Shown here piece by piece: positions 1-64,000 of a DNA stretch of 64,000 bases. Source of the DNA: a virus. Every line of letters begins with the position of its first letter. Within the stretch, counting starts at the first letter, position 1. The notes under the pieces were generated by a model, which was given only the letters and a program-made list of their open reading frames with translations, searched no databases and had not been told where the DNA came from. Made by a program: the position numbers and the translations under genes. Location of the stretch: the IMG/VR virus record IMGVR_UViG_3300045972_000140, positions 62,001 to 126,000 of that record. The stretch is one strand, 5' to 3'.

Positions 1-1
1 T

Positions 2-868
2 ATGCGCGATGTACCTATCTTCAACAATGCAGTAGGCATAAATAGATATTACGTGGTTCAAGATGCGTTATATGCTGCAGGTGGTTATGGGCAAAAGTGG
101 TTTCCGCATATATGGATGGTTAGAGCTAAGTTAATGACAGCATCTCCGGAATTTACACAAATCACAGATCAAGCAGCTACAGGACTCACATCGGGTGGTA
201 TCGGACAAGGACTAGGTATCATGTCTGAAGGATTTACCGATACAATGGATGCAAATGGCGATCCAGGATTAGGTTGTAACCCAGACATAAAGGCCTCATT
301 GAATTTATTTTGTAAACTTATTAAAATCACAGACCAGAATGTTGCAGAAGCAGAACAAAATGCATTCTTTGATCCAAAATTCTTCGAAAGTGCAAACTTA
401 TACATATACCTAGATCAAAAGGGTTACCCTGTTATTGGTAGTAATTATTTTAGCGGTGATGGAGCGCCACCTAATTTATCTACAGATTTATCACAAGATT
501 TAGTACCAAGTGGTCCACTTGTTGGTGCAGGCATTGCATTTCCTCCAGGAATGACAGATGGGCAATATTATTTAAGATTAGATTATTACCCAGAACGTCT
601 ATTCCAAAAGCAAGGTACGTGTTATAAACTCATCGAAGTTAATGTGCTAAAGAATTGGACTGCATACAACCGTGTGTTAGATACATTTATTGATAATATT
701 AACGACACAGTTATGCCGGACGGAACTGTATTCCCAGAAAAGCAAGCTGTATCTACTGTAGTAAAACAAAAAGTTGATTTGTACGCGCAACGTAAGAAAG
801 ATACAACAACTAAAGAAAAAGCAAGATCTAAGATTGCAGATGATCGAGCTAAGAAGAAACCTAACTAA
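2..868 (+). CDS. Virion structural protein, unidentified (possibly 5'-truncated by window edge)
   Basis: The reading frame is open from the first complete codon and runs for 288 residues. The ATG at position 2 may be internal, because the window starts one base before it. I do not recognise the family. The gene directly precedes gp15, where T4 carries neck genes 13 and 14, so a neck or head-tail connector role is possible but rests on position only. The sequence is globular, with Tyr/Asp-rich stretches (YYLRLDYYPERLF near residue 187). The C-terminal 40 residues are very rich in Lys, Arg and Asp and look like a charged tail. No signal peptide or membrane segment is seen. The stop at 866-868 lies 14 bases before the putative non-canonical start of gp15. 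Confidence 0.6.
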   Translation: MRDVPIFNNAVGINRYYVVQDALYAAGGYGQKWFPHIWMVRAKLMTASPEFTQITDQAATGLTSGGIGQGLGIMSEGFTDTMDANGDPGLGCNPDIKASLNLFCKLIKITDQNVAEAEQNAFFDPKFFESANLYIYLDQKGYPVIGSNYFSGDGAPPNLSTDLSQDLVPSGPLVGAGIAFPPGMTDGQYYLRLDYYPERLFQKQGTCYKLIEVNVLKNWTAYNRVLDTFIDNINDTVMPDGTVFPEKQAVSTVVKQKVDLYAQRKKDTTTKEKARSKIADDRAKKKPN

Positions 869-882
869 GCGAGGCATCCAAA

Positions 883-930
883 ATAGATTTTTTTTACGAT
901 AGTCAAGTAAGACGTTACTTATTACAATTT
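883..930 (+). other. gp15: N-terminal extension of gp15, probable AUA start codon
   Basis: In frame with gp15 upstream of ATG 931, the codons read (ATA)DFFYDSQVRRYLLQF. This parallels the T4 gp15 N-terminus (YFYNSSFRRYATLM from memory). The frame is closed by TAA at 862-864, and no ATG, GTG or TTG occurs between that stop and 931. ATA at 883-885 is preceded by GAGG at 871-874 with an 8-base spacer, which is ideal Shine-Dalgarno geometry. By contrast, ATG 931 has no purine-rich site before it. A sequencing error is the alternative. Confidence 0.55.
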
Positions 931-2358
931 ATGCGGATATTCTCTGACATAAAAGTCAGGAATGGCCCCGATGCTAACGGACTCTACACTGTCACTCGTA
1001 TACCAATTGTATACGGCGATCCGTCGTGGGTTGTTGCACAACTTATCAAAGGTGGCAGCGAAAATACATTAATGCCGGCACCTATGTTTAGCGCATACAT
1101 AGATAATATTAAGATGGTACCAGATCGCAGACAAGATACTCAATTTGTTAGTAAGATGTCTACGGTAGAAAGAAATGTACAAGGTCTATCAAATAGTCTG
1201 TGCGACGATAACCAAAATCCTACATATGGTAGTCAACCGGGATTTAGATACGATGTAGATCGATATATGCCTGTGCCCTACGACATAACATTCAAATTAG
1301 ATTGCTGGACAACAAATACAACAAACAAATTGCAAGTCTTCGAACAGATTAGTACAGTATTTAATCCATCGATACAATTGCAGCAAAATAGCAACCTTCT
1401 AGACTGGACAAGCATCTTCGAAGTATGGATGGAAGATTTTACTTGGACAAATCGCTCTGTACCGCAAGGCGGAGAAGCAGAGCGTGATGTAATGAGTTGG
1501 AAATTTAAGGTACAGGCATGGATTAATCCTCCTGCCAAAGTTAAACGTAGTTCCCTTATCGCTGAAATTGTTACAAACGTGTTCAGTGATATTGATGTGG
1601 GGTTAGCTGCCGCAACTATAGACAGTAATGAATATGATGTATTTAGGACTTGTTTTGAAGGCATACCAATGCAAATTATTACAACAGAAGGCAATTATAA
1701 GATTTCTGTTACATTGAACGGTACACAAAACGAAATCGTATTACTGAACCAATATGGGCAAGAAGATCCATTGCTGAACTGGCAAAGCCTTATACAAAAG
1801 TACGGGCAGATTACCCCTAATATCACCAAAATTAGGCTTAAATTAGACCCTAACATCGAAGTAAGCGATTCTGACATTATAGGCAGTATTACACAAGATC
1901 CTGCACGTCAAAATGTACTGTTTTTCGTACCCGATGTGGACACAATGCCTGCAAGTACGATTCCGCCCATTAACGATATTATTGACCCAACTGAAGTCAC
2001 GCCGGGCGATGGTCTCCCTATTGCAGCCGTTGGTCAACGATATCTCCTAACATCGAGCGATAGTGCAGGTGAAGAAACTGCTATACCTGCTGGTGTAACT
2101 ACTAGTCCGTGGGGCCCTAATATCATTGCATATCCTAACGATGTTATCGAGTTTAACGGCGGTAGCTGGAAGGTCATCTTTGATTCTAAGAACTCGACAG
2201 GGTTAAATTATGTAGTAAATAATTCAAATGGCATACAATATACATTTGACGGTAAGAATTGGCACTACACATACCTAGGTATCTACAGCCCGGGATACTG
2301 GAGAATCGATAATATTATTTCAGCGCCAAATGGAACTACAGTCAACCAATACGACTGA
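931..2358 (+). CDS. gp15: Tail sheath stabiliser / completion protein gp15
   Basis: Homologue of T4 gp15, which caps the top of the contracted or extended tail and joins it to the head. The order of conserved segments matches T4 gp15 as I remember it: IFSDIKVR, then RIPIVYG, then a hydrophobic run with FSAYIDNI, then PVPYDITFKLDCW followed by an EQISTVFNPSIQL helix, then WKFKVQAWINPPA. The C-terminal ~250 residues extend beyond the T4 length (272 aa) and are unassigned. The first canonical start is ATG 931, but the T4-like N-terminus continues upstream in frame (see 883-930). Homology therefore says this ATG is probably internal and that translation starts at an AUA codon at 883. Confidence 0.85.
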   Translation: MRIFSDIKVRNGPDANGLYTVTRIPIVYGDPSWVVAQLIKGGSENTLMPAPMFSAYIDNIKMVPDRRQDTQFVSKMSTVERNVQGLSNSLCDDNQNPTYGSQPGFRYDVDRYMPVPYDITFKLDCWTTNTTNKLQVFEQISTVFNPSIQLQQNSNLLDWTSIFEVWMEDFTWTNRSVPQGGEAERDVMSWKFKVQAWINPPAKVKRSSLIAEIVTNVFSDIDVGLAAATIDSNEYDVFRTCFEGIPMQIITTEGNYKISVTLNGTQNEIVLLNQYGQEDPLLNWQSLIQKYGQITPNITKIRLKLDPNIEVSDSDIIGSITQDPARQNVLFFVPDVDTMPASTIPPINDIIDPTEVTPGDGLPIAAVGQRYLLTSSDSAGEETAIPAGVTTSPWGPNIIAYPNDVIEFNGGSWKVIFDSKNSTGLNYVVNNSNGIQYTFDGKNWHYTYLGIYSPGYWRIDNIISAPNGTTVNQYD

Positions 2359-2388
2359 AGATAGATCTATTTTGTTGATATATACATT

Positions 2389-2835
2389 ATGGACAACATA
2401 GATCAAAACAAGATGGGTGTAGGGGCATTAATTGTCTCAGTAAAAACCAGCAGGGTTCTTTTAAATATGAGAGCCCCGCATAAAACGCACGCACTCCAAT
2501 GGTCGTTGTTTGGCGGTATGGTTGAAAAGAATGAACAACCTAAAGATGCATTACTACGCGAACTTAGCGAAGAAATGAATTTTATTCCCGACATCGAAAA
2601 AATTTACCCGTTTGATGTGTATCAAAGCAAAGATAAACATTTCAAATACTATAGTTTTATATGTATTGTAATGGATGAATTTGTTCCTGAACTTAATCAC
2701 GAAAATTGCGGATACGCCTGGATAGATGTAGGTGTTTGGCCTAGACCAATGCACCAAGGTGCAAGAATAAGTTTCTGTAATTTAAAAGCAGAAGAACGAA
2801 TTAGAATGATTTTAAATCAGCATCCGATAGCATAG
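2389..2835 (+). CDS. Nudix hydrolase
   Basis: The 148-residue protein carries a Nudix box at residues 43-65: G, five residues, E, seven residues, then RELSEE. This is the Mg2+-binding catalytic signature of enzymes that hydrolyse nucleoside diphosphates linked to another group. The usual Gly after the EE pair is replaced (MN), a mild deviation. Phage Nudix enzymes act on dinucleoside polyphosphates, ADP-ribose, oxidised nucleotides or RNA caps; the substrate cannot be read from the sequence. The 3' end overlaps the convergent glycosyltransferase gene by 35 bases. No strong Shine-Dalgarno is visible before ATG 2389. Confidence 0.85.
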   Translation: MDNIDQNKMGVGALIVSVKTSRVLLNMRAPHKTHALQWSLFGGMVEKNEQPKDALLRELSEEMNFIPDIEKIYPFDVYQSKDKHFKYYSFICIVMDEFVPELNHENCGYAWIDVGVWPRPMHQGARISFCNLKAEERIRMILNQHPIA

Positions 2836-3475
2836 GCACTGCACCGCGGTATGTACTAAGTTCGTACCACTTCTTCATTTCTTTAGTAATATCTCTATTA
2901 GAATCAATAAATATTTTATGTACATCTTGACGACGATGATGTTGTTTATCGTGCTGTACCCAATAATATCCGTTAATCGGCACGCATAGAGCGCCATTAT
3001 TGTATGCCGCATCTGTACGCATTAGCCATTCTATTGTCCCACGTATACCTGAACTATTGGCAAGATCAATACACCTAGATGTTATACATTTTGTATTGAA
3101 TGCAGTCATATGGTGTACTATTTGTGGATTAAGCGGAAACTGATCATATTTAACTTTTTTCTCACCTAATTCTTGTCTACCATCTTTATATACTTTTGTT
3201 TCATATGTATAAACAACGCCTGGTTGATATTTACGCATTGCCTCTAATACATAATGCAGGCTGTCTTTAGGAATATAATCATCATCATCAACAAATACAA
3301 CTATATCATTTAATTTAATTGCATCATATCTAGCATATGCTAGTTTTTCTGGTTCTTTTAATTCTATTATTTCGTGTTTGCACCCGGCGGGTAGGGCATC
3401 CTTGACAGATTGAATGCACTTAGATATATCTCTATTCCAATCTGGGTTAGTGTGAGTTATTACTGTTAAATTCAT
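2801..3475 (-). CDS. GT2-like glycosyltransferase
   Basis: This 224-residue protein begins with the classic GT-A opening (MNLTVITHTN, then an amphipathic helix with CIQSVKDAL). It carries an acidic metal-binding DxD-type motif, VDDDDYIPKDSL, at residues 62-73. This supports transfer of a sugar from a nucleotide-sugar donor. The acceptor is unknown; phage DNA, virion glycoprotein and host polysaccharide are all possible. The protein is short for a GT2 enzyme, so it holds little beyond the catalytic domain. The 3' end overlaps the Nudix gene on the other strand. ACTAAATA at 3481-3488 (minus) sits just upstream and resembles the late promoter, but would leave almost no leader. Confidence 0.75.
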   Translation of the reverse strand: MNLTVITHTNPDWNRDISKCIQSVKDALPAGCKHEIIELKEPEKLAYARYDAIKLNDIVVFVDDDDYIPKDSLHYVLEAMRKYQPGVVYTYETKVYKDGRQELGEKKVKYDQFPLNPQIVHHMTAFNTKCITSRCIDLANSSGIRGTIEWLMRTDAAYNNGALCVPINGYYWVQHDKQHHRRQDVHKIFIDSNRDITKEMKKWYELSTYRGAVPMLSDADLKSF

Positions 3476-3491
3476 TATTATATTTAGTCAC

Positions 3492-3517
3492 AAAAAAGCC
3501 CCTTGCGGGGCTTTTTT
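3492..3517 (-). terminator. Intrinsic terminator after gp23
   Basis: A perfect 11-bp stem AAAAAAGCCCC / GGGGCTTTTTT encloses the loop TTGC. Read on the minus strand, it follows the gp23 stop by about 40 bases and ends in a T-run, closing the capsid operon. The A/T symmetry means it could also act on the plus strand. Confidence 0.9.
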
Positions 3518-3555
3518 ATTTGACTTGTCAAAGAGTTGCAAGCAACTCGGTTGGA

Positions 3556-4728
3556 TCAATAGAACTTCAATGTAGAAGAGTCGATACCAACTTTAGACAA
3601 GTAATCCGCTGCGTTACCAAAGGAATTAGCTGTATTTGTAAGTTCCAAGTAACCGTAGCGTGTCATAAACGAAACTACTGGTTCAAATGTTTGTGGATCC
3701 ATAACTGGACCAACGCTCATCAATGGAATGTATGGGCAGTAGTATGCTGCTGCGTCTGTTTCTGTAGGACCCTTGTAGCCCATAAGAATAGCATCGCCAT
3801 CAGCTGCGTACTGGTTAACATAAACGCGCATTGTGGAGTTCAATGTACCAACAAACTTTGTGTTTGTAGGTGCTTCGAATGTACCTTCTGTTGTACGTGC
3901 AAACGATGATGTTGTTGCAGACTGAAGAATTGTTAACGCTGTAGGCGAAACAACACACCAGTTAGCAGCACCACGACGTGTACGTGCAGCAATCAAGTTA
4001 GCCTGTTGGTTGATCATAACTGCAAGAGCAGCCATTTCGTCACCAACGTATGTAGCTGTACCAGAAACCGCAGCTTGGTTGAATGTTGTTGGTGCAACTG
4101 GAACTAACGAACCTAGTTTGAACAACATTTCTTGGTCGATTTCAACTGTAATTTCTTGTGCAAGAGCTTGCATAATTTCAGCTTCAATGTCGATACCGTG
4201 GATTGCGTTTGCATCTTGTGCAGCTTCAAATGTCCAACGTGCAGATAACTTACGTGTCTTAGCTTCTACTGTCTCTTTCAAGATTTGGATGCTAAGTTTG
4301 TTACCTGGTACGCCTTCCATACGTGCTGTAGAAGCAGCGCCTGGATCAGCAACAACTTCATTACCCGAATATGCCTTAGCAATTTCGAATGGACCTAATG
4401 CTTCAGTACCAGCAGTAACGCCAGCTGCTGTGTTCGCATAACGAACGCGCAATGTATGGATTTGACCAACAGGGCCAGTCATAGGCTGAACGCCCATGAT
4501 TTCGTTAGCGATAACAGTCGGCATAACACGACGGATAAGCGGTAACATTACCTTGTTAAGTACAGCGATATTACCCGCTTGTGTTGCACCTGCAGTAGCC
4601 GATTCAGCTAAGTATCTACGAGTGTTTTCAAACACTACGTCCATAGACTGACGACGGGTTCCTTTAAGGCCTTCTAAAAGGGCTTCTTTTGTAGCGCCCC
4701 AGTTTGATTCAAATAGCTTTGTTGCCAT
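3556..4728 (-). CDS. gp23: Major capsid protein gp23
   Basis: T4-type major capsid protein that forms the hexons of the head. Diagnostic segments are present: a hydrophobic helix then IANEIMGVQPMTGPVGQIHTLRVRY (T4 has an equivalent GVQPMNSPTGQ), and KLSARWTFEAAQDANAIHGIDIEAEI, which matches T4 AQDLRAVHGMDAEAE. The C-terminus retains VGPVMDPQTFEPVVSFMTRYGY. At 390 residues it is well below T4 gp23 (521) and lacks much of the insertion domain. A gp21-type cleavage near residue 50-65 is likely by homology. AGGAG lies 5 bases before the ATG. The gene follows gp22 with a 13-base gap and is the last gene before the terminator at 3492-3517. Confidence 0.97.
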   Translation of the reverse strand: MATKLFESNWGATKEALLEGLKGTRRQSMDVVFENTRRYLAESATAGATQAGNIAVLNKVMLPLIRRVMPTVIANEIMGVQPMTGPVGQIHTLRVRYANTAAGVTAGTEALGPFEIAKAYSGNEVVADPGAASTARMEGVPGNKLSIQILKETVEAKTRKLSARWTFEAAQDANAIHGIDIEAEIMQALAQEITVEIDQEMLFKLGSLVPVAPTTFNQAAVSGTATYVGDEMAALAVMINQQANLIAARTRRGAANWCVVSPTALTILQSATTSSFARTTEGTFEAPTNTKFVGTLNSTMRVYVNQYAADGDAILMGYKGPTETDAAAYYCPYIPLMSVGPVMDPQTFEPVVSFMTRYGYLELTNTANSFGNAADYLSKVGIDSSTLKFY

Positions 4729-4741
4729 TATATTCTCCTAT

Positions 4742-5860
4742 TTACTTTCTAATTCCGGCTAAGGATAAAATCTTTTGTAAGTCTGACGTATCTTCAGATA
4801 CTTCAGTTTGAGCGACCACCGCTCTGTCGCCTGACCTGGCCGACAATGTTGCTTCATTCAACTGCGTCTTTCCAGGCGCAGGTTTACGTGCTTCAGCTTC
4901 ATTTAGAACGCTAGGCAAGTACTTGTTGTACGAAGCCTGTAAATTCTTTGTCTGAACCGACTCAAGCAATTCCTTCATTACCCCGCGTTTGTCTTTCGAC
5001 AACGGAGCAAGCAACTCATTCATAACTTTCTGTCTTACGACTAAGTCTTGTGATGCCTTAAGTTTTGTATCCATTGACTCAACTAAAGTCTTGCTCTTTT
5101 TAACAGTTTCCTGTAAAGCTTTCATTTGTTGATTCTTAGATTCAACTACCTTCTGCATTTTGCTGATTTCTGTACCTTCGTTAAGGTAAGAAGTCATAAA
5201 TTCAGCAGCAACGCTTTCAAAAATCTTACGACCGAAGTCGTTTTCACGAGCAACGCGAATGTCTTCTTTGAACTGACTAATTTCAGTACGAAGAGTCTTC
5301 TCGATGTTTGACTCGATGATTTGTGCAGCACGCTTGATGAATTGTGTCTTTGTCTCTTGTAACTGTTGCTTGCCTTCTGTAACCATCTTGACTTTCTGTT
5401 CAACTAAGGACTTCTTATCAATACGGAATTCACGAATTTCTTCTGCAAGTTGCTTCAACAAGAAATTTTCAAGTTTTGCGAAGTTTTCTTTCATCGCTTT
5501 CTTTTCAGAGTAAAACTCTTTCATTTCTCTTGCTACTGACTCAGTGATGAATTTGTTTAACATTCCAGTGTGTTCTGTTAGCTTGCTCTTATAAGCAATG
5601 CGTTCTTCGACAAGTTTTCTCTTGTCATCGGCGAATTCTTCAAGTTCAACGCGGACTTTGTCTGTTAAGAAACGATCCATTGATTCAACTAGGACGCCTT
5701 TGTCGTGTTCGAACTTACGTGCAAACTCTTCACGGAGTGTTGACGCAACTTCTTCACGGGCTTCAGCAATCTTAGATTCCCACAAACCTACGATTTGTGT
5801 TCTAGTATCTTCGGATAATCCAACGCTTTCACTCAAGAGTTCATCTAATTTTTTTGCCAT
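4742..5860 (-). CDS. gp22: Prohead core scaffold protein gp22
   Basis: A highly charged, almost entirely helical 372-residue protein with repeated Glu/Lys/Arg heptads, including helices such as MKEFYSEKKAMKENFAKLENFLLKQL. It lies between the prohead protease and gp23, exactly where T4 gp22 lies. T4 gp22 (269 aa) forms the scaffold around which the shell assembles and is degraded by gp21 during maturation. The C-terminal third (residues ~310-372, with GDRAVVAQTEVSEDTSDLQKIL) is less coiled. The extra length relative to T4 suggests a longer coiled-coil core. The start ATG at 5860 has AGGAG upstream, in the short gap after gp21. Confidence 0.9.
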   Translation of the reverse strand: MAKKLDELLSESVGLSEDTRTQIVGLWESKIAEAREEVASTLREEFARKFEHDKGVLVESMDRFLTDKVRVELEEFADDKRKLVEERIAYKSKLTEHTGMLNKFITESVAREMKEFYSEKKAMKENFAKLENFLLKQLAEEIREFRIDKKSLVEQKVKMVTEGKQQLQETKTQFIKRAAQIIESNIEKTLRTEISQFKEDIRVARENDFGRKIFESVAAEFMTSYLNEGTEISKMQKVVESKNQQMKALQETVKKSKTLVESMDTKLKASQDLVVRQKVMNELLAPLSKDKRGVMKELLESVQTKNLQASYNKYLPSVLNEAEARKPAPGKTQLNEATLSARSGDRAVVAQTEVSEDTSDLQKILSLAGIRK

Positions 5861-5871
5861 CTTGAGTTCTC

Positions 5872-6513
5872 CTAAATTTTTAACTCTTGAATAAATCTCT
5901 GAAGGTCTTTGACAAGCTGTTTCTGTGCTGCGGCTTCAGTTAATGCTTCCCTTGCGGTTACCATTACTCTAGAGCCACCTCTCATGTTCATAAGACTTTC
6001 ATATACTGTCCTCGGATACGCATTAGGAGCACTTGGTTGTGCAACGATGTCAACTGTTACAATTTCAAAATCTGAAACTGAACCGTCGTCACCAACGTTT
6101 CCGGAACCACGGGATGAAACCCCCAACTTTGCGCCCGACTTCAGCAATGTACTAATAATGCTACCCATCGGAGTTGGTACGATCTTCAACTTACCGTAAC
6201 CATCTGCACCTTCCATCCACATCTCGGTGATAAGGTGACTAACGCGGTCAAGGTTAATAGAAAGCTCTTCCGGGTGGTCAAGCTCTCCCATAACTGATTG
6301 TCCGCTACTTAACTTTTCAGTAATAGTTTTAACTGCTTTAGCAATTTCTCTAGCAGGATAGACACGCTGGTTTTGGTTTCTTACGTCACCCTGGATAAAG
6401 ATCCCTTTCATGCAGAGATCTTTACCACCAGACTTATTATCTTCTTCTAATAGAGTTACGTGTGCCTTATCAAAAGACAAGTACTCGTATAGTTTATTTG
6501 CCATAGTTGCCAC
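5872..6513 (-). CDS. gp21: Prohead maturation protease gp21
   Basis: Serine protease of the herpesvirus/T4 prohead protease group, which cleaves scaffold and capsid proteins in the prohead. The catalytic residues expected from the family are visible: His in GELDHPEE (about residue 80), Ser in LGVSSRGSG (about 133-134) and Asp in VDIVAQPSAPNAYP (about 155). NLDRVSHLITEM, between His and Ser, is typical. The length (213 aa) matches T4 gp21 (212). The first in-frame start is GTG 6513, with ATG 6504 three codons later. AAGGA is only 3 bases from the GTG and 12 from the ATG, so the start is undecided. The gene lies between the acidic core protein and gp22. Confidence 0.95.
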   Translation of the reverse strand: MATMANKLYEYLSFDKAHVTLLEEDNKSGGKDLCMKGIFIQGDVRNQNQRVYPAREIAKAVKTITEKLSSGQSVMGELDHPEELSINLDRVSHLITEMWMEGADGYGKLKIVPTPMGSIISTLLKSGAKLGVSSRGSGNVGDDGSVSDFEIVTVDIVAQPSAPNAYPRTVYESLMNMRGGSRVMVTAREALTEAAAQKQLVKDLQRFIQELKI

Positions 6514-6519
6514 TAATCC

Positions 6520-7566
6520 TTACGCTGGCTTCTTTGTTAATGGTGACTTGGAGAATCCGTCGCCTGCAACTTTTCCGCCTGTGTACTTAGCTGTAGTATC
6601 GGCCTTAATACCGGAGTTCTTAGGAGTGATTTTTACATTGTCTGTAATTGTCTTGTCTGCCGCTGAATCACCGTTATATTTGCCGTACTCACCACCAGAG
6701 CCGCCGTTGCCGCCGATCTTAGTTGGCTTACCGCCGTAGTCTTTACGTGCTGGAATAGATGTATATGGAGACTTGTTTTGTTCAGCACCTAATGGTGTGT
6801 CTTTACCAGTTCCAACTAACTTAGCTGTACCGCGTTGACCTGTATCGGCTACTTTAGACAAAAATTGTGTTTCTTCGTCTACTTTCTTTTCGCCTTTCTT
6901 CTTAAGGTCACCCTTCTTAGCTTGTTTAGCTACTTCAAGTTTTTCTGCTTTCTTCTTTTCGTGAATACGTGCAACAACTTCGCCAACGACTTGTTCGTCG
7001 CCGCCCATACCTGGCATTCCACCTGGTGCGCCGCCCATTTCATCATCGCCGCCGAATTCATCATCGCTGCCGAATTCATCTTCAATGCCTTGTTCCATAC
7101 CACCTAAGTCTGCGTGATTTGGCTCTTGCACTTCTTCGCCCATAAGTGCGTCAAATTCTGCACGAAGTTCAGCAAGTTGAGACTCTAGGTCTTCAACGCG
7201 ATCTTCAACATCGCCTTCGCCCATTTCTTCGCCACCGAATTCATCTTCTGCGTCGTCATCGGCAAAATCATCTTCTGCATCACCGCCTTCTTCGTCGTCG
7301 CCTTCTGCTTCGCCGTCGTTTTCTTCGTCGGCATCAATTTCTGCTTCGTCGTCGGATATTTCTTTTGTAAAGTCTTTACTTGGATCGCCACCGACTTCGT
7401 CATCACTGCCAGCTTCTTCTTCGACATCGTCTTCTTCTGTAACAATGCTTTCGTAGATAGTTCTTGCTTTTTCAACGATAATCTGATGGAGAATTTCAGC
7501 TGCCTGGTCGGAGTCTTCAGATAGTAATAGATCCAATACTCTTTCTAGCTTTTGTTGTTGTGACAT
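6520..7566 (-). CDS. Acidic prohead core protein (gp67/gp68-like position)
   Basis: A 348-residue protein with a short helical N-terminus, a long Asp/Glu-rich central region (residues ~45-190, including Gly-rich acidic repeats of the form DDEFGGDDE), then a Lys-rich segment and a Gly/Lys/Thr C-terminus. It lies between the portal side of the operon and gp21, where T4 encodes the small core proteins gp67 and gp68. Composition and position, not sequence identity, support a prohead core role. Translation is assigned to ATG 7566 because GGGAGA lies 6 bases upstream. An in-frame ATG 39 bases earlier lacks a site. The upstream leader has an inverted repeat that could mask this GGGAGA (7573-7644). 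Confidence 0.7.
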   Translation of the reverse strand: MSQQQKLERVLDLLLSEDSDQAAEILHQIIVEKARTIYESIVTEEDDVEEEAGSDDEVGGDPSKDFTKEISDDEAEIDADEENDGEAEGDDEEGGDAEDDFADDDAEDEFGGEEMGEGDVEDRVEDLESQLAELRAEFDALMGEEVQEPNHADLGGMEQGIEDEFGSDDEFGGDDEMGGAPGGMPGMGGDEQVVGEVVARIHEKKKAEKLEVAKQAKKGDLKKKGEKKVDEETQFLSKVADTGQRGTAKLVGTGKDTPLGAEQNKSPYTSIPARKDYGGKPTKIGGNGGSGGEYGKYNGDSAADKTITDNVKITPKNSGIKADTTAKYTGGKVAGDGFSKSPLTKKPA

Positions 7567-7572
7567 GTATAA

Positions 7573-7644
7573 TCTCCCTTGATTAAATAAAGTTCCAATA
7601 ACCATCTTAAATGGTATTAATGGTATTTAACTCAAAGAGGGAGA
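7573..7644 (-). promoter_or_regulatory. Leader hairpin masking the core-protein ribosome site, with late-like promoter in the loop
   Basis: On the minus strand, TCTCCC and TTGA (separated by a 3-base bulge, 7632-7644) pair with TCAAGGGAGA (7573-7582), which holds the Shine-Dalgarno of the core-protein gene. GTTAAATA (7624-7631) follows the left arm directly and contains the late-promoter core TAAATA. A small inner hairpin (ACCAT/ATGGT) lies in the loop. RNA entering from upstream would contain both arms. RNA started at the late-like promoter would contain only the right arm. Confidence 0.45.
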
Positions 7645-7702
7645 ATGTGCGTGGATATGGCCGTAAAAGGCGGCTTTTTGTAAGTTTGTGTGACGCTGTA
7701 TT

Positions 7703-7710
7703 TATTTAGT
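7703..7710 (-). promoter_or_regulatory. Late-like promoter ACTAAATA
   Basis: ACTAAATA on the minus strand, between the 75-aa gene and the prohead core gene, keeps the TAAATA core of the phage's GATAAATA late motif. It would drive core protein, gp21, gp22 and gp23. Confidence 0.4.
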
Positions 7711-7767
7711 CTGGTATGTGCGCTCATAAACAACTGCTATAAGTTGTTATTAAGTATTACATACCAG
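7711..7767 (-). repeat. Two-tier inverted repeat at the end of the 75-aa gene
   Basis: Outer arms CTGGTATGT (7711-7719) and ACATACCAG (7759-7767) are perfect. Inner arms AACAACT (7730-7736) and AGTTGTT (7742-7748) are perfect. The outer right arm covers the last codons and stop of the 75-aa gene. There is no T-run, so it may be an RNA-processing or pause hairpin rather than a simple terminator. Confidence 0.6.
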
Positions 7768-7984
7768 GAAGGCCGCCGCCTTCCGGTTCTGCTGATACGC
7801 CATACATATCTGGTAAGAAATTAACGTGCTGGGCTGTTTCAAATCGTTCTATGTCGCGTGCTTTTCTAAGTTTCTGTATGTGAACCATAGTAAGGCGTGG
7901 GCGACGAGTATCATCCATTTGGGCAATGCCTAACTCGTCATCTGCAGGATTGTAGAATTCTACTAACATTTCTTTTGCTTTCAT
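7757..7984 (-). CDS. Small conserved-looking head-operon protein (75 aa)
   Basis: ATG 7984 starts a 75-residue protein with a basic central stretch (DTRRPRLTMVHIQKLRKARDIERFE) and a Gly/Pro-rich end. It sits 13 bases after the portal gene stop, inside the head operon, where T4 carries gene 67 (80 aa, prohead core). Composition differs from the acidic T4 gp67, so I do not assign the name. A longer ORF reaching back to 8104 overlaps the portal gene and has no ribosome site near its start. AAGG lies about 11 bases before ATG 7984. Confidence 0.6.
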   Translation of the reverse strand: MKAKEMLVEFYNPADDELGIAQMDDTRRPRLTMVHIQKLRKARDIERFETAQHVNFLPDMYGVSAEPEGGGLPGM

Positions 7985-7997
7985 ATTAATATTTACC

Positions 7998-9719
7998 TTA
8001 TTGAGAGCCAAAATTATCGACTTCTGCACCAGATGCACCACCTTGCATACCACCGGCATCAGCACCTGCTGCACCATCCATGTCGCCTTCTGGTGCCATT
8101 CCATCGATACCGGAACTAGTAATACCTACATCGGAAAGACCGGCTGCTGGCGAACCTACACCTTGTTGTGGTGCAAACGTCTTAGTAAGTCTACTACGTT
8201 CTTCCTTCCACATACGCTCGTTTTCTTCCATCTGTTGCTCTGTCCAAGCAAGATATGTTTTTAGTACAAATCGTTTAGAAATAAAAGGAACATCCATTAA
8301 CGCCGTGAATGTGTTAATGCGTGCAGAATCTAGTTCAAGCTGACGATATTCACTAAACGATTGTGCAGGAGTAAATTTAAGATTGAATAAACTGTTGTCA
8401 ATGCTTACGCCGCGGTGCTTTAAGAATAACTTAAATTCATCATCGAGCGGTTCAATGACTTGCTGTTGATAACGTGTAACAACTTTAGAGAATCTAAATT
8501 CCTGAATAAATGCTGTACCTACCTTACCATCGTTTATTGTTGCTGTACCATCCTCTGGTCCAGTAGGAAGATACGAAGTAGGAACGCCTAACGCACGCAT
8601 CATTTTATTATTGAAATAACGCAAGTCGTCAATATCGCCTAAGTTATCACCGCCCGGTAATGTTTCTACTTTAGATCCACGACCGTCGCTTGTTACAGCA
8701 AAGAAGTAATCTTCTAAGATAGACATTGGATTATATGTAGAGTCCATTACATTAGCGCCGCCGCCTGTGCGGCTAGGAATACGCTTTTGCTGAACTTCAT
8801 ACTTAACACGCTCTAGGTATTGCTGTGCTTTGTTAGGAGGCATTGTGCCTACGTCAATAAAGAACATACGACGCTCAGGTGCACGATGTATACGATAGAT
8901 TAGAATAGCGTCTTCTAGTAGTTCTTTCTGCTTGTAAACCTTATAAATTTGTTCTAAGATGCTTAGACCAAAGGGCCACGACGCATTCATACCGTCAGTT
9001 AAGGAAATATGCACAATATGCTGTGCATCGACAGCCGTAGCACTACCGTCTTGATAGTTAGCTGTACCGCCACCGCCGAAGCCGCCCGAGACATAATTCA
9101 TATTGCCCGTCATAGGAGGGGAGAATACAATACTATTAGATCCAAATGCAGATTGCGAAGCTTTATTTAATTGATTTGTTGCAACAAGACTCTTCATATT
9201 TAAGTCAATGTCTTTAACAAAATAGCTTTCTATCTTTTTGCCTTCGCTTTCGTTTACAATGACTTTTTCAACTTTAGCTGGATCAATCCAGAAAAGTTCA
9301 AATGTCTCAGGATCGCGAATAAAGAATTGATCACCAAACACTAATGTAGAACGAAAAATTCTCCATAGTCGGCGACTTAATTTATTTACTCTAATCCATT
9401 GTCCTAGAGATTTCTCTAGAATTTGAACTTCAGAGGGAGTAGGATCATCATTATACTCGATTAACAGAGGAAGTTTTGTAATTTCATCTGGATCAGTAGC
9501 AAAGTCAGCAATGGTATCCAGCGCCGCACTGATTTCGTGATCAAAGTTCATTTGATCGTAAACAGAATATCTTTGTAGTCTGTCTGGTGGCCCAGCATAT
9601 ACTTCTGGTAGCCAATTACTATATTTAGAAGTGGCGGTAAAAGTCGATGTACTATCGACTGCCCGTTGTTGTACAGGTAGCACCGAGTTAACAGGCTTAA
9701 AGAATTTTTTCCACGTCAT
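7998..9719 (-). CDS. gp20: Portal protein gp20
   Basis: T4-family portal, the dodecameric ring at the head vertex through which DNA enters and leaves and on which head assembly starts. The 573-residue length is close to T4 gp20 (524). Supporting features: the N-terminal DQMNFDHEISAALDTIADFATDPDE, a central EDAILIYRIHRAPERRMFFIDVGTMPPNKAQQYL (strongly conserved in the family), and RALGVPTSYLP. Downstream is the helical FRFSKVVTRYQQQVIEPL, preceding the C-terminal region. The last ~50 residues are Gly/Ala/Met-rich. The ATG overlaps the stop of the upstream tape-measure-like gene (ATGA), indicating translational coupling. Confidence 0.96.
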   Translation of the reverse strand: MTWKKFFKPVNSVLPVQQRAVDSTSTFTATSKYSNWLPEVYAGPPDRLQRYSVYDQMNFDHEISAALDTIADFATDPDEITKLPLLIEYNDDPTPSEVQILEKSLGQWIRVNKLSRRLWRIFRSTLVFGDQFFIRDPETFELFWIDPAKVEKVIVNESEGKKIESYFVKDIDLNMKSLVATNQLNKASQSAFGSNSIVFSPPMTGNMNYVSGGFGGGGTANYQDGSATAVDAQHIVHISLTDGMNASWPFGLSILEQIYKVYKQKELLEDAILIYRIHRAPERRMFFIDVGTMPPNKAQQYLERVKYEVQQKRIPSRTGGGANVMDSTYNPMSILEDYFFAVTSDGRGSKVETLPGGDNLGDIDDLRYFNNKMMRALGVPTSYLPTGPEDGTATINDGKVGTAFIQEFRFSKVVTRYQQQVIEPLDDEFKLFLKHRGVSIDNSLFNLKFTPAQSFSEYRQLELDSARINTFTALMDVPFISKRFVLKTYLAWTEQQMEENERMWKEERSRLTKTFAPQQGVGSPAAGLSDVGITSSGIDGMAPEGDMDGAAGADAGGMQGGASGAEVDNFGSQ

Positions 9720-11782
9720 GTTCTAATCCGAGTTAAAGATATCATTGTATCGTTATCTTTGTGTATCTTATCTAACTTTTCCAACACTTGTTGGGTAAGG
9801 TTATTTTGTTGCATCATTAAGGTATTTATGTTCGAAGACGAACCTGCTCGATCCATACCGGTGCCCGATGGCTGGTTTGTATCAGGTGATTTGTTAGAAT
9901 CTGCTTTATTAGCATCAGATGGCGTAGCAGGTACAGCAGATGGACTATTTATAGTAGATGATGCAGGAGCATTTAGTTTTGATAATTCACCTGCCGCAAT
10001 TCTAGCCTGGGATTCTGGACTTAATTTTACACCCTCTCTGTGCTTTATATCGTACAGATCTTTAAGAGCCAATCCTAATCTAGAAGTTTCGTATGCTGCA
10101 AAAACACCTGCTGCTATAACACCCAGTGTTGCTGCGCCACCAGCACCTGCTACACCGCCGGCAGCGGTACCTGTTGCCCCGGAGGCACCCCCGGCAGCGG
10201 CGGTGGCAGCACTTCTACCGAAGAAATTTGCTATACCTTTACCGGCACCGTATATACCTAGTCCAGTACCGACAACACCTGCTGCTGCTCCTAATCCTAC
10301 TGCACCTGCACCAATGGCGCTTCTAGCGTGCGGGTTTATTGTATCTATAAGTCCGTAAATTGCTTTGTTTAGTAATTCCATAGCAGATGTTACTGCCTTA
10401 ATTTGATACTCAGCAGGATAAAATGCTGCCTGCATTGATGCTGCTAACTTTTCTTGCTCTGTGCGTAAATTTGCCACAGTAGATGCTGAACCAGTTGCTG
10501 CATCTTTTTGCGCTTGTGTAGCTTTAGAAGTTGTGTCTACCATTCCCTGAATAGATTGCATAGTACGTAATGCGCTTGCTGCGTGCTGATCCCCTGCCAC
10601 AGCAAGTTGCTGCTGTTTAGCAATTTCTGCTTGCCACATAGGACTATTTGTCATCCCTTGAAATCTTGCTCTGATTTGTTCGGGTGATTCATTGGGTAAT
10701 GCCTTAACTAACGAATTCATTTGTACAGTAAAACGAGATCCCGATGATGCAAAGTCATTTACAATATTATCAAAACCAACTTGTAACCCCTGTCCTGCTA
10801 ATGCAGAAGATTTCATTAATCCCTGCGAAATATCCTCGGGCATACCCATTAACGATGCAGTAATATGTTTTGTAGCTTCGGGACCTAATATTGCACTTGA
10901 TGCAAACGCGTCGGTAGACTTAGATAATGATTTAGCATTAGCTAAAATTTCTTCCCTTGACTTACCAAAGGCCTGCATATTATCGCGTACACCCTTACCA
11001 AATGTTTCTAATTCTTTTGCTAACTCTTTTTCAGATTTACCACGCATGTCGGTATAACTAGACTCCATCGATATGTACGCGCCCATCATATCAGCGGTCT
11101 GAGTAGAATTGAATCCTAAATTACCCATCGCTTTTGTAGCCGTGCCTACTGCTTTCGCATATTTTTGGAAGTTTACCGCACTCATAGAGTCTGCGTATTT
11201 TGCTGCCGCTGCTTCTAAATTTTCTAAACGTATGCCTGTAAGGTTAACAACCTGGTTGAGAACCTCCATTCCGTCTTTTGTTCTATTTGTAGCATCGTAA
11301 ACACTTACCCCTTGGTCGGATAAGTTTTCCATAGTCTTTAGGTATTGACTATCAACTGCTAATACTTTGTCGCCAATGGCCTTGGCAACCATTAGCCCAC
11401 GGGCCAACATATCCCACTTACTGGTAAAGTCTTTTATGCCAAGTAATTGCTTCTTATCCCAATCTTCGCGCTCTTTATCTTGCTTCTTTTTCTTATCGCC
11501 TGTTCTTACACCATCATCGAACAACTTAAATAGGCGTTTTAGCGTTGCTTCAGTCTTAGGATCACCTAGTGTACCGCCGGCACCCCCGGTGCCACCTTTG
11601 CCACGACCTTTTAGTTCGCGAACAATATCGCGCAATGCTTGCGTTTGTACCGCAGAACTTTTGTTGAGTACCTTATACAGTTTAACAAGGGTAGCCTCTG
11701 TTGCCCAATCGGGCAAACTAGAAAAAGCCTTTTCAAAGGCACCGTCTGCTGCGCCGGTAATGAATACAGAATTATCAGCCAT
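9716..11782 (-). CDS. Tape-measure-like tail protein
   Basis: A 688-residue, mostly helical protein. Residues ~130-470 are Ala/Gln/Met-rich helices. A hydrophobic Gly/Ala-rich segment lies around residues 490-580 (runs such as GAGAVGLGAAAGVVGTGLG and AGGVAGAGGAATLGVIAAGVFAAY), then a Pro/Ser/Asn-rich linker, then a short helix. This architecture is typical of tail tape-measure proteins, which set tail length and can insert into membranes at injection. It lies next to the gp26-like chaperone gene (divergent) and the portal gene. T4's tape measure is gp29, and I see no clear sequence match to it. The ATG is preceded by an A-rich leader without a strong ribosome site. Confidence 0.65.
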   Translation of the reverse strand: MADNSVFITGAADGAFEKAFSSLPDWATEATLVKLYKVLNKSSAVQTQALRDIVRELKGRGKGGTGGAGGTLGDPKTEATLKRLFKLFDDGVRTGDKKKKQDKEREDWDKKQLLGIKDFTSKWDMLARGLMVAKAIGDKVLAVDSQYLKTMENLSDQGVSVYDATNRTKDGMEVLNQVVNLTGIRLENLEAAAAKYADSMSAVNFQKYAKAVGTATKAMGNLGFNSTQTADMMGAYISMESSYTDMRGKSEKELAKELETFGKGVRDNMQAFGKSREEILANAKSLSKSTDAFASSAILGPEATKHITASLMGMPEDISQGLMKSSALAGQGLQVGFDNIVNDFASSGSRFTVQMNSLVKALPNESPEQIRARFQGMTNSPMWQAEIAKQQQLAVAGDQHAASALRTMQSIQGMVDTTSKATQAQKDAATGSASTVANLRTEQEKLAASMQAAFYPAEYQIKAVTSAMELLNKAIYGLIDTINPHARSAIGAGAVGLGAAAGVVGTGLGIYGAGKGIANFFGRSAATAAAGGASGATGTAAGGVAGAGGAATLGVIAAGVFAAYETSRLGLALKDLYDIKHREGVKLSPESQARIAAGELSKLNAPASSTINSPSAVPATPSDANKADSNKSPDTNQPSGTGMDRAGSSSNINTLMMQQNNLTQQVLEKLDKIHKDNDTMISLTRIRT

Positions 11783-11805
11783 TTTATTTGTTAGTTAAGT
11801 CCCGT

Positions 11806-11813
11806 GATAAATA
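11806..11813 (+). promoter_or_regulatory. Late promoter GATAAATA for gp26-like gene
   Basis: GATAAATA, one base from T4's TATAAATA, lies 51 bases before the gp26-like ATG. The preceding TCCCGTGA (11800-11807) can pair with TCAC..GGGA (11851-11860), which includes the Shine-Dalgarno AGGGA. Confidence 0.75.
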
Positions 11814-11833
11814 AGAGAAAGAGTATTTAAAGC

Positions 11834-11841
11834 TATTTATC
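11834..11841 (-). promoter_or_regulatory. Late promoter GATAAATA for tape-measure/portal operon
   Basis: Reverse-complement GATAAATA lies 52 bases before the tape-measure ATG. With the plus-strand copy at 11806 it forms a divergent pair whose transcripts would overlap at their 5' ends. Confidence 0.75.
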
Positions 11842-11864
11842 AAAGATTTTTCACAAGGGATATT

Positions 11865-12710
11865 ATGGAACATTCAAAACACACAAATCCGCTCCAGAAA
11901 TATTTTAGACAGTTCAAAACTTATCTAAAATTACCAAGCGGTACATCGTATTATGCAAAGGATGTTATTGAGTTCAACGACATGAACGAGTTGGGAATTA
12001 TGCCAATGACCGGCAAAGATGAACTTATTCTTAAAAATCCAGATGCATTACTTAACGGAGAAGCATTAATTGAAGTTATCAAAAGCTGTGTTCCTGCGGT
12101 AAAAGATCCAAGAGTATTACTTACAAACGACATCGATGCGCTCATTACTGCTGTAAGGTATGCTACATTCAATGATAGTTTAGAAACTACATTATTCTGC
12201 CCAAGTTGTGGTGCTGAAAATTCGTATAAGTTAGATTTGCAGTACGCACTAGACAATATGGAATATTTAGATGACGAATATGTTGCTAATCTAGATTCCG
12301 GTGTAAGTGTGTATGTTAAACCTTACGCATTTCCAGAAATCTTAAAGAATCTACACGCAAAATTCGAACAAGGAAAGTTATCTAGGGCAATCGAAGGCAC
12401 TGATATGTCCGAAGAACAACGATCGCAGGTGTTTGCCAAAGCATTTGAAAAGATGTCTGTATTGACATTCGAGTTGATGCTCAATTCTATTATTAAAGTA
12501 GTAGATGAAGAAAATGATATCAATGTAAATAGTAAAGCATATATAAATGAATTTCTATATAACATAGATAAAAAGAGTGTTGATAAGATTTCCGATCTAA
12601 TTAACGAGATTAACGAAATAGGTATAAAGAAAACATTTGTGGCCAAGTGTGAAAAGTGTGGTCACGATTGGGAAAGTGCTATTGACTTTAATCCTGTAAA
12701 TTTTTCATAA
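11865..12710 (+). CDS. gp26: Baseplate hub assembly protein, gp26-like (T4_baseplate family)
   Basis: A 281-residue protein resembling the T4-type baseplate hub assembly/chaperone family. The N-terminus has LPSGTSYYAKDVIEF, followed by a conserved-looking MTGKDELILKNPDALLNGEALIEVIKSCVP. Two CxxC pairs, C112/C115 (FCPSCGAENSY) and C262/C265 (CEKCGHDWE), are consistent with a zinc ribbon whose halves are far apart in sequence. T4 gp26 is shorter (208 aa). AAGGGA lies 5 bases before ATG. The last codons GTA AAT TTT TCA TAA contain a canonical -1 slippery heptamer and lead into a second frame (12704-12937). By analogy with lambda G/GT, the protein would be a tail assembly chaperone made in two forms. 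Confidence 0.75.
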   Translation: MEHSKHTNPLQKYFRQFKTYLKLPSGTSYYAKDVIEFNDMNELGIMPMTGKDELILKNPDALLNGEALIEVIKSCVPAVKDPRVLLTNDIDALITAVRYATFNDSLETTLFCPSCGAENSYKLDLQYALDNMEYLDDEYVANLDSGVSVYVKPYAFPEILKNLHAKFEQGKLSRAIEGTDMSEEQRSQVFAKAFEKMSVLTFELMLNSIIKVVDEENDINVNSKAYINEFLYNIDKKSVDKISDLINEINEIGIKKTFVAKCEKCGHDWESAIDFNPVNFS

Positions 12711-12749
12711 GGTCCCTAATAGTATTACCACCCGACCAATTAGGCGACC
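12698..12749 (+). promoter_or_regulatory. Programmed -1 frameshift signal
   Basis: The slippery heptamer A AAT TTT (12698-12704) is in the correct phase at the end of the gp26-like frame. It is followed by a 6-base spacer and a stem: GGTC-CCTAAT (bases 12711-12714 and 12715-12720) with ATTAGG-C-GACC (12739-12749), ten pairs with one bulged C. The alternative frame is open from 12692 to the stop at 12935-12937. Confidence 0.7.
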
Positions 12750-12937
12750 TCATTGATTCATTTGAATCAGAGTCGGAATCACTTAAAGAGCAGATATCTG
12801 ATCTTTGTTTTCATATGAGGGGTGGTTTAGAGTATGACTCTGCGTGGGGTATGAGTTTCATGGATAGGGAAATAGCGATTAGAGTAATAAACAGACGTCT
12901 AAAAGAACAGAACCCTGGCGGTAAAGAATACTTGTAG
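12704..12937 (+). CDS. -1 frame extension of gp26-like protein (possible gp51-like domain)
   Basis: A 77-codon open frame in the -1 phase relative to the gp26-like gene, ending at TAG 12937. It encodes IVLPPDQLGDLIDSFE, an acidic linker, then SDLCFHMRGGLEYDSAWGMSF and REIAIRVINRRLKEQ. There is no start codon before the conserved-looking core. The only ATG (12815) is internal and lacks a ribosome site, so expression is best explained by the frameshift signal at 12698-12749. Small proteins with a comparable C-x-x-M-R-G-[GS] motif follow gene 26 in other T4-like phages and are sometimes labelled gp51; I recall this and cannot check it. Expected product: a minor gp26 fusion. Confidence 0.65.
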   Translation, partial: FIRSLIVLPPDQLGDLIDSFESESESLKEQISDLCFHMRGGLEYDSAWGMSFMDREIAIRVINRRLKEQNPGGKEYL

Positions 12938-12945
12938 TATATAAA

Positions 12946-13524
12946 ATGCATAAGAAAATTGAGATAAACGAATTAGATATTCCTAAAGATGATATTGAGT
13001 GCTGGGAAAGATATCCTAAGCATAGATGGGTTTACGATATTTCGCGATTACTAGATTCGCAGAATATCAAGTGGAGTCCATTCAAGACAATTGATTTGCA
13101 AAATATGGTTGCTAATATGTATCTAGAATCAATAGGTTCTGTTGCATATGCACCAGGATGGATTTATATAAACAATCCATTTGGGAAGCAGATACTCTCA
13201 GAGGTATACATCATTAAAGGAGAGATTAGGCATATACGATATATCGATAATATCACTAGAGCTCAATTAACAGATAATGTGGGAGATATAGAGTTACGCA
13301 TCAGCGCATTCGTAACAATGCACTTTCAGAAGTTCACAGGTGTAATCTCAGTAGAAACCATCGGTAACGACATATATTCTATTCGTTTAAAACCTATTTC
13401 AGGGATATCCTTAACTATAGATGCTAATATAGCAAAACTGGTAAAGAGAATATATAAGAAAAACGATTTAGTTCATATAAACGGTCTTACAGACCGTACA
13501 CTGCATGAATCTTATGCTTCGTGA
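12946..13524 (+). CDS. Hypothetical phage protein (192 aa)
   Basis: The ATG lies 8 bases after the frameshift ORF stop, so the gene belongs to the same transcript. The N-terminus contains ECWERYPKHRWVYDISRLLDSQNIKWSPF, followed by a beta-rich region (SVAYAPGWIYINNPFGKQ, VYIIKGEIRHIRYIDN). The RWVY..L...Q.I..SP pattern reminds me of a conserved hypothetical family of T4-like cyanophages. No catalytic motif, signal peptide or membrane segment is seen. No function is assigned. Confidence 0.7.
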   Translation: MHKKIEINELDIPKDDIECWERYPKHRWVYDISRLLDSQNIKWSPFKTIDLQNMVANMYLESIGSVAYAPGWIYINNPFGKQILSEVYIIKGEIRHIRYIDNITRAQLTDNVGDIELRISAFVTMHFQKFTGVISVETIGNDIYSIRLKPISGISLTIDANIAKLVKRIYKKNDLVHINGLTDRTLHESYAS

Positions 13525-13598
13525 ACTCAGCATCGATTCATTTGTGTAATTTTTTAGAGATATAAAGACTAAGAATAAATGCTTGACGGTAGAGCCAG

Positions 13599-13653
13599 AG
13601 AAAGGGTATACAAACAAAGATTAAAAAATAACCGTTGTTTGTATACCCTTTCT
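13599..13653. repeat. Perfect 19-bp inverted repeat
   Basis: AGAAAGGGTATACAAACAA (13599-13617) is exactly repeated in reverse complement at 13635-13653, with a 17-base A-rich loop. It lies within a possible 44-aa ORF starting at ATG 13579. It could be an RNA hairpin or a protein-binding site. There is no T-run after it, so it is not a normal terminator. Confidence 0.9.
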
Positions 13654-13719
13654 GTTGCGCATTTGACAGCGGCACCAGAGACTAAACAGACTATTCAAGA
13701 AGCATTGGATTGATTATGT

Positions 13720-13995
13720 CAGCTTCACGCTATTACGCGGCCTGTAAGGGGGAATCAGTAGGTTTGCCTACAACATCCTCGCGGCTTTAATTGTAACTCC
13801 TCTTAGTCAGTTGTTACGCCGCTCGCGGGCCATACCTTACTTTCACTTACCCGCGACAAATTTTAACTCGATCTACTTACTTTGTCCACTGGGACATTTC
13901 TTTAAACCTTGCCACTGTGCATCCAGCGGTCCTGACTGTTGCGCTCCATCCCGAACGACGCGTCACCCGATATAAAGGTTCGGCAACCTGTAATG
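13720..13995. ncRNA. Candidate structured non-coding RNA
   Basis: This segment is visibly richer in G and C than its flanks and is dense in helices. GTAGG/CCTAC (13758-13771), TCGCGGG/CCCGCGA (13823-13829 with 13850-13856), TGTCC/GGACA (13883-13896), CCGAAC/GTTCGG (13951-13956 with 13978-13983) and AGGTT/AACCT (about 13976-13989) are all perfect; the last two are mutually exclusive. No coding frame spans it. I could not match it to tmRNA, RNase P RNA, 6S RNA or a tRNA by eye. Strand is undetermined. Phage-borne large ornate RNAs such as GOLLD are worth testing. Confidence 0.45.
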
Positions 13996-14053
13996 CATTG
14001 AAATTCTATGTGCTGATTGTAGCTTGTTTGATTTTGTTTGTAAAGATTTTCGT

Positions 14054-14132
14054 TTAGATTTGGGTAGATTTGTAAAATTTTAATTATTGTGTATGATTTT
14101 TAGTTAGATTCGTGTGGATTTATAAAATTTTA
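14054..14132. repeat. 29-base imperfect direct repeat
   Basis: Copies at 14054-14082 and 14104-14132 agree at 25 of 29 positions (both begin TTAGATT and end TAAAATTTTA), with a 50-base period. The flanks are AT-rich. They could be binding sites for a replication or regulatory protein; nothing further can be said. Confidence 0.7.
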
Positions 14133-14252
14133 TATATGCTATTGCTTTAGACGTAAGGCGCATCAACCCTACAATTTTTATTTAAAACAACTTTTGTTGT
14201 TGCTGTATTTTATCTCTATTACTGACGTACTATCGACAAAATTGGCATAAAT

Positions 14253-14280
14253 TAAAATAGCGCAGTTTTGCGCTATTTTA
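14253..14280 (-). terminator. Intrinsic terminator after endolysin
   Basis: A perfect 12-bp stem TAAAATAGCGCA / TGCGCTATTTTA with loop GTTT, 8 bases beyond the endolysin stop on the minus strand. The stem ends in TTTTA. Confidence 0.85.
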
Positions 14281-14287
14281 TTGCTCA

Positions 14288-14863
14288 TTAGTCGAAAGAA
14301 TTGCTAGAATCTGTTACAAACGCACGCATCTCGTTCACACGACGTAACCACCCTTTTAAGTACTTTCCTTGATCGGGACGTTTTGCCACAATTGCGTTGT
14401 AATATGCCACACGCGCATCACACACTGCATTGCACAGTGTTATTTCATCCTGCTGTTGAATAAGTGCAATAGTTGCAGGGCCAATATCTCCATCTGCTGC
14501 TGCACCAACTGTTGTTTGTACAAACTTAGCCATTCTGCCTACGCCGTGATTAATACAGCCGTCGAAGTGTAAAGCAGCAAGGCGCGGTGGCATGTTATTG
14601 CAGTCCCCAAGCAACCAATATTCTTTGTAATAAATGCGGAGTACAGCATCCCAATCTAATCCTGCTACGTCTAATTGCAAGTGGGAATTCTTAGCAATAC
14701 CGTATTTTGTTTCACCACCTGGGTCTGTAGGATCATTTACGTATCCACAGGCACGTTTATTCGTACCATCGCGTGCACCAGGTGCATCTACATTCCAAAA
14801 TCCGCCAACTTCGTAAAGCATAGCGTGGTCAACTGCCTTTAAATATGATGTTTCGTATGCCAT
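14288..14863 (-). CDS. GH108 endolysin (peptidoglycan muramidase)
   Basis: A 191-residue lysozyme of glycoside hydrolase family 108, the family of phage and secretion-associated muramidases that cleave the MurNAc-GlcNAc bond. The catalytic Glu is expected in YEVGG (E18). The signature NDPTDPGGETKYGIAK spans about residues 43-58. HFDGCINHGVGRMAKFVQ and the C-terminal KGWLRRVNEM helix match the family's C-terminal peptidoglycan-binding segment. No signal peptide is present, so a holin would be needed for release. GGAGA lies 6 bases before ATG. A late promoter GATAAATA (14886-14893, minus) and a terminator frame it as a single-gene late unit. Confidence 0.9.
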   Translation of the reverse strand: MAYETSYLKAVDHAMLYEVGGFWNVDAPGARDGTNKRACGYVNDPTDPGGETKYGIAKNSHLQLDVAGLDWDAVLRIYYKEYWLLGDCNNMPPRLAALHFDGCINHGVGRMAKFVQTTVGAAADGDIGPATIALIQQQDEITLCNAVCDARVAYYNAIVAKRPDQGKYLKGWLRRVNEMRAFVTDSSNSFD

Positions 14864-14885
14864 ATGTTCTCCATTCTAGTTTTGC

Positions 14886-14893
14886 TATTTATC
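14886..14893 (-). promoter_or_regulatory. Late promoter GATAAATA for endolysin
   Basis: The minus-strand GATAAATA lies 23 bases upstream of the endolysin ATG. A divergent TAAATA-core motif lies 5 bases away on the other strand. Confidence 0.8.
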
Positions 14894-14898
14894 TAATT

Positions 14899-14906
14899 GG
14901 TAAATA
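14899..14906 (+). promoter_or_regulatory. Late-like promoter GGTAAATA
   Basis: GGTAAATA lies 16 bases before the nuclease gene ATG, with AAGGGG between them as the ribosome site. Confidence 0.5.
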
Positions 14907-14922
14907 GTAAAAAGGGGATTTA

Positions 14923-15429
14923 ATGCCATCCAAATCGAAAACTAAGGGAAACGCATGGGAACTAGAAGTAGCTAAGTTCTTGTCGGCTACATACAATGAA
15001 TCGTTCTTACGTATACCGAGCAGCGGCGCGTTTGTAGGCGGAAAAAACAGCATACGCAAGGCTGGGCTGGGCGATGCACAGCTACAGAGCAAAAAGGGCG
15101 ATATTCACCCTCCGCAAGACTGGAAACATTGGAATTTAGAATGTAAGAGTTACGCTGATTTTCCGTTCCACCAGTTGTGGACTTCAGACGTGAAAATCCT
15201 CGACTCATGGATTGCACAGCAGCATGAAGTCGAGGATGAGGGCGATTTAAACTTGATACTAATTAAGATTAGTCGCAAAGATAAATGGGTAGTGTATCAG
15301 GAAAATCTAGGGTTTGCGTCTGATCGCTCGATACACTACAAGGGTTGGTACTTTACAAGTTGGGATGATTTTTGGTCTAAACAAACGAACTTAGACCTAG
15401 TAAAAATGATTTCAACAATATCAGTCTAG
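14923..15429 (+). CDS. PD-(D/E)XK nuclease, Holliday-junction-resolvase-like
   Basis: The 168-residue protein opens with KGNAWELEVAKFLSATYNE, the helix with a conserved Glu seen in small resolvase-type nucleases. It continues with a Gly-rich stretch and KGDIHPPQDWKHWNLECKSY. That last segment supplies D (GDI) and ExK (ECK) of the PD-(D/E)XK active site at about residues 60-77. A role in resolving branched DNA before packaging, as T4 gp49 does with an unrelated fold, is plausible; general endonuclease activity is equally possible. AAGGGG precedes the ATG. The 3' end overlaps the convergent gene by 9 bases. Confidence 0.65.
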   Translation: MPSKSKTKGNAWELEVAKFLSATYNESFLRIPSSGAFVGGKNSIRKAGLGDAQLQSKKGDIHPPQDWKHWNLECKSYADFPFHQLWTSDVKILDSWIAQQHEVEDEGDLNLILIKISRKDKWVVYQENLGFASDRSIHYKGWYFTSWDDFWSKQTNLDLVKMISTISV

Positions 15430-16257
15430 TTTAACTATTGAATTCTGTAAATAAAATGCGTTAAGTCTTTTATTGATATATTCTATTTCACTATTAGGTA
15501 ATTTAGTTTTCTCTGCATAACTATTGATGGCATTTTGTTGAATATATGAATAAAAACTACCATCATATTTTGTCGAGTATTCAAATTGTGTACATAACGA
15601 ATCCGAAAAACGTCTGTAGAGAGCCTTCTTTTTAGTGAATTCTTCTTTGTATTTAGGTGAAATATGTTCTGGCCAATAGTCAGAAAGATATTCTAATTTT
15701 GTGGTAAATTCGTGGGCCCAGTCATTATACATAAATCTAGGTGCAGTTTTATTATTCCTCGACGCGTAGTCTATCATTCGATCTGCAGCAAGCGGTGTCT
15801 CGCTTAATAAAAAGGTGTTGACAGCTAGTAATCTACCATCAGCAAACATACCTTGTGCAATAACAGGATCATTGGCAATTATTGATTTTATCATGGCCAC
15901 ATCGTTTGTCATGCCGCCAAATAATCCAACTCCTTGAAGTTGTCCGTTATCACCGTATCTACGACCGTCGTTTCCGGAAGTATGTTGTTCTGTCTTTACT
16001 TCGTAGTGTGCTAATGATATAGGGTGGGTTCCATCGAACGTTGTACTACCGTCAGATGTACTGAACATATTAGGGTTATTGGTTACACCTAACATTCTGC
16101 ATACTATTTTTTCTCTAATCAGCGAATTCCCTAATTTATCGTGCATTATACATTCAATCATTTCTTGATGATCGGATGTTAACTGATTAAACTCAGTATC
16201 ATCGTGCATTGCGTATTTGTAAAATCTGTCAAGTGTGGCTTCGCTGTATGTTTGCAT
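15421..16257 (-). CDS. Hypothetical protein, possible restriction-like nuclease
   Basis: A 278-residue protein I cannot place firmly. Residues ~68-92 read SDGSTTFDGTHPISLAHYEVKTEQ, which fits the D...E-x-K active-site layout of PD-(D/E)XK nucleases. The rest is helical with aromatic residues. It lies downstream of gp46 on the same strand but has its own possible sigma70-type promoter (16286-16313). No signal peptide or membrane segment. The nuclease call is inferred from one motif only. Confidence 0.5.
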   Translation of the reverse strand: MQTYSEATLDRFYKYAMHDDTEFNQLTSDHQEMIECIMHDKLGNSLIREKIVCRMLGVTNNPNMFSTSDGSTTFDGTHPISLAHYEVKTEQHTSGNDGRRYGDNGQLQGVGLFGGMTNDVAMIKSIIANDPVIAQGMFADGRLLAVNTFLLSETPLAADRMIDYASRNNKTAPRFMYNDWAHEFTTKLEYLSDYWPEHISPKYKEEFTKKKALYRRFSDSLCTQFEYSTKYDGSFYSYIQQNAINSYAEKTKLPNSEIEYINKRLNAFYLQNSIVKLD

Positions 16258-16285
16258 AGTGTCCCTGTTGTTATGATGCTCTTAT

Positions 16286-16313
16286 TTTATAGACTCTTTT
16301 TGCCGAAACGCAA
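16286..16313 (-). promoter_or_regulatory. Possible sigma70 promoter
   Basis: On the minus strand, TTGCGT (16308-16313), 16 bases, then TATAAA (16286-16291), upstream of the 278-aa gene. Confidence 0.4.
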
Positions 16314-16326
16314 CGGTATTCACCGT

Positions 16327-18108
16327 TTAAACCTGAGTATCTGCGGCTTCCAGTGTAGTATACCCACCTTCCTTAATAACTTTCAGCACAGTTGACACTC
16401 TACCCACAAGCTCATCTCGGTGCGAAATTAAGAAAATGTTTCTCTTATGATCTCTTGCCATCTTCTTTAAAATAGCTAAAGATGCTTCCACACCACTTGT
16501 ATCTAATCCAGAATCAATTAATTCATCAATAAACAATAGATTAATTTTGCTATTCATAGATTCGAAAACATCGCGCATAGACCAGCTTAATGATAAGATT
16601 AAGCGTGTACGCTCTCCCCTAGAAAGATTATCAAAGTCAAACTCTTTTCCGTACATTTGAATTTCTACTTCTAAGTCAGATTTAAACTTAACTTGATGTG
16701 GCAATCCAATTTCTGTAAGATAATGTGCAAGCCTGTGATTAAGATATGCAAGATTTTGATCAATGATTTTCTTTCTAATAAAGCTATCTTTGTTTGTTAG
16801 CAGTTTCAGTAAGAAATCCTGATGATCGCGCAATTTAACTAACTCATTTACTGTATCGAAATTAATTTCTTGTAAACCATCTTTCTTAAGAGATTCAATC
16901 TGCTCAACATACGGGTTAGATGTTGCTAATTCAATTTCTAAGCTATTTCCTAAATTACTAAGCGTTGTCTTATGTCTATAAGCTTCATCGACTGAATCAT
17001 AAAAGGTGCTAGGCAATGTAGGAATAAGCGATTTAACAGTTGACGCAAGAGTTTTTACTTCGTTACATTTCTCTGTTTTAGTTGATAACTTTACTTTTTC
17101 TTCCTGATGGCTTAATAGATATTCGTTATGCACTTGTGCGTGAGTTTCTTTATCCATTTCCTGCGAACAAGTTGGGCAAATTTTCTCAACAGAAGATAGC
17201 AATACTTTGTCCAATCTAGTTAACGTTTTAGTAGAATCTGCTACATCTCGCTCTAATGCCGCAAGTTCCTTTGTTAGCGCACGGTATTCAGTTGATAAAT
17301 CATCGACTTCTTTCTTAGCCTTATGTAATTCAATTTCGGCATCAATATCTACGGCCATAAATTGTGTTACTGCGTCTTGCAATTCTTTTACTTTGCGCTT
17401 CTTTTCGCGGTCCCACGTAGATGATTTTGTTTCAAGCCCAGTAATGTTTGTCTCAATTCGCTTGTTTGCCGCCGAAACCGCTGATATTCGAAGTTCCTCT
17501 TCTTTAATTTCATCTTTTGTAACCTTAGATTCTTCTTTAAGCTTTTCTGCTTTTTCAGATAGCTTAGTAATACCTAACAATTGCTCAATGATAACTCGTT
17601 GATCGTTCGTACGCAAAGCAAGAAATGGCTCAACATACGTGTTTAGCGCAAGAATATGCTTAAACATTTCGTGCGTGATTCCGATAGTACGCACAATTTC
17701 TTCTTGTGTATGTCTACCTTCACCTTGCGATTCGTCTGTATCTGTTGCGGTTTCCTCGTCGACATCAGATCCGTCTTCGATAAACTTAAACACATTTGGC
17801 CTGCGCCCACGTTCTATAGTATAGCCCTTACCATTCATTTCGAATTTTAATGTAACCAACATATTTTTCATATTAGATTTGTTGATTAAATTGTCTTTCT
17901 TGATGTTGGTAAGTGCTGTACCAAACAATGCATAACTTAATGCATTCACAATTGTAGATTTACCTACACCGTTACGATTATCGTTGCCGCCCAAATCTAG
18001 ATTTTCACCAAGGACAAGTACTAATTCATCCTTGCTAAAATTAATAGACTGAGTAACATTACCGATACTCATAAAATTCTTAATTGTCAAACCATTTAGT
18101 TGAAGCAT
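16327..18108 (-). CDS. gp46: Recombination endonuclease subunit gp46 (SbcC/Rad50-like ATPase)
   Basis: SMC-like ATPase that works with gp47 to process DNA ends for recombination-dependent replication and to degrade host DNA. Visible motifs: a Walker A in an N-terminal segment ending NGVGKST (about residues 42-52), long coiled coils on both sides of a zinc hook CPTC at about residues 311-316, the signature FDNLSRGERTRLILSLSW near the C-terminus, Walker B INLLFIDELIDSGLD, and a D-loop/H-loop LISHRDEL. The length (593 aa) is close to T4 gp46 (560). ATG 18108 follows the gp47 stop by 3 bases, and the GACAGG at the end of gp47 serves as the ribosome site. Confidence 0.96.
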   Translation of the reverse strand: MLQLNGLTIKNFMSIGNVTQSINFSKDELVLVLGENLDLGGNDNRNGVGKSTIVNALSYALFGTALTNIKKDNLINKSNMKNMLVTLKFEMNGKGYTIERGRRPNVFKFIEDGSDVDEETATDTDESQGEGRHTQEEIVRTIGITHEMFKHILALNTYVEPFLALRTNDQRVIIEQLLGITKLSEKAEKLKEESKVTKDEIKEEELRISAVSAANKRIETNITGLETKSSTWDREKKRKVKELQDAVTQFMAVDIDAEIELHKAKKEVDDLSTEYRALTKELAALERDVADSTKTLTRLDKVLLSSVEKICPTCSQEMDKETHAQVHNEYLLSHQEEKVKLSTKTEKCNEVKTLASTVKSLIPTLPSTFYDSVDEAYRHKTTLSNLGNSLEIELATSNPYVEQIESLKKDGLQEINFDTVNELVKLRDHQDFLLKLLTNKDSFIRKKIIDQNLAYLNHRLAHYLTEIGLPHQVKFKSDLEVEIQMYGKEFDFDNLSRGERTRLILSLSWSMRDVFESMNSKINLLFIDELIDSGLDTSGVEASLAILKKMARDHKRNIFLISHRDELVGRVSTVLKVIKEGGYTTLEAADTQV

Positions 18109-18111
18109 GTA

Positions 18112-19128
18112 TTATAACCTGTCGTAAATTTCTATCAAGGTTGCTGTTTCGTACGAATCACTGTTGATATTTGTAAGTTGTTCAACAACTATCTGATCAA
18201 CAGTCTGGAATGTAATATCGCCCTCGTAGTCTTTATTTGCATCCTCATCGGGATTTCTAATTAACTTAAATTCGCGAACACTATATTGATCAACAAATGT
18301 TTCGCGCAAGAATGTTGCTTCTTCGTACGTAATGTCGCAATCTAAAATAACCTGTAGATATGTTTTGGGCTTAAGATAGATATCTGGATTAGCAAGTAAC
18401 GCAGATAAATTAATGCTAATGAAGCGTGGACCACCTTCGTAATCAATGTACTCAGGCACGCCGCCCCACTCTAAGTACATTGCACCTCTTTCGAAATCCC
18501 ACACATCGGCATAATTATGGCCAAAGGGATTTCCAATATAATGTACTTTGCCTTTTTCTTGACGCTTGTGGAAATGACCAGAAAACACTAAGTCCTGGTG
18601 CTCAAAGTGTGCAGGGTTTAATGCGCCGTGATCTGGCATTACAACAGATGCATTCATCTTGAAGCCAGGCAGTTCTAAGTGACCAAAGATATACTTAGTT
18701 TTTAGTTTTGCTACTTCTTTCCATTCCTCTTCTACTAGCCACGGAATAAGTGCAACATTACCTTCTACTATTGTTTTATCAACGATTTCAATGTTAGCAA
18801 ACTCGCCGCCGACAATCATAGAATGGATATCGCGTTTCTCGCGATAAAACAAATCATGATTGCCAACCATAATATAAGTTTTCTTAAAATAGTTGTTTAG
18901 TCTTCTTAGGGCCTGCATTGTATAATCCAGCGTAAGAATACTTACGTTGGATCTGTGGTGATGCCAATCTCCTAAGAAGAAGCAGGTATCACATTCGCGC
19001 AAATCGGCTTGTTCTATAACCCACTCGACGAAATCTAAACAATCCTGATTGTGATCTTTTGAATTGTGTCGTAAGCCGAAGTGGATATCAGTAAAACAAA
19101 TAACCTTTTCAAATAGATTAGTGTTCAT
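18112..19128 (-). CDS. gp47: Recombination endonuclease subunit gp47 (SbcD/Mre11-like)
   Basis: Calcineurin-like phosphoesterase, the nuclease partner of gp46. All metal-binding motifs are present: FTDIHFGLRH (DxH), FFLGDWHHHRS (GDxxH), MVGNHDLFYRE (GNHD), IFGHLELPG, and FSGHFHKRQ with the downstream YIGNPFGHNY. The length of 338 residues matches T4 gp47 (339). The start is ATG 19128, because AGGAA lies 10 bases upstream. An upstream in-frame ATG at 19149 lies deeper in the gp55 gene and has no site. The first 11 bases overlap the 3' end of gp55, so the three genes form a coupled operon. Confidence 0.96.
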   Translation of the reverse strand: MNTNLFEKVICFTDIHFGLRHNSKDHNQDCLDFVEWVIEQADLRECDTCFFLGDWHHHRSNVSILTLDYTMQALRRLNNYFKKTYIMVGNHDLFYREKRDIHSMIVGGEFANIEIVDKTIVEGNVALIPWLVEEEWKEVAKLKTKYIFGHLELPGFKMNASVVMPDHGALNPAHFEHQDLVFSGHFHKRQEKGKVHYIGNPFGHNYADVWDFERGAMYLEWGGVPEYIDYEGGPRFISINLSALLANPDIYLKPKTYLQVILDCDITYEEATFLRETFVDQYSVREFKLIRNPDEDANKDYEGDITFQTVDQIVVEQLTNINSDSYETATLIEIYDRL

Positions 19129-20107
19129 CTTTAGCAGATTCCTGTGCATCTTCGCGCAAGTGTCTAATTTCGTTTTCTAATGCAAGCTGACGAGAAAAGC
19201 TAGGGCTTGCACCGCTATCGATTAGTAAGTCGTCACGTAGATCTTGATTTTTCTTTTCTAAATTAAATACACGAGTAAAGCTGTTAGAAACGCTTGCTGT
19301 ATAATAGGAGAATGGGTTATCTGATTTATATTCATCAAATTGAAGTCCCATTTGTGACAGTTGCAATAATGCCTGCCCTTTCATTTCGTCTAAGTAAGTG
19401 TAACCGCGCCAGTTACCGCGTTGACCGTACTTATTAACCATTAAGATAAACATCTTTGCTAGTTTGCTAGTAATAGAACCGTGCTCTAAGCTAAATTTAC
19501 CTTTTCTTGTGTGACTTCTACCTACTTCTTTAACCGCATTATTTTCAATAATGTAATGCTTGAAGGGATAGAAATTTAATTTAAGATAACTGTCGGCTGT
19601 AGATTTTGGATTCTTCTTACGTCCGGGTGCAAGCGGAATATGTTCAAAACTTAATACGCGGAATACTAAATCGTCTTGCGATATAGTGTCTGGTTTAATT
19701 TTGTATTCTGCTAGCCTAGGTTTGGTATTCTTTGAAGTTACAATTGTTGTTGCTAGTGCTACTTCGTATGCTTGTGCTGCAATTCTTGCTGCTTTAGTTG
19801 CCTTAGCTTTTTCGATTGTTTCTGGCTTGAAGATATCATTTACATCTTCAACAATTACATCGTAATCGCAATATTTAGGATCAATGTATTCACAGAAAGT
19901 ATTCTTACTCTTGTGAATTTCTTTTAACATATCCTTGTTGTTTAGATAATTTATTTTCTTTGCAGGAAATACAGAAGGTGCGGCAACAACGTCTTCAACT
20001 TCTTCATCATCTTCGATTAGCTCCTCGACTGCTACTTCGTCTATTAATTCTTCTGATTCATCTATTTCTTCTAGAAAATCTTCGTCGGGGGTATCAATAT
20101 CTGTCAT
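19118..20107 (-). CDS. gp55: Late transcription sigma factor gp55
   Basis: T4 gp55 family, the small sigma-like subunit that directs host RNA polymerase to late promoters. The conserved ends are recognisable: INYLNNKDMLKEIHKSK (T4 NYVNNKELLQAI) and KGQALLQLSQMGLQFDEYKSDNPFSYYTASVSNSFTRVFNLEKK (T4 [38 protein letters not shown]). At 329 residues it is much longer than T4 gp55 (185). The extra length is an N-terminal Asp/Glu-rich tail (residues ~1-45) and about 100 residues inserted between the two conserved blocks. ATG 20107 is chosen for its AGGAG; an earlier in-frame start lacks one. The GATAAATA motif found upstream of many genes is its expected target. A sigma70 promoter precedes it. Confidence 0.88.
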   Translation of the reverse strand: MTDIDTPDEDFLEEIDESEELIDEVAVEELIEDDEEVEDVVAAPSVFPAKKINYLNNKDMLKEIHKSKNTFCEYIDPKYCDYDVIVEDVNDIFKPETIEKAKATKAARIAAQAYEVALATTIVTSKNTKPRLAEYKIKPDTISQDDLVFRVLSFEHIPLAPGRKKNPKSTADSYLKLNFYPFKHYIIENNAVKEVGRSHTRKGKFSLEHGSITSKLAKMFILMVNKYGQRGNWRGYTYLDEMKGQALLQLSQMGLQFDEYKSDNPFSYYTASVSNSFTRVFNLEKKNQDLRDDLLIDSGASPSFSRQLALENEIRHLREDAQESAKDEH

Positions 20108-20135
20108 TAAGTTTCTCCTAAACAGGGTTAATAGT

Positions 20136-20164
20136 AGTATAGCGGTGGACTTCGCGATAGTCAA
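20136..20164 (-). promoter_or_regulatory. Host sigma70 promoter for gp55-gp47-gp46
   Basis: On the minus strand, TTGACT (20159-20164), exactly 17 bases, then TATACT (20136-20141), 29 bases before the gp55 ATG. This fits early or middle transcription by unmodified host polymerase. Confidence 0.8.
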
Positions 20165-20189
20165 GAGTTTCAGTATAAAAGTAGCCGTT

Positions 20190-20223
20190 TATGACCTTGA
20201 TAAATAAGTAAAATAAGAGGATA
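20190..20223 (+). promoter_or_regulatory. Late promoter GATAAATA (20199-20206) with possible masking stem
   Basis: GATAAATA lies 22 bases before the baseplate gene ATG at 20229. TAT-CCT (20190-20197, with a 2-base bulge) can pair with AGGATA (20218-20223), which is the Shine-Dalgarno. The stem is weak; the promoter call is stronger than the stem call. Confidence 0.65.
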
Positions 20224-20228
20224 CAGAT

Positions 20229-20912
20229 ATGCCAGTACAAGATTTCAGAGCCAGATTGCAACCAAAAAGTAGGAGTGCGGCTGGAGATATTCTTGGTGAT
20301 AACGATTTTACTAATATCTTGTTTCCTTTATGGCAAACATTTGGGGTATTATTTCCATACACACCATCAGTTTCGACAGGCAGTGTCGCGGATTACGACC
20401 CGACTGGATTTATACATTCCAACTACGGGTATAACGCTTACATTAGGTCATACCCTAAGCCAATATCGATAAGTGCGGAATTTACAGCGCAGACAAACGA
20501 TGAGGCACTATATTTATTATCGGTCATCCACTTCTTCCGTGCAGTTACGAAATCTTATTTTGGTGTGAATCCATATAACAAGGCTGGCACGCCGCCGCCC
20601 GTATTAGTTTTCAACTACTTAGGTCAATATCAGTTTAATAACGTACCCGTAGTTGTTAAGAACTTCGACTATACATACGAAGCCAACATTGATTATGTAC
20701 CAATCAATACATCTATGTTTGCTACATCCACATCTATTACTACCAAGCCTGTAAATTTAGCAGGAGCTTCTTCTAACGGATATACATACGTGCCAACGCA
20801 CTTAACTGTTAATTTAGAATTAGATACACAATATGTACCAATCGACTTAAGAAATAATTTTAACTTAGACGATTTTAGAAGTGGTAAGTTATATAATAAG
20901 GGATACATTTAA
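20229..20912 (+). CDS. Baseplate tail-tube junction protein (gp48/gp54-like, tentative)
   Basis: A 227-residue protein that opens the baseplate cluster. It shows YPKPISISAEFTAQTNDEALYLLSVIHFFRAVTKSYFG, then GTPPPVLVFNYLGQYQFNNVPVVVKNFDYTYEANIDYV. Similar motifs (sequential HFFR..TK..FG, GTPPPVL and NVPVVV) occur in tail-tube-like proteins that cap the baseplate in contractile phages. Position directly before gp53, hub and gp5 genes supports a tube-initiator role. I am not certain which T4 gene it replaces. The stop overlaps the next ATG (TAATG). Confidence 0.55.
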   Translation: MPVQDFRARLQPKSRSAAGDILGDNDFTNILFPLWQTFGVLFPYTPSVSTGSVADYDPTGFIHSNYGYNAYIRSYPKPISISAEFTAQTNDEALYLLSVIHFFRAVTKSYFGVNPYNKAGTPPPVLVFNYLGQYQFNNVPVVVKNFDYTYEANIDYVPINTSMFATSTSITTKPVNLAGASSNGYTYVPTHLTVNLELDTQYVPIDLRNNFNLDDFRSGKLYNKGYI

Positions 20913-21199
20913 TGGCTAATAATTTTAAAGATACAAGCCAATATCTCAATACACCGATTGTAAATTGGTATTTAGATTTGTGGGTACCTAGGAATGTACC
21001 GAGTAGCGAGTTTGATAAGATCATAGTAATTCCTGCAGCGTTCGATCAACGCCCCGACTTATTAAGTCAACAGGAATATGGAACACCCAGATTGTGGTGG
21101 GTATTCTGTATGCGTAATCCGGATTTAATAATAGATCCTATAAACGATTTCCTAGCAGGACTAGAGATATTTGTTCCACAAAACATTTTAAAGCAATAA
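20912..21199 (+). CDS. gp53: Baseplate wedge protein gp53-like
   Basis: A 95-residue protein with QRPDLLSQQEYGTPRLWWVFCMRNPDLIIDPINDFLAGLEIFVPQ. This is the gp53/LysM-like signature: RPDLLS, then YG..RLWWVF...N, then DPI.DF..G..I.VP. T4 gp53 (196 aa) joins neighbouring baseplate wedges; here only the core domain is present. The ATG overlaps the preceding stop, and the next gene starts 1 base after this stop. Confidence 0.8.
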   Translation: MANNFKDTSQYLNTPIVNWYLDLWVPRNVPSSEFDKIIVIPAAFDQRPDLLSQQEYGTPRLWWVFCMRNPDLIIDPINDFLAGLEIFVPQNILKQ

Positions 21200-21200
21200 T

Positions 21201-23864
21201 ATGGCATTCGGACCACCAGAAAATTTTAATACTGATTTTTATGCAGGTAAAGGAAATCAGGGAAGCAGGTATTACGGAGTAAGTGATAAAAAATTCGGTG
21301 GCGGTCGTGGAAGTCGAGGTGGTCCCACCTTAGCCCAGGCAACGTCTGCAAATAACGGCAGCGGCCGTGGCTCCATTTACGAAACAGTTAACGGAGAAGA
21401 GCACAATGCATATGTGCATAAGACAGATAACGTAAATGCGTCAGCTGATAATATTAAATTAGATTTCCAGCCTAATCTGTTAGATAATTACGATGCCGTA
21501 ACATACCATTTCAAATTCTTTATGACATCCTCACAAGATGCATATAGTGGCAATGTATTAGATCCTACAGCTCAGGTTATTATTGCAGAAAGCGGGGTAT
21601 CTGACTTAACAATTGACGGTGTAACATTTGATGCTATTGCTGTACCTTCTGTTGAGGCAGGTACAGGAACACAAATACGAGTTAAATTTGATATTGTAGA
21701 ACCTGCAGGCGCCGGTTTATTAGATAAGATATTTTATGAATCGTTAGATTTAGGAATATCTAATTGGGCTACCATGCCTATATTTTTGCAATTAGAATTT
21801 AGAGCCCGGAACCCCGACACATCTAATTCTGACGCCGATGGCGCACCAGGATCATTAGGTAACTTACGTTGGTTGTGGGCATTAAAAATTAATAATATCA
21901 AAGCCGACGTTACGCAAATGGGTACACGATATACATTTGAAGCAATTTTGTATAATGAGTTTGCCCAATCTAATGCGTGCTTTACTTTATTAAATAACGT
22001 ATCTCTAGAGAAAATTGATACAGTGCAAAACGCAATTAGCGAATTACAAGATAAATTAAATAAAGATCAATTATTAAGAACGCTAGATAACTACGGCCTG
22101 CCCGATGTTTATAATTTTGTGATTGATGACAAAATTAAAGGTTATAAGATACATCCTAATAAGAATAATACAGATCCTAAACGTAATGACTCATTTGCTA
22201 CATGGGATGCTAAGTCTGCGCAGTTTACATCTGGTACTAGTATTGATAAGATTATAGACTCTATATTAGCGCATACCGAAGAATATCAGAAGGCAATGAT
22301 AGGTGCCACTGCCACCGGTAATGACGGTGAACCCATTAACGCCGAAATTAGTAAAATGAAAAGCTTCTGGAGAATTATCACAGAATCTAGACCGTTTGCG
22401 TTTGATAAAAGGCGCGGCGATTATGCTAATGAATTTTCTATATTTGTTATCGATTACGATATCGGTGTATTGGATGCAAATATATTTCAGACAGCAAACA
22501 TAACAAAAGAAGATAGTTTAAATAGATTTGCTACCTACGTTAACAAGGGCATTCTTAAGAAGAAATATAACTACATTTTTACAGGGTTAAATGACCAAAT
22601 TCTGGGACTTGACTTAGTTTTTAACCAGGCATTCTCTGTTGCATCTTCTAGATACGGCGGTGTATATATTAATTCATCGGCAAGTGATTACGGACCTGTA
22701 GCGCAAGATGATTCAAAAGATCAACTCGAAGTAACAAAAAAACTGCGTGATTATATAAAAATGCAGAATGATGCTACAACATCAACTACATCGTTAGTTA
22801 GGGCGCTCGATGATTATATGATATCGTTAGATGCGGCAAAATTACCGGAGCAAACAAAAAACCAGTATGCCGCTGTACTAGCGGCTCAAAAGCCTGGCGC
22901 TAAAATTGATTTATCGGTATACGGCAATAACTATAAACGATTAACAGATAAAACTGTTGAACCAGATAAAGCTCAGTACCCTCGCCAACTAGCAGGTTAT
23001 ACACAAAATGGATCTGTAGTAACTCCGGCGTTTGTTTCGGACATTAATTTAAAATCAGAACAAACGTTAAATGTATATAAGAACTATCTAGCCGGTGGTG
23101 CCGGGGGTCAAATGCGCCCTATGTCATTTAGAGAGGGTTCGCAGGAAAAATCAACAGGACAAGGTATTGAATCTGGTAGCGATTCTGGTGTCGTAAAACT
23201 AGCTAATATATTTTCATTGGCACTACATTCCGCGAATGATGTTAATCTCATCAAACTTAAAATTAATATCAAGGGAGATCCGTTTTGGCTATTTCCACAT
23301 CCTGTGTCCGGCACATCGATTATACCTAACGCCGAGAAAGACCCAACTGAGGCAATTAATTTCTTAAAAGGTAGTCAGAATACAATACCAAATGCTGTAA
23401 ATTTATATGGTGCCGATAATTATATTATTGTTAGATTTAGAACTCCGCGGATATATAACATACAAAACAATGACGGCGACTTAGATCCGTACACCGAAGT
23501 TGACACATTTAGTGGAGTGTATAGAGTTATTAGGGTAAACAGCACATTCGAAACCGGAAAGTTCTCTCAAATGTTAGATTGCCAACTTGATTATATTATA
23601 AAAATGGAAGACATTCAGGATTTAATAGAAGAGAACGCCAAGTTAAAAGATATTCCTTCTACAGTACAATCATTTTATCCTGCAGCACCAGAAAGTACAT
23701 ACGATGCATCTAATGCGCCAGATCAAACTACGGCTGAAACAGCAAGGCTGAATGCCGGCACAATAACACAATCGGCTGCAGAAACAGCAAGATTAGCTAG
23801 AAGTGGTTACCAAACTCAGTCAGACGCACTACAGGCAAGATTAAAGAAGGCAATACAGACATAA
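21201..23864 (+). CDS. Baseplate hub protein (gp27-position), 887 aa
   Basis: A large protein directly upstream of gp5, where the hub (T4 gp27) is expected. The N-terminus is Gly/Arg-rich and disordered (residues ~1-60). A beta-rich region follows, with LEFRARNPDTSNSD and LRWLWALKINNIKADVTQMGTRYTFEAILYN. The C-terminal part has KLKINIKGDPFWLFPHP and a FSGVYRVIRVNSTFETGKFSQML pattern, which resembles the G-Y-x-V-x-x-V-x-x-x-F-x-x-G-x-F-x-Q module of hub proteins. The last ~70 residues are Ala/Thr/Gln-rich. The hub call is inferred from position and that module; T4 gp27 is much shorter (391 aa). Confidence 0.6.
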   Translation: MAFGPPENFNTDFYAGKGNQGSRYYGVSDKKFGGGRGSRGGPTLAQATSANNGSGRGSIYETVNGEEHNAYVHKTDNVNASADNIKLDFQPNLLDNYDAVTYHFKFFMTSSQDAYSGNVLDPTAQVIIAESGVSDLTIDGVTFDAIAVPSVEAGTGTQIRVKFDIVEPAGAGLLDKIFYESLDLGISNWATMPIFLQLEFRARNPDTSNSDADGAPGSLGNLRWLWALKINNIKADVTQMGTRYTFEAILYNEFAQSNACFTLLNNVSLEKIDTVQNAISELQDKLNKDQLLRTLDNYGLPDVYNFVIDDKIKGYKIHPNKNNTDPKRNDSFATWDAKSAQFTSGTSIDKIIDSILAHTEEYQKAMIGATATGNDGEPINAEISKMKSFWRIITESRPFAFDKRRGDYANEFSIFVIDYDIGVLDANIFQTANITKEDSLNRFATYVNKGILKKKYNYIFTGLNDQILGLDLVFNQAFSVASSRYGGVYINSSASDYGPVAQDDSKDQLEVTKKLRDYIKMQNDATTSTTSLVRALDDYMISLDAAKLPEQTKNQYAAVLAAQKPGAKIDLSVYGNNYKRLTDKTVEPDKAQYPRQLAGYTQNGSVVTPAFVSDINLKSEQTLNVYKNYLAGGAGGQMRPMSFREGSQEKSTGQGIESGSDSGVVKLANIFSLALHSANDVNLIKLKINIKGDPFWLFPHPVSGTSIIPNAEKDPTEAINFLKGSQNTIPNAVNLYGADNYIIVRFRTPRIYNIQNNDGDLDPYTEVDTFSGVYRVIRVNSTFETGKFSQMLDCQLDYIIKMEDIQDLIEENAKLKDIPSTVQSFYPAAPESTYDASNAPDQTTAETARLNAGTITQSAAETARLARSGYQTQSDALQARLKKAIQT

Positions 23865-23865
23865 G

Positions 23866-26157
23866 ATGGCATATTTAGATACAAATGCAAGGACAGTTGG
23901 TGTACCAACAAATGATAAATTTCAACCGTTAGGTAGATCAAATTCCTTATTTGGTGTTTTTAGAGGATTCGTAAAACGTGCCGATGATGTGCAGAAAATG
24001 GGTCGACTTCAGGTATGGATTCCCGAATTTGGTTCAGCACCGGCAATCGAAGAAGGTTGGATAACAGTAAGTTACTGTTCGCCATTTGCTGGGTCTACCA
24101 ATACGGCAACCGCAAGTAAGGCAGATATTAAACAATTCGAGGGCACAGAAACTTCATACGGTATGTGGATGGTTACACCGGACGTAAACACACAAGTTCT
24201 TGTGATGTTTATTAATGGCGAATCCGATAAGGGTATATGGATAGGATCGTTGTATAACCAATTTATGAATAATATGGTACCTGCAATGGCAGCAAGTACT
24301 GACAACTATCAATACAACGGCAAATATATACCTGTAGCTGAATATAATAAATGGGACACAAGCGTGGTGCAACCCGATGCTACAACTAAACCATATGAAA
24401 GCACGAAGTTTAAGGGCGTGGGAAATCAAGGATTAATCAATGATATTCAGCGTGGCGTCACCAGCACAAGTGCTAGGCGTGAATCACCTAGTAAGGTATT
24501 TGGTATTATTACACCGGGCCCAGTTATTGACGAAAGTGCAACACCCGAAAATATTCGCCGTAAGGGTGGATCATCTTTTATTATGGATGATTTGACAGGT
24601 AGTGAATATGTTAAGTTAGCTACAAAATCTGGTGCACAGATTACATTAAACGAAACCACAGGCGAGGTTTATTTAATAAACAGAGACGGTACTGCCTGGG
24701 TACAAATGGATCAGTATGGCAATATAGATATTTTTGGTGCAACTAATATATCTATGCGAGCTCAGCGTGATGTTAATATTCGCGCAGATAGAAATGTTAA
24801 TATTGAAGCTGGCCAGAATATCTATATGAAGGCTGCAAAAGATACAACTGAAACCACAACTACATTTACATACGATGTGAATAATGTCCCTAAACCATCA
24901 ACAATACCTTACTGGAAATATGTAGGTGAAGGCAAAGGCCAGGGCGGTAATATTGTTACACAAGCACTAAATAGTACACACACTACTGTTAAGAATAACG
25001 CATATATTACAGTTGATGTTAATATGGAAATAAAAGTAGGTGGCACAATTGACACATCTGCAGCACTTCATAATTTAACAGCATCCGTTATCACAAACGA
25101 AGGTGCAGTAAAGATTGGTAGCGGTAATACCGGGACCCTTGATGTAACAGGTGCAGTTGCGTTCGGATCAACACTCGGTGTTCTTAACGGAATAAATGCT
25201 GCCAGTGGAAGTTTTCTTGGCAATGTAACAGGCGACCAAGGGCTATTCTATAGTATACCCGGTGTACAAGACGGTAGTGGTGCAACACCAAAGGCCGGTC
25301 CCGGTACAGCTGGTAGTTCTGTAACAATTACACCACCTGATCCTCCTATCTCTGCAGAAGTTAAACCAATGCTAGATAAAATGAATATTTTAGCAGTATG
25401 GAAAGATCCCGAGTCTAAATTTAAACGTAATGCCGAAGCTATGTCAACTACGGTAACAAGATTACCAACATACGAATCCTGCCCAGAACACGAAACATTT
25501 ACCTATAAAGCTGTTTCTGGATATACGCCTAAATTAAATGAAGGCGATAAAACATACGAGGGATCTGGTGGCGCAGGTAATACACCACCACCAACTGTTC
25601 CCGTTAATACTACACCCGGTGCTAACAACACAGAAATTCCGCAAGAATCGCCAGCAGACAGCGTTGTTACAAAAGATTTTAATATGGCTGCGTATCAGTG
25701 CCAATTAAAGATTCACGAAGGTGTTAAATATGTTTCATATCTAGACTCAGTTGGTTTACCGACAGGTGGTATTGGGCATCTACTACGGTCTAATGAAGTG
25801 CCTCTATATCCGGTCCCAACGCCTATTCTTGAATCGCAGGTTGCAACGTGGTTTAATCAAGATGCGCCAACATCTATTAAAGGTGCACAAGAATTACTAG
25901 GCATTGATGTCTGGGGTGATCTATCCGATGTTAGAAAACGTGCGTGCGCAGACTTATGCTATAATATGGGAAAAGGTCGACTTTCTAAATTTACACGCTT
26001 CATTGCAGGTATGAAATCGGGAGACTGGAATCTTGCAGGCGCATCTTTAAGAGACTCAAAATGGTTTACACAGGTTGGTCGCAGAGGCCCTAACATTATT
26101 ACAATGGTAGTACAAAATGTGGACCCTAACGGATGTGATAAGAAATTCCCTGCATAA
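23866..26157 (+). CDS. gp5: Central spike/tail lysozyme gp5 with C-terminal GH24 domain
   Basis: A 763-residue cell-puncturing protein. The N-terminal OB-fold (residues ~20-145) shows FRGFVKRADDVQKMGRLQVWIPEFG and GIWIGSLYNQ. A VgrG/gp5-type repeat region follows (GSEYVKLATKSGAQI, then NISMRAQRDVNIRADRNVNIEAG). The T4-lysozyme domain (GH24) is at the C-terminus, residues ~603-755. E618, D627 and T633 occupy the E11/D20/T26 positions, with GGIGHLL after them and WFNQDA and WFTQVGRRGPNIIT later. In T4 gp5 the lysozyme lies between OB-fold and beta-helix, so the order is changed here. The domain digests peptidoglycan during injection. It follows the hub gene with 1 base between. Confidence 0.93.
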   Translation: MAYLDTNARTVGVPTNDKFQPLGRSNSLFGVFRGFVKRADDVQKMGRLQVWIPEFGSAPAIEEGWITVSYCSPFAGSTNTATASKADIKQFEGTETSYGMWMVTPDVNTQVLVMFINGESDKGIWIGSLYNQFMNNMVPAMAASTDNYQYNGKYIPVAEYNKWDTSVVQPDATTKPYESTKFKGVGNQGLINDIQRGVTSTSARRESPSKVFGIITPGPVIDESATPENIRRKGGSSFIMDDLTGSEYVKLATKSGAQITLNETTGEVYLINRDGTAWVQMDQYGNIDIFGATNISMRAQRDVNIRADRNVNIEAGQNIYMKAAKDTTETTTTFTYDVNNVPKPSTIPYWKYVGEGKGQGGNIVTQALNSTHTTVKNNAYITVDVNMEIKVGGTIDTSAALHNLTASVITNEGAVKIGSGNTGTLDVTGAVAFGSTLGVLNGINAASGSFLGNVTGDQGLFYSIPGVQDGSGATPKAGPGTAGSSVTITPPDPPISAEVKPMLDKMNILAVWKDPESKFKRNAEAMSTTVTRLPTYESCPEHETFTYKAVSGYTPKLNEGDKTYEGSGGAGNTPPPTVPVNTTPGANNTEIPQESPADSVVTKDFNMAAYQCQLKIHEGVKYVSYLDSVGLPTGGIGHLLRSNEVPLYPVPTPILESQVATWFNQDAPTSIKGAQELLGIDVWGDLSDVRKRACADLCYNMGKGRLSKFTRFIAGMKSGDWNLAGASLRDSKWFTQVGRRGPNIITMVVQNVDPNGCDKKFPA

Positions 26158-26172
26158 TAAACATACCATATA

Positions 26173-26201
26173 ATTTTCTTGATAAATAACAAAAAGAGAA
26201 T
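26173..26201 (+). promoter_or_regulatory. Late promoter in a hairpin loop before gp25
   Basis: GATAAATA at 26181-26188. The preceding ATTTTCTT (26173-26180) pairs along all 8 bases (one G-U) with AAGAGAAT (26194-26201), the ribosome site region of gp25. A T4-spaced start would fall at 26194, so late RNA lacks the left arm. Confidence 0.7.
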
Positions 26202-26204
26202 AAT

Positions 26205-26624
26205 ATGGCATCAAATCAATCCGGCTTAGTTCAGAAAACAGTAAAAACAAGGAAGCCCTACTTTGTAGGCTTCAACACGGTTGACCAACCACTGCCACCT
26301 TATTCGCTAACGAATGTCGAGTTAATTAAAAGAGATCTAAATAACCAATTTGCAACACCTATGGGTGCTCGTGTAATGCTGCCAACATTTGGCACAAGAA
26401 TTTACGAGTATTTGTTTGATCCTTTCGACGAATATACTAAGAATACAATCATAGAAGATGCAGTTCGCGTTGTTCAGTCCGAACCACGTGTTGAACTAGT
26501 AGGAATTGATGTTTACCAAGAAGACCAGGCATTAAATATTGTTATGGTTTTGTTATTTAAACCAGAGTCAATTACTGATAATATGTTTGTTACATTCTCA
26601 CTTAAAGACAAGGAATCATTCTAA
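26205..26624 (+). CDS. gp25: Baseplate wedge protein gp25
   Basis: gp25/GPW family (139 aa; T4 132 aa), the wedge component that nucleates sheath polymerisation. Recognisable are the IKRDLNNQFATPMGARVMLPTFGTRIYEYLFDP block, which contains the characteristic T-x-x-G-x-R, then P-x-F-G-x-x-I. Also seen is the helix IIEDAVRVVQSEPRVELVGIDV. The stop codon overlaps the gp6 ATG (TAATG). AGAG precedes the ATG within the right arm of the leader hairpin. Confidence 0.95.
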   Translation: MASNQSGLVQKTVKTRKPYFVGFNTVDQPLPPYSLTNVELIKRDLNNQFATPMGARVMLPTFGTRIYEYLFDPFDEYTKNTIIEDAVRVVQSEPRVELVGIDVYQEDQALNIVMVLLFKPESITDNMFVTFSLKDKESF

Positions 26625-29600
26625 TGTCAGAATCAATACGCCAGAGTAACTTATTTGCAGCCGAAGATTATCAAAAGGTTTTTAAAGCCTATCAGTTTAT
26701 TGATTATACAGCGTATGACTTTGATACTCTTAAACAAGCACTAATTAATTACATACAAACATACTACCCGGAAGATTTCAATGACTATATTGAAAGTTCT
26801 GAGTTTATTGCTATTATTGAATTGCTTGCATACTTTGGTACAAGCCTTGCATTTAGAACAGATTTAAACAGTCGCGAAAACTTTATCGATACTGCTACAC
26901 GTAGAGAAAGTATTATACGTTTAGCGCAAATGGTCAACTACGTTCCGCGCAGAAATATACCTGCTAGTGGTTTATTTAAAATTGCTGCGGTACAAACTAA
27001 TCAGCCATTAACAGATGCAAATGGTATTAATATTAACGACTTAACAATATACTGGAACGATCCTAATAATCCAGATTGGTTTGATCAGTTTGTACAAATA
27101 TGCAATGCTTCGTTTAGTACATTAAATCCATTTGGCCGCCCTACAAAGAGTGGCACAATCGGCAGTATTCCTACAGACTTATACCAACTTAATAATGTGT
27201 TACGCCAGAATGTTGTTTATGCTACATCTATAACAGTTAATGGTCAGTCATTCCCTATCGATGTTTGTAACCCTAATTTTATTACAAATCAGTCTATATT
27301 CGAACGCGCCCCTAACCCGTTAAATCCGTTTAACTTTATATACAGAAACGATAGCTTAGGTGTTGCATCCAATAACACCGGGTTCTTCTTATACTTTAAG
27401 CAAGGTAACTTAATTAATATAGATACTAATTTTGAGTTTCCTGTGCCTAATAGACTATTTCCTATTACTACACAAAATATTAACCAAGATGACGTGTATG
27501 TTCAAGAAACAGATCAAAACGGTAATGTTATTAACCAGTGGCTAAAAGTACCAGCATTGGCAGGTGAGAATATTATTTATAATAGTATTCAATATGGCGA
27601 ACGAAATATTTTCGATGTCATATCTGGTGCTAATGATACAGTTACTATTCGCTTTGCTGATGGTAATTTCGGTAATGTTCCTACGGGATTATTTAGATCT
27701 TGGGTACGTGTAAGTGCTAATCAGGACCTAGTAATCAGGCCAACTGACGCGCAAGGGTTACAGATAATAATTCCGTATATTGGCAACGACCAGCAACAAT
27801 ATAATTTAACAGTCTATTTTAATTTAGAAACAACAAGTGGTAATGCTGCTGCGTCTGAAACAAATGACCAAATTAAATTACGTGCTCCAGAAGTATTCTC
27901 TACACAATCACGTATGGTTAACGGTAGCGATTACAATGTGCTACCGCTTGTTTATGGAAATCAGATTGCAAAGATCTCGGCAATAGATAGAACCTATAGC
28001 GGCCAAAGTAGATATATTGATTTAAATGACCCAACCGGCTTCCATCGCGACCTAATTATATTTGGTCAAGATGGTGCACTATATAGAGATAATGCCGATG
28101 TGCTAGTCCAGGTTTCCAGGGATGCGTCTAACGCCGGAAATATTAATACTATTTTAATCAATTCTATACAAGAAATGTTAAGAGATACAAATGTATCTAA
28201 ATTCTTTTATGATGAATACATAACCCAATTCGAAGAGAAAATAAGAGTTAATAAGCAAGTACCATCGGACACAGGGTATTCTATATTAGATTTAAATAAT
28301 CCATACCAGACACCACTTATCTGGAGAACAAGTCCTGCTAAGTTTAAGAATACAACAGGGTACTTTTCCGATGTAATAAACGGTGACACATCTACAGCGC
28401 AGGTTTTAGTTAATTCTCTTGATCCATTAAATACGGCCAGCGGCACATATCAACCTTGGGGTATGATAACAAGTGGATCAGTATTAGAATTTAATGTGCA
28501 ATCTGCATCAGTAAATTCTATAATACAAAACGGTTTGCCTCTTATTGCTAATCCATTAAATCCTTATGCAGATATCGGGCCAGTAGAATTAGGCGTAGAC
28601 GTGCAAACTAACACAGCAGCTACAAAGTTATATCCCGAATTTAGAAACGAATTAACTACAAACGAAATAAACGAAGTAATATTCAGAATAAACGACGGTA
28701 TTTCGTTCTGGTTATATTACGATCTATTAACTAATGAGTGGCATACTTCGACTGCTGCTACACCGGGTATTGCAGATCAATCGCAGCAACCGTGGATCTA
28801 TCCGGTACCAACTGCAGGTAGTATATATTCGACGTGGTCAAATCATCCAGACAGCGGCTTGTTATATGTAACTATTGCAAGTAATAATGAAATTGCGAGT
28901 ACAACATATGATTTAACAGCACGTGGTCGTTCGTATGTTTTTGAGTCATACAGAGATGTTAGATTCTATTGGGAACCTAATCAAATTATTATTGATAATG
29001 CATCGGGTCTTGCATTACAAGATACTATTGAGGTTATGCCTTTTGTTAATACAAATTCTCTTGTGAATAATAATGATCCCGTTATTCCACCGGCACCTGT
29101 ACAACCATTTCTTCAATCCGCTGTCAATTTTACTATATCGGGTGTATACACACAAGATGATGGCTATCAGGATGAATCTAAAGTTCAGGTATCGTTAATA
29201 GATGCTAATAACGACGGCATACCAGACGATCCTGCGGGATTCGATAAAGTAGTATCAGAAAAAGATAGAATTGTATTTGAATATTACACAAACGAAGTAT
29301 CGGGCTACCAAAGTACTCGTCCGTGGGTTGCTAACTGGGGATTAGAGTTATCAACTTGGACAGATAAGATTTACGTTTATATTCCAATATACTCCGGTGC
29401 ATTACAGGGTTCTCCGTATCTAACTAATACATATCAACCTGATCCATTAAACCCGGTAGCTACCAAAATTATATACATGAATGATACAGATCTTGTGTTC
29501 TTACCTAATTCTATAATCCCTGGTGGCAAAACACAAATGGAAGATATAGCTATTCAATTATCTGCGTTCTTTAACGACCCAACAATGGCAGGTATTGATC

Positions 29601-30442
29601 CAAGTACACGAACAATACTATCTACTTATTTCTTTAATAAGTCTTTCTTAAAATCGGATACTTTACCCGGCCACGGGGTATATTATGCACTCGAATACAC
29701 AAGCACAGCCGACATAGGTACATATTATACCGGTACCATAATTACATCTGTTATAGACACATATCACTACGATAAAAATGGTAAGGTATTTACACAGAAC
29801 ACATCAATTAATACTGACAATCAATTACCGTTTTACTTTAAGTGGAGTCATTATTCCCCAATTGATCAACGAGTAGACCCTGCAGCAACAAATATCATCG
29901 ATATGGTTGTTATTACTAACAGTTACAACACCGATATGATTAATTGGAAAAACAATAACGGTACATTGATTACAAAACCAACACCACCAACTACTGAAGA
30001 TTTAAGAATACAGTTCCAAAATCTAGATCAGTATAAAATGGTCAGCGATTCTATGATATGGAATTCAGGTGAATTTAAGATATTGTTTGGACCACAGGCC
30101 GTACCAGAATTACAAGCAACATTCAAAGTTGTTAAGGCACCTTCGTCTAGTATCAGCGATAACGAAGTAAAAACATTGGTAATACAATCTATTGACTTGT
30201 TCTTCGATATTAGAAATTGGGATTTTGGTGAAAAGTTCTTCTACACAGAGTTGGCTGCGTTTATTCACCAGCAATTACAAGGCTATATTAGTTCTGTTGT
30301 CATTGTCCCAAATAACGCAACTTCGCAGTTTGGTGACTTATTTGAAATTGTTGCAGGTCCAACACAGTTGTTTATGTCAACAGCCACAGTAAACAATGTT
30401 CAAATTATTGCCAATCTAACAACTCAAAATATGCGTATTTAA
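26624..30442 (+). CDS. gp6: Baseplate wedge protein gp6, enlarged
   Basis: The N-terminal ~130 residues match the gp6 family: FIDYTAYDFDTLKQALINYIQTYYPEDFNDYIESSEFIAIIELLAYFGTSLAFRTDLNSRENFIDTATRRESIIRLAQMVNYVPRR. gp6 forms the inner ring that holds the wedges together and controls the baseplate switch. At 1272 residues it is about twice the T4 size (660). The C-terminal end still carries a gp6/J-like module (KTLVIQSIDLFFDIRNWDFGEKFFYTELAAFIHQQL). The central ~600 residues are beta-rich, low in Cys, and probably inserted decoration domains. Start ATG 26624 overlaps the gp25 stop. Confidence 0.93.
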   Translation: MSESIRQSNLFAAEDYQKVFKAYQFIDYTAYDFDTLKQALINYIQTYYPEDFNDYIESSEFIAIIELLAYFGTSLAFRTDLNSRENFIDTATRRESIIRLAQMVNYVPRRNIPASGLFKIAAVQTNQPLTDANGININDLTIYWNDPNNPDWFDQFVQICNASFSTLNPFGRPTKSGTIGSIPTDLYQLNNVLRQNVVYATSITVNGQSFPIDVCNPNFITNQSIFERAPNPLNPFNFIYRNDSLGVASNNTGFFLYFKQGNLINIDTNFEFPVPNRLFPITTQNINQDDVYVQETDQNGNVINQWLKVPALAGENIIYNSIQYGERNIFDVISGANDTVTIRFADGNFGNVPTGLFRSWVRVSANQDLVIRPTDAQGLQIIIPYIGNDQQQYNLTVYFNLETTSGNAAASETNDQIKLRAPEVFSTQSRMVNGSDYNVLPLVYGNQIAKISAIDRTYSGQSRYIDLNDPTGFHRDLIIFGQDGALYRDNADVLVQVSRDASNAGNINTILINSIQEMLRDTNVSKFFYDEYITQFEEKIRVNKQVPSDTGYSILDLNNPYQTPLIWRTSPAKFKNTTGYFSDVINGDTSTAQVLVNSLDPLNTASGTYQPWGMITSGSVLEFNVQSASVNSIIQNGLPLIANPLNPYADIGPVELGVDVQTNTAATKLYPEFRNELTTNEINEVIFRINDGISFWLYYDLLTNEWHTSTAATPGIADQSQQPWIYPVPTAGSIYSTWSNHPDSGLLYVTIASNNEIASTTYDLTARGRSYVFESYRDVRFYWEPNQIIIDNASGLALQDTIEVMPFVNTNSLVNNNDPVIPPAPVQPFLQSAVNFTISGVYTQDDGYQDESKVQVSLIDANNDGIPDDPAGFDKVVSEKDRIVFEYYTNEVSGYQSTRPWVANWGLELSTWTDKIYVYIPIYSGALQGSPYLTNTYQPDPLNPVATKIIYMNDTDLVFLPNSIIPGGKTQMEDIAIQLSAFFNDPTMAGIDPSTRTILSTYFFNKSFLKSDTLPGHGVYYALEYTSTADIGTYYTGTIITSVIDTYHYDKNGKVFTQNTSINTDNQLPFYFKWSHYSPIDQRVDPAATNIIDMVVITNSYNTDMINWKNNNGTLITKPTPPTTEDLRIQFQNLDQYKMVSDSMIWNSGEFKILFGPQAVPELQATFKVVKAPSSSISDNEVKTLVIQSIDLFFDIRNWDFGEKFFYTELAAFIHQQLQGYISSVVIVPNNATSQFGDLFEIVAGPTQLFMSTATVNNVQIIANLTTQNMRI

Positions 30443-30493
30443 TTTCCGTGATAAATACGAGAGTAGGTAATGTCCTACTCTTATTGCGGAAAT
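30442..30493 (+). promoter_or_regulatory. Late promoter within nested hairpins before the giant structural gene
   Basis: GATAAATA at 30450-30457. The preceding ATTTCCG (30442-30448) pairs with CGGAAAT (30487-30493) at the ribosome site. Inside, AGAGTAGG (30460-30467) pairs with CCTACTCT (30474-30481). A start at about 30463 removes the outer left arm and cuts the inner one. Confidence 0.7.
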
Positions 30494-30497
30494 CTAA

Positions 30498-33400
30498 ATG
30501 ACACAGTATATTCAAAAGCTTCCTGCCGTTTTTCAGACGGTAACAGAGAAGAAATTCTTTGATGCAACATTCGACCAGGTGTTCTCTAAGAAAGATAGCG
30601 ACCAGTTGCTTGGCTACTTGGGACGTAGAACACCCGGCTTATATAATCCTGTTACAGATTTCTATGTACCGGAGCCATCTAAAGATCGCACTTGGTGGCA
30701 ATTAGAAGCTACTGCGTTTTCAAGAAATGCAGATAGTACACGCTCGAATATATTTTTCTATGATGACTTATTAAACCGCATAAACTATTATGGCGGTAAT
30801 ACATTAAATCAAGATAGATTATTTGAGTCAGAATATTATAGCTGGGCACCTCCAATTGATTATGATATGTTTACTAACTATCAAAATTATTACTGGGTAC
30901 CCGGTGGCCTTTCTGCAATTCAAATTACAGGCATGACAGATGCAGATATTGATGCTATTTTAGGTCAATATTCTTTCAACACAAATCAGATACCGGGCGC
31001 CTTACCTGCTAATTTGCAATTTACCACTGGGTTAACTGTGCAGTTTGTTGGATCAGCAAAATATCCCGATAAACTTATTGTCGAGGTCATCGGTGGTACA
31101 ACAGGTATTAGATTAGTACCGCCTTGGCCAGGATATACTCCGGGTACATTGTTTGAATTTTTGCCATGGGATGGTATAACAAATCTTGCGACCGGTCGCA
31201 CAATACAAAATATATTTTGGGATTCTCAGACCTGGGACGTTGAGCCAGCACCGGGTAATAGTGATTATATTACTATTGAGCGTAGTTCACCTGACGAAAA
31301 TGCGTGGTCTAGAACAAATAGCTGGTATCATATTGATGTAATTAATGAAACATTAAAATATACAGGATTACCATTTCCGTCCAATGCGTCGCGTGCATTG
31401 CGCCCTATTATTCAATTTACAGCAGATCTAATTTTATACAAATCTGGCACAACATTTAAGAGTGATATTGAATATGGATTTAGAGGTGATTTACAAAGTA
31501 ATCCATTGTTACTATCGGCATACAACAACATATACACTAGAAATCAATTAGATTTGCTATTTGGAATACAATTGCAACAAGGACAACTTGCTATTTTTAT
31601 GCAAGATGTATCTGTTAATAATCAGCTACTTCAGGTCAACATAAATCCAAGTACCGACATAGTTACATTTGATAATGTAGGCTCTGTTGCTGTAGAACAA
31701 GACATTGTATTTGCGACGTTAGATTCGCCGTATAACGGCTTAAAACGCGGCCAAACATACTACTACAGTGCAGGGCAATGGGTAGAAGCAGTCAACGAAA
31801 AATACAAGGCAAATCAACCGCCTATTTTCCAATTATACGATCACAACGGTGTAGCATTAGACGATCCTGCAGTTTATCCAGAAAGCTCGTTTGCCGGTAG
31901 CAAGATATTTTCCTATCAGATTAATTCTACGCCTGGTGCAACAGTCGACCCTGTATTAAAATTCCCAATAGTTTACACAGGATTAGGCCAATCTACTGAT
32001 ATTATGTTTGAAAATAATTTAGTAACAGACAGATACAAATTCAATCCAGATGGCAAAGATATTAATGGTTATTACTACTATAAGTCGTACGGTTCTGAAT
32101 TAATATACAATGCTTGGAATTTATATAATTCAAACTCAATAAATACGCCTAGTTCAATTAATAGTGTTAGTAAACAGCGTGTCATTGATAAATTTGTAGT
32201 CGGCTATGGTGTTGAATATCAGTTTGCATTAAGTGTAACGCCCAATGATTGGTCATCATATAGCCCGGATATTATTGTAACTGTTAACGATGTTGAGGTT
32301 AAACTAGGTGGCGAAGCTAATCCATCGGGTTACTCATTAGCACTTATAAACAATACGCCATATGTTATATTACAGCGATATTTAACAGAATTAATGTTAA
32401 CACCGCAAACAGTAGCACCTGTTGTGCAAGTAGATTCATATATATCGGGTTATTTAGATCCTAATAATCTTGGCCTCTTAAATCCTGCCAAGCCCGGCTA
32501 TTTTGAGATTCCGCAGCAACTAGAAGCTAACCCAACTCAACAAGAAGTTACAACAATTAGCGGTAGTGACTTAATTAATCAGTTTACATCGATTATTGCT
32601 AATCAAGATAGCATAACCGGTAGAGCATTTGGCGGCCCAAATAATTATAGAGATACATTTAAAAATAATACATTAGGTTCTTTTATCTTACAGAATGTAG
32701 CGCCTGCACTCAAGACAATGCTAATATCGTCCGGCGATGATGTTGACTTTATCACTGGTGTTCGCTTTAGTCAAGACGAATACACTAAGTTTAAGAACAA
32801 ATATTTAAAGGTTGCACAGCAACTTATTAACCAAGAATTTAGTCCAGTACAATATCATAACAATACAATTGTAATTAATGCATGGGTTGATGAAATCATT
32901 AAGGTTGTTAATATATCGAAAGAGTTTTCTAATGCATTTGCATACTCTTATATGATTGCCAATGGTACGCCGTATTTAACAGAAACAGCTACAGTACCTG
33001 CAGGTGGCATAGTTACCTTAACAAATTATATAGACATTACTGCTGATACAAATGCATTGTATATTTACGATACCACACAGAATCAGCGTTTGCTAATACT
33101 GGGCGTAGATTATATTGTTACATCAACTACAAATCCTATTTCGGTAGAAATTATTAATCCAGATATAATCGGTGATGATATTTATATTGCGTTATATAAG
33201 AATCCGTTACCGGCGTATATCCCATCTACACCTACAAAGGTAGGCGCGTATAATGCATCTGTACCTAGAATAGAATTAGACGAATCTTACTCTATACCTA
33301 CATTTGTTATTATAGGCCACGATGGATCCAAGACTATTACTTACGGCGATTATAGAGATCAACTGTTATTAGAATTAGAAATACGAATTTATAATTTGTT

Positions 33401-36400
33401 GCAGGCACGTTTCCGCGAAGAATACAAATTACCTCTAAGATTAGAAAATGTAAAACCCGGATACTATAGAGCAACACGGTACTCTAGAAAAGAGTATCTA
33501 AATATAACCGAATCTTATCTTAACAAATGGTCTGCAAAAAACAGAGCTAACTATCGTCACAACGACTGGAATACAGCAAGTGCAGATCTAATTGCAGCGT
33601 ACCCAACTACTTGGCAAGATAGAATTTGGATGCTGTATAACTACTCATTGGCAGTAGCCACCGTTGGTGGTGAAGGTGGTCAGCACCTTAATTTACCAGG
33701 TAACTGGAAAGGTATTTTCCAATATTACTACGACACTATATATCCTAATACTCGTCCGTGGGAGATGTTAGGATTTTCTGCTATGCCGTCGTGGTGGATA
33801 AGCGAGTATGGCGCGCCTATGTTAAATTCTTCGGGGGAATTAGCATGGGCAGTTGATTACGGCAACGCACAGTATATGCAGATGTGGACAGATTTGTCTG
33901 AAGGCATTATTAGGCACGGTCCGTCTGCTATATTTGATCCTATAACAAATATTGCACAGCCGCAGCCAATGTGGGCACGTTCGGGATTATTAGATTATAG
34001 TCCGGTAGATAGCATGGGTAATATAATTCCGGTACCGCAGATATTTAATATCACTATGTCTGGTAATCCAGACGCACCGTTCGAAGGATACAATTATGAC
34101 TGGGTATATGGAGATGGTGCACCAGTTGAACAGGCGTGGATGTCTACGTCTGGTTATGCATTTAGTGTACAAGAATTTTTATACTTAATGAATCCAGGCA
34201 AGTTTGGCGAATTATTATTTGATACCGTTGGTACAGATATATCTGCAGGTAAAATATATCCTTCTGATCCATATTCTCCAATTTCTGACTTTAATTGGCA
34301 ATATGTACAGAACGATACATACACTAGTTCTGATCCGCTATTTGCTTGGATGCGTCCTAAGAATAGTACACAGATAGTACACGCCGAAACCGTTGATACA
34401 GTTGTACAAATCAGATTTGGTTACCAGCGTTGGATTAGTGATAGGATATTATTCTTAGGTAAAGATGTAGGTACTACATTTGGTCAGAAAGTAAGAACAC
34501 TAGATGTTAACCTTGCAAATAAACTTGCAGGTTTCACTAATAAAGATACAACAACTACATATATCGAGGGTGTATCTACATCTGCAACAACCAACAGTTT
34601 ATTAATACCTACTAATAACTTCGAAGTAGCACTACATAAAGGTCAGCCAATAAGGACATATTCTTATAGTGGTGTTATCATACGTGCGCTAGATAATGGT
34701 ACATTTGCTGTTTACGGCTATGATTTATTAAATTCTGTATTCACAGTATTAAATAGATCTAACGCACAAATGATGGATATTACTGTTGGCGGTACTCCCG
34801 CTGATTATAAAACATATACAAAGGGCGAAACATACAACGCTGGCGATATTATACGATACAACGGTATCTATTATATGAGTATTGGTACAATCGTTGCCGG
34901 TAAGTTTAACACATCGAACTGGGAAAAATTAAAAGTATTACCTGTCACGGGAGGTGTGTCTGTAGTTTATAAACCAATATCCGAAGTAACTTCGTATACC
35001 GTGCCTTATGGGTCTATATTAACATCAGCACAAGCTGTATTTGATTTACTTATTGGTTGGGGCGCATACCTAGAAACACAAGGTTGGCAATTTACTGAAG
35101 TAAGCTCAGATACAAATCAAATAAGCGATTGGTTGTACTGCGCTAAACAGTTCTTATTCTGGTTAAATTCGAGTTGGGCGCCCGATGCATCTATACAGTT
35201 AAGTCCTGCAGCAAACAAGGCAATACTTACCGTAAAAGGTGGATACCCGGACGACATAGAAGCAATATCAAACGGCGTGTACAGTATATTAGACAAGTAC
35301 GGTGTCGCTATGCCACCTACAAGTACCTTTGTTGATAGAACGGGTTTAAATGTAACAGTATCTCCTGCAGACTTATCTTCTGGTGGTATATATTTCGTGC
35401 AAGTACATACATCGGAAACAGAACACGTTCTTATATTCGATAACACAACAAGTTTCAATGATGTTGTTTATAATCCATTATTACGTGCAAGACAACAACG
35501 TATTAGATTTAATGGCTTCAGGAGCAACGGCTGGTACGGTAAACAAGAGGCACCTGGCTACTTAGTAATTGGAAATCAATTAGTACCAAACTACGATACT
35601 ATTGTTGATGCAATGAGATATTACTACGATCCAGATGTAACAATCGATAATCATAGTTTAGAAGACTTAGGTCGACACCTTATTGGATACGAAAGCAAGA
35701 GTTACTTAGATAATTTACAAGTATCTAACGATGTGCAGTATCTATTCTACCAAGGTGCAATTAGGCAAAAAGGTACAGTACAGGCATTTGATAAATTGTT
35801 TAGATCTACAAAGGTACAAGGCAATGAAATTATTGAGTTGTACGAAGAATGGGCATTAAAACTTGCCGACTTCGGTAACACAATAGAGCAGGTATCTACT
35901 GAATTTATTCTTAAGCCCGAACAAAATACTGGCGAAGTTATTGTTGCACGTATGAACTTTATACCTTCGCATATTGGTTTTGTAAAAGAAATTAACATAT
36001 TAAATACACAGAACAAATATACAACAGTACCTAAGGTTGTAATATCATTACCCGATGCTGATCCAACTGATCCTAATTTAACACAAGCATTGCGTCCTGC
36101 TAAGGCATATGCTGTGCTAGATTCAAATGGCGTTATAGCACGCATTGATATGACAGATGGCGGCTACGGATATTTGTCGGCACCAGGTGTTATATTAAAC
36201 GCAGGTTCCCAGATTTGCAACTTAGATGAATTCTATGCGGTATGGCAAGGCGAAATTAAGCAAGATGCTACATTAGATAATATTGTTGATATCGACATCG
36301 ACGATACAGAAAAATGGATTGTTAGACCAGCCAATCCTACATATTCTTTAGAATTCCCAACAACCAATGTGATAGATTATTCTATCCCTAATGCAGGGTA

Positions 36401-39400
36401 TGTAAATTACAAAGATGTAAATTGGACAACATTTAACGCTACACAGGCAACGGCAGCGTGGGGATTACCTGCGCTAAATCCTAAAGCGAATGAAACAGTC
36501 TGGGTTGCAAATACATTTACGCAAGATTGGTGTGTTTATAAGTTGCACAGTGATACAACCTCCTGGCAAGTTACGCAGGATGCAAGTGGAAATTTATCAT
36601 TGCTAATTTTAATATCTGCTGGAAAGTTTGTGCCACAGGGATCTAGCGTAATTGGTATACAGACAGATTTTGGAAATTTAATTACATTGCAATTAAATTC
36701 TACGTCGGTATTAGTTCCATCTGAAAATCACCTTGTTGGTGTTACAGCAGCGCCAGGTGCTAGTCCAACCGATCCGTGGGGACAACCTGCAGACGATGCA
36801 CACCTAGACGAGTTTGGAGTGCTTGTACCGGCAACACATTATGTCTACTCATTAGTAGATTTAGCCGGTACGCCTATTACCGCAAACGAGTTAGGTAGCT
36901 ATGCCGAGTTAACAGATATGTTATTGTTTAAAACAATGCGTTTCTTAACAACACCTGCTATACCATCGTATGTAACAAGTGGCGATAAGGTGTGGGTCGA
37001 CAATGTTAATAATCTTTGGACAGTATTTAAATATACAACATCTTTAACACCATATCGTGTACAAGAGCAATTAATAAATACACATCTATTTGAAAATGCA
37101 CAAGTATTCAACGCCAAGACTCAAACAGAGCTTGTATTGTTGCCTGTATATGATCCATTTAAAGATATATTACCGGCACCTGCAAAACAAAACTTAACAT
37201 ATATGCTTGAGCAAGATCCTGCACGTTATAACGTAACAGGTAACACACGATTGTTCACAGAAAATATTACATTTGGTAATGCACAAGTAGGTAAGTTATG
37301 GTGGGATTTATCTACAGTACGTTATGCGTACTATGAGCAGCCAAAAGCTATAGATGAAACTGTTACAGAAAATCTTGTATATCGTAGAGATCGTTGGGGT
37401 CAGGCGTTTACAGGAAGCTTGTTTAATATTTACGAATGGACAAAGAGTCCAGTGCCGCCAGCACAATATACAGGTACGGGTATTCCTAAAGATGTTACAA
37501 CTTATGTTCAAATTGCAACATCTAATAGATTTACAAACATAACGGAGATTAATTATTATTTCTGGGTGTTAAATCCAACAACAAAACCTAATATCGAGAA
37601 TAGAACACTTGCTGCACTTGACGTATCGAGATTGCTTGCTAATCCTAAGAGTTTAGGTTTTGCATTCTTTAATCCTATACAACAGACTGCAATTAATAAC
37701 TCTTACATATTCTATAATGTGCAAGAAATACTCGCATACCAAGGCGATAATGTTCAGATACAATATCGTGTTGCAGAAAGAAATGATCAGAAACATACAC
37801 AATGGAAATTCTTCCGCGAAGGCGATAGAAACTCTATAGTAACTAATCAATACTGGGATAAGATGGTCGATAGTCTTGCCGGCTATACGAAACTACTGCC
37901 AGTATCATCTGAATGGAATAACAGCAATGGATTTGTTATTGGAAAAGATTTACCGTGGGATATTTACGGATGGGATGTTTCACCGTACGACGATGCAACA
38001 GATGACCTACACGAAGTATACGGCGAAGTATTACCTGTGCCAGATCCATCATTAAGTTCTGCAGAAATGTACGGTATAGATTACAGACCACGTCAGGGTA
38101 TGTTTACTAATTTGCAAGCAGCAAGAAAAATATTTGTTCAATCTGCTAATAATTTATTGAAGCATATTCCTATACGCGAAAGTAATCCCTTCTGGTTAAA
38201 TGGTGCCACAACAGACGCATATCAGGGTGTGTATTGGGATTATGCAGATTGGTACGAAATAGGGTTTGAAGATTCGGTACCTACTTTAGTATTCCCAACC
38301 TTAACTGATGCGCAGGCTGCATTGACTGCTGGCACTCTTCCAGTAAGTACAATTATTGAAGTTGTTAATGGTACGGCAGACGGAAGATTTATTATGTACA
38401 AGGTAGTGCAGACCAACCCTAATGTTGCTGCATTAAGCTTTGAAACTATTGCTATAGAAAATAGTGCTGTAACCCTTCTTAATTCAATTTACACTCAATC
38501 TAATGTATTAGAGTTATCATTTGAAATAAGAAGTCTGTTGACTGCATTCCGCACAGAAGTAATGATTAATAATTATTTTGTAGATCAAAACGAGTTATAT
38601 TTCTCTATGCTTAACTTTGTTGTTAGTGAGCAGAAAAATCCAGATTGGTTATTTAAATCATCTTACATTTATGTCAAGGAAAATAATGTACCTCTAGACC
38701 AGCCTGCTCTGTATATACCAGATCAAATCGATAATATCTTAAGCTATATTACTGATTCTAAACCATATCACACACAGGTCAGAGATTATACAAGTGTACA
38801 TACTACATCTGATATTGCAACAGGTGTACCAACACAAAAGTTTACTATTAATGTAAGCACTTTATTACCTGTGGTGTTAGAAGATAATACATTAGATCCT
38901 GCTAATCCAATACCCGTACCGTTGCCTAATGGTGGTGCCGATGCACAATGCCTTGCAGATATTAACGCTGCAATTGCTGCCGTAGGAACAAACACTGCAA
39001 ATAGGATTATATACGGCGAAGGCCATTGGGATGCAAATTGTGATGATCCAGCAATAGATCTTCCGTGGGATTCTAACACAATTGGCGAAATTGGCCACTG
39101 GGATGTTGGTACAATATCGTACTTAACAGTTGATGCAAACTATCAGGAAAATATAGATAGTGTAGGAAGCATAACATTGCTATGCAATGGAGATCCTACG
39201 TTACCATTGACAAATAGTGGAGACCCGTTACCGAACACAGATGTATGGAATGCAATTGATCCGTTACCGGACACTAGCAGCGGAGGTACTGTACCGTCGG
39301 CGTTGTTTGGCGCCAGCAAATTTGGTACATTCCAATTCAATGAGTCCGACGAGTACTACACACGTATATTAGAGGCATCATTTGGAGGCATATGGTATAC

Positions 39401-39476
39401 AAATCTAGGCGTAGCACCAATTGGTCAAGTTGCGCAATATTTACGAGAAAACTTTAAGATTATAGAATCTTTATAA
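30498..39476 (+). CDS. Giant baseplate/tail structural protein (2992 aa)
   Basis: The largest gene of the window, in the T4 gp7/gp8 position just after gp6. The N-terminus reads YIQKLPAVFQTVTEKKFFDATFDQVFSKKD, followed by EPSKDRTWWQLEATAFSRN and YYGGNTLNQDRLF. I recall similar openings in very long structural proteins of T4-like cyanophages. The protein is Asn/Tyr/Thr-rich and low in Cys, with many Trp-containing beta motifs such as WSAKNRANYRHNDWNTA and WMLYNYSLAV. No enzymatic motif is found. It probably forms the outer wedge or fibre-attachment framework of the baseplate. Its length, nearly three times T4 gp7 (1032 aa), suggests fusion of several wedge components. It follows gp6 by 55 bases and has its own late promoter. 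Confidence 0.8.
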   Translation: MTQYIQKLPAVFQTVTEKKFFDATFDQVFSKKDSDQLLGYLGRRTPGLYNPVTDFYVPEPSKDRTWWQLEATAFSRNADSTRSNIFFYDDLLNRINYYGGNTLNQDRLFESEYYSWAPPIDYDMFTNYQNYYWVPGGLSAIQITGMTDADIDAILGQYSFNTNQIPGALPANLQFTTGLTVQFVGSAKYPDKLIVEVIGGTTGIRLVPPWPGYTPGTLFEFLPWDGITNLATGRTIQNIFWDSQTWDVEPAPGNSDYITIERSSPDENAWSRTNSWYHIDVINETLKYTGLPFPSNASRALRPIIQFTADLILYKSGTTFKSDIEYGFRGDLQSNPLLLSAYNNIYTRNQLDLLFGIQLQQGQLAIFMQDVSVNNQLLQVNINPSTDIVTFDNVGSVAVEQDIVFATLDSPYNGLKRGQTYYYSAGQWVEAVNEKYKANQPPIFQLYDHNGVALDDPAVYPESSFAGSKIFSYQINSTPGATVDPVLKFPIVYTGLGQSTDIMFENNLVTDRYKFNPDGKDINGYYYYKSYGSELIYNAWNLYNSNSINTPSSINSVSKQRVIDKFVVGYGVEYQFALSVTPNDWSSYSPDIIVTVNDVEVKLGGEANPSGYSLALINNTPYVILQRYLTELMLTPQTVAPVVQVDSYISGYLDPNNLGLLNPAKPGYFEIPQQLEANPTQQEVTTISGSDLINQFTSIIANQDSITGRAFGGPNNYRDTFKNNTLGSFILQNVAPALKTMLISSGDDVDFITGVRFSQDEYTKFKNKYLKVAQQLINQEFSPVQYHNNTIVINAWVDEIIKVVNISKEFSNAFAYSYMIANGTPYLTETATVPAGGIVTLTNYIDITADTNALYIYDTTQNQRLLILGVDYIVTSTTNPISVEIINPDIIGDDIYIALYKNPLPAYIPSTPTKVGAYNASVPRIELDESYSIPTFVIIGHDGSKTITYGDYRDQLLLELEIRIYNLLQARFREEYKLPLRLENVKPGYYRATRYSRKEYLNITESYLNKWSAKNRANYRHNDWNTASADLIAAYPTTWQDRIWMLYNYSLAVATVGGEGGQHLNLPGNWKGIFQYYYDTIYPNTRPWEMLGFSAMPSWWISEYGAPMLNSSGELAWAVDYGNAQYMQMWTDLSEGIIRHGPSAIFDPITNIAQPQPMWARSGLLDYSPVDSMGNIIPVPQIFNITMSGNPDAPFEGYNYDWVYGDGAPVEQAWMSTSGYAFSVQEFLYLMNPGKFGELLFDTVGTDISAGKIYPSDPYSPISDFNWQYVQNDTYTSSDPLFAWMRPKNSTQIVHAETVDTVVQIRFGYQRWISDRILFLGKDVGTTFGQKVRTLDVNLANKLAGFTNKDTTTTYIEGVSTSATTNSLLIPTNNFEVALHKGQPIRTYSYSGVIIRALDNGTFAVYGYDLLNSVFTVLNRSNAQMMDITVGGTPADYKTYTKGETYNAGDIIRYNGIYYMSIGTIVAGKFNTSNWEKLKVLPVTGGVSVVYKPISEVTSYTVPYGSILTSAQAVFDLLIGWGAYLETQGWQFTEVSSDTNQISDWLYCAKQFLFWLNSSWAPDASIQLSPAANKAILTVKGGYPDDIEAISNGVYSILDKYGVAMPPTSTFVDRTGLNVTVSPADLSSGGIYFVQVHTSETEHVLIFDNTTSFNDVVYNPLLRARQQRIRFNGFRSNGWYGKQEAPGYLVIGNQLVPNYDTIVDAMRYYYDPDVTIDNHSLEDLGRHLIGYESKSYLDNLQVSNDVQYLFYQGAIRQKGTVQAFDKLFRSTKVQGNEIIELYEEWALKLADFGNTIEQVSTEFILKPEQNTGEVIVARMNFIPSHIGFVKEINILNTQNKYTTVPKVVISLPDADPTDPNLTQALRPAKAYAVLDSNGVIARIDMTDGGYGYLSAPGVILNAGSQICNLDEFYAVWQGEIKQDATLDNIVDIDIDDTEKWIVRPANPTYSLEFPTTNVIDYSIPNAGYVNYKDVNWTTFNATQATAAWGLPALNPKANETVWVANTFTQDWCVYKLHSDTTSWQVTQDASGNLSLLILISAGKFVPQGSSVIGIQTDFGNLITLQLNSTSVLVPSENHLVGVTAAPGASPTDPWGQPADDAHLDEFGVLVPATHYVYSLVDLAGTPITANELGSYAELTDMLLFKTMRFLTTPAIPSYVTSGDKVWVDNVNNLWTVFKYTTSLTPYRVQEQLINTHLFENAQVFNAKTQTELVLLPVYDPFKDILPAPAKQNLTYMLEQDPARYNVTGNTRLFTENITFGNAQVGKLWWDLSTVRYAYYEQPKAIDETVTENLVYRRDRWGQAFTGSLFNIYEWTKSPVPPAQYTGTGIPKDVTTYVQIATSNRFTNITEINYYFWVLNPTTKPNIENRTLAALDVSRLLANPKSLGFAFFNPIQQTAINNSYIFYNVQEILAYQGDNVQIQYRVAERNDQKHTQWKFFREGDRNSIVTNQYWDKMVDSLAGYTKLLPVSSEWNNSNGFVIGKDLPWDIYGWDVSPYDDATDDLHEVYGEVLPVPDPSLSSAEMYGIDYRPRQGMFTNLQAARKIFVQSANNLLKHIPIRESNPFWLNGATTDAYQGVYWDYADWYEIGFEDSVPTLVFPTLTDAQAALTAGTLPVSTIIEVVNGTADGRFIMYKVVQTNPNVAALSFETIAIENSAVTLLNSIYTQSNVLELSFEIRSLLTAFRTEVMINNYFVDQNELYFSMLNFVVSEQKNPDWLFKSSYIYVKENNVPLDQPALYIPDQIDNILSYITDSKPYHTQVRDYTSVHTTSDIATGVPTQKFTINVSTLLPVVLEDNTLDPANPIPVPLPNGGADAQCLADINAAIAAVGTNTANRIIYGEGHWDANCDDPAIDLPWDSNTIGEIGHWDVGTISYLTVDANYQENIDSVGSITLLCNGDPTLPLTNSGDPLPNTDVWNAIDPLPDTSSGGTVPSALFGASKFGTFQFNESDEYYTRILEASFGGIWYTNLGVAPIGQVAQYLRENFKIIESL

Positions 39477-39494
39477 ACTGGGCATTTAATTCTT

Positions 39495-39644
39495 ATGATA
39501 AATAAAGAAAACGCAAATAAACCGTTACCAACAGTACCTACTAAGGAGAGTGGGTATGTTGATACAGCAAAGATTGCTGTGTACGGGCATATTTTAATAA
39601 AAGATAAAGATACAGGTGAAATACTTGTAAACAAAAGGGCATAG
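39495..39644 (+). CDS. 49-aa mini-paralogue of the next gene's N-terminus
   Basis: ATG 39495 opens 49 residues ending GHILIKDKDTGEILVNKRA, one base before the next gene's ATG. That gene begins with GFVKIIDKDTGEVLVDTHND, so the two share a G-x-[IV]-x-I-x-DKDTGE-[IV]-LV module. The late promoter GATAAATA (39497-39504) overlaps the start codon, so the ORF can be translated only from read-through RNA, or from another start. It may be a decayed duplicate. Confidence 0.5.
   Translation: MINKENANKPLPTVPTKESGYVDTAKIAVYGHILIKDKDTGEILVNKRA
39497..39504 (+). promoter_or_regulatory. Late promoter GATAAATA
   Basis: Lies 142 bases before the 39646 gene and inside the start of the 49-codon ORF. Confidence 0.6.
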
Positions 39645-39645
39645 G

Positions 39646-40404
39646 ATGTTAGATTTTATTCGTGGATCAATTCAGGGCTTTGTCAAAATTATTGACAAAG
39701 ATACGGGCGAAGTCCTTGTCGATACGCATAACGATGTGCTCTATGGAAATATTTCTACGGCACTAGCGCAGGCGCTCGTAGGTAATCCTGATAGCTTTTT
39801 ATTCTATATGGCATTTGGTAACGGGGGCGCGTATATTGATCCTACCGGTATTATTATGTACAAACCATCGTTTGGTGGTCCAGCAAGTTTAGTTAAAAAT
39901 CCTATTGCTAACTTGTATAACACAATATATGTTAAGAAGTTATCCAACAATGCAACATCTGCATTTGATTATGATCCACTATCTAAGGCATATATTCCAA
40001 TTGAAAATGCAGCAACAAATTACGAAGATATTGTAATTGATGTAACATTGGGATACAGTGAACTACCTACAAGTGTGATATCATCTAGCATTATTCAGCA
40101 GTCACCGATTGATAATTCAGTAACAGTCGCCGGAACAACTACATCTAGTACCATGAATCCCGGTTCGCTTGTATTTAATGAAATTGGCTTATTTGCAGGA
40201 TCAGGTAATATCTTCGAAGGTGGGTTTACCAAGACAGTTGCGGATGTTGATAATTTTGTAAACCAGGGTGTTAATTTTTCAAATACCGCAAAGTCAAAAT
40301 CTAAGCTAATGCTTACACATGTGATTTTTCATCCTGTGCAAAAATCAGCAAACAGATCATTAGAGATTATATATACTCTTAGAATACAAATGGGCTCAAA
40401 TTAA
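39646..40404 (+). CDS. Tail/baseplate structural protein (252 aa)
   Basis: It begins with the DKDTGEVLV module and VDTHNDVLYGNISTALAQALVGNPDSFLFYMAFGNGG. It continues with VFNEIGLFAGSGNIFEGG and ends with LMLTHVIFHPVQKSANRSLEIIYTLRIQMG. The F-[NT]-E-I-G-L[FW] motif plus a C-terminal beta-strand ending in an I/V-x-Y-x-[IL]-x-[IV] pattern is common in baseplate-distal and fibre-attachment proteins of contractile phages. It sits between the giant wedge protein and the tail fibre genes, suggesting a connector to fibres. I cannot name a T4 equivalent. AGGA precedes the ATG. Confidence 0.65.
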   Translation: MLDFIRGSIQGFVKIIDKDTGEVLVDTHNDVLYGNISTALAQALVGNPDSFLFYMAFGNGGAYIDPTGIIMYKPSFGGPASLVKNPIANLYNTIYVKKLSNNATSAFDYDPLSKAYIPIENAATNYEDIVIDVTLGYSELPTSVISSSIIQQSPIDNSVTVAGTTTSSTMNPGSLVFNEIGLFAGSGNIFEGGFTKTVADVDNFVNQGVNFSNTAKSKSKLMLTHVIFHPVQKSANRSLEIIYTLRIQMGSN

Positions 40405-40406
40405 AT

Positions 40407-41660
40407 ATGACATCAATCGTTTACAAATCAGATGGAACACCAGTTTCTATACCAGATTCGGCTATATTCCAAGGGTTTAATAACCAATCTGCAAATACCA
40501 ATAAAGGTATAGGAATACAACTTACAGGACAAAATGCAGGCGGATATGTAGAACCATTTGCACAGACACTAGTACAACTAACTGAAAATTTTGCATCTAC
40601 TACAGTATTGTTAGATTCAACTACATTACAGGGCCAACTGTGGTTTCAGAAAATATCCGCATCCTCCGGTGATTTATATGTTAAAACAGCAACAACACTC
40701 ACAGGCATTGCAAATTGGCAAAAACTATTAACTAGTAATGGACTAGCGTCTAGCGCAGTTATATCGTTTAATTCTCGTAATGGTAATGTTACGTTAACAT
40801 CGTCTGATGTAACAACTGCACTCGGGTATACACCCGGGTCAGGTAGTGGCTCAGTTACATCTGTATCTGCTACAGGTTCTTCAGATATTAATGTTAGTGG
40901 ATCACCTATCACCACATCGGGTACATTATCTTTTTCATTGTCACCGACTTCCGTTTCTGCAGGAAGCTATACAAATGCAGATATTACGGTCGATGCTAAT
41001 GGCAGAATTACTAGTGCATCAAATGGTGCGTCGGGTACCGCAGGAACAGTTACCTCTGTAGCAGGTACTGGTACTGTATCTGGTTTAACATTATCGGGTA
41101 CGGTTACAACATCTGGTAATTTAACACTTGGCGGTACATTAACACTTGCGAGCAGCGATGTGACTACTGCACTTGGTTATACACCGGGGACCGGTACTGT
41201 TACCTCTATCGCAGCAACAGGATCTGCAGATATATCAGTTAGTGGATCTCCTATTACATCATCGGGCACGTTAGCATTTTCACTTGCACCCACAACTGTG
41301 ACAGCAGGTTCGTATACTAGTTCGAATATTACAGTTGATGCTAACGGTCGAGTTACATCGGCAAGCAACGGGGCTACAGGTGCTGGATTAGGGTATAGTC
41401 AAACTTGGCAAAATGTAACAAGGTCCGTTGGTGTAACCTATTATAATACTACTGGAAAACCAATATCAGTACACGTAAGGAATAGCACATCAACTGATAA
41501 CGGTATATGGTTAACAATTGGTGGTGTCGAGGCCGATGGTACTCAAAATGGTAATTATTCGGGTACGCAGTCGGCTGTGACAGGTGTTGTCCCCGTCGGT
41601 GGCAGTTATGTAGTTACAAATGTAGGCGCCGGTATAGCTGTTTGGTCCGAACTTAGATAA
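40407..41660 (+). CDS. Tail fibre protein with internal repeats
   Basis: A 417-residue fibre. The N-terminal ~105 residues form a domain shared with the 189-aa protein at 41970 (YKSDGTPVSIPDSAI..., LTENFAS..., LQGQLWF.K). Then comes SFNSRNGNVTLTSSDVTTALGYTP, a motif typical of phage fibre stalks. Two long Ser/Thr/Gly repeats of about 75 residues follow (nucleotides 40800-41034 and 41151-41373), each containing ISVSGSPIT-like and ITVDANGR[IV]TSASNG sequences. The C-terminal ~90 residues (from about WQNVTRSVGVTYYN) are unique and could be the receptor-binding tip. It is probably a trimer. The next gene resembles a fibre assembly protein. Confidence 0.85.
   Translation: MTSIVYKSDGTPVSIPDSAIFQGFNNQSANTNKGIGIQLTGQNAGGYVEPFAQTLVQLTENFASTTVLLDSTTLQGQLWFQKISASSGDLYVKTATTLTGIANWQKLLTSNGLASSAVISFNSRNGNVTLTSSDVTTALGYTPGSGSGSVTSVSATGSSDINVSGSPITTSGTLSFSLSPTSVSAGSYTNADITVDANGRITSASNGASGTAGTVTSVAGTGTVSGLTLSGTVTTSGNLTLGGTLTLASSDVTTALGYTPGTGTVTSIAATGSADISVSGSPITSSGTLAFSLAPTTVTAGSYTSSNITVDANGRVTSASNGATGAGLGYSQTWQNVTRSVGVTYYNTTGKPISVHVRNSTSTDNGIWLTIGGVEADGTQNGNYSGTQSAVTGVVPVGGSYVVTNVGAGIAVWSELR
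40800..41034 (+). repeat. Tail fibre repeat copy 1
   Basis: Encodes SSDVTTALGYTP through DANGRITSASNGA. It matches copy 2 closely at protein level but diverges at third codon positions, indicating an old or diversifying duplication. Confidence 0.85.
41151..41373 (+). repeat. Tail fibre repeat copy 2
   Basis: Encodes SSDVTTALGYTP through DANGRVTSASNGA. It is separated from copy 1 by a short Gly/Thr-rich linker (VTSVAGTGTVSGLTLSG). Confidence 0.85.
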
Positions 41661-41667
41661 GGAATAT

Positions 41668-41940
41668 ATGTACTACAAAGATACTGATAATAAATTACAT
41701 TGGTTAGATTCTAGCGAGTTTGAGCACTTATTACCTACAGGCAGCTTACAAATCACCGATGCAGAAGCCGAAAGTATACAGGTGCCAGACGCACCGACTG
41801 TTGCCCAGCAGATATTAGCACTAGAAGCAACTGTAACTCCTAGGCGATTACGCGACGCTGTGTTGACACCCGAGGGTAAGATTTGGCTCGAAGATATAGA
41901 ATCTAAGATTACAACCCTTCGCCAAGAAATAAAAAATTGA
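41668..41940 (+). CDS. Tail fibre assembly-like protein (90 aa)
   Basis: A short protein of the kind found after phage fibre genes. It has YKDTDNKLHWLDSSEFEHLLPTGSLQITDAEAE, a proline-containing linker, then LEATVTPRRLRDAVLT and a terminal helix ITTLRQEIKN. The LE..xTPRRLRDA motif is frequent in small fibre-associated proteins of many phages. A chaperone or fibre-capping role is inferred. The gene starts 7 bases after the fibre stop, and its own stop (TGA) overlaps the late promoter GATAAATA at 41939. Confidence 0.7.
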   Translation: MYYKDTDNKLHWLDSSEFEHLLPTGSLQITDAEAESIQVPDAPTVAQQILALEATVTPRRLRDAVLTPEGKIWLEDIESKITTLRQEIKN

Positions 41941-41946
41941 TAAATA
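41939..41946 (+). promoter_or_regulatory. Late promoter GATAAATA
   Basis: Overlaps the stop codon of the fibre-assembly-like gene and lies 23 bases before the next fibre ATG, with AAGGA between. Confidence 0.75.
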
Positions 41947-41969
41947 GTAAAAATTAAGGAATTTCACGA

Positions 41970-42539
41970 ATGGCATACACAATTTATCACGCAGATGGCA
42001 CACCAGTAAATGTACCAGACAATGCAATTGATACTGAATTTTACAACTCAAATGCAAACGGCATAGGCATCGGCATTGGTACACAGTTGGTAGGTCGCAA
42101 TGCAATTAATTACGGTACACCTACAGCGCAGAACTTCTTGCAAATAACTGAGAATTTTGCAGGCACAGTTATGCCTTCGGATTCTATTGCACTACAAGGT
42201 CAACTTTGGTTTGAAAAGACAAATACTACATCGGGCAAACTTCACGTAAGAATAGCCAACGCAACATCGGGCAGCGCAGCAAACTGGCGAGAAATAGTAG
42301 CATACGATGCATCAGGTAATATCACAGCAAATAATATCACAGCAACAGGTGAGTTTATAGGTAGTGGTGCTGGTTTATCTAATATCCCTGTTTCTGCAAT
42401 TGTTGGACTTAAAAACTGGTCAGTTGTAAATCCAACAGCCGGATCAGAAAAAGATGGCGACATAAAAGTAGTAGGTTCTGTTATATCCATATATGCAGCC
42501 GGCAGTTGGAACAAAGTATTCCCAGCAATATACTCATAA
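41970..42539 (+). CDS. Second tail fibre-like protein sharing an N-terminal attachment domain
   Basis: A 189-residue protein. Residues 1-105 (YHADGTPVNVPDNAI..., LQITENFAG..., LQGQLWFEK) are paralogous to the first ~105 residues of the 417-aa fibre, so both probably attach to the same baseplate site. The remainder has an ANNITATGEFIGSGAGLSNIPVSAI segment, a classic short fibre repeat (T-G-x-F-x-G-x-G-x-x-L-x-x-I), and a compact C-terminus ending GSWNKVFPA. It may be a short accessory fibre or an alternative receptor-binding protein. Confidence 0.8.
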   Translation: MAYTIYHADGTPVNVPDNAIDTEFYNSNANGIGIGIGTQLVGRNAINYGTPTAQNFLQITENFAGTVMPSDSIALQGQLWFEKTNTTSGKLHVRIANATSGSAANWREIVAYDASGNITANNITATGEFIGSGAGLSNIPVSAIVGLKNWSVVNPTAGSEKDGDIKVVGSVISIYAAGSWNKVFPAIYS

Positions 42540-42554
42540 TCCGGGGAATAATAT

Positions 42555-43457
42555 ATGACTTATTCTACTGGTAGTCCAATACTAGCAAATGACTACAATT
42601 CATTTGCTGCAGGAATGAATGAAATTTTTGCTGATACAAATCAAGGCGCAACATCGCTTCCTGGCGCCAGCTACGGCTACGGGCAATTGCCATTGTTATC
42701 GAGTGTATTGTCTGCATCAGATATAACGTCAGCACAGTGGTCTGCATTATTCGACACAATGCGTAAAAGTGGCACTCACCAAGGTACAACTGTTGTACCA
42801 CCTCTTCCGGCATCGGATCCAATAATAGGCAATGACATCATTTCGTACGCAGGTGTTACTGCATTAATAACGACGTTATATTTGAGTAAATTCAATATAG
42901 CAGTAGGTCAAGGCGCATTAACATCCGACTCCGAAGCGCAACCATCCACTGGCTGGACACATACGCTTACATACGATGTTTCTATAAATTTTAATAGCTG
43001 GGATCAGGCTCGATATTTCTTTAATACGGGTGGATATATGTCTTTGTCTGGAACATATGCTCCGATTGTAACGCCGGATGATGCAAGCTGGTTAGCAGCA
43101 TTAACAGCAATGGGTACACTCAGATTACAAGCAACATCTAACACTGGCACTACTCCATCGGTGGGGTTTTATAATCTCACAACTTCGCCAACACAGATCT
43201 ATTTAGGTCATGCAGGCGGTGGCCACTATTATTCTGGCAACACAATAACAGTTGACGCAAAATTAACTGCAAGTCCCGGAACAGCAGGCATAATAGGCAT
43301 AATTTTTACAGTAGTACTTACTGATAATGATCCTGCACACCATTTGCCAATTAAGAGCGGAACTACTACATATACTGTAAGCAATCTGTGCTCTGTGGGT
43401 GCTGTGCCTGTAACTCCACCAATTTGGCCACCAACTCATACATTCGCATCGACCTAA
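42555..43457 (+). CDS. Virion structural protein, probable fibre/adhesin (300 aa)
   Basis: It begins with GSPILANDYNSFAAGMNEIFADTN, an opening commonly seen in tail-associated structural proteins of T4-like cyanophages. Later it shows SINFNSWDQARYFFNTGGYMSLSGTY, a motif (W..AR.FFN.GG) recurring in phage adhesins. The C-terminal half is Thr/Gly-rich beta sequence. CDS spacing (15 bases after the previous stop, GGGG ribosome site) and strand place it in the fibre cluster. A role in host recognition is inferred; no enzymatic motif is visible. Confidence 0.75.
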   Translation: MTYSTGSPILANDYNSFAAGMNEIFADTNQGATSLPGASYGYGQLPLLSSVLSASDITSAQWSALFDTMRKSGTHQGTTVVPPLPASDPIIGNDIISYAGVTALITTLYLSKFNIAVGQGALTSDSEAQPSTGWTHTLTYDVSINFNSWDQARYFFNTGGYMSLSGTYAPIVTPDDASWLAALTAMGTLRLQATSNTGTTPSVGFYNLTTSPTQIYLGHAGGGHYYSGNTITVDAKLTASPGTAGIIGIIFTVVLTDNDPAHHLPIKSGTTTYTVSNLCSVGAVPVTPPIWPPTHTFAST

Positions 43458-43461
43458 AATA

Positions 43462-43507
43462 AAATCTCCCGTTAAAACTATAGATAAATAGTGCAAACGG
43501 GAGATTT
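43462..43507 (+). promoter_or_regulatory. 12-bp perfect hairpin with late promoter in the loop, masking a ribosome site
   Basis: AAATCTCCCGTT (43462-43473) and AACGGGAGATTT (43496-43507) are perfect complements. The 22-base loop contains GATAAATA (43483-43490). The right arm contains GGGAG, the Shine-Dalgarno for ATG 43509. A T4-spaced start at 43496 gives an mRNA beginning exactly at the right arm, free to be translated. Confidence 0.85.
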
Positions 43508-43508
43508 C

Positions 43509-43868
43509 ATGGAAGAACGGCTACAACAAGCACTCGAGTTTGCTAACTACAGACAAACTCTTAATAATCAACTTAGAACAATTAAAATTAAGGCCGAAGG
43601 CCTTCTTATGTTCTCGGAGTCCGGTGGTACATTCAGTATCGATCAACAACTAATTTGTTTTTTAGATCTACTCGAACGAGAAGGACACACAACAGTTACA
43701 CTCCTGGATGATAATAAATCTCCAATTCAAATTACAGATGTTACTGATTTTAAGAAGCGAGTAATGGCAAGATACTTTGAAGTAACAAACGATTACTTCG
43801 GGGAAGCACAGGCAATTAAGAAATCGAGGACAGTAAAATCTATCCTTGATATTAAGGATATAGAATGA
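43509..43868 (+). CDS. Conserved small phage protein (119 aa)
   Basis: A 119-residue protein beginning MEERLQQALEFANYRQTLNNQ. Then come EGLLMFSESGGTFSIDQQLICFLDLLE and IQITDVTDFKKRVMARYFEVTNDYFGEAQAIKKSRTVKSI. I recall comparable proteins (N-Y-R-x-T-L, GG-x-F-x-I-D, Y-x-x-x-x-x-x-L/I-K-K-x-R) next to the fibre genes of T4-like cyanophages, function unknown. ATG 43509 is chosen because GGGAG lies 6 bases before it; an in-frame GTG 18 bases earlier lies in the hairpin loop. It precedes and overlaps (ATGA) the glycosyltransferase genes. Confidence 0.75.
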   Translation: MEERLQQALEFANYRQTLNNQLRTIKIKAEGLLMFSESGGTFSIDQQLICFLDLLEREGHTTVTLLDDNKSPIQITDVTDFKKRVMARYFEVTNDYFGEAQAIKKSRTVKSILDIKDIE

Positions 43869-44752
43869 CACGCGGAGTATTGATGTACGCACACAACAAT
43901 ACTGAAATTGATTATTTTAAGATTGCGTGTGCCAATGCATTATTAGTACAGAAGAATTTAAAAGTACCTGTAACACTAGTATCAGACGAAGGTACAGTGT
44001 CGTGGGGTAAGACAGCACTAGGTGAAGATTTTGTCAACCAGTGTTTTGAGCAGATTGTTATTGTAGATAGAGATTATACCTATTCGAATCCACGAAACTA
44101 TTCGGACACGTCCTTTTCAAGTAAACCTTTGCAGTTCTATAATTGCAAACATTGGCAAGCATATAAGTTGTCGCCGTACGACGAAACATTGTTTATTGAT
44201 TCGGATTACCTTATAATGAGCTCAGCGTTAAGCAATTGCTGGGGAAGTAATAAAGATATAATGATTAATAAGACAATAATTAATATCGTTGATACAAAGG
44301 ATTCGTATACTAAAACAATAGACGATTTTGGTATTGCACAGTACTGGGCAACTGTTGTATATTTTACTAAAAGTCCATTCTCTGAGCTGTTCTTTGACAT
44401 AATCGGTCATATAGAAAATAATTATTCTTATTTCAATCAGTTGTTTTATTTTACGAATCGCATGTTTAGAAATGATAATGCATTTAGTATTGCAGTCCAT
44501 ATGATGAATGGCTTCGTTGATTCCAGTGAAGTTGTATCTGAGCTACCTATTCCGGGTCTGTTTATGTCATGGGATAAGGATGATATTCTAGATATCAACG
44601 ATGTAAACGAAATAACAATCTACGCAGAAAAGCCAACAAAGGGTACTTATACGCTCGCTAGGTTAAAGAATCAAGATGTCCATGTTATGAATAAGTGGGC
44701 TATTAACAGATTTAGTGATAAGTTAATTAACTTATGCAAGGAAACAAAATGA
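43865..44752 (+). CDS. GT-A glycosyltransferase-like protein, tandem copy 1
   Basis: A 295-residue protein. The opening MTRGVLMYAHNNTEIDYFKIACANALLVQKNLKVPVTLVSDE is followed by SPYDETLFIDSDYLIM, where DSD (near residue 112) is the metal-binding DxD of GT-A glycosyltransferases. Overall layout resembles GT8-type enzymes that use a UDP-sugar. The acceptor is unknown. The ATG overlaps the stop of the preceding gene, and the stop overlaps the ATG of copy 2, so the two are translationally coupled. It opens a 14-kb accessory island. Confidence 0.75.
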   Translation: MTRGVLMYAHNNTEIDYFKIACANALLVQKNLKVPVTLVSDEGTVSWGKTALGEDFVNQCFEQIVIVDRDYTYSNPRNYSDTSFSSKPLQFYNCKHWQAYKLSPYDETLFIDSDYLIMSSALSNCWGSNKDIMINKTIINIVDTKDSYTKTIDDFGIAQYWATVVYFTKSPFSELFFDIIGHIENNYSYFNQLFYFTNRMFRNDNAFSIAVHMMNGFVDSSEVVSELPIPGLFMSWDKDDILDINDVNEITIYAEKPTKGTYTLARLKNQDVHVMNKWAINRFSDKLINLCKETK

Positions 44753-45606
44753 CACGCGGATATTTAATTTTAGCACAGAATACACGAAGCGAAAATTATC
44801 TACGTATGGCATATGCTCTTGCGTTAAGCATAAAGAATTCGCAGTCAACTGAACGTAATGTAACGCTCGCAACCGATAATACTGCTCTTGTACCAATTAA
44901 GTACGGGATGGTATTTGACAATATTGTTGAAATTCCGTGGACCGATGCAGCATCGTTATCTAAGTGGAAAATTGAAAATAAGTGGAAATATTATTATATG
45001 ACTCCTTATGATGAAACGATTATCTTAGATGCCGATATGGTCTTTTCTTCAGATATTAGCCACTGGTGGAACATTTTATCGCAACGTGATGTGTGGATTA
45101 CAGATAAGCCGCAGACATATCGCGGAGAAGTAATTACATCCGACAAGTACAGAAAAACATTCGTTGCAAACGAATTACCTAACGTTTACACTGCATTTAT
45201 GTATTTTAAGAAAAGCCAGTTGGCCGCAGATATCTTTAAAATGACTGGTTTAATATTCGACAATTGGGATAGATTTTTCTATACATACTTAGACGAAACA
45301 CGCCCTAAACATCTTTCGGGCGATGTTGCATTCGCATTGGCTATCAAGATTCTCGGCGTAGAAAACGAATGTTTTGGTAAGTTAGATAGTGTTCCGTCGT
45401 TTGTGCATATGAAAAGTGATTTACAAAATCTTAAGGAAGTAAATGCGTTCGAAGATTGGACTCAGCATATCCCTACTTACTTCAGGAACGATGGCGGATT
45501 TAAAATCGGCAACTACGAACAAACACTGCCATTTCACTATCATATTAAGGACTGGCTAACAGACGACATTGTTCGTATATTAGAAAAGAGGATGAGCGAA
45601 GTATGA
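44749..45606 (+). CDS. GT-A glycosyltransferase-like protein, tandem copy 2
   Basis: Paralogue of the preceding gene: same start (MTRGYLILAQNTRSENYLRMAYALALSIKNS) and the motif TPYDETIILDADMVFSSD with DAD as the DxD. At 285 residues it is slightly shorter. ATG 44749 is preferred (AAGGA 7 bases upstream and overlap with the previous stop) over an ATG 15 bases earlier. A His-rich C-terminal segment (PFHYHIKDW) could contribute to metal or substrate binding. Tandem duplication with divergence suggests distinct sugars or acceptors. Confidence 0.78.
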   Translation: MTRGYLILAQNTRSENYLRMAYALALSIKNSQSTERNVTLATDNTALVPIKYGMVFDNIVEIPWTDAASLSKWKIENKWKYYYMTPYDETIILDADMVFSSDISHWWNILSQRDVWITDKPQTYRGEVITSDKYRKTFVANELPNVYTAFMYFKKSQLAADIFKMTGLIFDNWDRFFYTYLDETRPKHLSGDVAFALAIKILGVENECFGKLDSVPSFVHMKSDLQNLKEVNAFEDWTQHIPTYFRNDGGFKIGNYEQTLPFHYHIKDWLTDDIVRILEKRMSEV

Positions 45607-46211
45607 ATCCACTAATTTTAATGTATGTGTATTTTGATACATCGGGCGATATTAAGGCTATATCACCCGATGTAATTTTGTCGTACGAAGGTGTATACCA
45701 ATCGGCAACATTCTCGTTAGCGCAAGTTTCTACATTTCTAGAAGGTAAAGCAAATACTTTTAACTATTTCATTAAGAAAGATGTTAAAGGTTTTTCAACC
45801 GAATATATAATTGCACCAAAGTCTAGTGTTCAGGTGAGTAATCTACGCACATTGGACAGTTATCTCGAAGATATCTCTAAGAACACCGATTTAGAAAATT
45901 CAATGATGTGTGTACATAACGATACATTAACAAAAGATATTACGATTATTATCAATCCAGAACTATATAGATTACAAGAAAGTGGCAACGACAGTGAAAA
46001 GAAATTTGTGGAATCGTTCTTAAATATAGGTAGAATTTCTTTATTCTTTACTAGAAAAAATGATCCTTATTATCTAAATTTTACACTAGATTTTACAGTA
46101 ACAGAATTGCATAAGGCAGGAACCCTGTGTGTAGAGCACAATTTAGATTTATCCGATACCAGCATATTTACACGTAAGATAACAAATGGATATAGATATA
46201 TCGAAAGGTAA
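45603..46211 (+). CDS. Hypothetical island protein (202 aa)
   Basis: Starts at ATG 45603, overlapping the previous stop. The N-terminus is hydrophobic and beta-like (LILMYVYFDTSGDIKAISPD). It continues with AQVSTFLEGKANTFNYFIKKD and ends with FTRKITNGYRYIER. No motif that I recognise, no Cys clusters and no membrane segment. Its place between glycosyltransferases suggests a structural or assembly role in the same process; no function is assigned. Confidence 0.65.
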   Translation: MNPLILMYVYFDTSGDIKAISPDVILSYEGVYQSATFSLAQVSTFLEGKANTFNYFIKKDVKGFSTEYIIAPKSSVQVSNLRTLDSYLEDISKNTDLENSMMCVHNDTLTKDITIIINPELYRLQESGNDSEKKFVESFLNIGRISLFFTRKNDPYYLNFTLDFTVTELHKAGTLCVEHNLDLSDTSIFTRKITNGYRYIER

Positions 46212-46213
46212 TT

Positions 46214-47215
46214 ATGGCATTTACAAACTTAAACTTATTTGATGTAATATTTATTAGTTACGACGAAGACAACTGTGAAGAAAATTGGGCAAACTTAGTT
46301 AATAAAGTGCCGTGGGCAAAACGTGTACATAAGGTCGAGGGCTCCGATGCTGCACATAAAGCTGCCGCCAATTTATCCGAAACCGATATGTTTATTTCTG
46401 TAGATGCAGATAATATAGTCGATCCTACATTCTTTGATATGGAATTAGATTTAGAGCATCCTAAGTTAGCAGGTAAGGCTATTAGCTGGTCTGCACAGAA
46501 TGCAATCAATGGGTTAGAGTATGGCAATGGTGGATTAAAGTTGTGGCCTAAATCTCATGTGTTAAACATGAAAACACACGAAGCATCTGAATCAGCAGAT
46601 AAAAGAGCACAGTTAGAATTTTGTTGGGATGACAACTATATTCAGATGACTAATCAGTATTGCACTACATTTCCTAATGGTAGTCCAAGACAAGCATTTC
46701 GCGCAGGCTTTAGGGAAGGTGTGAAGATGAGTTTAGACCAGGGTGGTAAAGTTGACCCATTAAAGTTCAAAGAAATCATTTGGTGGGGCAATTACAAACG
46801 CCTCATTACATGGTGTAGCGTTGGTGCAGATGTGACAAACGGACTATGGGCCATGTATGGCGCTCGCTTAGGTTGCCACATGACTAATCTTACAGAGTGG
46901 GATTATGTAAATGTTCGCGACTTCGAATATATCAATAAGTTTTGGGCAGATGTTGTTGTTCCCGATTTCCGTGCAACAATTGATTCGGTTAATGTTGATA
47001 AGTGCTACAAGACTAACTTCGTGTGGGACACGGATAAACTATCATCTGAAATTAGCAGACTAGGCGATGCATTAAGAAAAGGTTGCGGCATCGAAGTTGC
47101 AGAGCTAGACCCCATCCAGAGTAAGTTTTATAAATCAGCTATTATTCACGCACCGCGTATGAATAAAATGTTTACAGAAGATGAACTCAACGAATTACGA
47201 CGACTAAATAGATAA
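46214..47215 (+). CDS. Glycosyltransferase-like protein with DxD motif (333 aa)
   Basis: The N-terminus FDVIFISYDEDNCEENWANLVNKVPWAKRVHKVEGSDAAHKAAANL and FISVDADNIVD (DAD at residues 64-66) form the nucleotide-sugar-binding half of a GT-A fold. In this family the helix after VEGS carries the AHK.AA pattern. The C-terminal 180 residues (WWGNYKRLITWCSVGADVTNGLWAMYGARLG) are Trp-rich and may bind the acceptor. Similar proteins occur near structural genes of T4-like cyanophages, from memory. It precedes the first radical-SAM gene by 10 bases. Confidence 0.72.
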   Translation: MAFTNLNLFDVIFISYDEDNCEENWANLVNKVPWAKRVHKVEGSDAAHKAAANLSETDMFISVDADNIVDPTFFDMELDLEHPKLAGKAISWSAQNAINGLEYGNGGLKLWPKSHVLNMKTHEASESADKRAQLEFCWDDNYIQMTNQYCTTFPNGSPRQAFRAGFREGVKMSLDQGGKVDPLKFKEIIWWGNYKRLITWCSVGADVTNGLWAMYGARLGCHMTNLTEWDYVNVRDFEYINKFWADVVVPDFRATIDSVNVDKCYKTNFVWDTDKLSSEISRLGDALRKGCGIEVAELDPIQSKFYKSAIIHAPRMNKMFTEDELNELRRLNR

Positions 47216-47225
47216 AGGATATAAA

Positions 47226-48176
47226 TTGGAACACGCATATATTAAATTAGAACACCTTAACCCACGGCATGCCGATTGGGTAGTAATAAACTGGTGCATC
47301 GGGAATTTCTGTAACTACAGTTGCAGTTATTGCCCGAGTGGATTACACGACGGTTCGCGTATGTGGCCCGATAAAAATGCAGTAAAAGCGTTCATAAAGA
47401 ATGTGGCAGATCACTATAGTCCAAAGAAAGTCTATTTTGAATTTACCGGCGGCGAAGTAACCCTGTGGACACACTTTTCCGAGATATGCAGATATTGTGC
47501 AGAAATCGGGGTTAAGGTGGGTTGTATTTCTAATGCATCTCGTACACTACGCTGGTGGCAGGAAAATAAACAATTTATTGATCATGCATGTCTGAGTTTC
47601 CACCCAGAACACGCAAAACCCGACCATTTTATTAGTATTGTAAAAGAAGTACATCAGGATCTTCGAACACACGTTAATATAATGATGAGTCCCGAAAAAT
47701 TCGATTATTGTTTTGATGTTGCACAGAGAGTAGTCGAATTAGGTGATATCAGTATAGCATTGCAGCCACTGATACATGATTTTGGAGATACACTATTTGA
47801 CTATACAGATGAACAAAAGCATGTATTTGATCAACAGCACGAATTGTGTGTTAAGAAGATTAAGTATACAAAATCATTTGATTATTACCGCGGGGCAATG
47901 AAAAAAGTATTTGCCGATGGCGAAGAAGTACCAAGCAGTGCTCATAGATTCATAAGCGACAAAACAAATGACTGGTCCGGCTGGAAATGTTACTCTGGTG
48001 TTGAACAGTTAATAGTAGATATGGATGGTTCGATTTATCGTGGTTGGTGCAAAGTTGGCAACGAAATTGGTCATATAACAGACACAGTATTAGAGCTACC
48101 GACACAGCCAATTATTTGCAATAAAACAATGTGCCATTGTAATTTTGATATTATGTCAACGAAAGAACCAGTATAA
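47226..48176 (+). CDS. Radical SAM protein with C-terminal SPASM-like cysteines
   Basis: A 316-residue enzyme starting at TTG 47226 (AAAGGA lies 7 bases upstream). The radical-SAM motif CNYSCSYC gives C29, C33 and C36 for the 4Fe-4S cluster, followed by FEFTGGEVTLW (the GGE SAM-binding motif). The C-terminal part has WKCYSGVEQLIVDMDGSIYRGWC and CNKTMCHCNF, a SPASM/twitch-like set of Cys for an auxiliary cluster. Such enzymes often modify peptides or sugars. The substrate is unknown. The stop overlaps the next ATG (TAATG). Confidence 0.85.
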   Translation: MEHAYIKLEHLNPRHADWVVINWCIGNFCNYSCSYCPSGLHDGSRMWPDKNAVKAFIKNVADHYSPKKVYFEFTGGEVTLWTHFSEICRYCAEIGVKVGCISNASRTLRWWQENKQFIDHACLSFHPEHAKPDHFISIVKEVHQDLRTHVNIMMSPEKFDYCFDVAQRVVELGDISIALQPLIHDFGDTLFDYTDEQKHVFDQQHELCVKKIKYTKSFDYYRGAMKKVFADGEEVPSSAHRFISDKTNDWSGWKCYSGVEQLIVDMDGSIYRGWCKVGNEIGHITDTVLELPTQPIICNKTMCHCNFDIMSTKEPV

Positions 48177-49555
48177 TGGAACCACATGTCAACACCAATA
48201 AGCAATTCAGAATTTACGACGTAACCGGTAAATTTAACAGGTTCAGTGTTGACGAAGTTATTGCTAATAATTTCAATCGCTGGAATGGCTGGCAATGCAG
48301 TGCCGGTGTACGTGGATTATACATCGACTACGATGGTAATGTCTGGATAGGTAATTGTGCAAGTAGTAGCAGAAATAAAAATTCTCACTATGATAGCTGG
48401 CAAAATTTTATCGATTCGGAGTGGAAAAAAACACGAGATGCAATTTTTGGTCCTATACCACATAGAAAGTGGAGATCGCAGAATACGGGTAGAGATAATG
48501 TTGTCTTAGATGACACAGCAACAGAATGGGTCTTAACACAAGATGACTGGGATAATTCGGAAAAGATATTAACTGTAAAATTTAAAGAAGTAGAAACTGA
48601 ATTCTTTTCTACATTAGAAACAAAACTTAGAAAGAAATTTAATGCCAATGGATCAGGATTTCAATGGCAGGCAACACCCGACGACATAGGCAATGTATGG
48701 GGGCTATTAGGTAATATCTATAATACATGGTCTACAACAACAGAATGGACAGAATGTAAAATAGAAGCTTGCGGATGCGGGGCCGATGTAATACTGAGTA
48801 AGAGTAAAGATATAAAATCCAAAGATCATTTGCATGTAACAAAGTATAAGTACAACGGGCAATATGACAGTTTAAATCTACAATCTAATATATTATCTGA
48901 GCACGTTGCTGTAGAAATGGATTTTCCCATTGACTACCAGATATTATGGGATATTAGTAGGCGTTGTAATTTTTCGTGCTCGTATTGCTGGCCTAGTGTA
49001 CACAACAATACCGATCCGCACCACGACTGGGAAGTTATACAAGCAACCCTTTATAAGGCAATAAACGAATGGGCATATAATAATCCTATACGATGGAATT
49101 TTGGTGGCGGAGAACCCACATTACATCCAAAATTCCTAGATATTTTAAAGATACTAAAAGATAATAAACAATGGACTATGGTAACTACAAACGGTAGTCT
49201 AAAGTCTGCGTTTTGGCACAAGGCTAAAAAATTACTTAATTCTGTAAACTTTAGTTGTCATTTTGAAAAAGTTGACGAAGAACAATTTATAAATAACGTA
49301 AAAATAGTGCTGGACTGGCACGACGAGTGCAACGACGATCTCTGGTGCGAAATAAAATTAATGGCGCCACCAGGCGTAGTTAAACGAGCACTAGCAATGA
49401 AAGACATTATTAATTCATTAGAAACATTTAACCGCCCAGGTCTAAATGGAAGAAAAAAAGGTGCCATTAGTATAGTACCAATTCGAGGGCTAACAGACTC
49501 TAATGCACTTGTTGATTATACAGAAGAAGAACTTGAGATTTTACGCACACAATGA
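48176..49555 (+). CDS. Radical SAM protein with N-terminal SPASM-like domain (permuted order)
   Basis: A 459-residue protein. The first ~220 residues resemble the C-terminal part of the preceding gene: WNGWQCSAGVRGLYIDYDGNVWIGNC and later ACGCGADVILSKS. The radical-SAM core then follows, with C264, C268 and C271 in RRCNFSCSYCWPS and NFGGGEPTLHPKF. So the auxiliary-cluster region precedes the core, reversing the usual order. This could be a fusion of a SPASM-like module from one enzyme to the core of another. The stop overlaps the next ATG. Confidence 0.8.
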   Translation: MEPHVNTNKQFRIYDVTGKFNRFSVDEVIANNFNRWNGWQCSAGVRGLYIDYDGNVWIGNCASSSRNKNSHYDSWQNFIDSEWKKTRDAIFGPIPHRKWRSQNTGRDNVVLDDTATEWVLTQDDWDNSEKILTVKFKEVETEFFSTLETKLRKKFNANGSGFQWQATPDDIGNVWGLLGNIYNTWSTTTEWTECKIEACGCGADVILSKSKDIKSKDHLHVTKYKYNGQYDSLNLQSNILSEHVAVEMDFPIDYQILWDISRRCNFSCSYCWPSVHNNTDPHHDWEVIQATLYKAINEWAYNNPIRWNFGGGEPTLHPKFLDILKILKDNKQWTMVTTNGSLKSAFWHKAKKLLNSVNFSCHFEKVDEEQFINNVKIVLDWHDECNDDLWCEIKLMAPPGVVKRALAMKDIINSLETFNRPGLNGRKKGAISIVPIRGLTDSNALVDYTEEELEILRTQ

Positions 49556-50409
49556 TAACATTTGATAAAATAAAAAATAGTAATCCGTTGATATTAGTAT
49601 ACCCGGGAGGATCCGGCGGCGAATTTGTTACACAGACATTATCGGCAGCTAGTGAGTCATTCCACGCATTACCGTCGACATATGATGCATCGATAAATCG
49701 CATAGAATTATCATCGCCATTACGATTTCAATACCGCTGGCCGGATGTTAATAATCCCGAAACATGGGTAGATCCCGAGTTCATCGATACATCCGATGAT
49801 AACTTAAGATACATTATTAGATTGCATCCCGAAACAACAATAGTCCAAAAGTTAGGACAGCACCTACCTAACGCAGAAATATTGTATATGACTCCACTTG
49901 CAGAATGTGAATATTTCAGTAAGTTATTATTCTTAAAAACCGCATATAAATTAGAGATACCAACCACTCCAGCCGTTATACGTGCAGAAGTGGGTCCCGG
50001 ATTGAATGCATTTCAACTTTATAGAATAGTTAATTGGGTAAATGCACAGTCCGAAGTGTGGTCGCCCGAATTAGGGCACCTATCTTTCTTATTAAAAGAC
50101 GGACAAGATATAAACGATGTACCAAATGATGCTAATCCGTACTCACATATTAGGAAGTACAAATATAGCATGTATCAGCGTTATTATGAAACTTGTCAGT
50201 ACTTCGAAGATGTATTTGACGTGGTTCATAATATTAATTCAGATTCATTAACTACCGACGGAATAGAGTTTTGGTCCAGAATAAAAGAAATAGTACCTAA
50301 TTTAGATTTAGATTATGCAATATCTAAAACACGTGACTGGATTTCTAAAAACAATGCAATAATTAGTAATTTTGATAATGAAAATAACGTTCAACGAAAT
50401 AAAAAATAG
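49552..50409 (+). CDS. P-loop sulfotransferase-like protein, tandem copy 1
   Basis: A 285-residue protein with an N-terminal nucleotide-binding loop LVYPGGSGGEFVTQTL (Gly-rich, after a hydrophobic strand), then FHALPS and a segment ILYMTPLAECEYFSKLLFLKTAY. The C-terminus holds NSDSLTTDGIEFW and a final helix. The layout is like phage sulfotransferase-type P-loop proteins, which would move sulfate from PAPS to a sugar or tyrosine. The PAPS-binding Arg/Ser are not obvious, so the activity is tentative. ATG overlaps the previous stop (ATGA). Confidence 0.55.
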   Translation: MITFDKIKNSNPLILVYPGGSGGEFVTQTLSAASESFHALPSTYDASINRIELSSPLRFQYRWPDVNNPETWVDPEFIDTSDDNLRYIIRLHPETTIVQKLGQHLPNAEILYMTPLAECEYFSKLLFLKTAYKLEIPTTPAVIRAEVGPGLNAFQLYRIVNWVNAQSEVWSPELGHLSFLLKDGQDINDVPNDANPYSHIRKYKYSMYQRYYETCQYFEDVFDVVHNINSDSLTTDGIEFWSRIKEIVPNLDLDYAISKTRDWISKNNAIISNFDNENNVQRNKK

Positions 50410-51208
50410 TAACCCATTACTCATTATGTATTCTGCAGGCGTTGGTGGCGAATTTGTAACAGCAACATTATCAAACGCAAGCAAACAATTTCATACATCG
50501 CCACACAGGATTATTGCCGAAAGAAATAGATTTGCTACAAGATGTCCTATTGACTATTTTACAAACTGGAGCAATCCGGATGACCCAGATACTTGGATCA
50601 ATCCAATTTTTGAAAAAACAGAAAACAACGTTCGTTACCTACTCAAAGATCATCCTATGTGTTATTTGCCTAAGTTTTACAAGCGTCATATGCCCGGTGT
50701 ATCTATTATATATATGGCCCCGTTTACGGAATCTAATTACTTCAGTAAACTGCTATTTTTAAAAACTGCGACGAAAATCACTACTCCCATCGACGGCAAC
50801 TTTATTCTTACTAATGTTAATCGTAATATTCCAGTCGGTCGTCTTCAACATATAGTAAATTGGGCTAATAGACACCCCGAAGTATGGAAGCACGAGTTAA
50901 ACAGTGTCAATACTGTTTTGAGCAATGGCGGCGACATTAATAATATATTGCACCAGCCAAATTTACATAAATATATAGTAGAGCATCAATCGGTTATACA
51001 GAATGATATAGATAGTGTCTTTCCGATTGTAAAAAAGAATATCAGTAATGCAACTTTAATAAATTCGGATTCATTGACCGTAGATGGAACAGAATTCTGG
51101 AAGTCTATAAAATTAATAGTAGGCGATTTAGACTTAGATACAGCAATAACTAACACCCGTGATTGGGTTCGAAACAACAAAGAATTAATTAATAATTATG
51201 AACGATAA
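50378..51208 (+). CDS. P-loop sulfotransferase-like protein, tandem copy 2
   Basis: A paralogue of the preceding gene with the same order of motifs: NEIKNSNPLLIMYSAGVGGEFVTATL, IYMAPFTESNYFSKLLFLKTAT, and INSDSLTVDGTEFW. ATG 50378 is chosen; a TTG 6 bases earlier is the alternative. The gene overlaps copy 1 by 32 bases and the next gene by 11. Copies 1 and 2 differ widely outside the motifs, so the duplication is not recent. Substrate unknown. Confidence 0.6.
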   Translation: MKITFNEIKNSNPLLIMYSAGVGGEFVTATLSNASKQFHTSPHRIIAERNRFATRCPIDYFTNWSNPDDPDTWINPIFEKTENNVRYLLKDHPMCYLPKFYKRHMPGVSIIYMAPFTESNYFSKLLFLKTATKITTPIDGNFILTNVNRNIPVGRLQHIVNWANRHPEVWKHELNSVNTVLSNGGDINNILHQPNLHKYIVEHQSVIQNDIDSVFPIVKKNISNATLINSDSLTVDGTEFWKSIKLIVGDLDLDTAITNTRDWVRNNKELINNYER

Positions 51209-52835
51209 ATTTGATTTAACTATTCCAAGATCCAATGATGATCGTGTCCTACTGGCATTAGATAAAGATTGTCCAGTTGACGTACTATATACAATGGCAA
51301 GATACGATACCGAAAGAGATGTAATGCTTGCGGTTGCATATAATGCAAATGTAACTCCCGAAATTATAAATGTTGTATTGGCAAAGTTGTCAATGACTGC
51401 TGAAGAACTTCAAGTAAAGATTGAACAATATAGGAAAGAAAACGTAATGAACGGTTTGCGGAGTACATTTTGTCCTATACCGTGGAATCATGTGAGTACT
51501 AACCCCGAAGGAACAGTACGGGCATGTTGCCAAATATTAGATACCAATCAATACGGTACAGCCAATATTGTAAAGGACGACGGCACTACATTAACCGGCG
51601 CTGATGATTTAACCCAGCACCGAAATGCACCTTTATGGAAATCATTGAGAAGTCAATTCATAAAAGGTGAAAAACCAGAATTATGTAAACTATGCTGGGA
51701 CGAGGAATCTAACGGTGTTAATAGTCATAGACAACGAACCTCAAAACTATTTCCTGCAATAATATCTAATGCTGTAAAAAATACAAATCTCGACGGTACT
51801 ATCAAACACATCGATTTTCCTATAGAGTATTGGGATTTACGTTTCGGGAATAATTGTAATCTAAAATGCAGAACGTGTAGCCCGGTTTCGAGCAATAGTT
51901 GGTACAATGATTATATTGCTCTTGCATCTGAAGAAAAGTTAGTCGAAACATTTAAACCGTATATTACTATCGAAAAAATGGATAACGGCAAAACTAAGAT
52001 TACCGATACATATAATTGGTACGACGATAGCAAGATGTGGCAAACTATTATCGACGGTCTCGATCATACTACTAGATTCTATTTCACAGGCGGCGAGCCG
52101 ACTATAAATCAAAAGCATAAAGAACTTCTAAAAATAATTATAGACAGGGGATTGGCTAAAAATATCAACCTAGACTATAATACAAATGTTGCAGGCATTC
52201 CTAGCGACATGTTTAATTTATGGGCTAATTTTAAAACTGTGAATCTCGGAATGAGTGTCGACGGAATTTATGAACATTTTGAATATATTAGAAACCCGGG
52301 TAAATGGTCTGCTGCTGAACGTACATTGCAGAAGATAGATTCTGCACACAATCTAACAAACATAACTGCTGCCTTTTCTGTAACAGTTAGTACATTAAAT
52401 GTTTTACACATATTAGATATGCAATGGTGGATGAAAGAACAAAATTGGAAACGAATTATTCCTGCGTTAACACTACATACATTATATAAGCCGTACATGT
52501 ACAATATTCAATATCTCCCCGAAGAGATGAAGTTTTACATTACAAAACGATACACACAATTTATAAACGATATTGTAAGATGTTTCCCGGACGATGTTGC
52601 GTTTATTTCGGTTGTTAGAAAGCAGTGCTCGTCGGTAATAAATTATATGAATGCAGAGACACATGCAAGGCATACATGGAATGAGTTTGTTGAGTTTTCG
52701 GACAGGTTAGACGTTATTCGTGGCGAGAGTTGGAGAGAAAGTTTATCAGAACTCGTAACTCTAGAAGAATATTTTCATACTACTCGTAAACAAGCCCCTA
52801 TTATTAAATTACAGGCTACCGAAAAGAAAATATGA
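51198..52835 (+). CDS. Twitch-domain radical SAM protein (N_twi_rSAM type)
   Basis: A 545-residue protein. An N-terminal region of unknown function (residues 1-90, with helical repeats like CPVDVLYTMARYDTERDVMLAVAYNANVTPEIINVVLAKL) precedes FCPIPWNHVSTNPEGTVRACC and CKLCWDEE, a twitch-type auxiliary cluster before the core. The radical-SAM core has C220, C224 and C227 (NNCNLKCRTCSP), then YFTGGEPTINQKH. This architecture matches the N-terminal-twitch radical SAM family known in phages. Substrate unknown. The ATG lies inside the preceding gene and the stop overlaps the next ATG. Confidence 0.82.
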   Translation: MNDKFDLTIPRSNDDRVLLALDKDCPVDVLYTMARYDTERDVMLAVAYNANVTPEIINVVLAKLSMTAEELQVKIEQYRKENVMNGLRSTFCPIPWNHVSTNPEGTVRACCQILDTNQYGTANIVKDDGTTLTGADDLTQHRNAPLWKSLRSQFIKGEKPELCKLCWDEESNGVNSHRQRTSKLFPAIISNAVKNTNLDGTIKHIDFPIEYWDLRFGNNCNLKCRTCSPVSSNSWYNDYIALASEEKLVETFKPYITIEKMDNGKTKITDTYNWYDDSKMWQTIIDGLDHTTRFYFTGGEPTINQKHKELLKIIIDRGLAKNINLDYNTNVAGIPSDMFNLWANFKTVNLGMSVDGIYEHFEYIRNPGKWSAAERTLQKIDSAHNLTNITAAFSVTVSTLNVLHILDMQWWMKEQNWKRIIPALTLHTLYKPYMYNIQYLPEEMKFYITKRYTQFINDIVRCFPDDVAFISVVRKQCSSVINYMNAETHARHTWNEFVEFSDRLDVIRGESWRESLSELVTLEEYFHTTRKQAPIIKLQATEKKI

Positions 52836-54880
52836 AAGATGAACCAATAGTATTTAATAGCAGCGACCGTGATCAAGTTCTGTTGACGATGATAGAACAT
52901 GATTCCGTTAGGCACGCTAATTCCCACTTAGGTGATTCATCTGTTAAAAAAAGAGCATACACCTACAAAAGCGAAATACATCATCCTCGTGGGTACAAAT
53001 ACTACTCTGAGTTTCGTCCGTTCAGTGTTAACCGAGATAGTATAAGTTTAGTAATGGCCCCTGCCTGGGGAGTTATCTTTCCTCCGTATAATATTGCTAG
53101 GCTATCAGCAATGATACGTAAGCATGGTTATACTGTCAATGTTCACGACGTTAATATTGATTGTTATAATTATGTAATGGACAATAACGGAATTGATTAT
53201 TGGGACGGGGTATATTACTACGCTTGGTTGCTTCCTAAGTTTGAAACCGTAATATTACCTGCCATAAAAAGTGTACTTGATACCGCAGTTGACAATATTT
53301 TGGCCGATAATACTGATATTATTGGTTTTAGTATATATAATACTAATTTAATGGCAACATTATATATGATCAAGCAAATTCGGGAAAAGAAGCCTGCTGT
53401 TACTATAGTAGTCGGCGGCCCCGAAGCATTTGACGATGAGCTTCCCGATAGATTAAGGAATCGTCATCATGTACCAGATGGATCAATTAATTATAGAATT
53501 AAAGGTGAAGGTGAACATGAAATTTTATTGCTATTAGAGAAATTCAGGGATCTGCCAAAGAATCGGGATTTAGTAGTATTCGGCGAACTAAACAGTCGAT
53601 TAAATTTAAATGAGTTACCGTTTCCCGATTATACCGACTACGATTTGTCGTTATACAAGCAACCAGACGGTGTTAGTATCGAGACAAGCAGAGGATGTAT
53701 TGCACAGTGTAGTTTTTGTTCCGAGACATGGTTCTGGAAATTCAGATGGAGGACGTCCGATAGGATAGTTGCAGAAATGCAATACCAAATTGAAACATAT
53801 AACATTAACAGATTTTGGTTTGTTGATAGTCTAGTAAACGGTAACCTTAAAGAATTTAGCAGACTTGTTGATTTGATTTTAGAAAAACAACTCAATATTA
53901 GATGGAACAGTTATGCAAGATGCGACGGTCGAATGGATTTAGATTTTTTTGATAGAATTGCAAAAAGTGGATGTATGGCACTTAGTTTCGGAGTCGAATC
54001 AGGAAGCAAGGTTGTACTAGATGCAATGAAGAAGAAAATCGAAGTTAAGGAAATAGAAGATAATTTGCGCGATGGACATCTAGTTGGGTTAAAGAATCAT
54101 GTAAACTGGTTAGTAGGATTTCCACAAGAAGGTCCTGCAGAATTCTTGCATAGCTTACACGTACTACATAATTGCAGAAAATGGATGTATGTCATTAGTC
54201 CCGGCTTCACGTGCGGTGATGCTGCATTTTCTGATATGCATATAAATTGGAAGGACTACGATATTGCATGGGTTAACAAGCCGCTTGACAATACATTCTT
54301 AGATACATGGTATACAACTGGTTACAAGAACACAATGGTACATCGGTTTATTCGTTTAAAATTTATGCAAATATGGCTAAAATTAGCAACGACCGCCGGC
54401 GAGGGTACAGTCATCAATACACAGGCCTCGCCGGGCCTTAGTTCGTTATATACTATTAATTTATTAGATAAATCACACGGTATTGTAGACTACTTACCGC
54501 AACAGCATAATCAACAATTTGATTATTTTAGCGGTACCACACCTCAAGCACAACTAGCTGCGTCTCTTGCCAACGAATTCTTACCGTATGCTTGGATCAC
54601 ATATAACGTGTACGGTGGATTTGAAATGTCCATAGAATTTGATTTTGAAAAGGATCTTATAGAATTTAATAATACTATTGTTCGCGAATACTATGCAACA
54701 GTGAATATTAAGGTATCTAACGCCGGTCAACTAGAATTTAATGTAACACATAGATTTAATCACGGTAAGACACATGATTACAAACACGCAGACATTACAA
54801 AAGTAATCCCAATTGATATGTCATTTACGGAAACTATTCATAGTGTTATTTGCCCGATTAGTATATTTGACGGAGTATAA
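52832..54880 (+). CDS. B12-binding-type radical SAM protein
   Basis: A 682-residue protein. After an N-terminal region, residues ~70-220 resemble a cobalamin-binding Rossmann domain (MAPAWGVIFPPYNIARLSAMIRKHGYTVNVHDVNID, IIGFSIYNTNLMATLYMIKQIRE, IVVGGPEAF), but without an obvious DxHxxG. The radical-SAM core follows: TSRGCIAQCSFCSE (C289, C293, C296), and LSFGVESGSKVVLDAMKKK, typical of B12-radical-SAM methyltransferase-like enzymes. The C-terminal ~200 residues are unassigned. Methylation or another radical transformation of a sugar or peptide is possible. The ATG overlaps the previous stop. Confidence 0.82.
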   Translation: MKDEPIVFNSSDRDQVLLTMIEHDSVRHANSHLGDSSVKKRAYTYKSEIHHPRGYKYYSEFRPFSVNRDSISLVMAPAWGVIFPPYNIARLSAMIRKHGYTVNVHDVNIDCYNYVMDNNGIDYWDGVYYYAWLLPKFETVILPAIKSVLDTAVDNILADNTDIIGFSIYNTNLMATLYMIKQIREKKPAVTIVVGGPEAFDDELPDRLRNRHHVPDGSINYRIKGEGEHEILLLLEKFRDLPKNRDLVVFGELNSRLNLNELPFPDYTDYDLSLYKQPDGVSIETSRGCIAQCSFCSETWFWKFRWRTSDRIVAEMQYQIETYNINRFWFVDSLVNGNLKEFSRLVDLILEKQLNIRWNSYARCDGRMDLDFFDRIAKSGCMALSFGVESGSKVVLDAMKKKIEVKEIEDNLRDGHLVGLKNHVNWLVGFPQEGPAEFLHSLHVLHNCRKWMYVISPGFTCGDAAFSDMHINWKDYDIAWVNKPLDNTFLDTWYTTGYKNTMVHRFIRLKFMQIWLKLATTAGEGTVINTQASPGLSSLYTINLLDKSHGIVDYLPQQHNQQFDYFSGTTPQAQLAASLANEFLPYAWITYNVYGGFEMSIEFDFEKDLIEFNNTIVREYYATVNIKVSNAGQLEFNVTHRFNHGKTHDYKHADITKVIPIDMSFTETIHSVICPISIFDGV

Positions 54881-54885
54881 GTATA

Positions 54886-55617
54886 ATGGCACAATTTATT
54901 GTAATTTTAAGTCAGCATAGATCGGGATCTAACTATCTAAGTGATATTCTTAGGGCAAATTTTGATATTCGGTCCATGTTTGAGTTATATAACAATAACA
55001 GTGATTTATCAAATTTAGATACACTATCTACATCAGAGCGCGTCGAATTAAAGAAGATACTTATTAACGAAAATGCGTCTGATAATGAATTATCAAAATA
55101 TATAGAGGATAATCCAGAACAATTGTTTGATGCTATTGATAAATTAGTTACCGGTGTAATATCTTTTAAAATTTTAGCAACTCATTTGTTAAATGGCCGC
55201 CTTGACTGGGTTTTTACAAAACCTAATTGTAATTTTATATTGTTGACAAGAACATCAACTATCGAAATGTTTATTAGTTTACAGCTTGCGTTGATGCAGG
55301 ATAAATGGGAAAGCACTGATACAAGCGATAAGAAAATATCAATAGACCCTGTAAATTTTATTAAGTTCAAGCATAACACAACGTACTGCAATAATTTATT
55401 TAGATACCATATACACAAGAAAGAATATCTACCACTAGTCTATGAAGAGTTGTCAAGTAGTAAGGATGCAATTAAGAAGTGGGCCAATAAATTAAATATT
55501 ATGCTACCAGAAAAAACTCGGCCCGAATCTCTATTTTTTAAAAAACAACAGAAGTCCTTGCCGAGCGATATTATTATAAACTACAGCGATATTGTAAAAT
55601 ATATAGATAATTTTTAA
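54886..55617 (+). CDS. Sulfotransferase family protein (243 aa)
   Basis: The N-terminal loop ILSQHRSGSNYLSDIL (residues 7-22) fits the R-S-G-[ST] phosphosulfate-binding loop of sulfotransferases. Later, FKILATHLLNGRLDWVF and ILLTRTSTIEMFISLQLA supply the [ILV]-x-R-x-[ST] 3'-phosphate-binding motif. Both elements agree with use of PAPS. The sulfate acceptor is unknown, likely a carbohydrate. It is the last gene of the plus-strand island and ends in a 4-base overlap with the convergent minus-strand operon. Confidence 0.75.
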   Translation: MAQFIVILSQHRSGSNYLSDILRANFDIRSMFELYNNNSDLSNLDTLSTSERVELKKILINENASDNELSKYIEDNPEQLFDAIDKLVTGVISFKILATHLLNGRLDWVFTKPNCNFILLTRTSTIEMFISLQLALMQDKWESTDTSDKKISIDPVNFIKFKHNTTYCNNLFRYHIHKKEYLPLVYEELSSSKDAIKKWANKLNIMLPEKTRPESLFFKKQQKSLPSDIIINYSDIVKYIDNF

Positions 55618-56234
55618 TTATTTAGGCCACTCACTCTCCTGACAGTATAATCAAGATCTTGTGTATTGCACGCTGTAAAATATTTGCTATTAGAATTATT
55701 TTTTAAAATATCTTCTACTTTTAAATTATCGTCGCTAACCGGAAACTGTAGTAAAGACGATAGGCTCTGTAGGTAAGGCATTCGATATAGGTATATTAGT
55801 TCCTGGCTAATGTAGATCGGATTGAGGCCAGATAAATACGGTAGTTGTGATTCGAAGTCACATAGACTTATTCTACCACGAACACGTGACTGTTGATGTT
55901 CTAATATATTTCTGTCTCTTCCGACAATTGCGAACTTTGTATTATACCCTAAGCTATTCGCCGAATCTATAAACGATTTATAATCCGGTATAACAGTCTG
56001 CCCTTTATATGCGTACGGTGCGCTTATACTTGTTACAGCAAAGTTATCAAAATGTATATCTTTAAGTAATGTAGGTTCGTGCCATGCATTAGCAAATGGT
56101 TCTTTATCGTGGCCTATCCAGTATTCTTGCAGTAGTTCACTCCACCCAAAAACATCTGGATGAAGTGAAAATAATTTACTAAACAGATGATTGCCCGACC
56201 CTTGCGGGCCGGTAACTATCAACAATGTCTTCAC
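55614..56234 (-). CDS. P-loop sulfotransferase-like protein (206 aa)
   Basis: Begins with LLIVTGPQGSGNHLFSKLFSLHPDVFGW, a Gly-rich P-loop followed by a helix, as in sulfotransferases. AIVGRDRNILEHQQSRVR then supplies a basic strand like the second PAPS motif. The C-terminus is a short helical region. It is the last gene of the minus-strand operon that starts with tctA. The ATG overlaps the preceding oxygenase gene's stop. Kinase-type P-loop is the alternative. Confidence 0.6.
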   Translation of the reverse strand: MKTLLIVTGPQGSGNHLFSKLFSLHPDVFGWSELLQEYWIGHDKEPFANAWHEPTLLKDIHFDNFAVTSISAPYAYKGQTVIPDYKSFIDSANSLGYNTKFAIVGRDRNILEHQQSRVRGRISLCDFESQLPYLSGLNPIYISQELIYLYRMPYLQSLSSLLQFPVSDDNLKVEDILKNNSNSKYFTACNTQDLDYTVRRVSGLNN

Positions 56235-56911
56235 AATTTAAAGGATGTTGTATTCTTTAGTTTTAACAGGAACTCTTCTGTTGCCGGAGTTCTGTTACCT
56301 GTGATTTGCAATGTCACTCGTGGATCGTAACCTGCATTAGCTGTGCTGTGCGGGATGTTTTGCCAATCGAATGTAACGCAATCACCAGCAGCCCAACGGT
56401 TGTGATGGAAGTTACCGTATTCCCAAAACTGTCCTGGCTTCCAATCTGTCAACTGAATGAAGATACGGATAATCTTAGTAGGGTCTTCGGGGTTCCACTT
56501 TTGCAGTTTGTCGATATGCAAGTTCCACATCTCGCCTGGCATCTGTACGTGAATGCGGTTCATTGTCTTTTCCAATGCAAACGCATCAGAAATGTCCAGT
56601 AAGCATTGTGGGATCTTCCAGTTCAAATGGGACACAGTAAACTTTGGGTCGTATCCTGCACGTTCCAAATCGGCTTCTTCTTTTTCTAGTTCTTCGGGTG
56701 GAGCTTCAATGCCCTCACCTTTGTAACCACGGGTAGCCCAGTTTGCAGGACGAGAGTTTTTAACAATGTCTGCAATTTCGTTTGCCCATACATTTTCGAA
56801 CTTACCCAGTCCCACAGCCATGTCCCAACGCGCATCTATTTTTGTTGGGTCGAAGTGGTACGCGCTCTTGGCTTTAGTTTCGTCCCATGACGATAGTTTT
56901 GTCGTTGTCAT
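56231..56911 (-). CDS. 2-oxoglutarate/Fe(II)-dependent oxygenase (aspartyl hydroxylase-like)
   Basis: A 226-residue protein. The double-stranded beta-helix iron triad is visible as H132-x-D134 (WNLHIDKLQKW) and H188 (NIPHSTANAG), with R198 as the likely 2-oxoglutarate anchor. Between them lies FIQLTDWKPGQFWEYG and WAAGDCVTFDW. It would hydroxylate a protein side chain or small molecule using oxygen and 2-oxoglutarate. Such enzymes are frequent in T4-like cyanophages. It lies between two P-loop genes in the tctA operon, joined by short overlaps. Confidence 0.85.
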   Translation of the reverse strand: MTTTKLSSWDETKAKSAYHFDPTKIDARWDMAVGLGKFENVWANEIADIVKNSRPANWATRGYKGEGIEAPPEELEKEEADLERAGYDPKFTVSHLNWKIPQCLLDISDAFALEKTMNRIHVQMPGEMWNLHIDKLQKWNPEDPTKIIRIFIQLTDWKPGQFWEYGNFHHNRWAAGDCVTFDWQNIPHSTANAGYDPRVTLQITGNRTPATEEFLLKLKNTTSFKL

Positions 56912-57546
56912 ATTAAATTTACCTTTACATCTGATGTTTCATAATGCTGCCTATATTCAGCCGGGGGATATGTGATGCCTAATGCATCACACAGTTGGAG
57001 GTTAGTACGAATGTCCGTGTGCTCAAACACAAAATGTTTGCGTTCAGCTTCTAAAATTCCTGCGTTTTGTTGTGATATAATCTTGCCCATCTCGCGCAAG
57101 TTTACATAGTATTTATGGTACAGTGGGTAAGTTATCGCAAAGTGACCACACTTCACCCACCAGCCCAAACATTGGTCATCGTCCCTGTACACTAATACGA
57201 TAGGACACTCGGGCCATGTTTTCTTAATGAAGTCAATGTGATTAGCAAAGCAATGAGACTTGATGATGCGTACACCGGTCCCAGAGAATGGGCGATCAAA
57301 TTCTGCCTCGCACTCTTCTTTAGTAAACAAATTAAGTCTATCAAAAAAAGACCCAAACTCCATCCCTGGGTCAAAATACGCCCCCATATGCAGCAATTCC
57401 ATTTTGCCTGTTGCATCGTGCGAGTATAATCGCTCTTCGCTATAATCAGTATTGTCTATGTCCCTGGAATAGTAGATGTTTTTGCTTACGCTACTCCATC
57501 TACTTCCAGGAGCGCCTATAATGAAAATGTACTTATAGACGGGCAT
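56908..57546 (-). CDS. P-loop sulfotransferase-like protein (212 aa)
   Basis: The N-terminal strand-loop IFIIGAPGSRWSSVSKNI (residues 7-24) is of P-loop type. VRIIKSHCFANHIDFIKKTWPECPIVLVYRDDDQCLGWWVKCGHF follows, where VYRDD corresponds to the second cofactor motif. The presence of an AAxxHxxS-like KSHCF region is typical of phage sulfotransferase-like proteins. Substrate unknown. The ATG lies 1 base after the tctC stop. Confidence 0.6.
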   Translation of the reverse strand: MPVYKYIFIIGAPGSRWSSVSKNIYYSRDIDNTDYSEERLYSHDATGKMELLHMGAYFDPGMEFGSFFDRLNLFTKEECEAEFDRPFSGTGVRIIKSHCFANHIDFIKKTWPECPIVLVYRDDDQCLGWWVKCGHFAITYPLYHKYYVNLREMGKIISQQNAGILEAERKHFVFEHTDIRTNLQLCDALGITYPPAEYRQHYETSDVKVNLI

Positions 57547-57547
57547 G

Positions 57548-58606
57548 TTAGTGCGCTACCTTGGCGATATTGTCTTTGTAGATCGCTTCTTGGTTCAGCA
57601 CAGTAGAAATCCACCATACTAAATCTTTCAGCGCCTTGCGTGTAGTTAACGCTTCCAATGCCTTGTGTGCTTTTGCAACGTCGTTGCCAATGAACCATTT
57701 GTATTTGCCAGTTTCCTTTTCGATGATAGCAAGCGATACTGGATCAGCTAATGTTTCACGTAATGCCTTACGCAATACTTCCCTGTTAGGATTACCGTGG
57801 TCAACATACAATGCCTTTTGCAATACATCACGGTAGTTCTTAATAAGCACCCATGTATCGTATAAATCGCCAGACGGTGCCTCGCCCCACTTCTTTTGGT
57901 ACACAGCACGGAAGTCAACTCCTGGGAAGTTAGGGTCAACTGCAATTTTACCAGTCTTCAAATCCAAAACACCTGGATCAAACCAGTCTACGTTTTGTGG
58001 CATAGGACGAATGTTTTTCAAATACGCAGACGGTGTCTCACGAATTGCGTTAACTTCGCCGCGCAGGTATGACAGTTTACGCTCGTTGCCTGTCATACCG
58101 CGCACATATTTGAAATGTTCGTTATAACATGCTGCATATTGCTGCATTGTTTTCCCGGGACCACACACAAGTAATGTCATTGCAATAATGTCCGGATTTG
58201 TACCTGATGCTGCTGGAAACTTAACTACATCCTTAAACGGATCTGAATCATTGCGACGTCCTACCATAATTGTTAAATTTTGTAATCCGATTGGATCGTA
58301 CAGGGCGTAGTCGTAATCTACGGTTTGATACAGAAAAGATTCTGCGTTGCCTCCGTGTGCAACCATAACCGTCTTTGGGTCTTTGCGTAGTGAGTTATGG
58401 AATTTGTTGAAGCCCGGAATATCGTTTGCTCCCGGAATATTTTCTACTACAATTTTTTCGCCTAATTTCTTTTCCATTTCTCGTGCAACAATACGTGCCC
58501 AAATATCTGTTCCGTTGCCGGGTTCCTGTGGTACAATGAACCTGTAATCTGCATGAGCAATTGCCGCTGTGCTGACGAGTAGTGTTATTAAAAGTTTCTT
58601 AAACAT
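57548..58606 (-). CDS. tctC: Tripartite tricarboxylate transporter substrate-binding protein TctC
   Basis: A periplasmic binding protein of the TctC/Bug family, which captures carboxylates such as citrate for the TctAB permease. The N-terminal signal peptide MFKKLLITLLVSTAAIAHA with cleavage before DYRF is clear. The mature part begins with RFIVPQEPGNGTDIWARIVAREMEKKLGEKIVVENIPGA, the hallmark strand-loop-helix of the family (P.GG..D..AR.....L). At 352 residues it is slightly longer than usual (~320). ATG 58606 is chosen for its signal peptide; longer upstream frames lie inside tctA. It overlaps tctA by 8 bases. A phage copy suggests altering host uptake during infection. Confidence 0.9.
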   Translation of the reverse strand: MFKKLLITLLVSTAAIAHADYRFIVPQEPGNGTDIWARIVAREMEKKLGEKIVVENIPGANDIPGFNKFHNSLRKDPKTVMVAHGGNAESFLYQTVDYDYALYDPIGLQNLTIMVGRRNDSDPFKDVVKFPAASGTNPDIIAMTLLVCGPGKTMQQYAACYNEHFKYVRGMTGNERKLSYLRGEVNAIRETPSAYLKNIRPMPQNVDWFDPGVLDLKTGKIAVDPNFPGVDFRAVYQKKWGEAPSGDLYDTWVLIKNYRDVLQKALYVDHGNPNREVLRKALRETLADPVSLAIIEKETGKYKWFIGNDVAKAHKALEALTTRKALKDLVWWISTVLNQEAIYKDNIAKVAH

Positions 58607-60047
58607 ATTTGATTGTTGCCTTATTAAAAAATATTCCATAGATAGCTGCAACTATTGCAACTACTATTAATGTGCCACTTATTGGCCGTGTAAACAGGTC
58701 GTGCCACTCATACAATGACATAAATTGTATGAGTGTGGTGTATGCTCTGTTAGCTAAAACAAACCCTATTATGACTGCCGCCCTGCTTAATTTAAAATAT
58801 TTGAAGAACATGCCCAATGCTGCGCACCCGAAGAACATTACATAATCTTCCCAATATCCTGTATATTGCACACACGACCAAAGTAATAATGCAAGTATTG
58901 GCCAGAAATAATACTTAAACGGTGTATTCATTATTCGTATTGCATAACGTATGAAGAGTACGCCTAAGAAGAATGTCAATATAAGAGCAACAAAATAACT
59001 ACTACCGAGCACTGTAAAGAATGTCATATTAGTAAGTAAGTCGGGAGAACCTAATTCTATACCTACCATCATAAACAACGACATCACAATAGCCTCAAAC
59101 GGAGCAGCAGGAATACCAAATAATACAGTAGGAACATACGCTGTTGCCTTCTGCGCGTTGTTAGTACCTTCACATCCGATAACACCGCGCACATTGCCTT
59201 CGCCAAATGGGATTTCGTCTTTAGGGTTTGCTGCTACCGTTTGCCCGTACGCTAGCCAGTCTGCAATGCTGCCGCCGATACCGGGTAGGATGCCAATGAA
59301 CGCACCAATTGCACCGCCCCGGAAGCCGTCCCACTTATACTTCCATGCATCTCTTACACCCTGTTTCATCTGCGGCCATACTTTATCTGCATCTACCTTT
59401 GTTGTTTCGACTTTAGAGAAATATGCTTCTATCAATTCAGGAATGGCCATAAACCCGGCCAGCACCGGGGCTATCTGTATTCCTGCCTGTAAATAATCCC
59501 ATCCACCAGTAAATCGCGCACCTAGGGTTATTGGATTTTGTCCCACTAATCCGAGGAAGCAACCAGCGGCCAGCGCAAGTATGCCACGGAACCAATATTC
59601 GGAATTAACAAATGTAACACAGGTAAATGCAAGAAGCATGAATGCAAGCATCTCGGGGATTCCTAATGCCAGTACTACTGAACCATAGTACGGAAGAAAA
59701 AAGAATACAAGGCCTCCCCAGAATATACCATTTACAGTCGATGTAGTAGTGCCTGCCATTAATGCACGAGCACCTTCGCCACGTCGGGCCATGGGAAACC
59801 CATCTACCATGCTTGCTGCGCTGCCAGCAGCGCCAGGTATGTTCATTGTAATAGACGAAAAGCCATCACCTATTGCACACGATACAACAATAGCAGTTGT
59901 AAAAACTACAAGGAGCATTGGATCATGCAAGAAAAATCCTAGCATACCGTAAACTGCTACGAGCCCTGTTGCTGCACCGGCTACCGGAATAATACCTATT
60001 ACAAAACCATAAACTGTACCCAGGAGTAACCAAACTATGTATTCCAT
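58599..60047 (-). CDS. tctA: Tripartite tricarboxylate transporter large permease TctA
   Basis: A polytopic 482-residue inner membrane protein with 10 or more hydrophobic segments. Family signatures appear in both halves: GIIPVAGAATGLVAVYG near the N-terminus with MNIPGAAGSAASMVDGFPMARRGEGARAL, and in the second half GILPGIGGSIADWLAYGQT with FGEGNVRGVIGCEGTNNAQKATAYVPTVLFGIPAAP. It forms the transport channel of TTT systems. The usual small partner TctB is not present nearby, so the host's TctB would be needed, or the system works without it. A sigma70 promoter lies upstream. Confidence 0.92.
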   Translation of the reverse strand: MEYIVWLLLGTVYGFVIGIIPVAGAATGLVAVYGMLGFFLHDPMLLVVFTTAIVVSCAIGDGFSSITMNIPGAAGSAASMVDGFPMARRGEGARALMAGTTTSTVNGIFWGGLVFFFLPYYGSVVLALGIPEMLAFMLLAFTCVTFVNSEYWFRGILALAAGCFLGLVGQNPITLGARFTGGWDYLQAGIQIAPVLAGFMAIPELIEAYFSKVETTKVDADKVWPQMKQGVRDAWKYKWDGFRGGAIGAFIGILPGIGGSIADWLAYGQTVAANPKDEIPFGEGNVRGVIGCEGTNNAQKATAYVPTVLFGIPAAPFEAIVMSLFMMVGIELGSPDLLTNMTFFTVLGSSYFVALILTFFLGVLFIRYAIRIMNTPFKYYFWPILALLLWSCVQYTGYWEDYVMFFGCAALGMFFKYFKLSRAAVIIGFVLANRAYTTLIQFMSLYEWHDLFTRPISGTLIVVAIVAAIYGIFFNKATIKYV

Positions 60048-60071
60048 TTAAATTTCTTAATAATTTTTCTA

Positions 60072-60100
60072 ATTATACAGCAATTATGCTGATCCTGCAA
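60072..60100 (-). promoter_or_regulatory. Host sigma70 promoter for tctA-tctC operon
   Basis: On the minus strand, TTGCAG (60095-60100), 17 bases, then TATAAT (60072-60077), 25 bases before the tctA ATG. The -10 is consensus. Confidence 0.8.
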
Positions 60101-60108
60101 GCACTCGT

Positions 60109-60116
60109 TATAAATA
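60109..60116 (+). promoter_or_regulatory. TATAAATA late promoter (T4 consensus), plus strand
   Basis: TATAAATA lies 66 bases before the methyltransferase GTG start. It is the exact T4 late motif, unlike the GATAAATA used elsewhere in the window. Confidence 0.5.
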
Positions 60117-60153
60117 TAGTATATAGGGACAAAAATTTTTACTCTATATCTAT

Positions 60154-60161
60154 TATTTATA
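60154..60161 (-). promoter_or_regulatory. TATAAATA late promoter (T4 consensus), minus strand
   Basis: Reverse-strand TATAAATA lies 107 bases before tctA. With the plus-strand copy it forms a divergent pair, and would give late expression of the tctA operon in addition to its sigma70 promoter. Confidence 0.45.
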
Positions 60162-60181
60162 CATTTTAAAGAAAATTTACC

Positions 60182-60913
60182 GTGAATACAAAAATTTTAG
60201 CACTTATTGAGAAAAATCTTAAAGAAGCGTTTCATTTACCAAAATACGATGGTGTTGTTACTATTGATAAAGATACGGTAGTTAATGATTTGCCGTGGAC
60301 ACCTGCACAGTATCGTAAGTTTAAAGATACAATGGAAGCCGAATTGAGCCTAATATCGGACTACGTAGGAACAATAGAATCTATAGTCAACGACCTCGAC
60401 CAACGTTACTTAACACGATTCTTTGGAGAGATCTGGAGGCCTAATACCGACTTGTACCAATATACTGGATGGAATTTAGTCGAAGAAATATCTAAAATGG
60501 ATCCGCAGAATGTCCTAGATGTTGGATGCGGATATCATCCGTTTAAGGGCAAAATTAACAACTTAATCGGTATAGACCCGTTTAATAGTGCAGCAGAATA
60601 TCAAGTTGATATTCTCGACTACAAAGTGAAACCAGGGTCTCACGATCATATTATGGCGCTAGGCTCTATTAATTTCAACTCAAGGGAAGATATTGAATCA
60701 CGCTTCTTGCATTGTGTTAATTTGTTACAAGTTGGCGGACATTTATGGATGCGGGCCAATCCCGGTGTTACACACAAGACCGGTCCGTATGTGGATATTT
60801 TTAATTGGACATTTGAAATTGTTGTCGAACTTGGCAACAAATATGGCTTAAAATTACTTAATTTTAAGAAAGATTCAAATAACAGATTATTTTTTGTTTA
60901 TAAGAAACTATAA
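60182..60913 (+). CDS. SAM-dependent methyltransferase (class I)
   Basis: A 243-residue protein starting at GTG 60182. The SAM-binding motif I is VLDVGCGYHPFKG (residues 111-123), followed by NLIGIDPFN, whose acidic residue binds the SAM ribose. VNLLQVGGHLWMRANPG corresponds to the motif around strand 5. The first ~100 residues are helical and probably bind substrate. The target (DNA, sugar, protein) is not evident. The gene stands alone on the plus strand between two minus-strand blocks and ends exactly where the convergent next gene ends. Confidence 0.8.
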   Translation: MNTKILALIEKNLKEAFHLPKYDGVVTIDKDTVVNDLPWTPAQYRKFKDTMEAELSLISDYVGTIESIVNDLDQRYLTRFFGEIWRPNTDLYQYTGWNLVEEISKMDPQNVLDVGCGYHPFKGKINNLIGIDPFNSAAEYQVDILDYKVKPGSHDHIMALGSINFNSREDIESRFLHCVNLLQVGGHLWMRANPGVTHKTGPYVDIFNWTFEIVVELGNKYGLKLLNFKKDSNNRLFFVYKKL

Positions 60914-61291
60914 TTAGCGCCTCATTCTAGCAATATCGGCAGCATCCTCGGTTCTAAACACAGGTACCGCATTACTCTTATGCAGTTGCCCGATGCCTAA
61001 CATTTCTGTGCCAGTGTATTGCATAATCTCTTGCTTAGAACAATCTCCACCAGGAGTGACCATACTAGGGATATTTTTAGGTACTACCCTGGATGTACCC
61101 ATTGCAGGCATAATAGATTCCTGTTTAAATACTTTACGAATTATTTTCTTAGGTTCGTATTTCTTTTGAATCTCTTCCCACTCGCGTGCAAGCTGTTCTG
61201 CTTTATGCTTTGCTTCCGAAGATGCAAATTTATGTTTACCCTTTTTCTTTCCGGTCAGGGTTAAGCCCGGGTTCTCTAAGTGCATACTCAT
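60914..61291 (-). CDS. Hypothetical basic protein (125 aa)
   Basis: A Lys-rich N-terminal half (TGKKKGKHKFASSEAKHKAEQLAREWEEIQKKYEPKK) is followed by a Pro/Met-rich middle and a short end. I do not recognise the family. No catalytic motif. The ATG overlaps the stop of the upstream small gene (ATGA), so they are coupled. Basic composition suggests nucleic-acid contact, which is only inference. Confidence 0.65.
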   Translation of the reverse strand: MSMHLENPGLTLTGKKKGKHKFASSEAKHKAEQLAREWEEIQKKYEPKKIIRKVFKQESIMPAMGTSRVVPKNIPSMVTPGGDCSKQEIMQYTGTEMLGIGQLHKSNAVPVFRTEDAADIARMRR

Positions 61292-61497
61292 AAAAGACCG
61301 TAACTTTCTCTAATTAAGAAATTAATTCGTTCTACAGCTTCGTGTAGCGTTGTATATTTTCCGGAATCAACATGATGAACATAGTGCATCATGTCATTGA
61401 CAAGTAACTCAACTAATGCTTCTATTTGCATTTCGGTGACAGGTTGCCCCGGTACTAAACCTGCTATATCGGCCACAACTTGAGTTCTAGGGTGCAT
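61288..61497 (-). CDS. Hypothetical small protein (69 aa)
   Basis: Two predicted helices (MQIEALVELLVNDMMHYVHH and HEAVERINFLIRESYG). No known motif. AAGG lies directly before the ATG. A GATAAATA (61502-61509, minus) overlaps the upstream gene's stop, but its spacing would give almost no leader. Confidence 0.6.
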   Translation of the reverse strand: MHPRTQVVADIAGLVPGQPVTEMQIEALVELLVNDMMHYVHHVDSGKYTTLHEAVERINFLIRESYGLL

Positions 61498-61500
61498 GCC

Positions 61501-61752
61501 TTATTTATCGGAATCGAACAAGCTATTACCGTATGCTTTTACTGCATTAGATGCACCTACTGCACCCGAACCAGCATCACCGTCAGCATAACTTCTTGCG
61601 TGATGTGCCGCTGCCGTAGCGCAGTCTTCGATAACAAGTTTAATCAATTTTTCCAGCGGCGCACCGACGATAGTTGATACAGGCCAGTAACCGGTTGTCT
61701 CGGTGCTAAAACCTGCGTTTTTGTATAGATTTTTTAACTTATCGTTTATCAT
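61501..61752 (-). CDS. Hypothetical small protein (83 aa)
   Basis: Helical N-terminus (DKLKNLYKNAGFSTE), then KLIKLVIEDCATAAAHHARSYADGDAGSGAVGASNAVKAYG. No recognised domain. The ATG overlaps the exonuclease stop by one base (TAATG). The final codons GAT AAA TAA form part of a GATAAATA motif. Confidence 0.6.
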   Translation of the reverse strand: MINDKLKNLYKNAGFSTETTGYWPVSTIVGAPLEKLIKLVIEDCATAAAHHARSYADGDAGSGAVGASNAVKAYGNSLFDSDK

Positions 61753-62270
61753 TATACTCTCTTTAGTTGTGCAAACATTTTTAGTAATGCTTCAGCATTA
61801 CCTTTAGCATCATCCACAGGATTATGTGTATGCTTTGTTTCTCGCAGGTGTTTGAATGTACTATAAAGGTCACGCTGCATACCCTTATAGAATGATCCCA
61901 TATTAGCAGAACTCCACCCAAACGGATTGCGGCCCAACTGTTGCCAGAAGTAATAGTTAATGAATGCAAAATCGTATCCATTATTATCGCTCCAGAAGAT
62001 TGGGCGCTTACCATTGGGAATGTTTTTGTTCAACCAAATCTCGAAGTTCTGCATAGCATCACGCGGGTCAGGGAACTTCATGCAATCTTCGCGACTGAAT
62101 CCACTAATTGCTAACGCTTCGGGGATATAAATTTCGGAGACTGGTTTTAGTTCTGCGTAGAACGTTCGCTGCAGGCCTGCTTCGACAATGACTGCTCCAA
62201 AGCAAATCATACTATGCATTCCGGGGCAAGGCCCATCCGACTCAACATCTACCATTACATTTTGCGACAT
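61752..62270 (-). CDS. DnaQ-like DEDDh 3'-5' exonuclease
   Basis: A 172-residue nuclease of the DEDD superfamily. D8-x-E10 (VDVESDGP) is exonuclease motif I; D100 in NGYDFAFINYYF gives motif II; and H149-x4-D154 in HTHNPVDDAKGNAEAL gives the DEDDh motif III. Phage enzymes of this type (T4 DexA is one) degrade single-stranded DNA or proofread. AGGAGAG precedes the ATG, and a sigma70 promoter with 17-bp spacing lies directly upstream, pointing to early expression. Confidence 0.88.
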   Translation of the reverse strand: MSQNVMVDVESDGPCPGMHSMICFGAVIVEAGLQRTFYAELKPVSEIYIPEALAISGFSREDCMKFPDPRDAMQNFEIWLNKNIPNGKRPIFWSDNNGYDFAFINYYFWQQLGRNPFGWSSANMGSFYKGMQRDLYSTFKHLRETKHTHNPVDDAKGNAEALLKMFAQLKRV

Positions 62271-62289
62271 ATACTCTCCTATTAGAGTA

Positions 62290-62318
62290 AGTATACACTA
62301 TATCTGTAATAAAATCAA
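62290..62318 (-). promoter_or_regulatory. Host sigma70 promoter for the exonuclease operon
   Basis: On the minus strand, TTGATT (62313-62318), 17 bases, then TATACT (62290-62295), 20 bases before the exonuclease ATG. The -35 overlaps the end of the preceding gene. Confidence 0.8.
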
Positions 62319-62677
62319 CCTATAACTGTACCGTTCTGGTATGTGTTGCGTGGAATTGTTGGTAGGATAAGATACTGTAAGTCTATCTGACTACGCGGAT
62401 ATTGTTGGAATACAACTTGCTGAATGATTGCAGCCGAACCGTATCTAACCATGAAACTAGCAAGGCCCAATGTTGTGTCTCTATCAAACACTGTATATAC
62501 TAGGTTGCCTAATCCGTTATTGAGAGTCTGGAACCAATATACATTTGGGCCACCAAAGTCTCCGTATGGTATAACTGTGTTGGTGTTAATTGCGTTAACA
62601 ACTGCCTGCACGTTTGCACCTAAAGCAACAAAGCCTTCTGTTGTGCAAACGCCAAATGTCTGAAAGGGATAATCCAT
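62315..62677 (-). CDS. Hypothetical protein (120 aa)
   Basis: Starts at ATG 62677 (a TTG one codon earlier is less likely). The sequence is beta-rich and hydrophobic (FGGPNVYWFQTLNNGLGNLVYTVFDRD, ILPTIPRNTYQNGTVIG), resembling a virion component more than an enzyme. GATAAATA at 62682-62689 (minus) lies directly upstream and overlaps the previous stop. It shares no motif that I recognise. Confidence 0.6.
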   Translation of the reverse strand: MDYPFQTFGVCTTEGFVALGANVQAVVNAINTNTVIPYGDFGGPNVYWFQTLNNGLGNLVYTVFDRDTTLGLASFMVRYGSAAIIQQVVFQQYPRSQIDLQYLILPTIPRNTYQNGTVIG

Positions 62678-62680
62678 CAA

Positions 62681-62941
62681 CTATTTATCATTAAACTTTG
62701 TAGACAGTAAGGAACGAATATATGCTTTGATATTTGTTGCCGCCACTGCTATATTGCCAAATAAATGTAGTATGCAGAAAGTAGCAATAATAGTCATTAT
62801 GTTAGTGAACATAAGTGTAAGGAAGATCGATGTGACTCCTATTACTGCAGAAAGGCCACCAGTGATATGTGCTGTAATAAGGTAACTCTCTAGTTCGTCC
62901 TTAGGTGCATACTTTAGCTTTTCAAACAGATCTTGTGCCAT
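62681..62941 (-). CDS. Small membrane protein with two transmembrane segments (86 aa)
   Basis: ATG 62941 opens AQDLFEKLKYAPKDELESYL. Two hydrophobic helices follow (about residues 22-43, AHITGGLSAVIGVTSIFLTLMF, and 45-67, IMTIIATFCILHLFGNIAVAA), then a basic tail (KAYIRSLLSTKF). The size and topology would fit a holin or another small inner-membrane protein. There is no adjacent endolysin, so a holin call would be speculative. An AAGAAAG precedes the ATG. Confidence 0.6.
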   Translation of the reverse strand: MAQDLFEKLKYAPKDELESYLITAHITGGLSAVIGVTSIFLTLMFTNIMTIIATFCILHLFGNIAVAATNIKAYIRSLLSTKFNDK

Positions 62942-62942
62942 A

Positions 62943-63104
62943 TTAACTTTCTTTGATATCAAAATATGCTTCGGTGAACATTTTACCATTATACAGCAAT
63001 TCTACTTTCCTGTAATCTGGATTCTCCGAAACAGTCTTTACATCTATAGTTATGTCTTTTAACATATTTTCTACAATGCGTTCTACGTCAGATCTACTTA
63101 ACAT
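62943..63104 (-). CDS. Hypothetical small protein (53 aa)
   Basis: ATG 63104 is preferred because AAAGGA lies 5 bases upstream. It encodes LSRSDVERIVENMLKDITIDVK and RKVELLYNGKMFTEAYFDI. Short proteins with this [DE]-V-x-x-I-V...N-x-x-x-[KR]-x-V-x-L-x-x-[NG]-G pattern recur in T4-like phages, from memory; function unknown. It overlaps the next gene by 11 bases. Confidence 0.55.
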   Translation of the reverse strand: MLSRSDVERIVENMLKDITIDVKTVSENPDYRKVELLYNGKMFTEAYFDIKES

Positions 63105-63453
63105 TTCTATCCTTTGATTTTGATAATTCACCTGGCTCTGTGTTTCCCCACATTTCGATGCTTTCAATATGATCAAATGTACTATCGTCTATTATTTTAT
63201 TTATAATGTCGTGTTGTCTACTGGTTAGGTCAGGTGCCTTCTTTACTATCCTGTTTGGCAGTGGTGGATTCTTAATTACAGGAACCTGCACCGGTGCCTT
63301 CTTTAATCTTTCTTCTCGTGCTAATCTATTAGCCTCTGATCTTGCGGCTGCTTCTTCTATGCGCCGTTGTTTCTTTGACCTAGAATTAAGGTAAGAAATT
63401 ATGGCAACCAGAATTATTGCTAACGGTACAATTACATATAAATTCAAAAACAC
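63094..63453 (-). CDS. Membrane-anchored hypothetical protein (119 aa)
   Basis: Starts at GTG 63453, inside the end of the upstream gene. A single N-terminal membrane helix (LYVIVPLAIILVAIISYL) is followed by a basic, Arg/Lys/Ala coiled region and a Pro-rich middle. Topology is N-in or N-out unknown. A spanin-like role is conceivable but unsupported by motifs. Confidence 0.6.
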   Translation of the reverse strand: MFLNLYVIVPLAIILVAIISYLNSRSKKQRRIEEAAARSEANRLAREERLKKAPVQVPVIKNPPLPNRIVKKAPDLTSRQHDIINKIIDDSTFDHIESIEMWGNTEPGELSKSKDRNVK

Positions 63454-63662
63454 GACCCCGAAAATGCATATGCATCTTTAAAATTGTTAATCCAAAATCC
63501 ACGAGGGATATTTACTCCATTATAGCAAAGTATTACAGAGTAGTCAAGGGTCCACGCATCAGAGGGCAAATTATTTGTTAACCAATCATTAAGGAACAAA
63601 TAATGGGAATATGCTTCTTTACAGTTTCTGCCGAGTAGCTCCTCAAAATAAAAATACACCAT
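63444..63662 (-). CDS. Hypothetical small protein (72 aa)
   Basis: An aromatic-rich protein (YFYFEELLGRN, HYLFLNDWLTNNLPSDAWTLDY) ending NFKDAYAFSGSCF. No known motif. AGG-TAGGA precedes the ATG, but both the ribosome site and the ATG lie in the right arm of an 8-bp hairpin (63661-63694) whose left arm directly follows a late promoter. Confidence 0.6.
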   Translation of the reverse strand: MVYFYFEELLGRNCKEAYSHYLFLNDWLTNNLPSDAWTLDYSVILCYNGVNIPRGFWINNFKDAYAFSGSCF

Positions 63663-63699
63663 ATCCTACCTTTGGCGTTAGCCGCATAGGATATTTATC
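63661..63699 (-). promoter_or_regulatory. Late promoter with hairpin masking ribosome site and start codon
   Basis: On the minus strand, GATAAATA (63692-63699) runs into ATATCCTA (63687-63694). That sequence pairs perfectly with TAGGATAT (63661-63668), which covers the Shine-Dalgarno and the first bases of ATG 63662. A small GGC/GCC stem lies in the loop. A start at about 63686 deletes the left arm. Confidence 0.75.
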
Positions 63700-63973
63700 T
63701 GAATTGAAATGCAAATAATGTAGCTACTTCGCGATCCTTGAAATACCAAAAGTGACTATTCTCGTTATGATTTCTTAATCTAAATGTTTGGATGTGATAA
63801 TCATCACCGTACTCTAATCCCTGCTTTATACACCAGCGTGTCATATGTGCAGAGTGAGAATGCACTACAGCACGCGCCCAAGTATAGTTGCGCGTAGGAT
63901 CCTCTTTCTCTATATGGGCAGTTATTATCCCATCTTGTACAGTTTCTAGTACTTCCTCACCGCCGATGATCAT
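63695..63973 (-). CDS. Hypothetical protein (92 aa)
   Basis: ATG 63973 has a strong GAGGTG 7 bases upstream, so it is preferred over GTG 63982. The protein has IIGGEEVLETVQDGIITAHIEKEDPTRNYTWARAVVHSHSAHMTRWCIKQGLEYGDDYHIQTF and ends FWYFKDREVATLFAFQF. It is His/Trp-rich with an alpha/beta pattern. No motif is recognised. The stop codon lies inside the late promoter for the next gene. Confidence 0.65.
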   Translation of the reverse strand: MIIGGEEVLETVQDGIITAHIEKEDPTRNYTWARAVVHSHSAHMTRWCIKQGLEYGDDYHIQTFRLRNHNENSHFWYFKDREVATLFAFQFR

Positions 63974-64000
63974 CCGCCCCACCTCAATATAAATGCTGTT

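What the first reader, a model, noticed from the sequence alone, without database searches (positions are those of the whole stretch)
43865..57546. Accessory island of glycosyltransferases, radical-SAM enzymes, sulfotransferase-like proteins and an oxygenase
A tightly overlapping run combines three GT-A-like proteins, four radical-SAM enzymes, five P-loop sulfotransferase-like proteins, one 2-oxoglutarate oxygenase and one unknown. Most junctions are ATGA or TAATG overlaps, implying stoichiometric coupling. This is what one would expect of a pathway that builds or decorates a surface polymer or a virion glycan. I know of no described system with this set.
Basis: inference. Interest (0 to 1): 0.85.

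Follow-up and report, generated by a model that had tools for sequence, protein, structure and literature searches.

The report
Tail-fibre glycan block with swappable radical-SAM cargo
At the end of its tail-fibre genes, this uncultivated large T4-like phage carries a fixed five-gene block with three sugar-transfer enzymes, found at the same place in many environmental phages, followed by an interchangeable set of radical-SAM enzymes; together they probably build and chemically decorate a glycan on the virus or its host, but no product has been shown.

Summary
The plus-strand unit runs 43491-55617 and continues the tail-fibre operon. ST4, the putative oxygenase and ST5 lie on the minus strand, behind a TctA-TctC transporter pair, and meet the first unit tail to tail at 55614-55617.

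The plus unit has two layers.
- Block A (43491-47215: small protein, GT1, GT2, unknown, GT3) is fixed. It fills the same slots in 96 of 117 related viral loci. The gene before it is, in 91 of 98 cases, homologous to the window's last fibre gene, which is related to PA5oct gp360, a protein detected by mass spectrometry.
- Cargo B (47226-54880: four radical-SAM genes and a duplicated P-loop-like gene) keeps its order in many contigs but is swappable. A relative with a 95% identical capsid protein has other genes in the same slot.

So the genes are neither scattered nor one fixed set. Only one 'sulfotransferase' has fair support. Fibre regions rich in rSAM and glycosyltransferase genes are already described in T4-like phages; the fixed block, the slot and a Bdellovibrionota counterpart appear new. 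Best reading: virion (fibre) glycan synthesis and decoration; a host surface glycan is the main rival.

The parts
42555..43457 (+). last fibre-operon gene (probable distal tail/adhesin protein), immediately upstream of the block
   Evidence: 24% identity, E=1e-7 to PA5oct gp360, annotated as detected by mass spectrometry; collinear with gp353-gp360; homologous gene upstream of the block in 91 of 98 loci
43491..43868 (+). block A gene 1: small conserved protein (TFA125; probable start ATG 43509), function unknown
   Evidence: 28-member alignment; starts the block in nearly all relatives
43865..44752 (+). block A gene 2: GT1, GT8-like glycosyltransferase, paralogue of GT2
   Evidence: GT1/GT2 E=6.5e-15; invariant D112/D114; only weak direct match to glycogenin, E about 1
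44749..45606 (+). block A gene 3: GT2, glycogenin/GT8-like glycosyltransferase
   Evidence: profile vs glycogenin E=2.9e-8
45603..46211 (+). block A gene 4: UNK, beta-rich protein of unrecognised fold
   Evidence: AlphaFold mean pLDDT 90, pTM 0.58; no PDB match at E <= 0.001; only uncharacterised phage relatives in BFVD
46214..47215 (+). block A gene 5: GT3, GT-A glycosyltransferase
   Evidence: AlphaFold pLDDT 88.6; Foldseek PDB best 2p6w/2p73, PBCV-1 capsid glycosyltransferase, E=5.5e-4; invariant D64-x-D66
47226..48176 (+). cargo: RS1, radical SAM with C-terminal Cys domain
   Evidence: PF04055 39.3 bits (cut-off 29.5); CNYSCSYC
48176..49555 (+). cargo: RS2, radical SAM with N-terminal Cys domain related to the C-terminal domain of RS1
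   Evidence: PF04055 45.3 bits; domain match E=1.5e-6
49552..50409 (+). cargo: PL1, GxGGE P-loop-like protein
   Evidence: 41% identical to PL2; no Pfam/PDB family
50378..51208 (+). cargo: PL2, tandem paralogue of PL1; a single homologue sits between RS2 and RS3 in several relatives
51198..52835 (+). cargo: RS3, twitch-domain radical SAM protein (NF033640)
   Evidence: 344 bits vs cut-off 170
52832..54880 (+). cargo: RS4, B12-binding radical SAM protein
   Evidence: PF04055 57.5 and PF02310 39.6 bits, both above cut-off
54886..55617 (+). ST3, probable sulfotransferase; last gene of the plus unit
   Evidence: Sulfotransfer_3 E=1.1e-4; family profile vs LPS sulfotransferase NodH 1e-5
55614..56234 (-). 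ST4, nucleotide-binding-like protein (by eye) of the convergent minus unit
   Evidence: no family hit
56231..56911 (-). OX, putative 2-oxoglutarate/Fe(II) oxygenase of the minus unit
   Evidence: H132-x-D, H188, R198; Asp_Arg_Hydrox E=0.09
56908..57546 (-). ST5, weakly sulfotransferase-like protein of the minus unit
   Evidence: Sulfotransfer_3 E=0.014
57548..60047 (-). TctC-like and TctA transporter genes heading the minus unit
   Evidence: TctA E=1.1e-84, TctC E=2e-4; TctA also in 6 of 15 related phage records

Best explanation
Block A is a glycosylation module tied to the tail-fibre operon: GT1, GT2 and GT3 build a short glycan on the distal fibre/adhesin protein, or on a neighbouring virion protein, during assembly, with the small protein and UNK acting as adaptors, chaperones or acceptors. 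The slot behind GT3 holds interchangeable enzymes. Here these are RS1-RS2-PL1/PL2-RS3-RS4 plus a probable sulfotransferase; they would alter the sugar (or the carrier) by radical chemistry, methylation and sulfation, so that each phage makes its own version. Shown: gene families, order, coupling, conservation of block A, swapping of the cargo, position after fibre genes, sugar-nucleotide genes in the same or related phages. Inferred: the substrate, the virion as target, every reaction, and late expression.
For: Block A follows the fibre genes on the same strand in 98 of 98 loci, and the upstream gene is homologous in 91 of 98. That gene is related to PA5oct gp360, listed there with mass-spectrometry support, and the baseplate-to-fibre order is collinear; PA5oct has no block there and its fibre operon simply ends. 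Within block A, junctions are within 10 bp in almost all relatives and TFA, GT1 and GT3 distances correlate at r = 0.90-0.91. GT3 has a GT-A fold, nearest solved structure the PBCV-1 capsid glycosyltransferase. In L059, with a 95% identical capsid protein, block A is kept at 34-69% identity, like the fibre genes (45-71%), while the slot up to the shared 60917-61291 gene holds other genes: an rSAM, methyltransferase-like genes and a sugar-nucleotide-dehydrogenase-like gene, the last two kinds named by eye. The same record holds a second cluster of five rSAMs, a second GT3-type gene (41%), a sulfotransferase-like gene and a sugar-nucleotide epimerase/dehydratase. Relative L002 carries a cytidylyltransferase and a carbamoyltransferase behind its cargo.
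Against: No biochemical, proteomic or glycan data exist for this phage. GT8-like and GT-A enzymes also make host LPS. Some cellular GT3 relatives sit beside apparently ordinary glycan-type glycosyltransferases in Rhodobacterales and Photorhabdus (families judged by eye). 18 of 56 GT3 loci have no rSAM within 6 kb, so block A works without the cargo. The Foldseek match of GT3 is limited (TM 0.24/0.35). Consensus late-promoter motifs are not enriched in the window.
Confidence: 0.45

Rival explanations
1. The block and cargo change the host's own surface glycan (O-chain or capsule) during infection, for instance to stop other phages from adsorbing or to ease release of progeny.
For: This is the interpretation published for glycosyltransferases in the host-recognition region of T4-like pelagimyophages (PMC7029224). 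Families fit: GT2 is GT8-like, the ST3 family matches an LPS sulfotransferase, sugar-nucleotide genes are in the same record. Cellular GT3 homologues lie near other glycosyltransferases.
Against: The block continues the fibre operon, and its strict coupling to fibre genes is not needed for host modification; superinfection exclusion would be expected early rather than with late genes (timing itself untested).
Confidence: 0.3
2. The rSAM enzymes act on protein rather than sugar: the cargo is a RiPP-like maturation line (cross-links, epimerisation, C-methylation) for a fibre or other structural protein, with the glycosyltransferases adding sugars to the same protein.
For: The best NCBIfam similarity of RS4 is to RiPP C-methyltransferases (TIGR03975 109 bits; ApyD 104 bits); RS1-RS3 carry extra Cys clusters of the SPASM/twitch type; GT3's fold neighbours include the peptide S-glycosyltransferases ThuS and SunS.
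Against: All RiPP models are far below their curated cut-offs; no precursor peptide was looked for or found; rSAM proteins have many other substrates.
Confidence: 0.12
3. The genes are general auxiliary metabolism (cofactor or small-molecule synthesis) that sits behind the fibre genes only because that region accepts cargo.
For: The same neighbourhood recruits clearly metabolic genes such as TctA-TctC; the cargo is swapped wholesale; the rSAM cassette of L038 is not next to block A.
Against: Glycan-type genes recur in the window, L002 and L059 neighbourhoods; block A is kept whatever the cargo.
Confidence: 0.08
4. DNA hypermodification: the glycosyltransferases and rSAMs modify phage DNA.
For: T4-like phages are known to glucosylate DNA (own knowledge); a thymidylate-synthase-family gene exists in related records G001 and G014.
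Against: No such gene in the window's record or in most relatives searched, though records are partial; the genes are in the fibre operon and resemble glycogenin and a capsid glycosyltransferase.
Confidence: 0.05

Closest known systems
Host recognition cluster of T4-like pelagimyophages (PMC7029224)
   Same: Large variable region next to tail-fibre genes of marine T4-like phages, with glycosyltransferases (GT8 most common) and radical-SAM gene cassettes that come and go.
   Different: That paper describes a hypervariable, non-syntenic island; here part of it is a strictly ordered five-gene block with a defined cargo slot, found across many contigs and in a jumbo-type relative.
T4-like marine virus TARA_ERS488813_N000010 with 12 radical-SAM genes (PMC5332604)
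   Same: T4-like environmental phage rich in radical-SAM genes, like G000 (9), G010 (15) and G005 (14) here.
   Different: There the genes were counted as Fe-S related; no glycosyltransferase block or gene order was described in the passages read.
Campylobacter phages CP220/CPt10 (PMC2853527)
   Same: 11-12 radical-SAM genes, with an interchangeable module carrying five of them.
   Different: Only a 29% match of RS2 over 118 residues; no GT1 or GT3 found.
Mycobacteriophage virion glycosylation (Freeman et al. 2023, as cited in PMC12619734)
   Same: Phage glycosylation of capsid and tail-tube proteins.
   Different: Different host group; no sequence comparison was made here.
PBCV-1 capsid glycosyltransferase (PDB 2p6w/2p73)
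   Same: GT-A fold; a viral enzyme described as involved in glycosylation of a capsid protein; best solved-structure match of GT3.
   Different: 14% identity over part of the domain, TM 0.24/0.35; eukaryotic virus; shared fold, not shown shared function.
Pseudomonas phage PA5oct (Arenbergviridae)
   Same: Capsid protein 78% identical; collinear baseplate-to-fibre genes.
   Different: No block A or rSAM cargo at this place: the fibre operon ends at gp360.

Membership tests
Radical SAM superfamily (PF04055) - RS1, RS2, RS3, RS4 | Score above the curated cut-off and CxxxCxxC cluster motif | tested here: met
   39.3, 45.3, 31.6, 57.5 bits vs 29.5; motif in all four
Twitch-domain radical SAM (NF033640) - RS3 | Score above 170 bits over the whole model | tested here: met
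   344.1 bits, positions 2-394 of 398
B12-dependent radical SAM - RS4 | B12-binding domain (PF02310) plus radical SAM domain | tested here: met
   39.6 bits vs 32.1, and 57.5 vs 29.5
RiPP maturation rSAM C-methyltransferase (TIGR03975) - RS4 | Score above 281.85 bits | tested here: not met
   109.3 bits
SPASM proteins (PF13186) - RS1, RS2, RS3 | SPASM domain above curated cut-off | tested here: not met
   Only RS3 has a hit, 18.2 bits vs 21.5; extra Cys clusters are present
GT-A glycosyltransferases - GT3 | GT-A fold and DxD motif | tested here: met
   Foldseek best hits are GT-A enzymes, prob 1.00; invariant D64-x-D66 in 25 sequences
GT8 (glycogenin-like) - GT2, GT1 | Significant match to a GT8 enzyme | tested here: inconclusive
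   GT2 profile vs glycogenin 2.9e-8; GT1 about 1 but a paralogue of GT2; no Pfam hit
Sulfotransferases - ST3 | Curated cut-off of Sulfotransfer_3 (27 bits) | tested here: inconclusive
   23.0 bits, E=1.1e-4; family profile vs NodH 1e-5
Sulfotransferases - PL1, PL2 | Any match to a sulfotransferase family or structure | tested here: not met
   None in Pfam or PDB with an 11-member family
2-oxoglutarate/Fe(II) oxygenases - OX | HxD...H metal triad and 2OG-binding Arg plus family match | tested here: inconclusive
   Residues present; Asp_Arg_Hydrox E=0.09, below cut-off
Pelagimyophage host recognition cluster (PMC7029224) | Lies after the VrlC-type gene among fibre genes of a T4-like phage, with glycosyltransferases | tested here: inconclusive
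   Large gene 30498-39476, homologous to PA5oct gp355, precedes the fibre genes; identity with VrlC itself and the gp14 boundary were not tested
Phage virion glycosylation systems | Glycan on a virion protein that depends on the phage glycosyltransferase | not testable with these tools
   No wet-lab data

The most novel reading that the evidence does not exclude
A phage-encoded maturation line glycosylates the distal tail fibre and then remodels that glycan or protein with a series of radical-SAM enzymes (including a B12-dependent one), giving each phage a private, exchangeable chemical coat; Bdellovibrionota carry a related GT3-radical-SAM cluster on their chromosomes.
Probability: 0.2. Interest if true: 0.85.

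Novelty: new variant of a known kind. Interest (0 to 1): 0.62.

Why it matters
Many phages carry orphan glycosyltransferases and radical-SAM genes whose substrates are unknown. A block fixed to the fibre operon narrows the question to one testable target, the virion fibre, and the cargo slot gives natural 'with' and 'without' comparisons between close relatives. GT1, GT3 and the small protein gave no tblastn match in 50,697 phage records, yet at least 530 IMG/VR stretches encode GT3 relatives, so the block is common in nature and unstudied. If radical-SAM enzymes act on virion glycans or proteins, that would be a kind of viral surface chemistry that the papers found here do not describe.

Tried and rejected
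The B12-rSAM alone found only one viral relative; two-member alignments of RS1 and GT3 found many. Iterated profiles for PL2 and the rSAM families drifted into one another and were replaced by profiles from fixed alignments. The late-promoter motif TATAAATA is not enriched in the window (7 found, 11.7 expected), so it was not used as proof of late expression. UNK gave no fold match in PDB; a chaperone role from its position is only a guess. The Fe-S carrier family PF01521, which was reported with rSAM-rich phages, is absent from this record and from most relatives (2 of 16). DNA modification was considered and disfavoured. A literature search for the full set of terms returned nothing.
Full report
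WHAT THE WINDOW IS. The window is bases 62001-126000 of a 126,686-base linear IMG/VR virus record. It is a T4-like contractile-tail phage: sheath, major head protein, portal, SbcC/D and tail lysozyme are recognised. The head protein is 78% identical to that of Pseudomonas phage PA5oct, a 287-kb phage of Arenbergviridae, and 95% identical to that of a 362,810-base viral contig, G001/L059. The record is therefore probably a fragment of a jumbo phage; this is inference.

TWO UNITS, NOT ONE. The plus-strand unit runs from 43491 to 55617 with overlaps or gaps of at most 10 bases. The last three 'island' genes (ST4, OX, ST5) are on the minus strand; they follow TctC and TctA, which start at 60047, and the two units meet tail to tail at 55614-55617. 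The gap between TctA and the next plus gene carries TATAAATA on both strands (60109 plus, 60154 minus). That is suggestive of late promoters but seen after the fact, and the motif is not enriched overall.

GENE IDENTITIES. RS1-RS4 are genuine radical-SAM proteins; RS3 belongs to the twitch-domain family NF033640 (344 bits, cut-off 170), and RS4 has a B12-binding domain. The C-terminal Cys domain of RS1 and the N-terminal one of RS2 are related (E=1.5e-6), as are their cores. GT3 was modelled with a 25-sequence alignment (pLDDT 88.6); its best solved match is the PBCV-1 capsid glycosyltransferase (E=5.5e-4), though the alignment covers only part of the protein. GT2 matches glycogenin and GT1 is its paralogue. 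UNK gives a confident but unrecognised beta-rich model. PL1 and PL2 are tandem duplicates (41%) of a family with a GxGGE loop and a DH pair, without any sulfotransferase match. ST3 is the only sulfotransferase candidate with fair support.

BLOCK A IS FIXED. Together with the rSAM scan, 117 loci, known duplicates removed, have GT3 above threshold: 60 show exactly TFA125-GT1-GT2-UNK-GT3; 24 more have a different gene in the GT2 slot, 7 a diverged UNK, and 5 one extra gene before GT3. Many of the rest are cut by contig ends. Since only the best-scoring GT3 relatives were kept, these counts describe close relatives, and near-identical contigs are included. The upstream gene is on the same strand in 98 of 98 loci and linked by transitive BLAST to the window's 42555-43457 gene in 91. 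That gene is related to PA5oct gp360, and the gene order from baseplate to fibre is collinear with PA5oct, whose record notes mass-spectrometry detection for gp360; in PA5oct the operon ends there. No relative of GT1, GT3 or the small protein was found in 50,697 phage records by tblastn.

THE CARGO SLOT. The RS1 scan did not use any glycosyltransferase, yet 32 of 33 loci with an RS1 orthologue (window included) have the GT3 block upstream. Of the 30 with enough sequence downstream, 27 have RS2, and 26 of those have RS3; 21 have RS4 (counted from the listing). A single PL2-like gene sits between RS2 and RS3 in several, and a fifth rSAM between RS3 and RS4 in many. In L038 the rSAM cassette is elsewhere, without block A within the 10 kb held. 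In L059, the closest relative by capsid protein, upstream fibre genes, block A and downstream genes (61752: 89%, 62315: 65%, 60917: 35%) are collinear, but the slot holds five other genes, among them one rSAM, and by eye two methyltransferase-like genes and a sugar-nucleotide-dehydrogenase-like gene. Distances in 16 dereplicated loci correlate strongly inside block A (TFA, GT1, GT3: r 0.90-0.91) and between RS3 and RS4 (0.91), but only 0.34-0.68 between block A and cargo genes. So the two layers are partly independent. From the GT3 scan alone, 38 of 56 loci over 12 kb have at least one rSAM within 6 kb, and 18 have none.

SECOND CLUSTER AND CELLULAR COUNTERPART. Bases 978-9867 of the same record (outside the window) carry five more rSAMs, a second GT3-type gene (41% identical), a sulfotransferase-like gene related to ST3 (28%, E=9e-14) and a sugar-nucleotide epimerase/dehydratase. 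GT3 relatives without block A occur on contigs labelled Bdellovibrionota, next to RS2-, RS3- and RS5-type rSAMs (L143, L150, L155, L163, L170), and alone in Rhodobacterales. The labels are those of assembled genomes, and some loci with block A in the same set are evidently phage contigs binned with bacteria.

ACCESSORY GENES. TctA occurs in 6 of 15 related records, roughly 3 to 12 kb from rSAM genes. OX- and ST5-like genes recur near the cargo in a minority. They are recurrent but not fixed.

INTERPRETATION. The anatomy points to synthesis of a glycan tied to the fibre operon, with variable decoration. Virion rather than host is favoured by position, coupling and divergence at the pace of the fibre genes, but not proved. 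Published work on T4-like pelagimyophages suggests host O-chain modification instead (PMC7029224). rSAM-rich phages are known (PMC2853527; PMC5332604). The points that appear new are the invariant block, the slot with alternative cargo, the ordered rSAM cassette and the chromosomal counterpart.

Noticed in passing
L003:978-9867 (record bases outside the window): Second cluster in the same phage: five radical-SAM genes, a second GT3-type glycosyltransferase, a sulfotransferase-like gene and a sugar-nucleotide epimerase/dehydratase.
   Followed up: partly
57548-60047: TctC-like and TctA transporter genes in a phage; TctA is also in 6 of 15 related phage records, near their radical-SAM genes.
   Followed up: partly
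60109-60116 (+) and 60154-60161 (-): Two T4-late-promoter-like TATAAATA motifs facing apart in the gap between TctA and the gene at 60182.
   Followed up: no
2801-3475 (-): A glycosyltransferase-like ORF (by eye, VDDDDY motif) directly behind the major capsid gene 3556-4728; might concern the capsid.
   Followed up: no
L143, L150, L155, L163, L170: Contigs labelled Bdellovibrionota with GT3-type glycosyltransferases beside RS2-, RS3- and RS5-type radical-SAM genes and no phage block A.
   Followed up: partly
L009 record (G010, 92 kb) and L038 record (G005, 158 kb): 15 and 14 radical-SAM matches in single phage contigs, the highest counts seen here.
   Followed up: no
47226-49555: RS1 ends and RS2 begins with related Cys-rich domains, suggesting a duplicated or shared auxiliary-cluster module.
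   Followed up: partly
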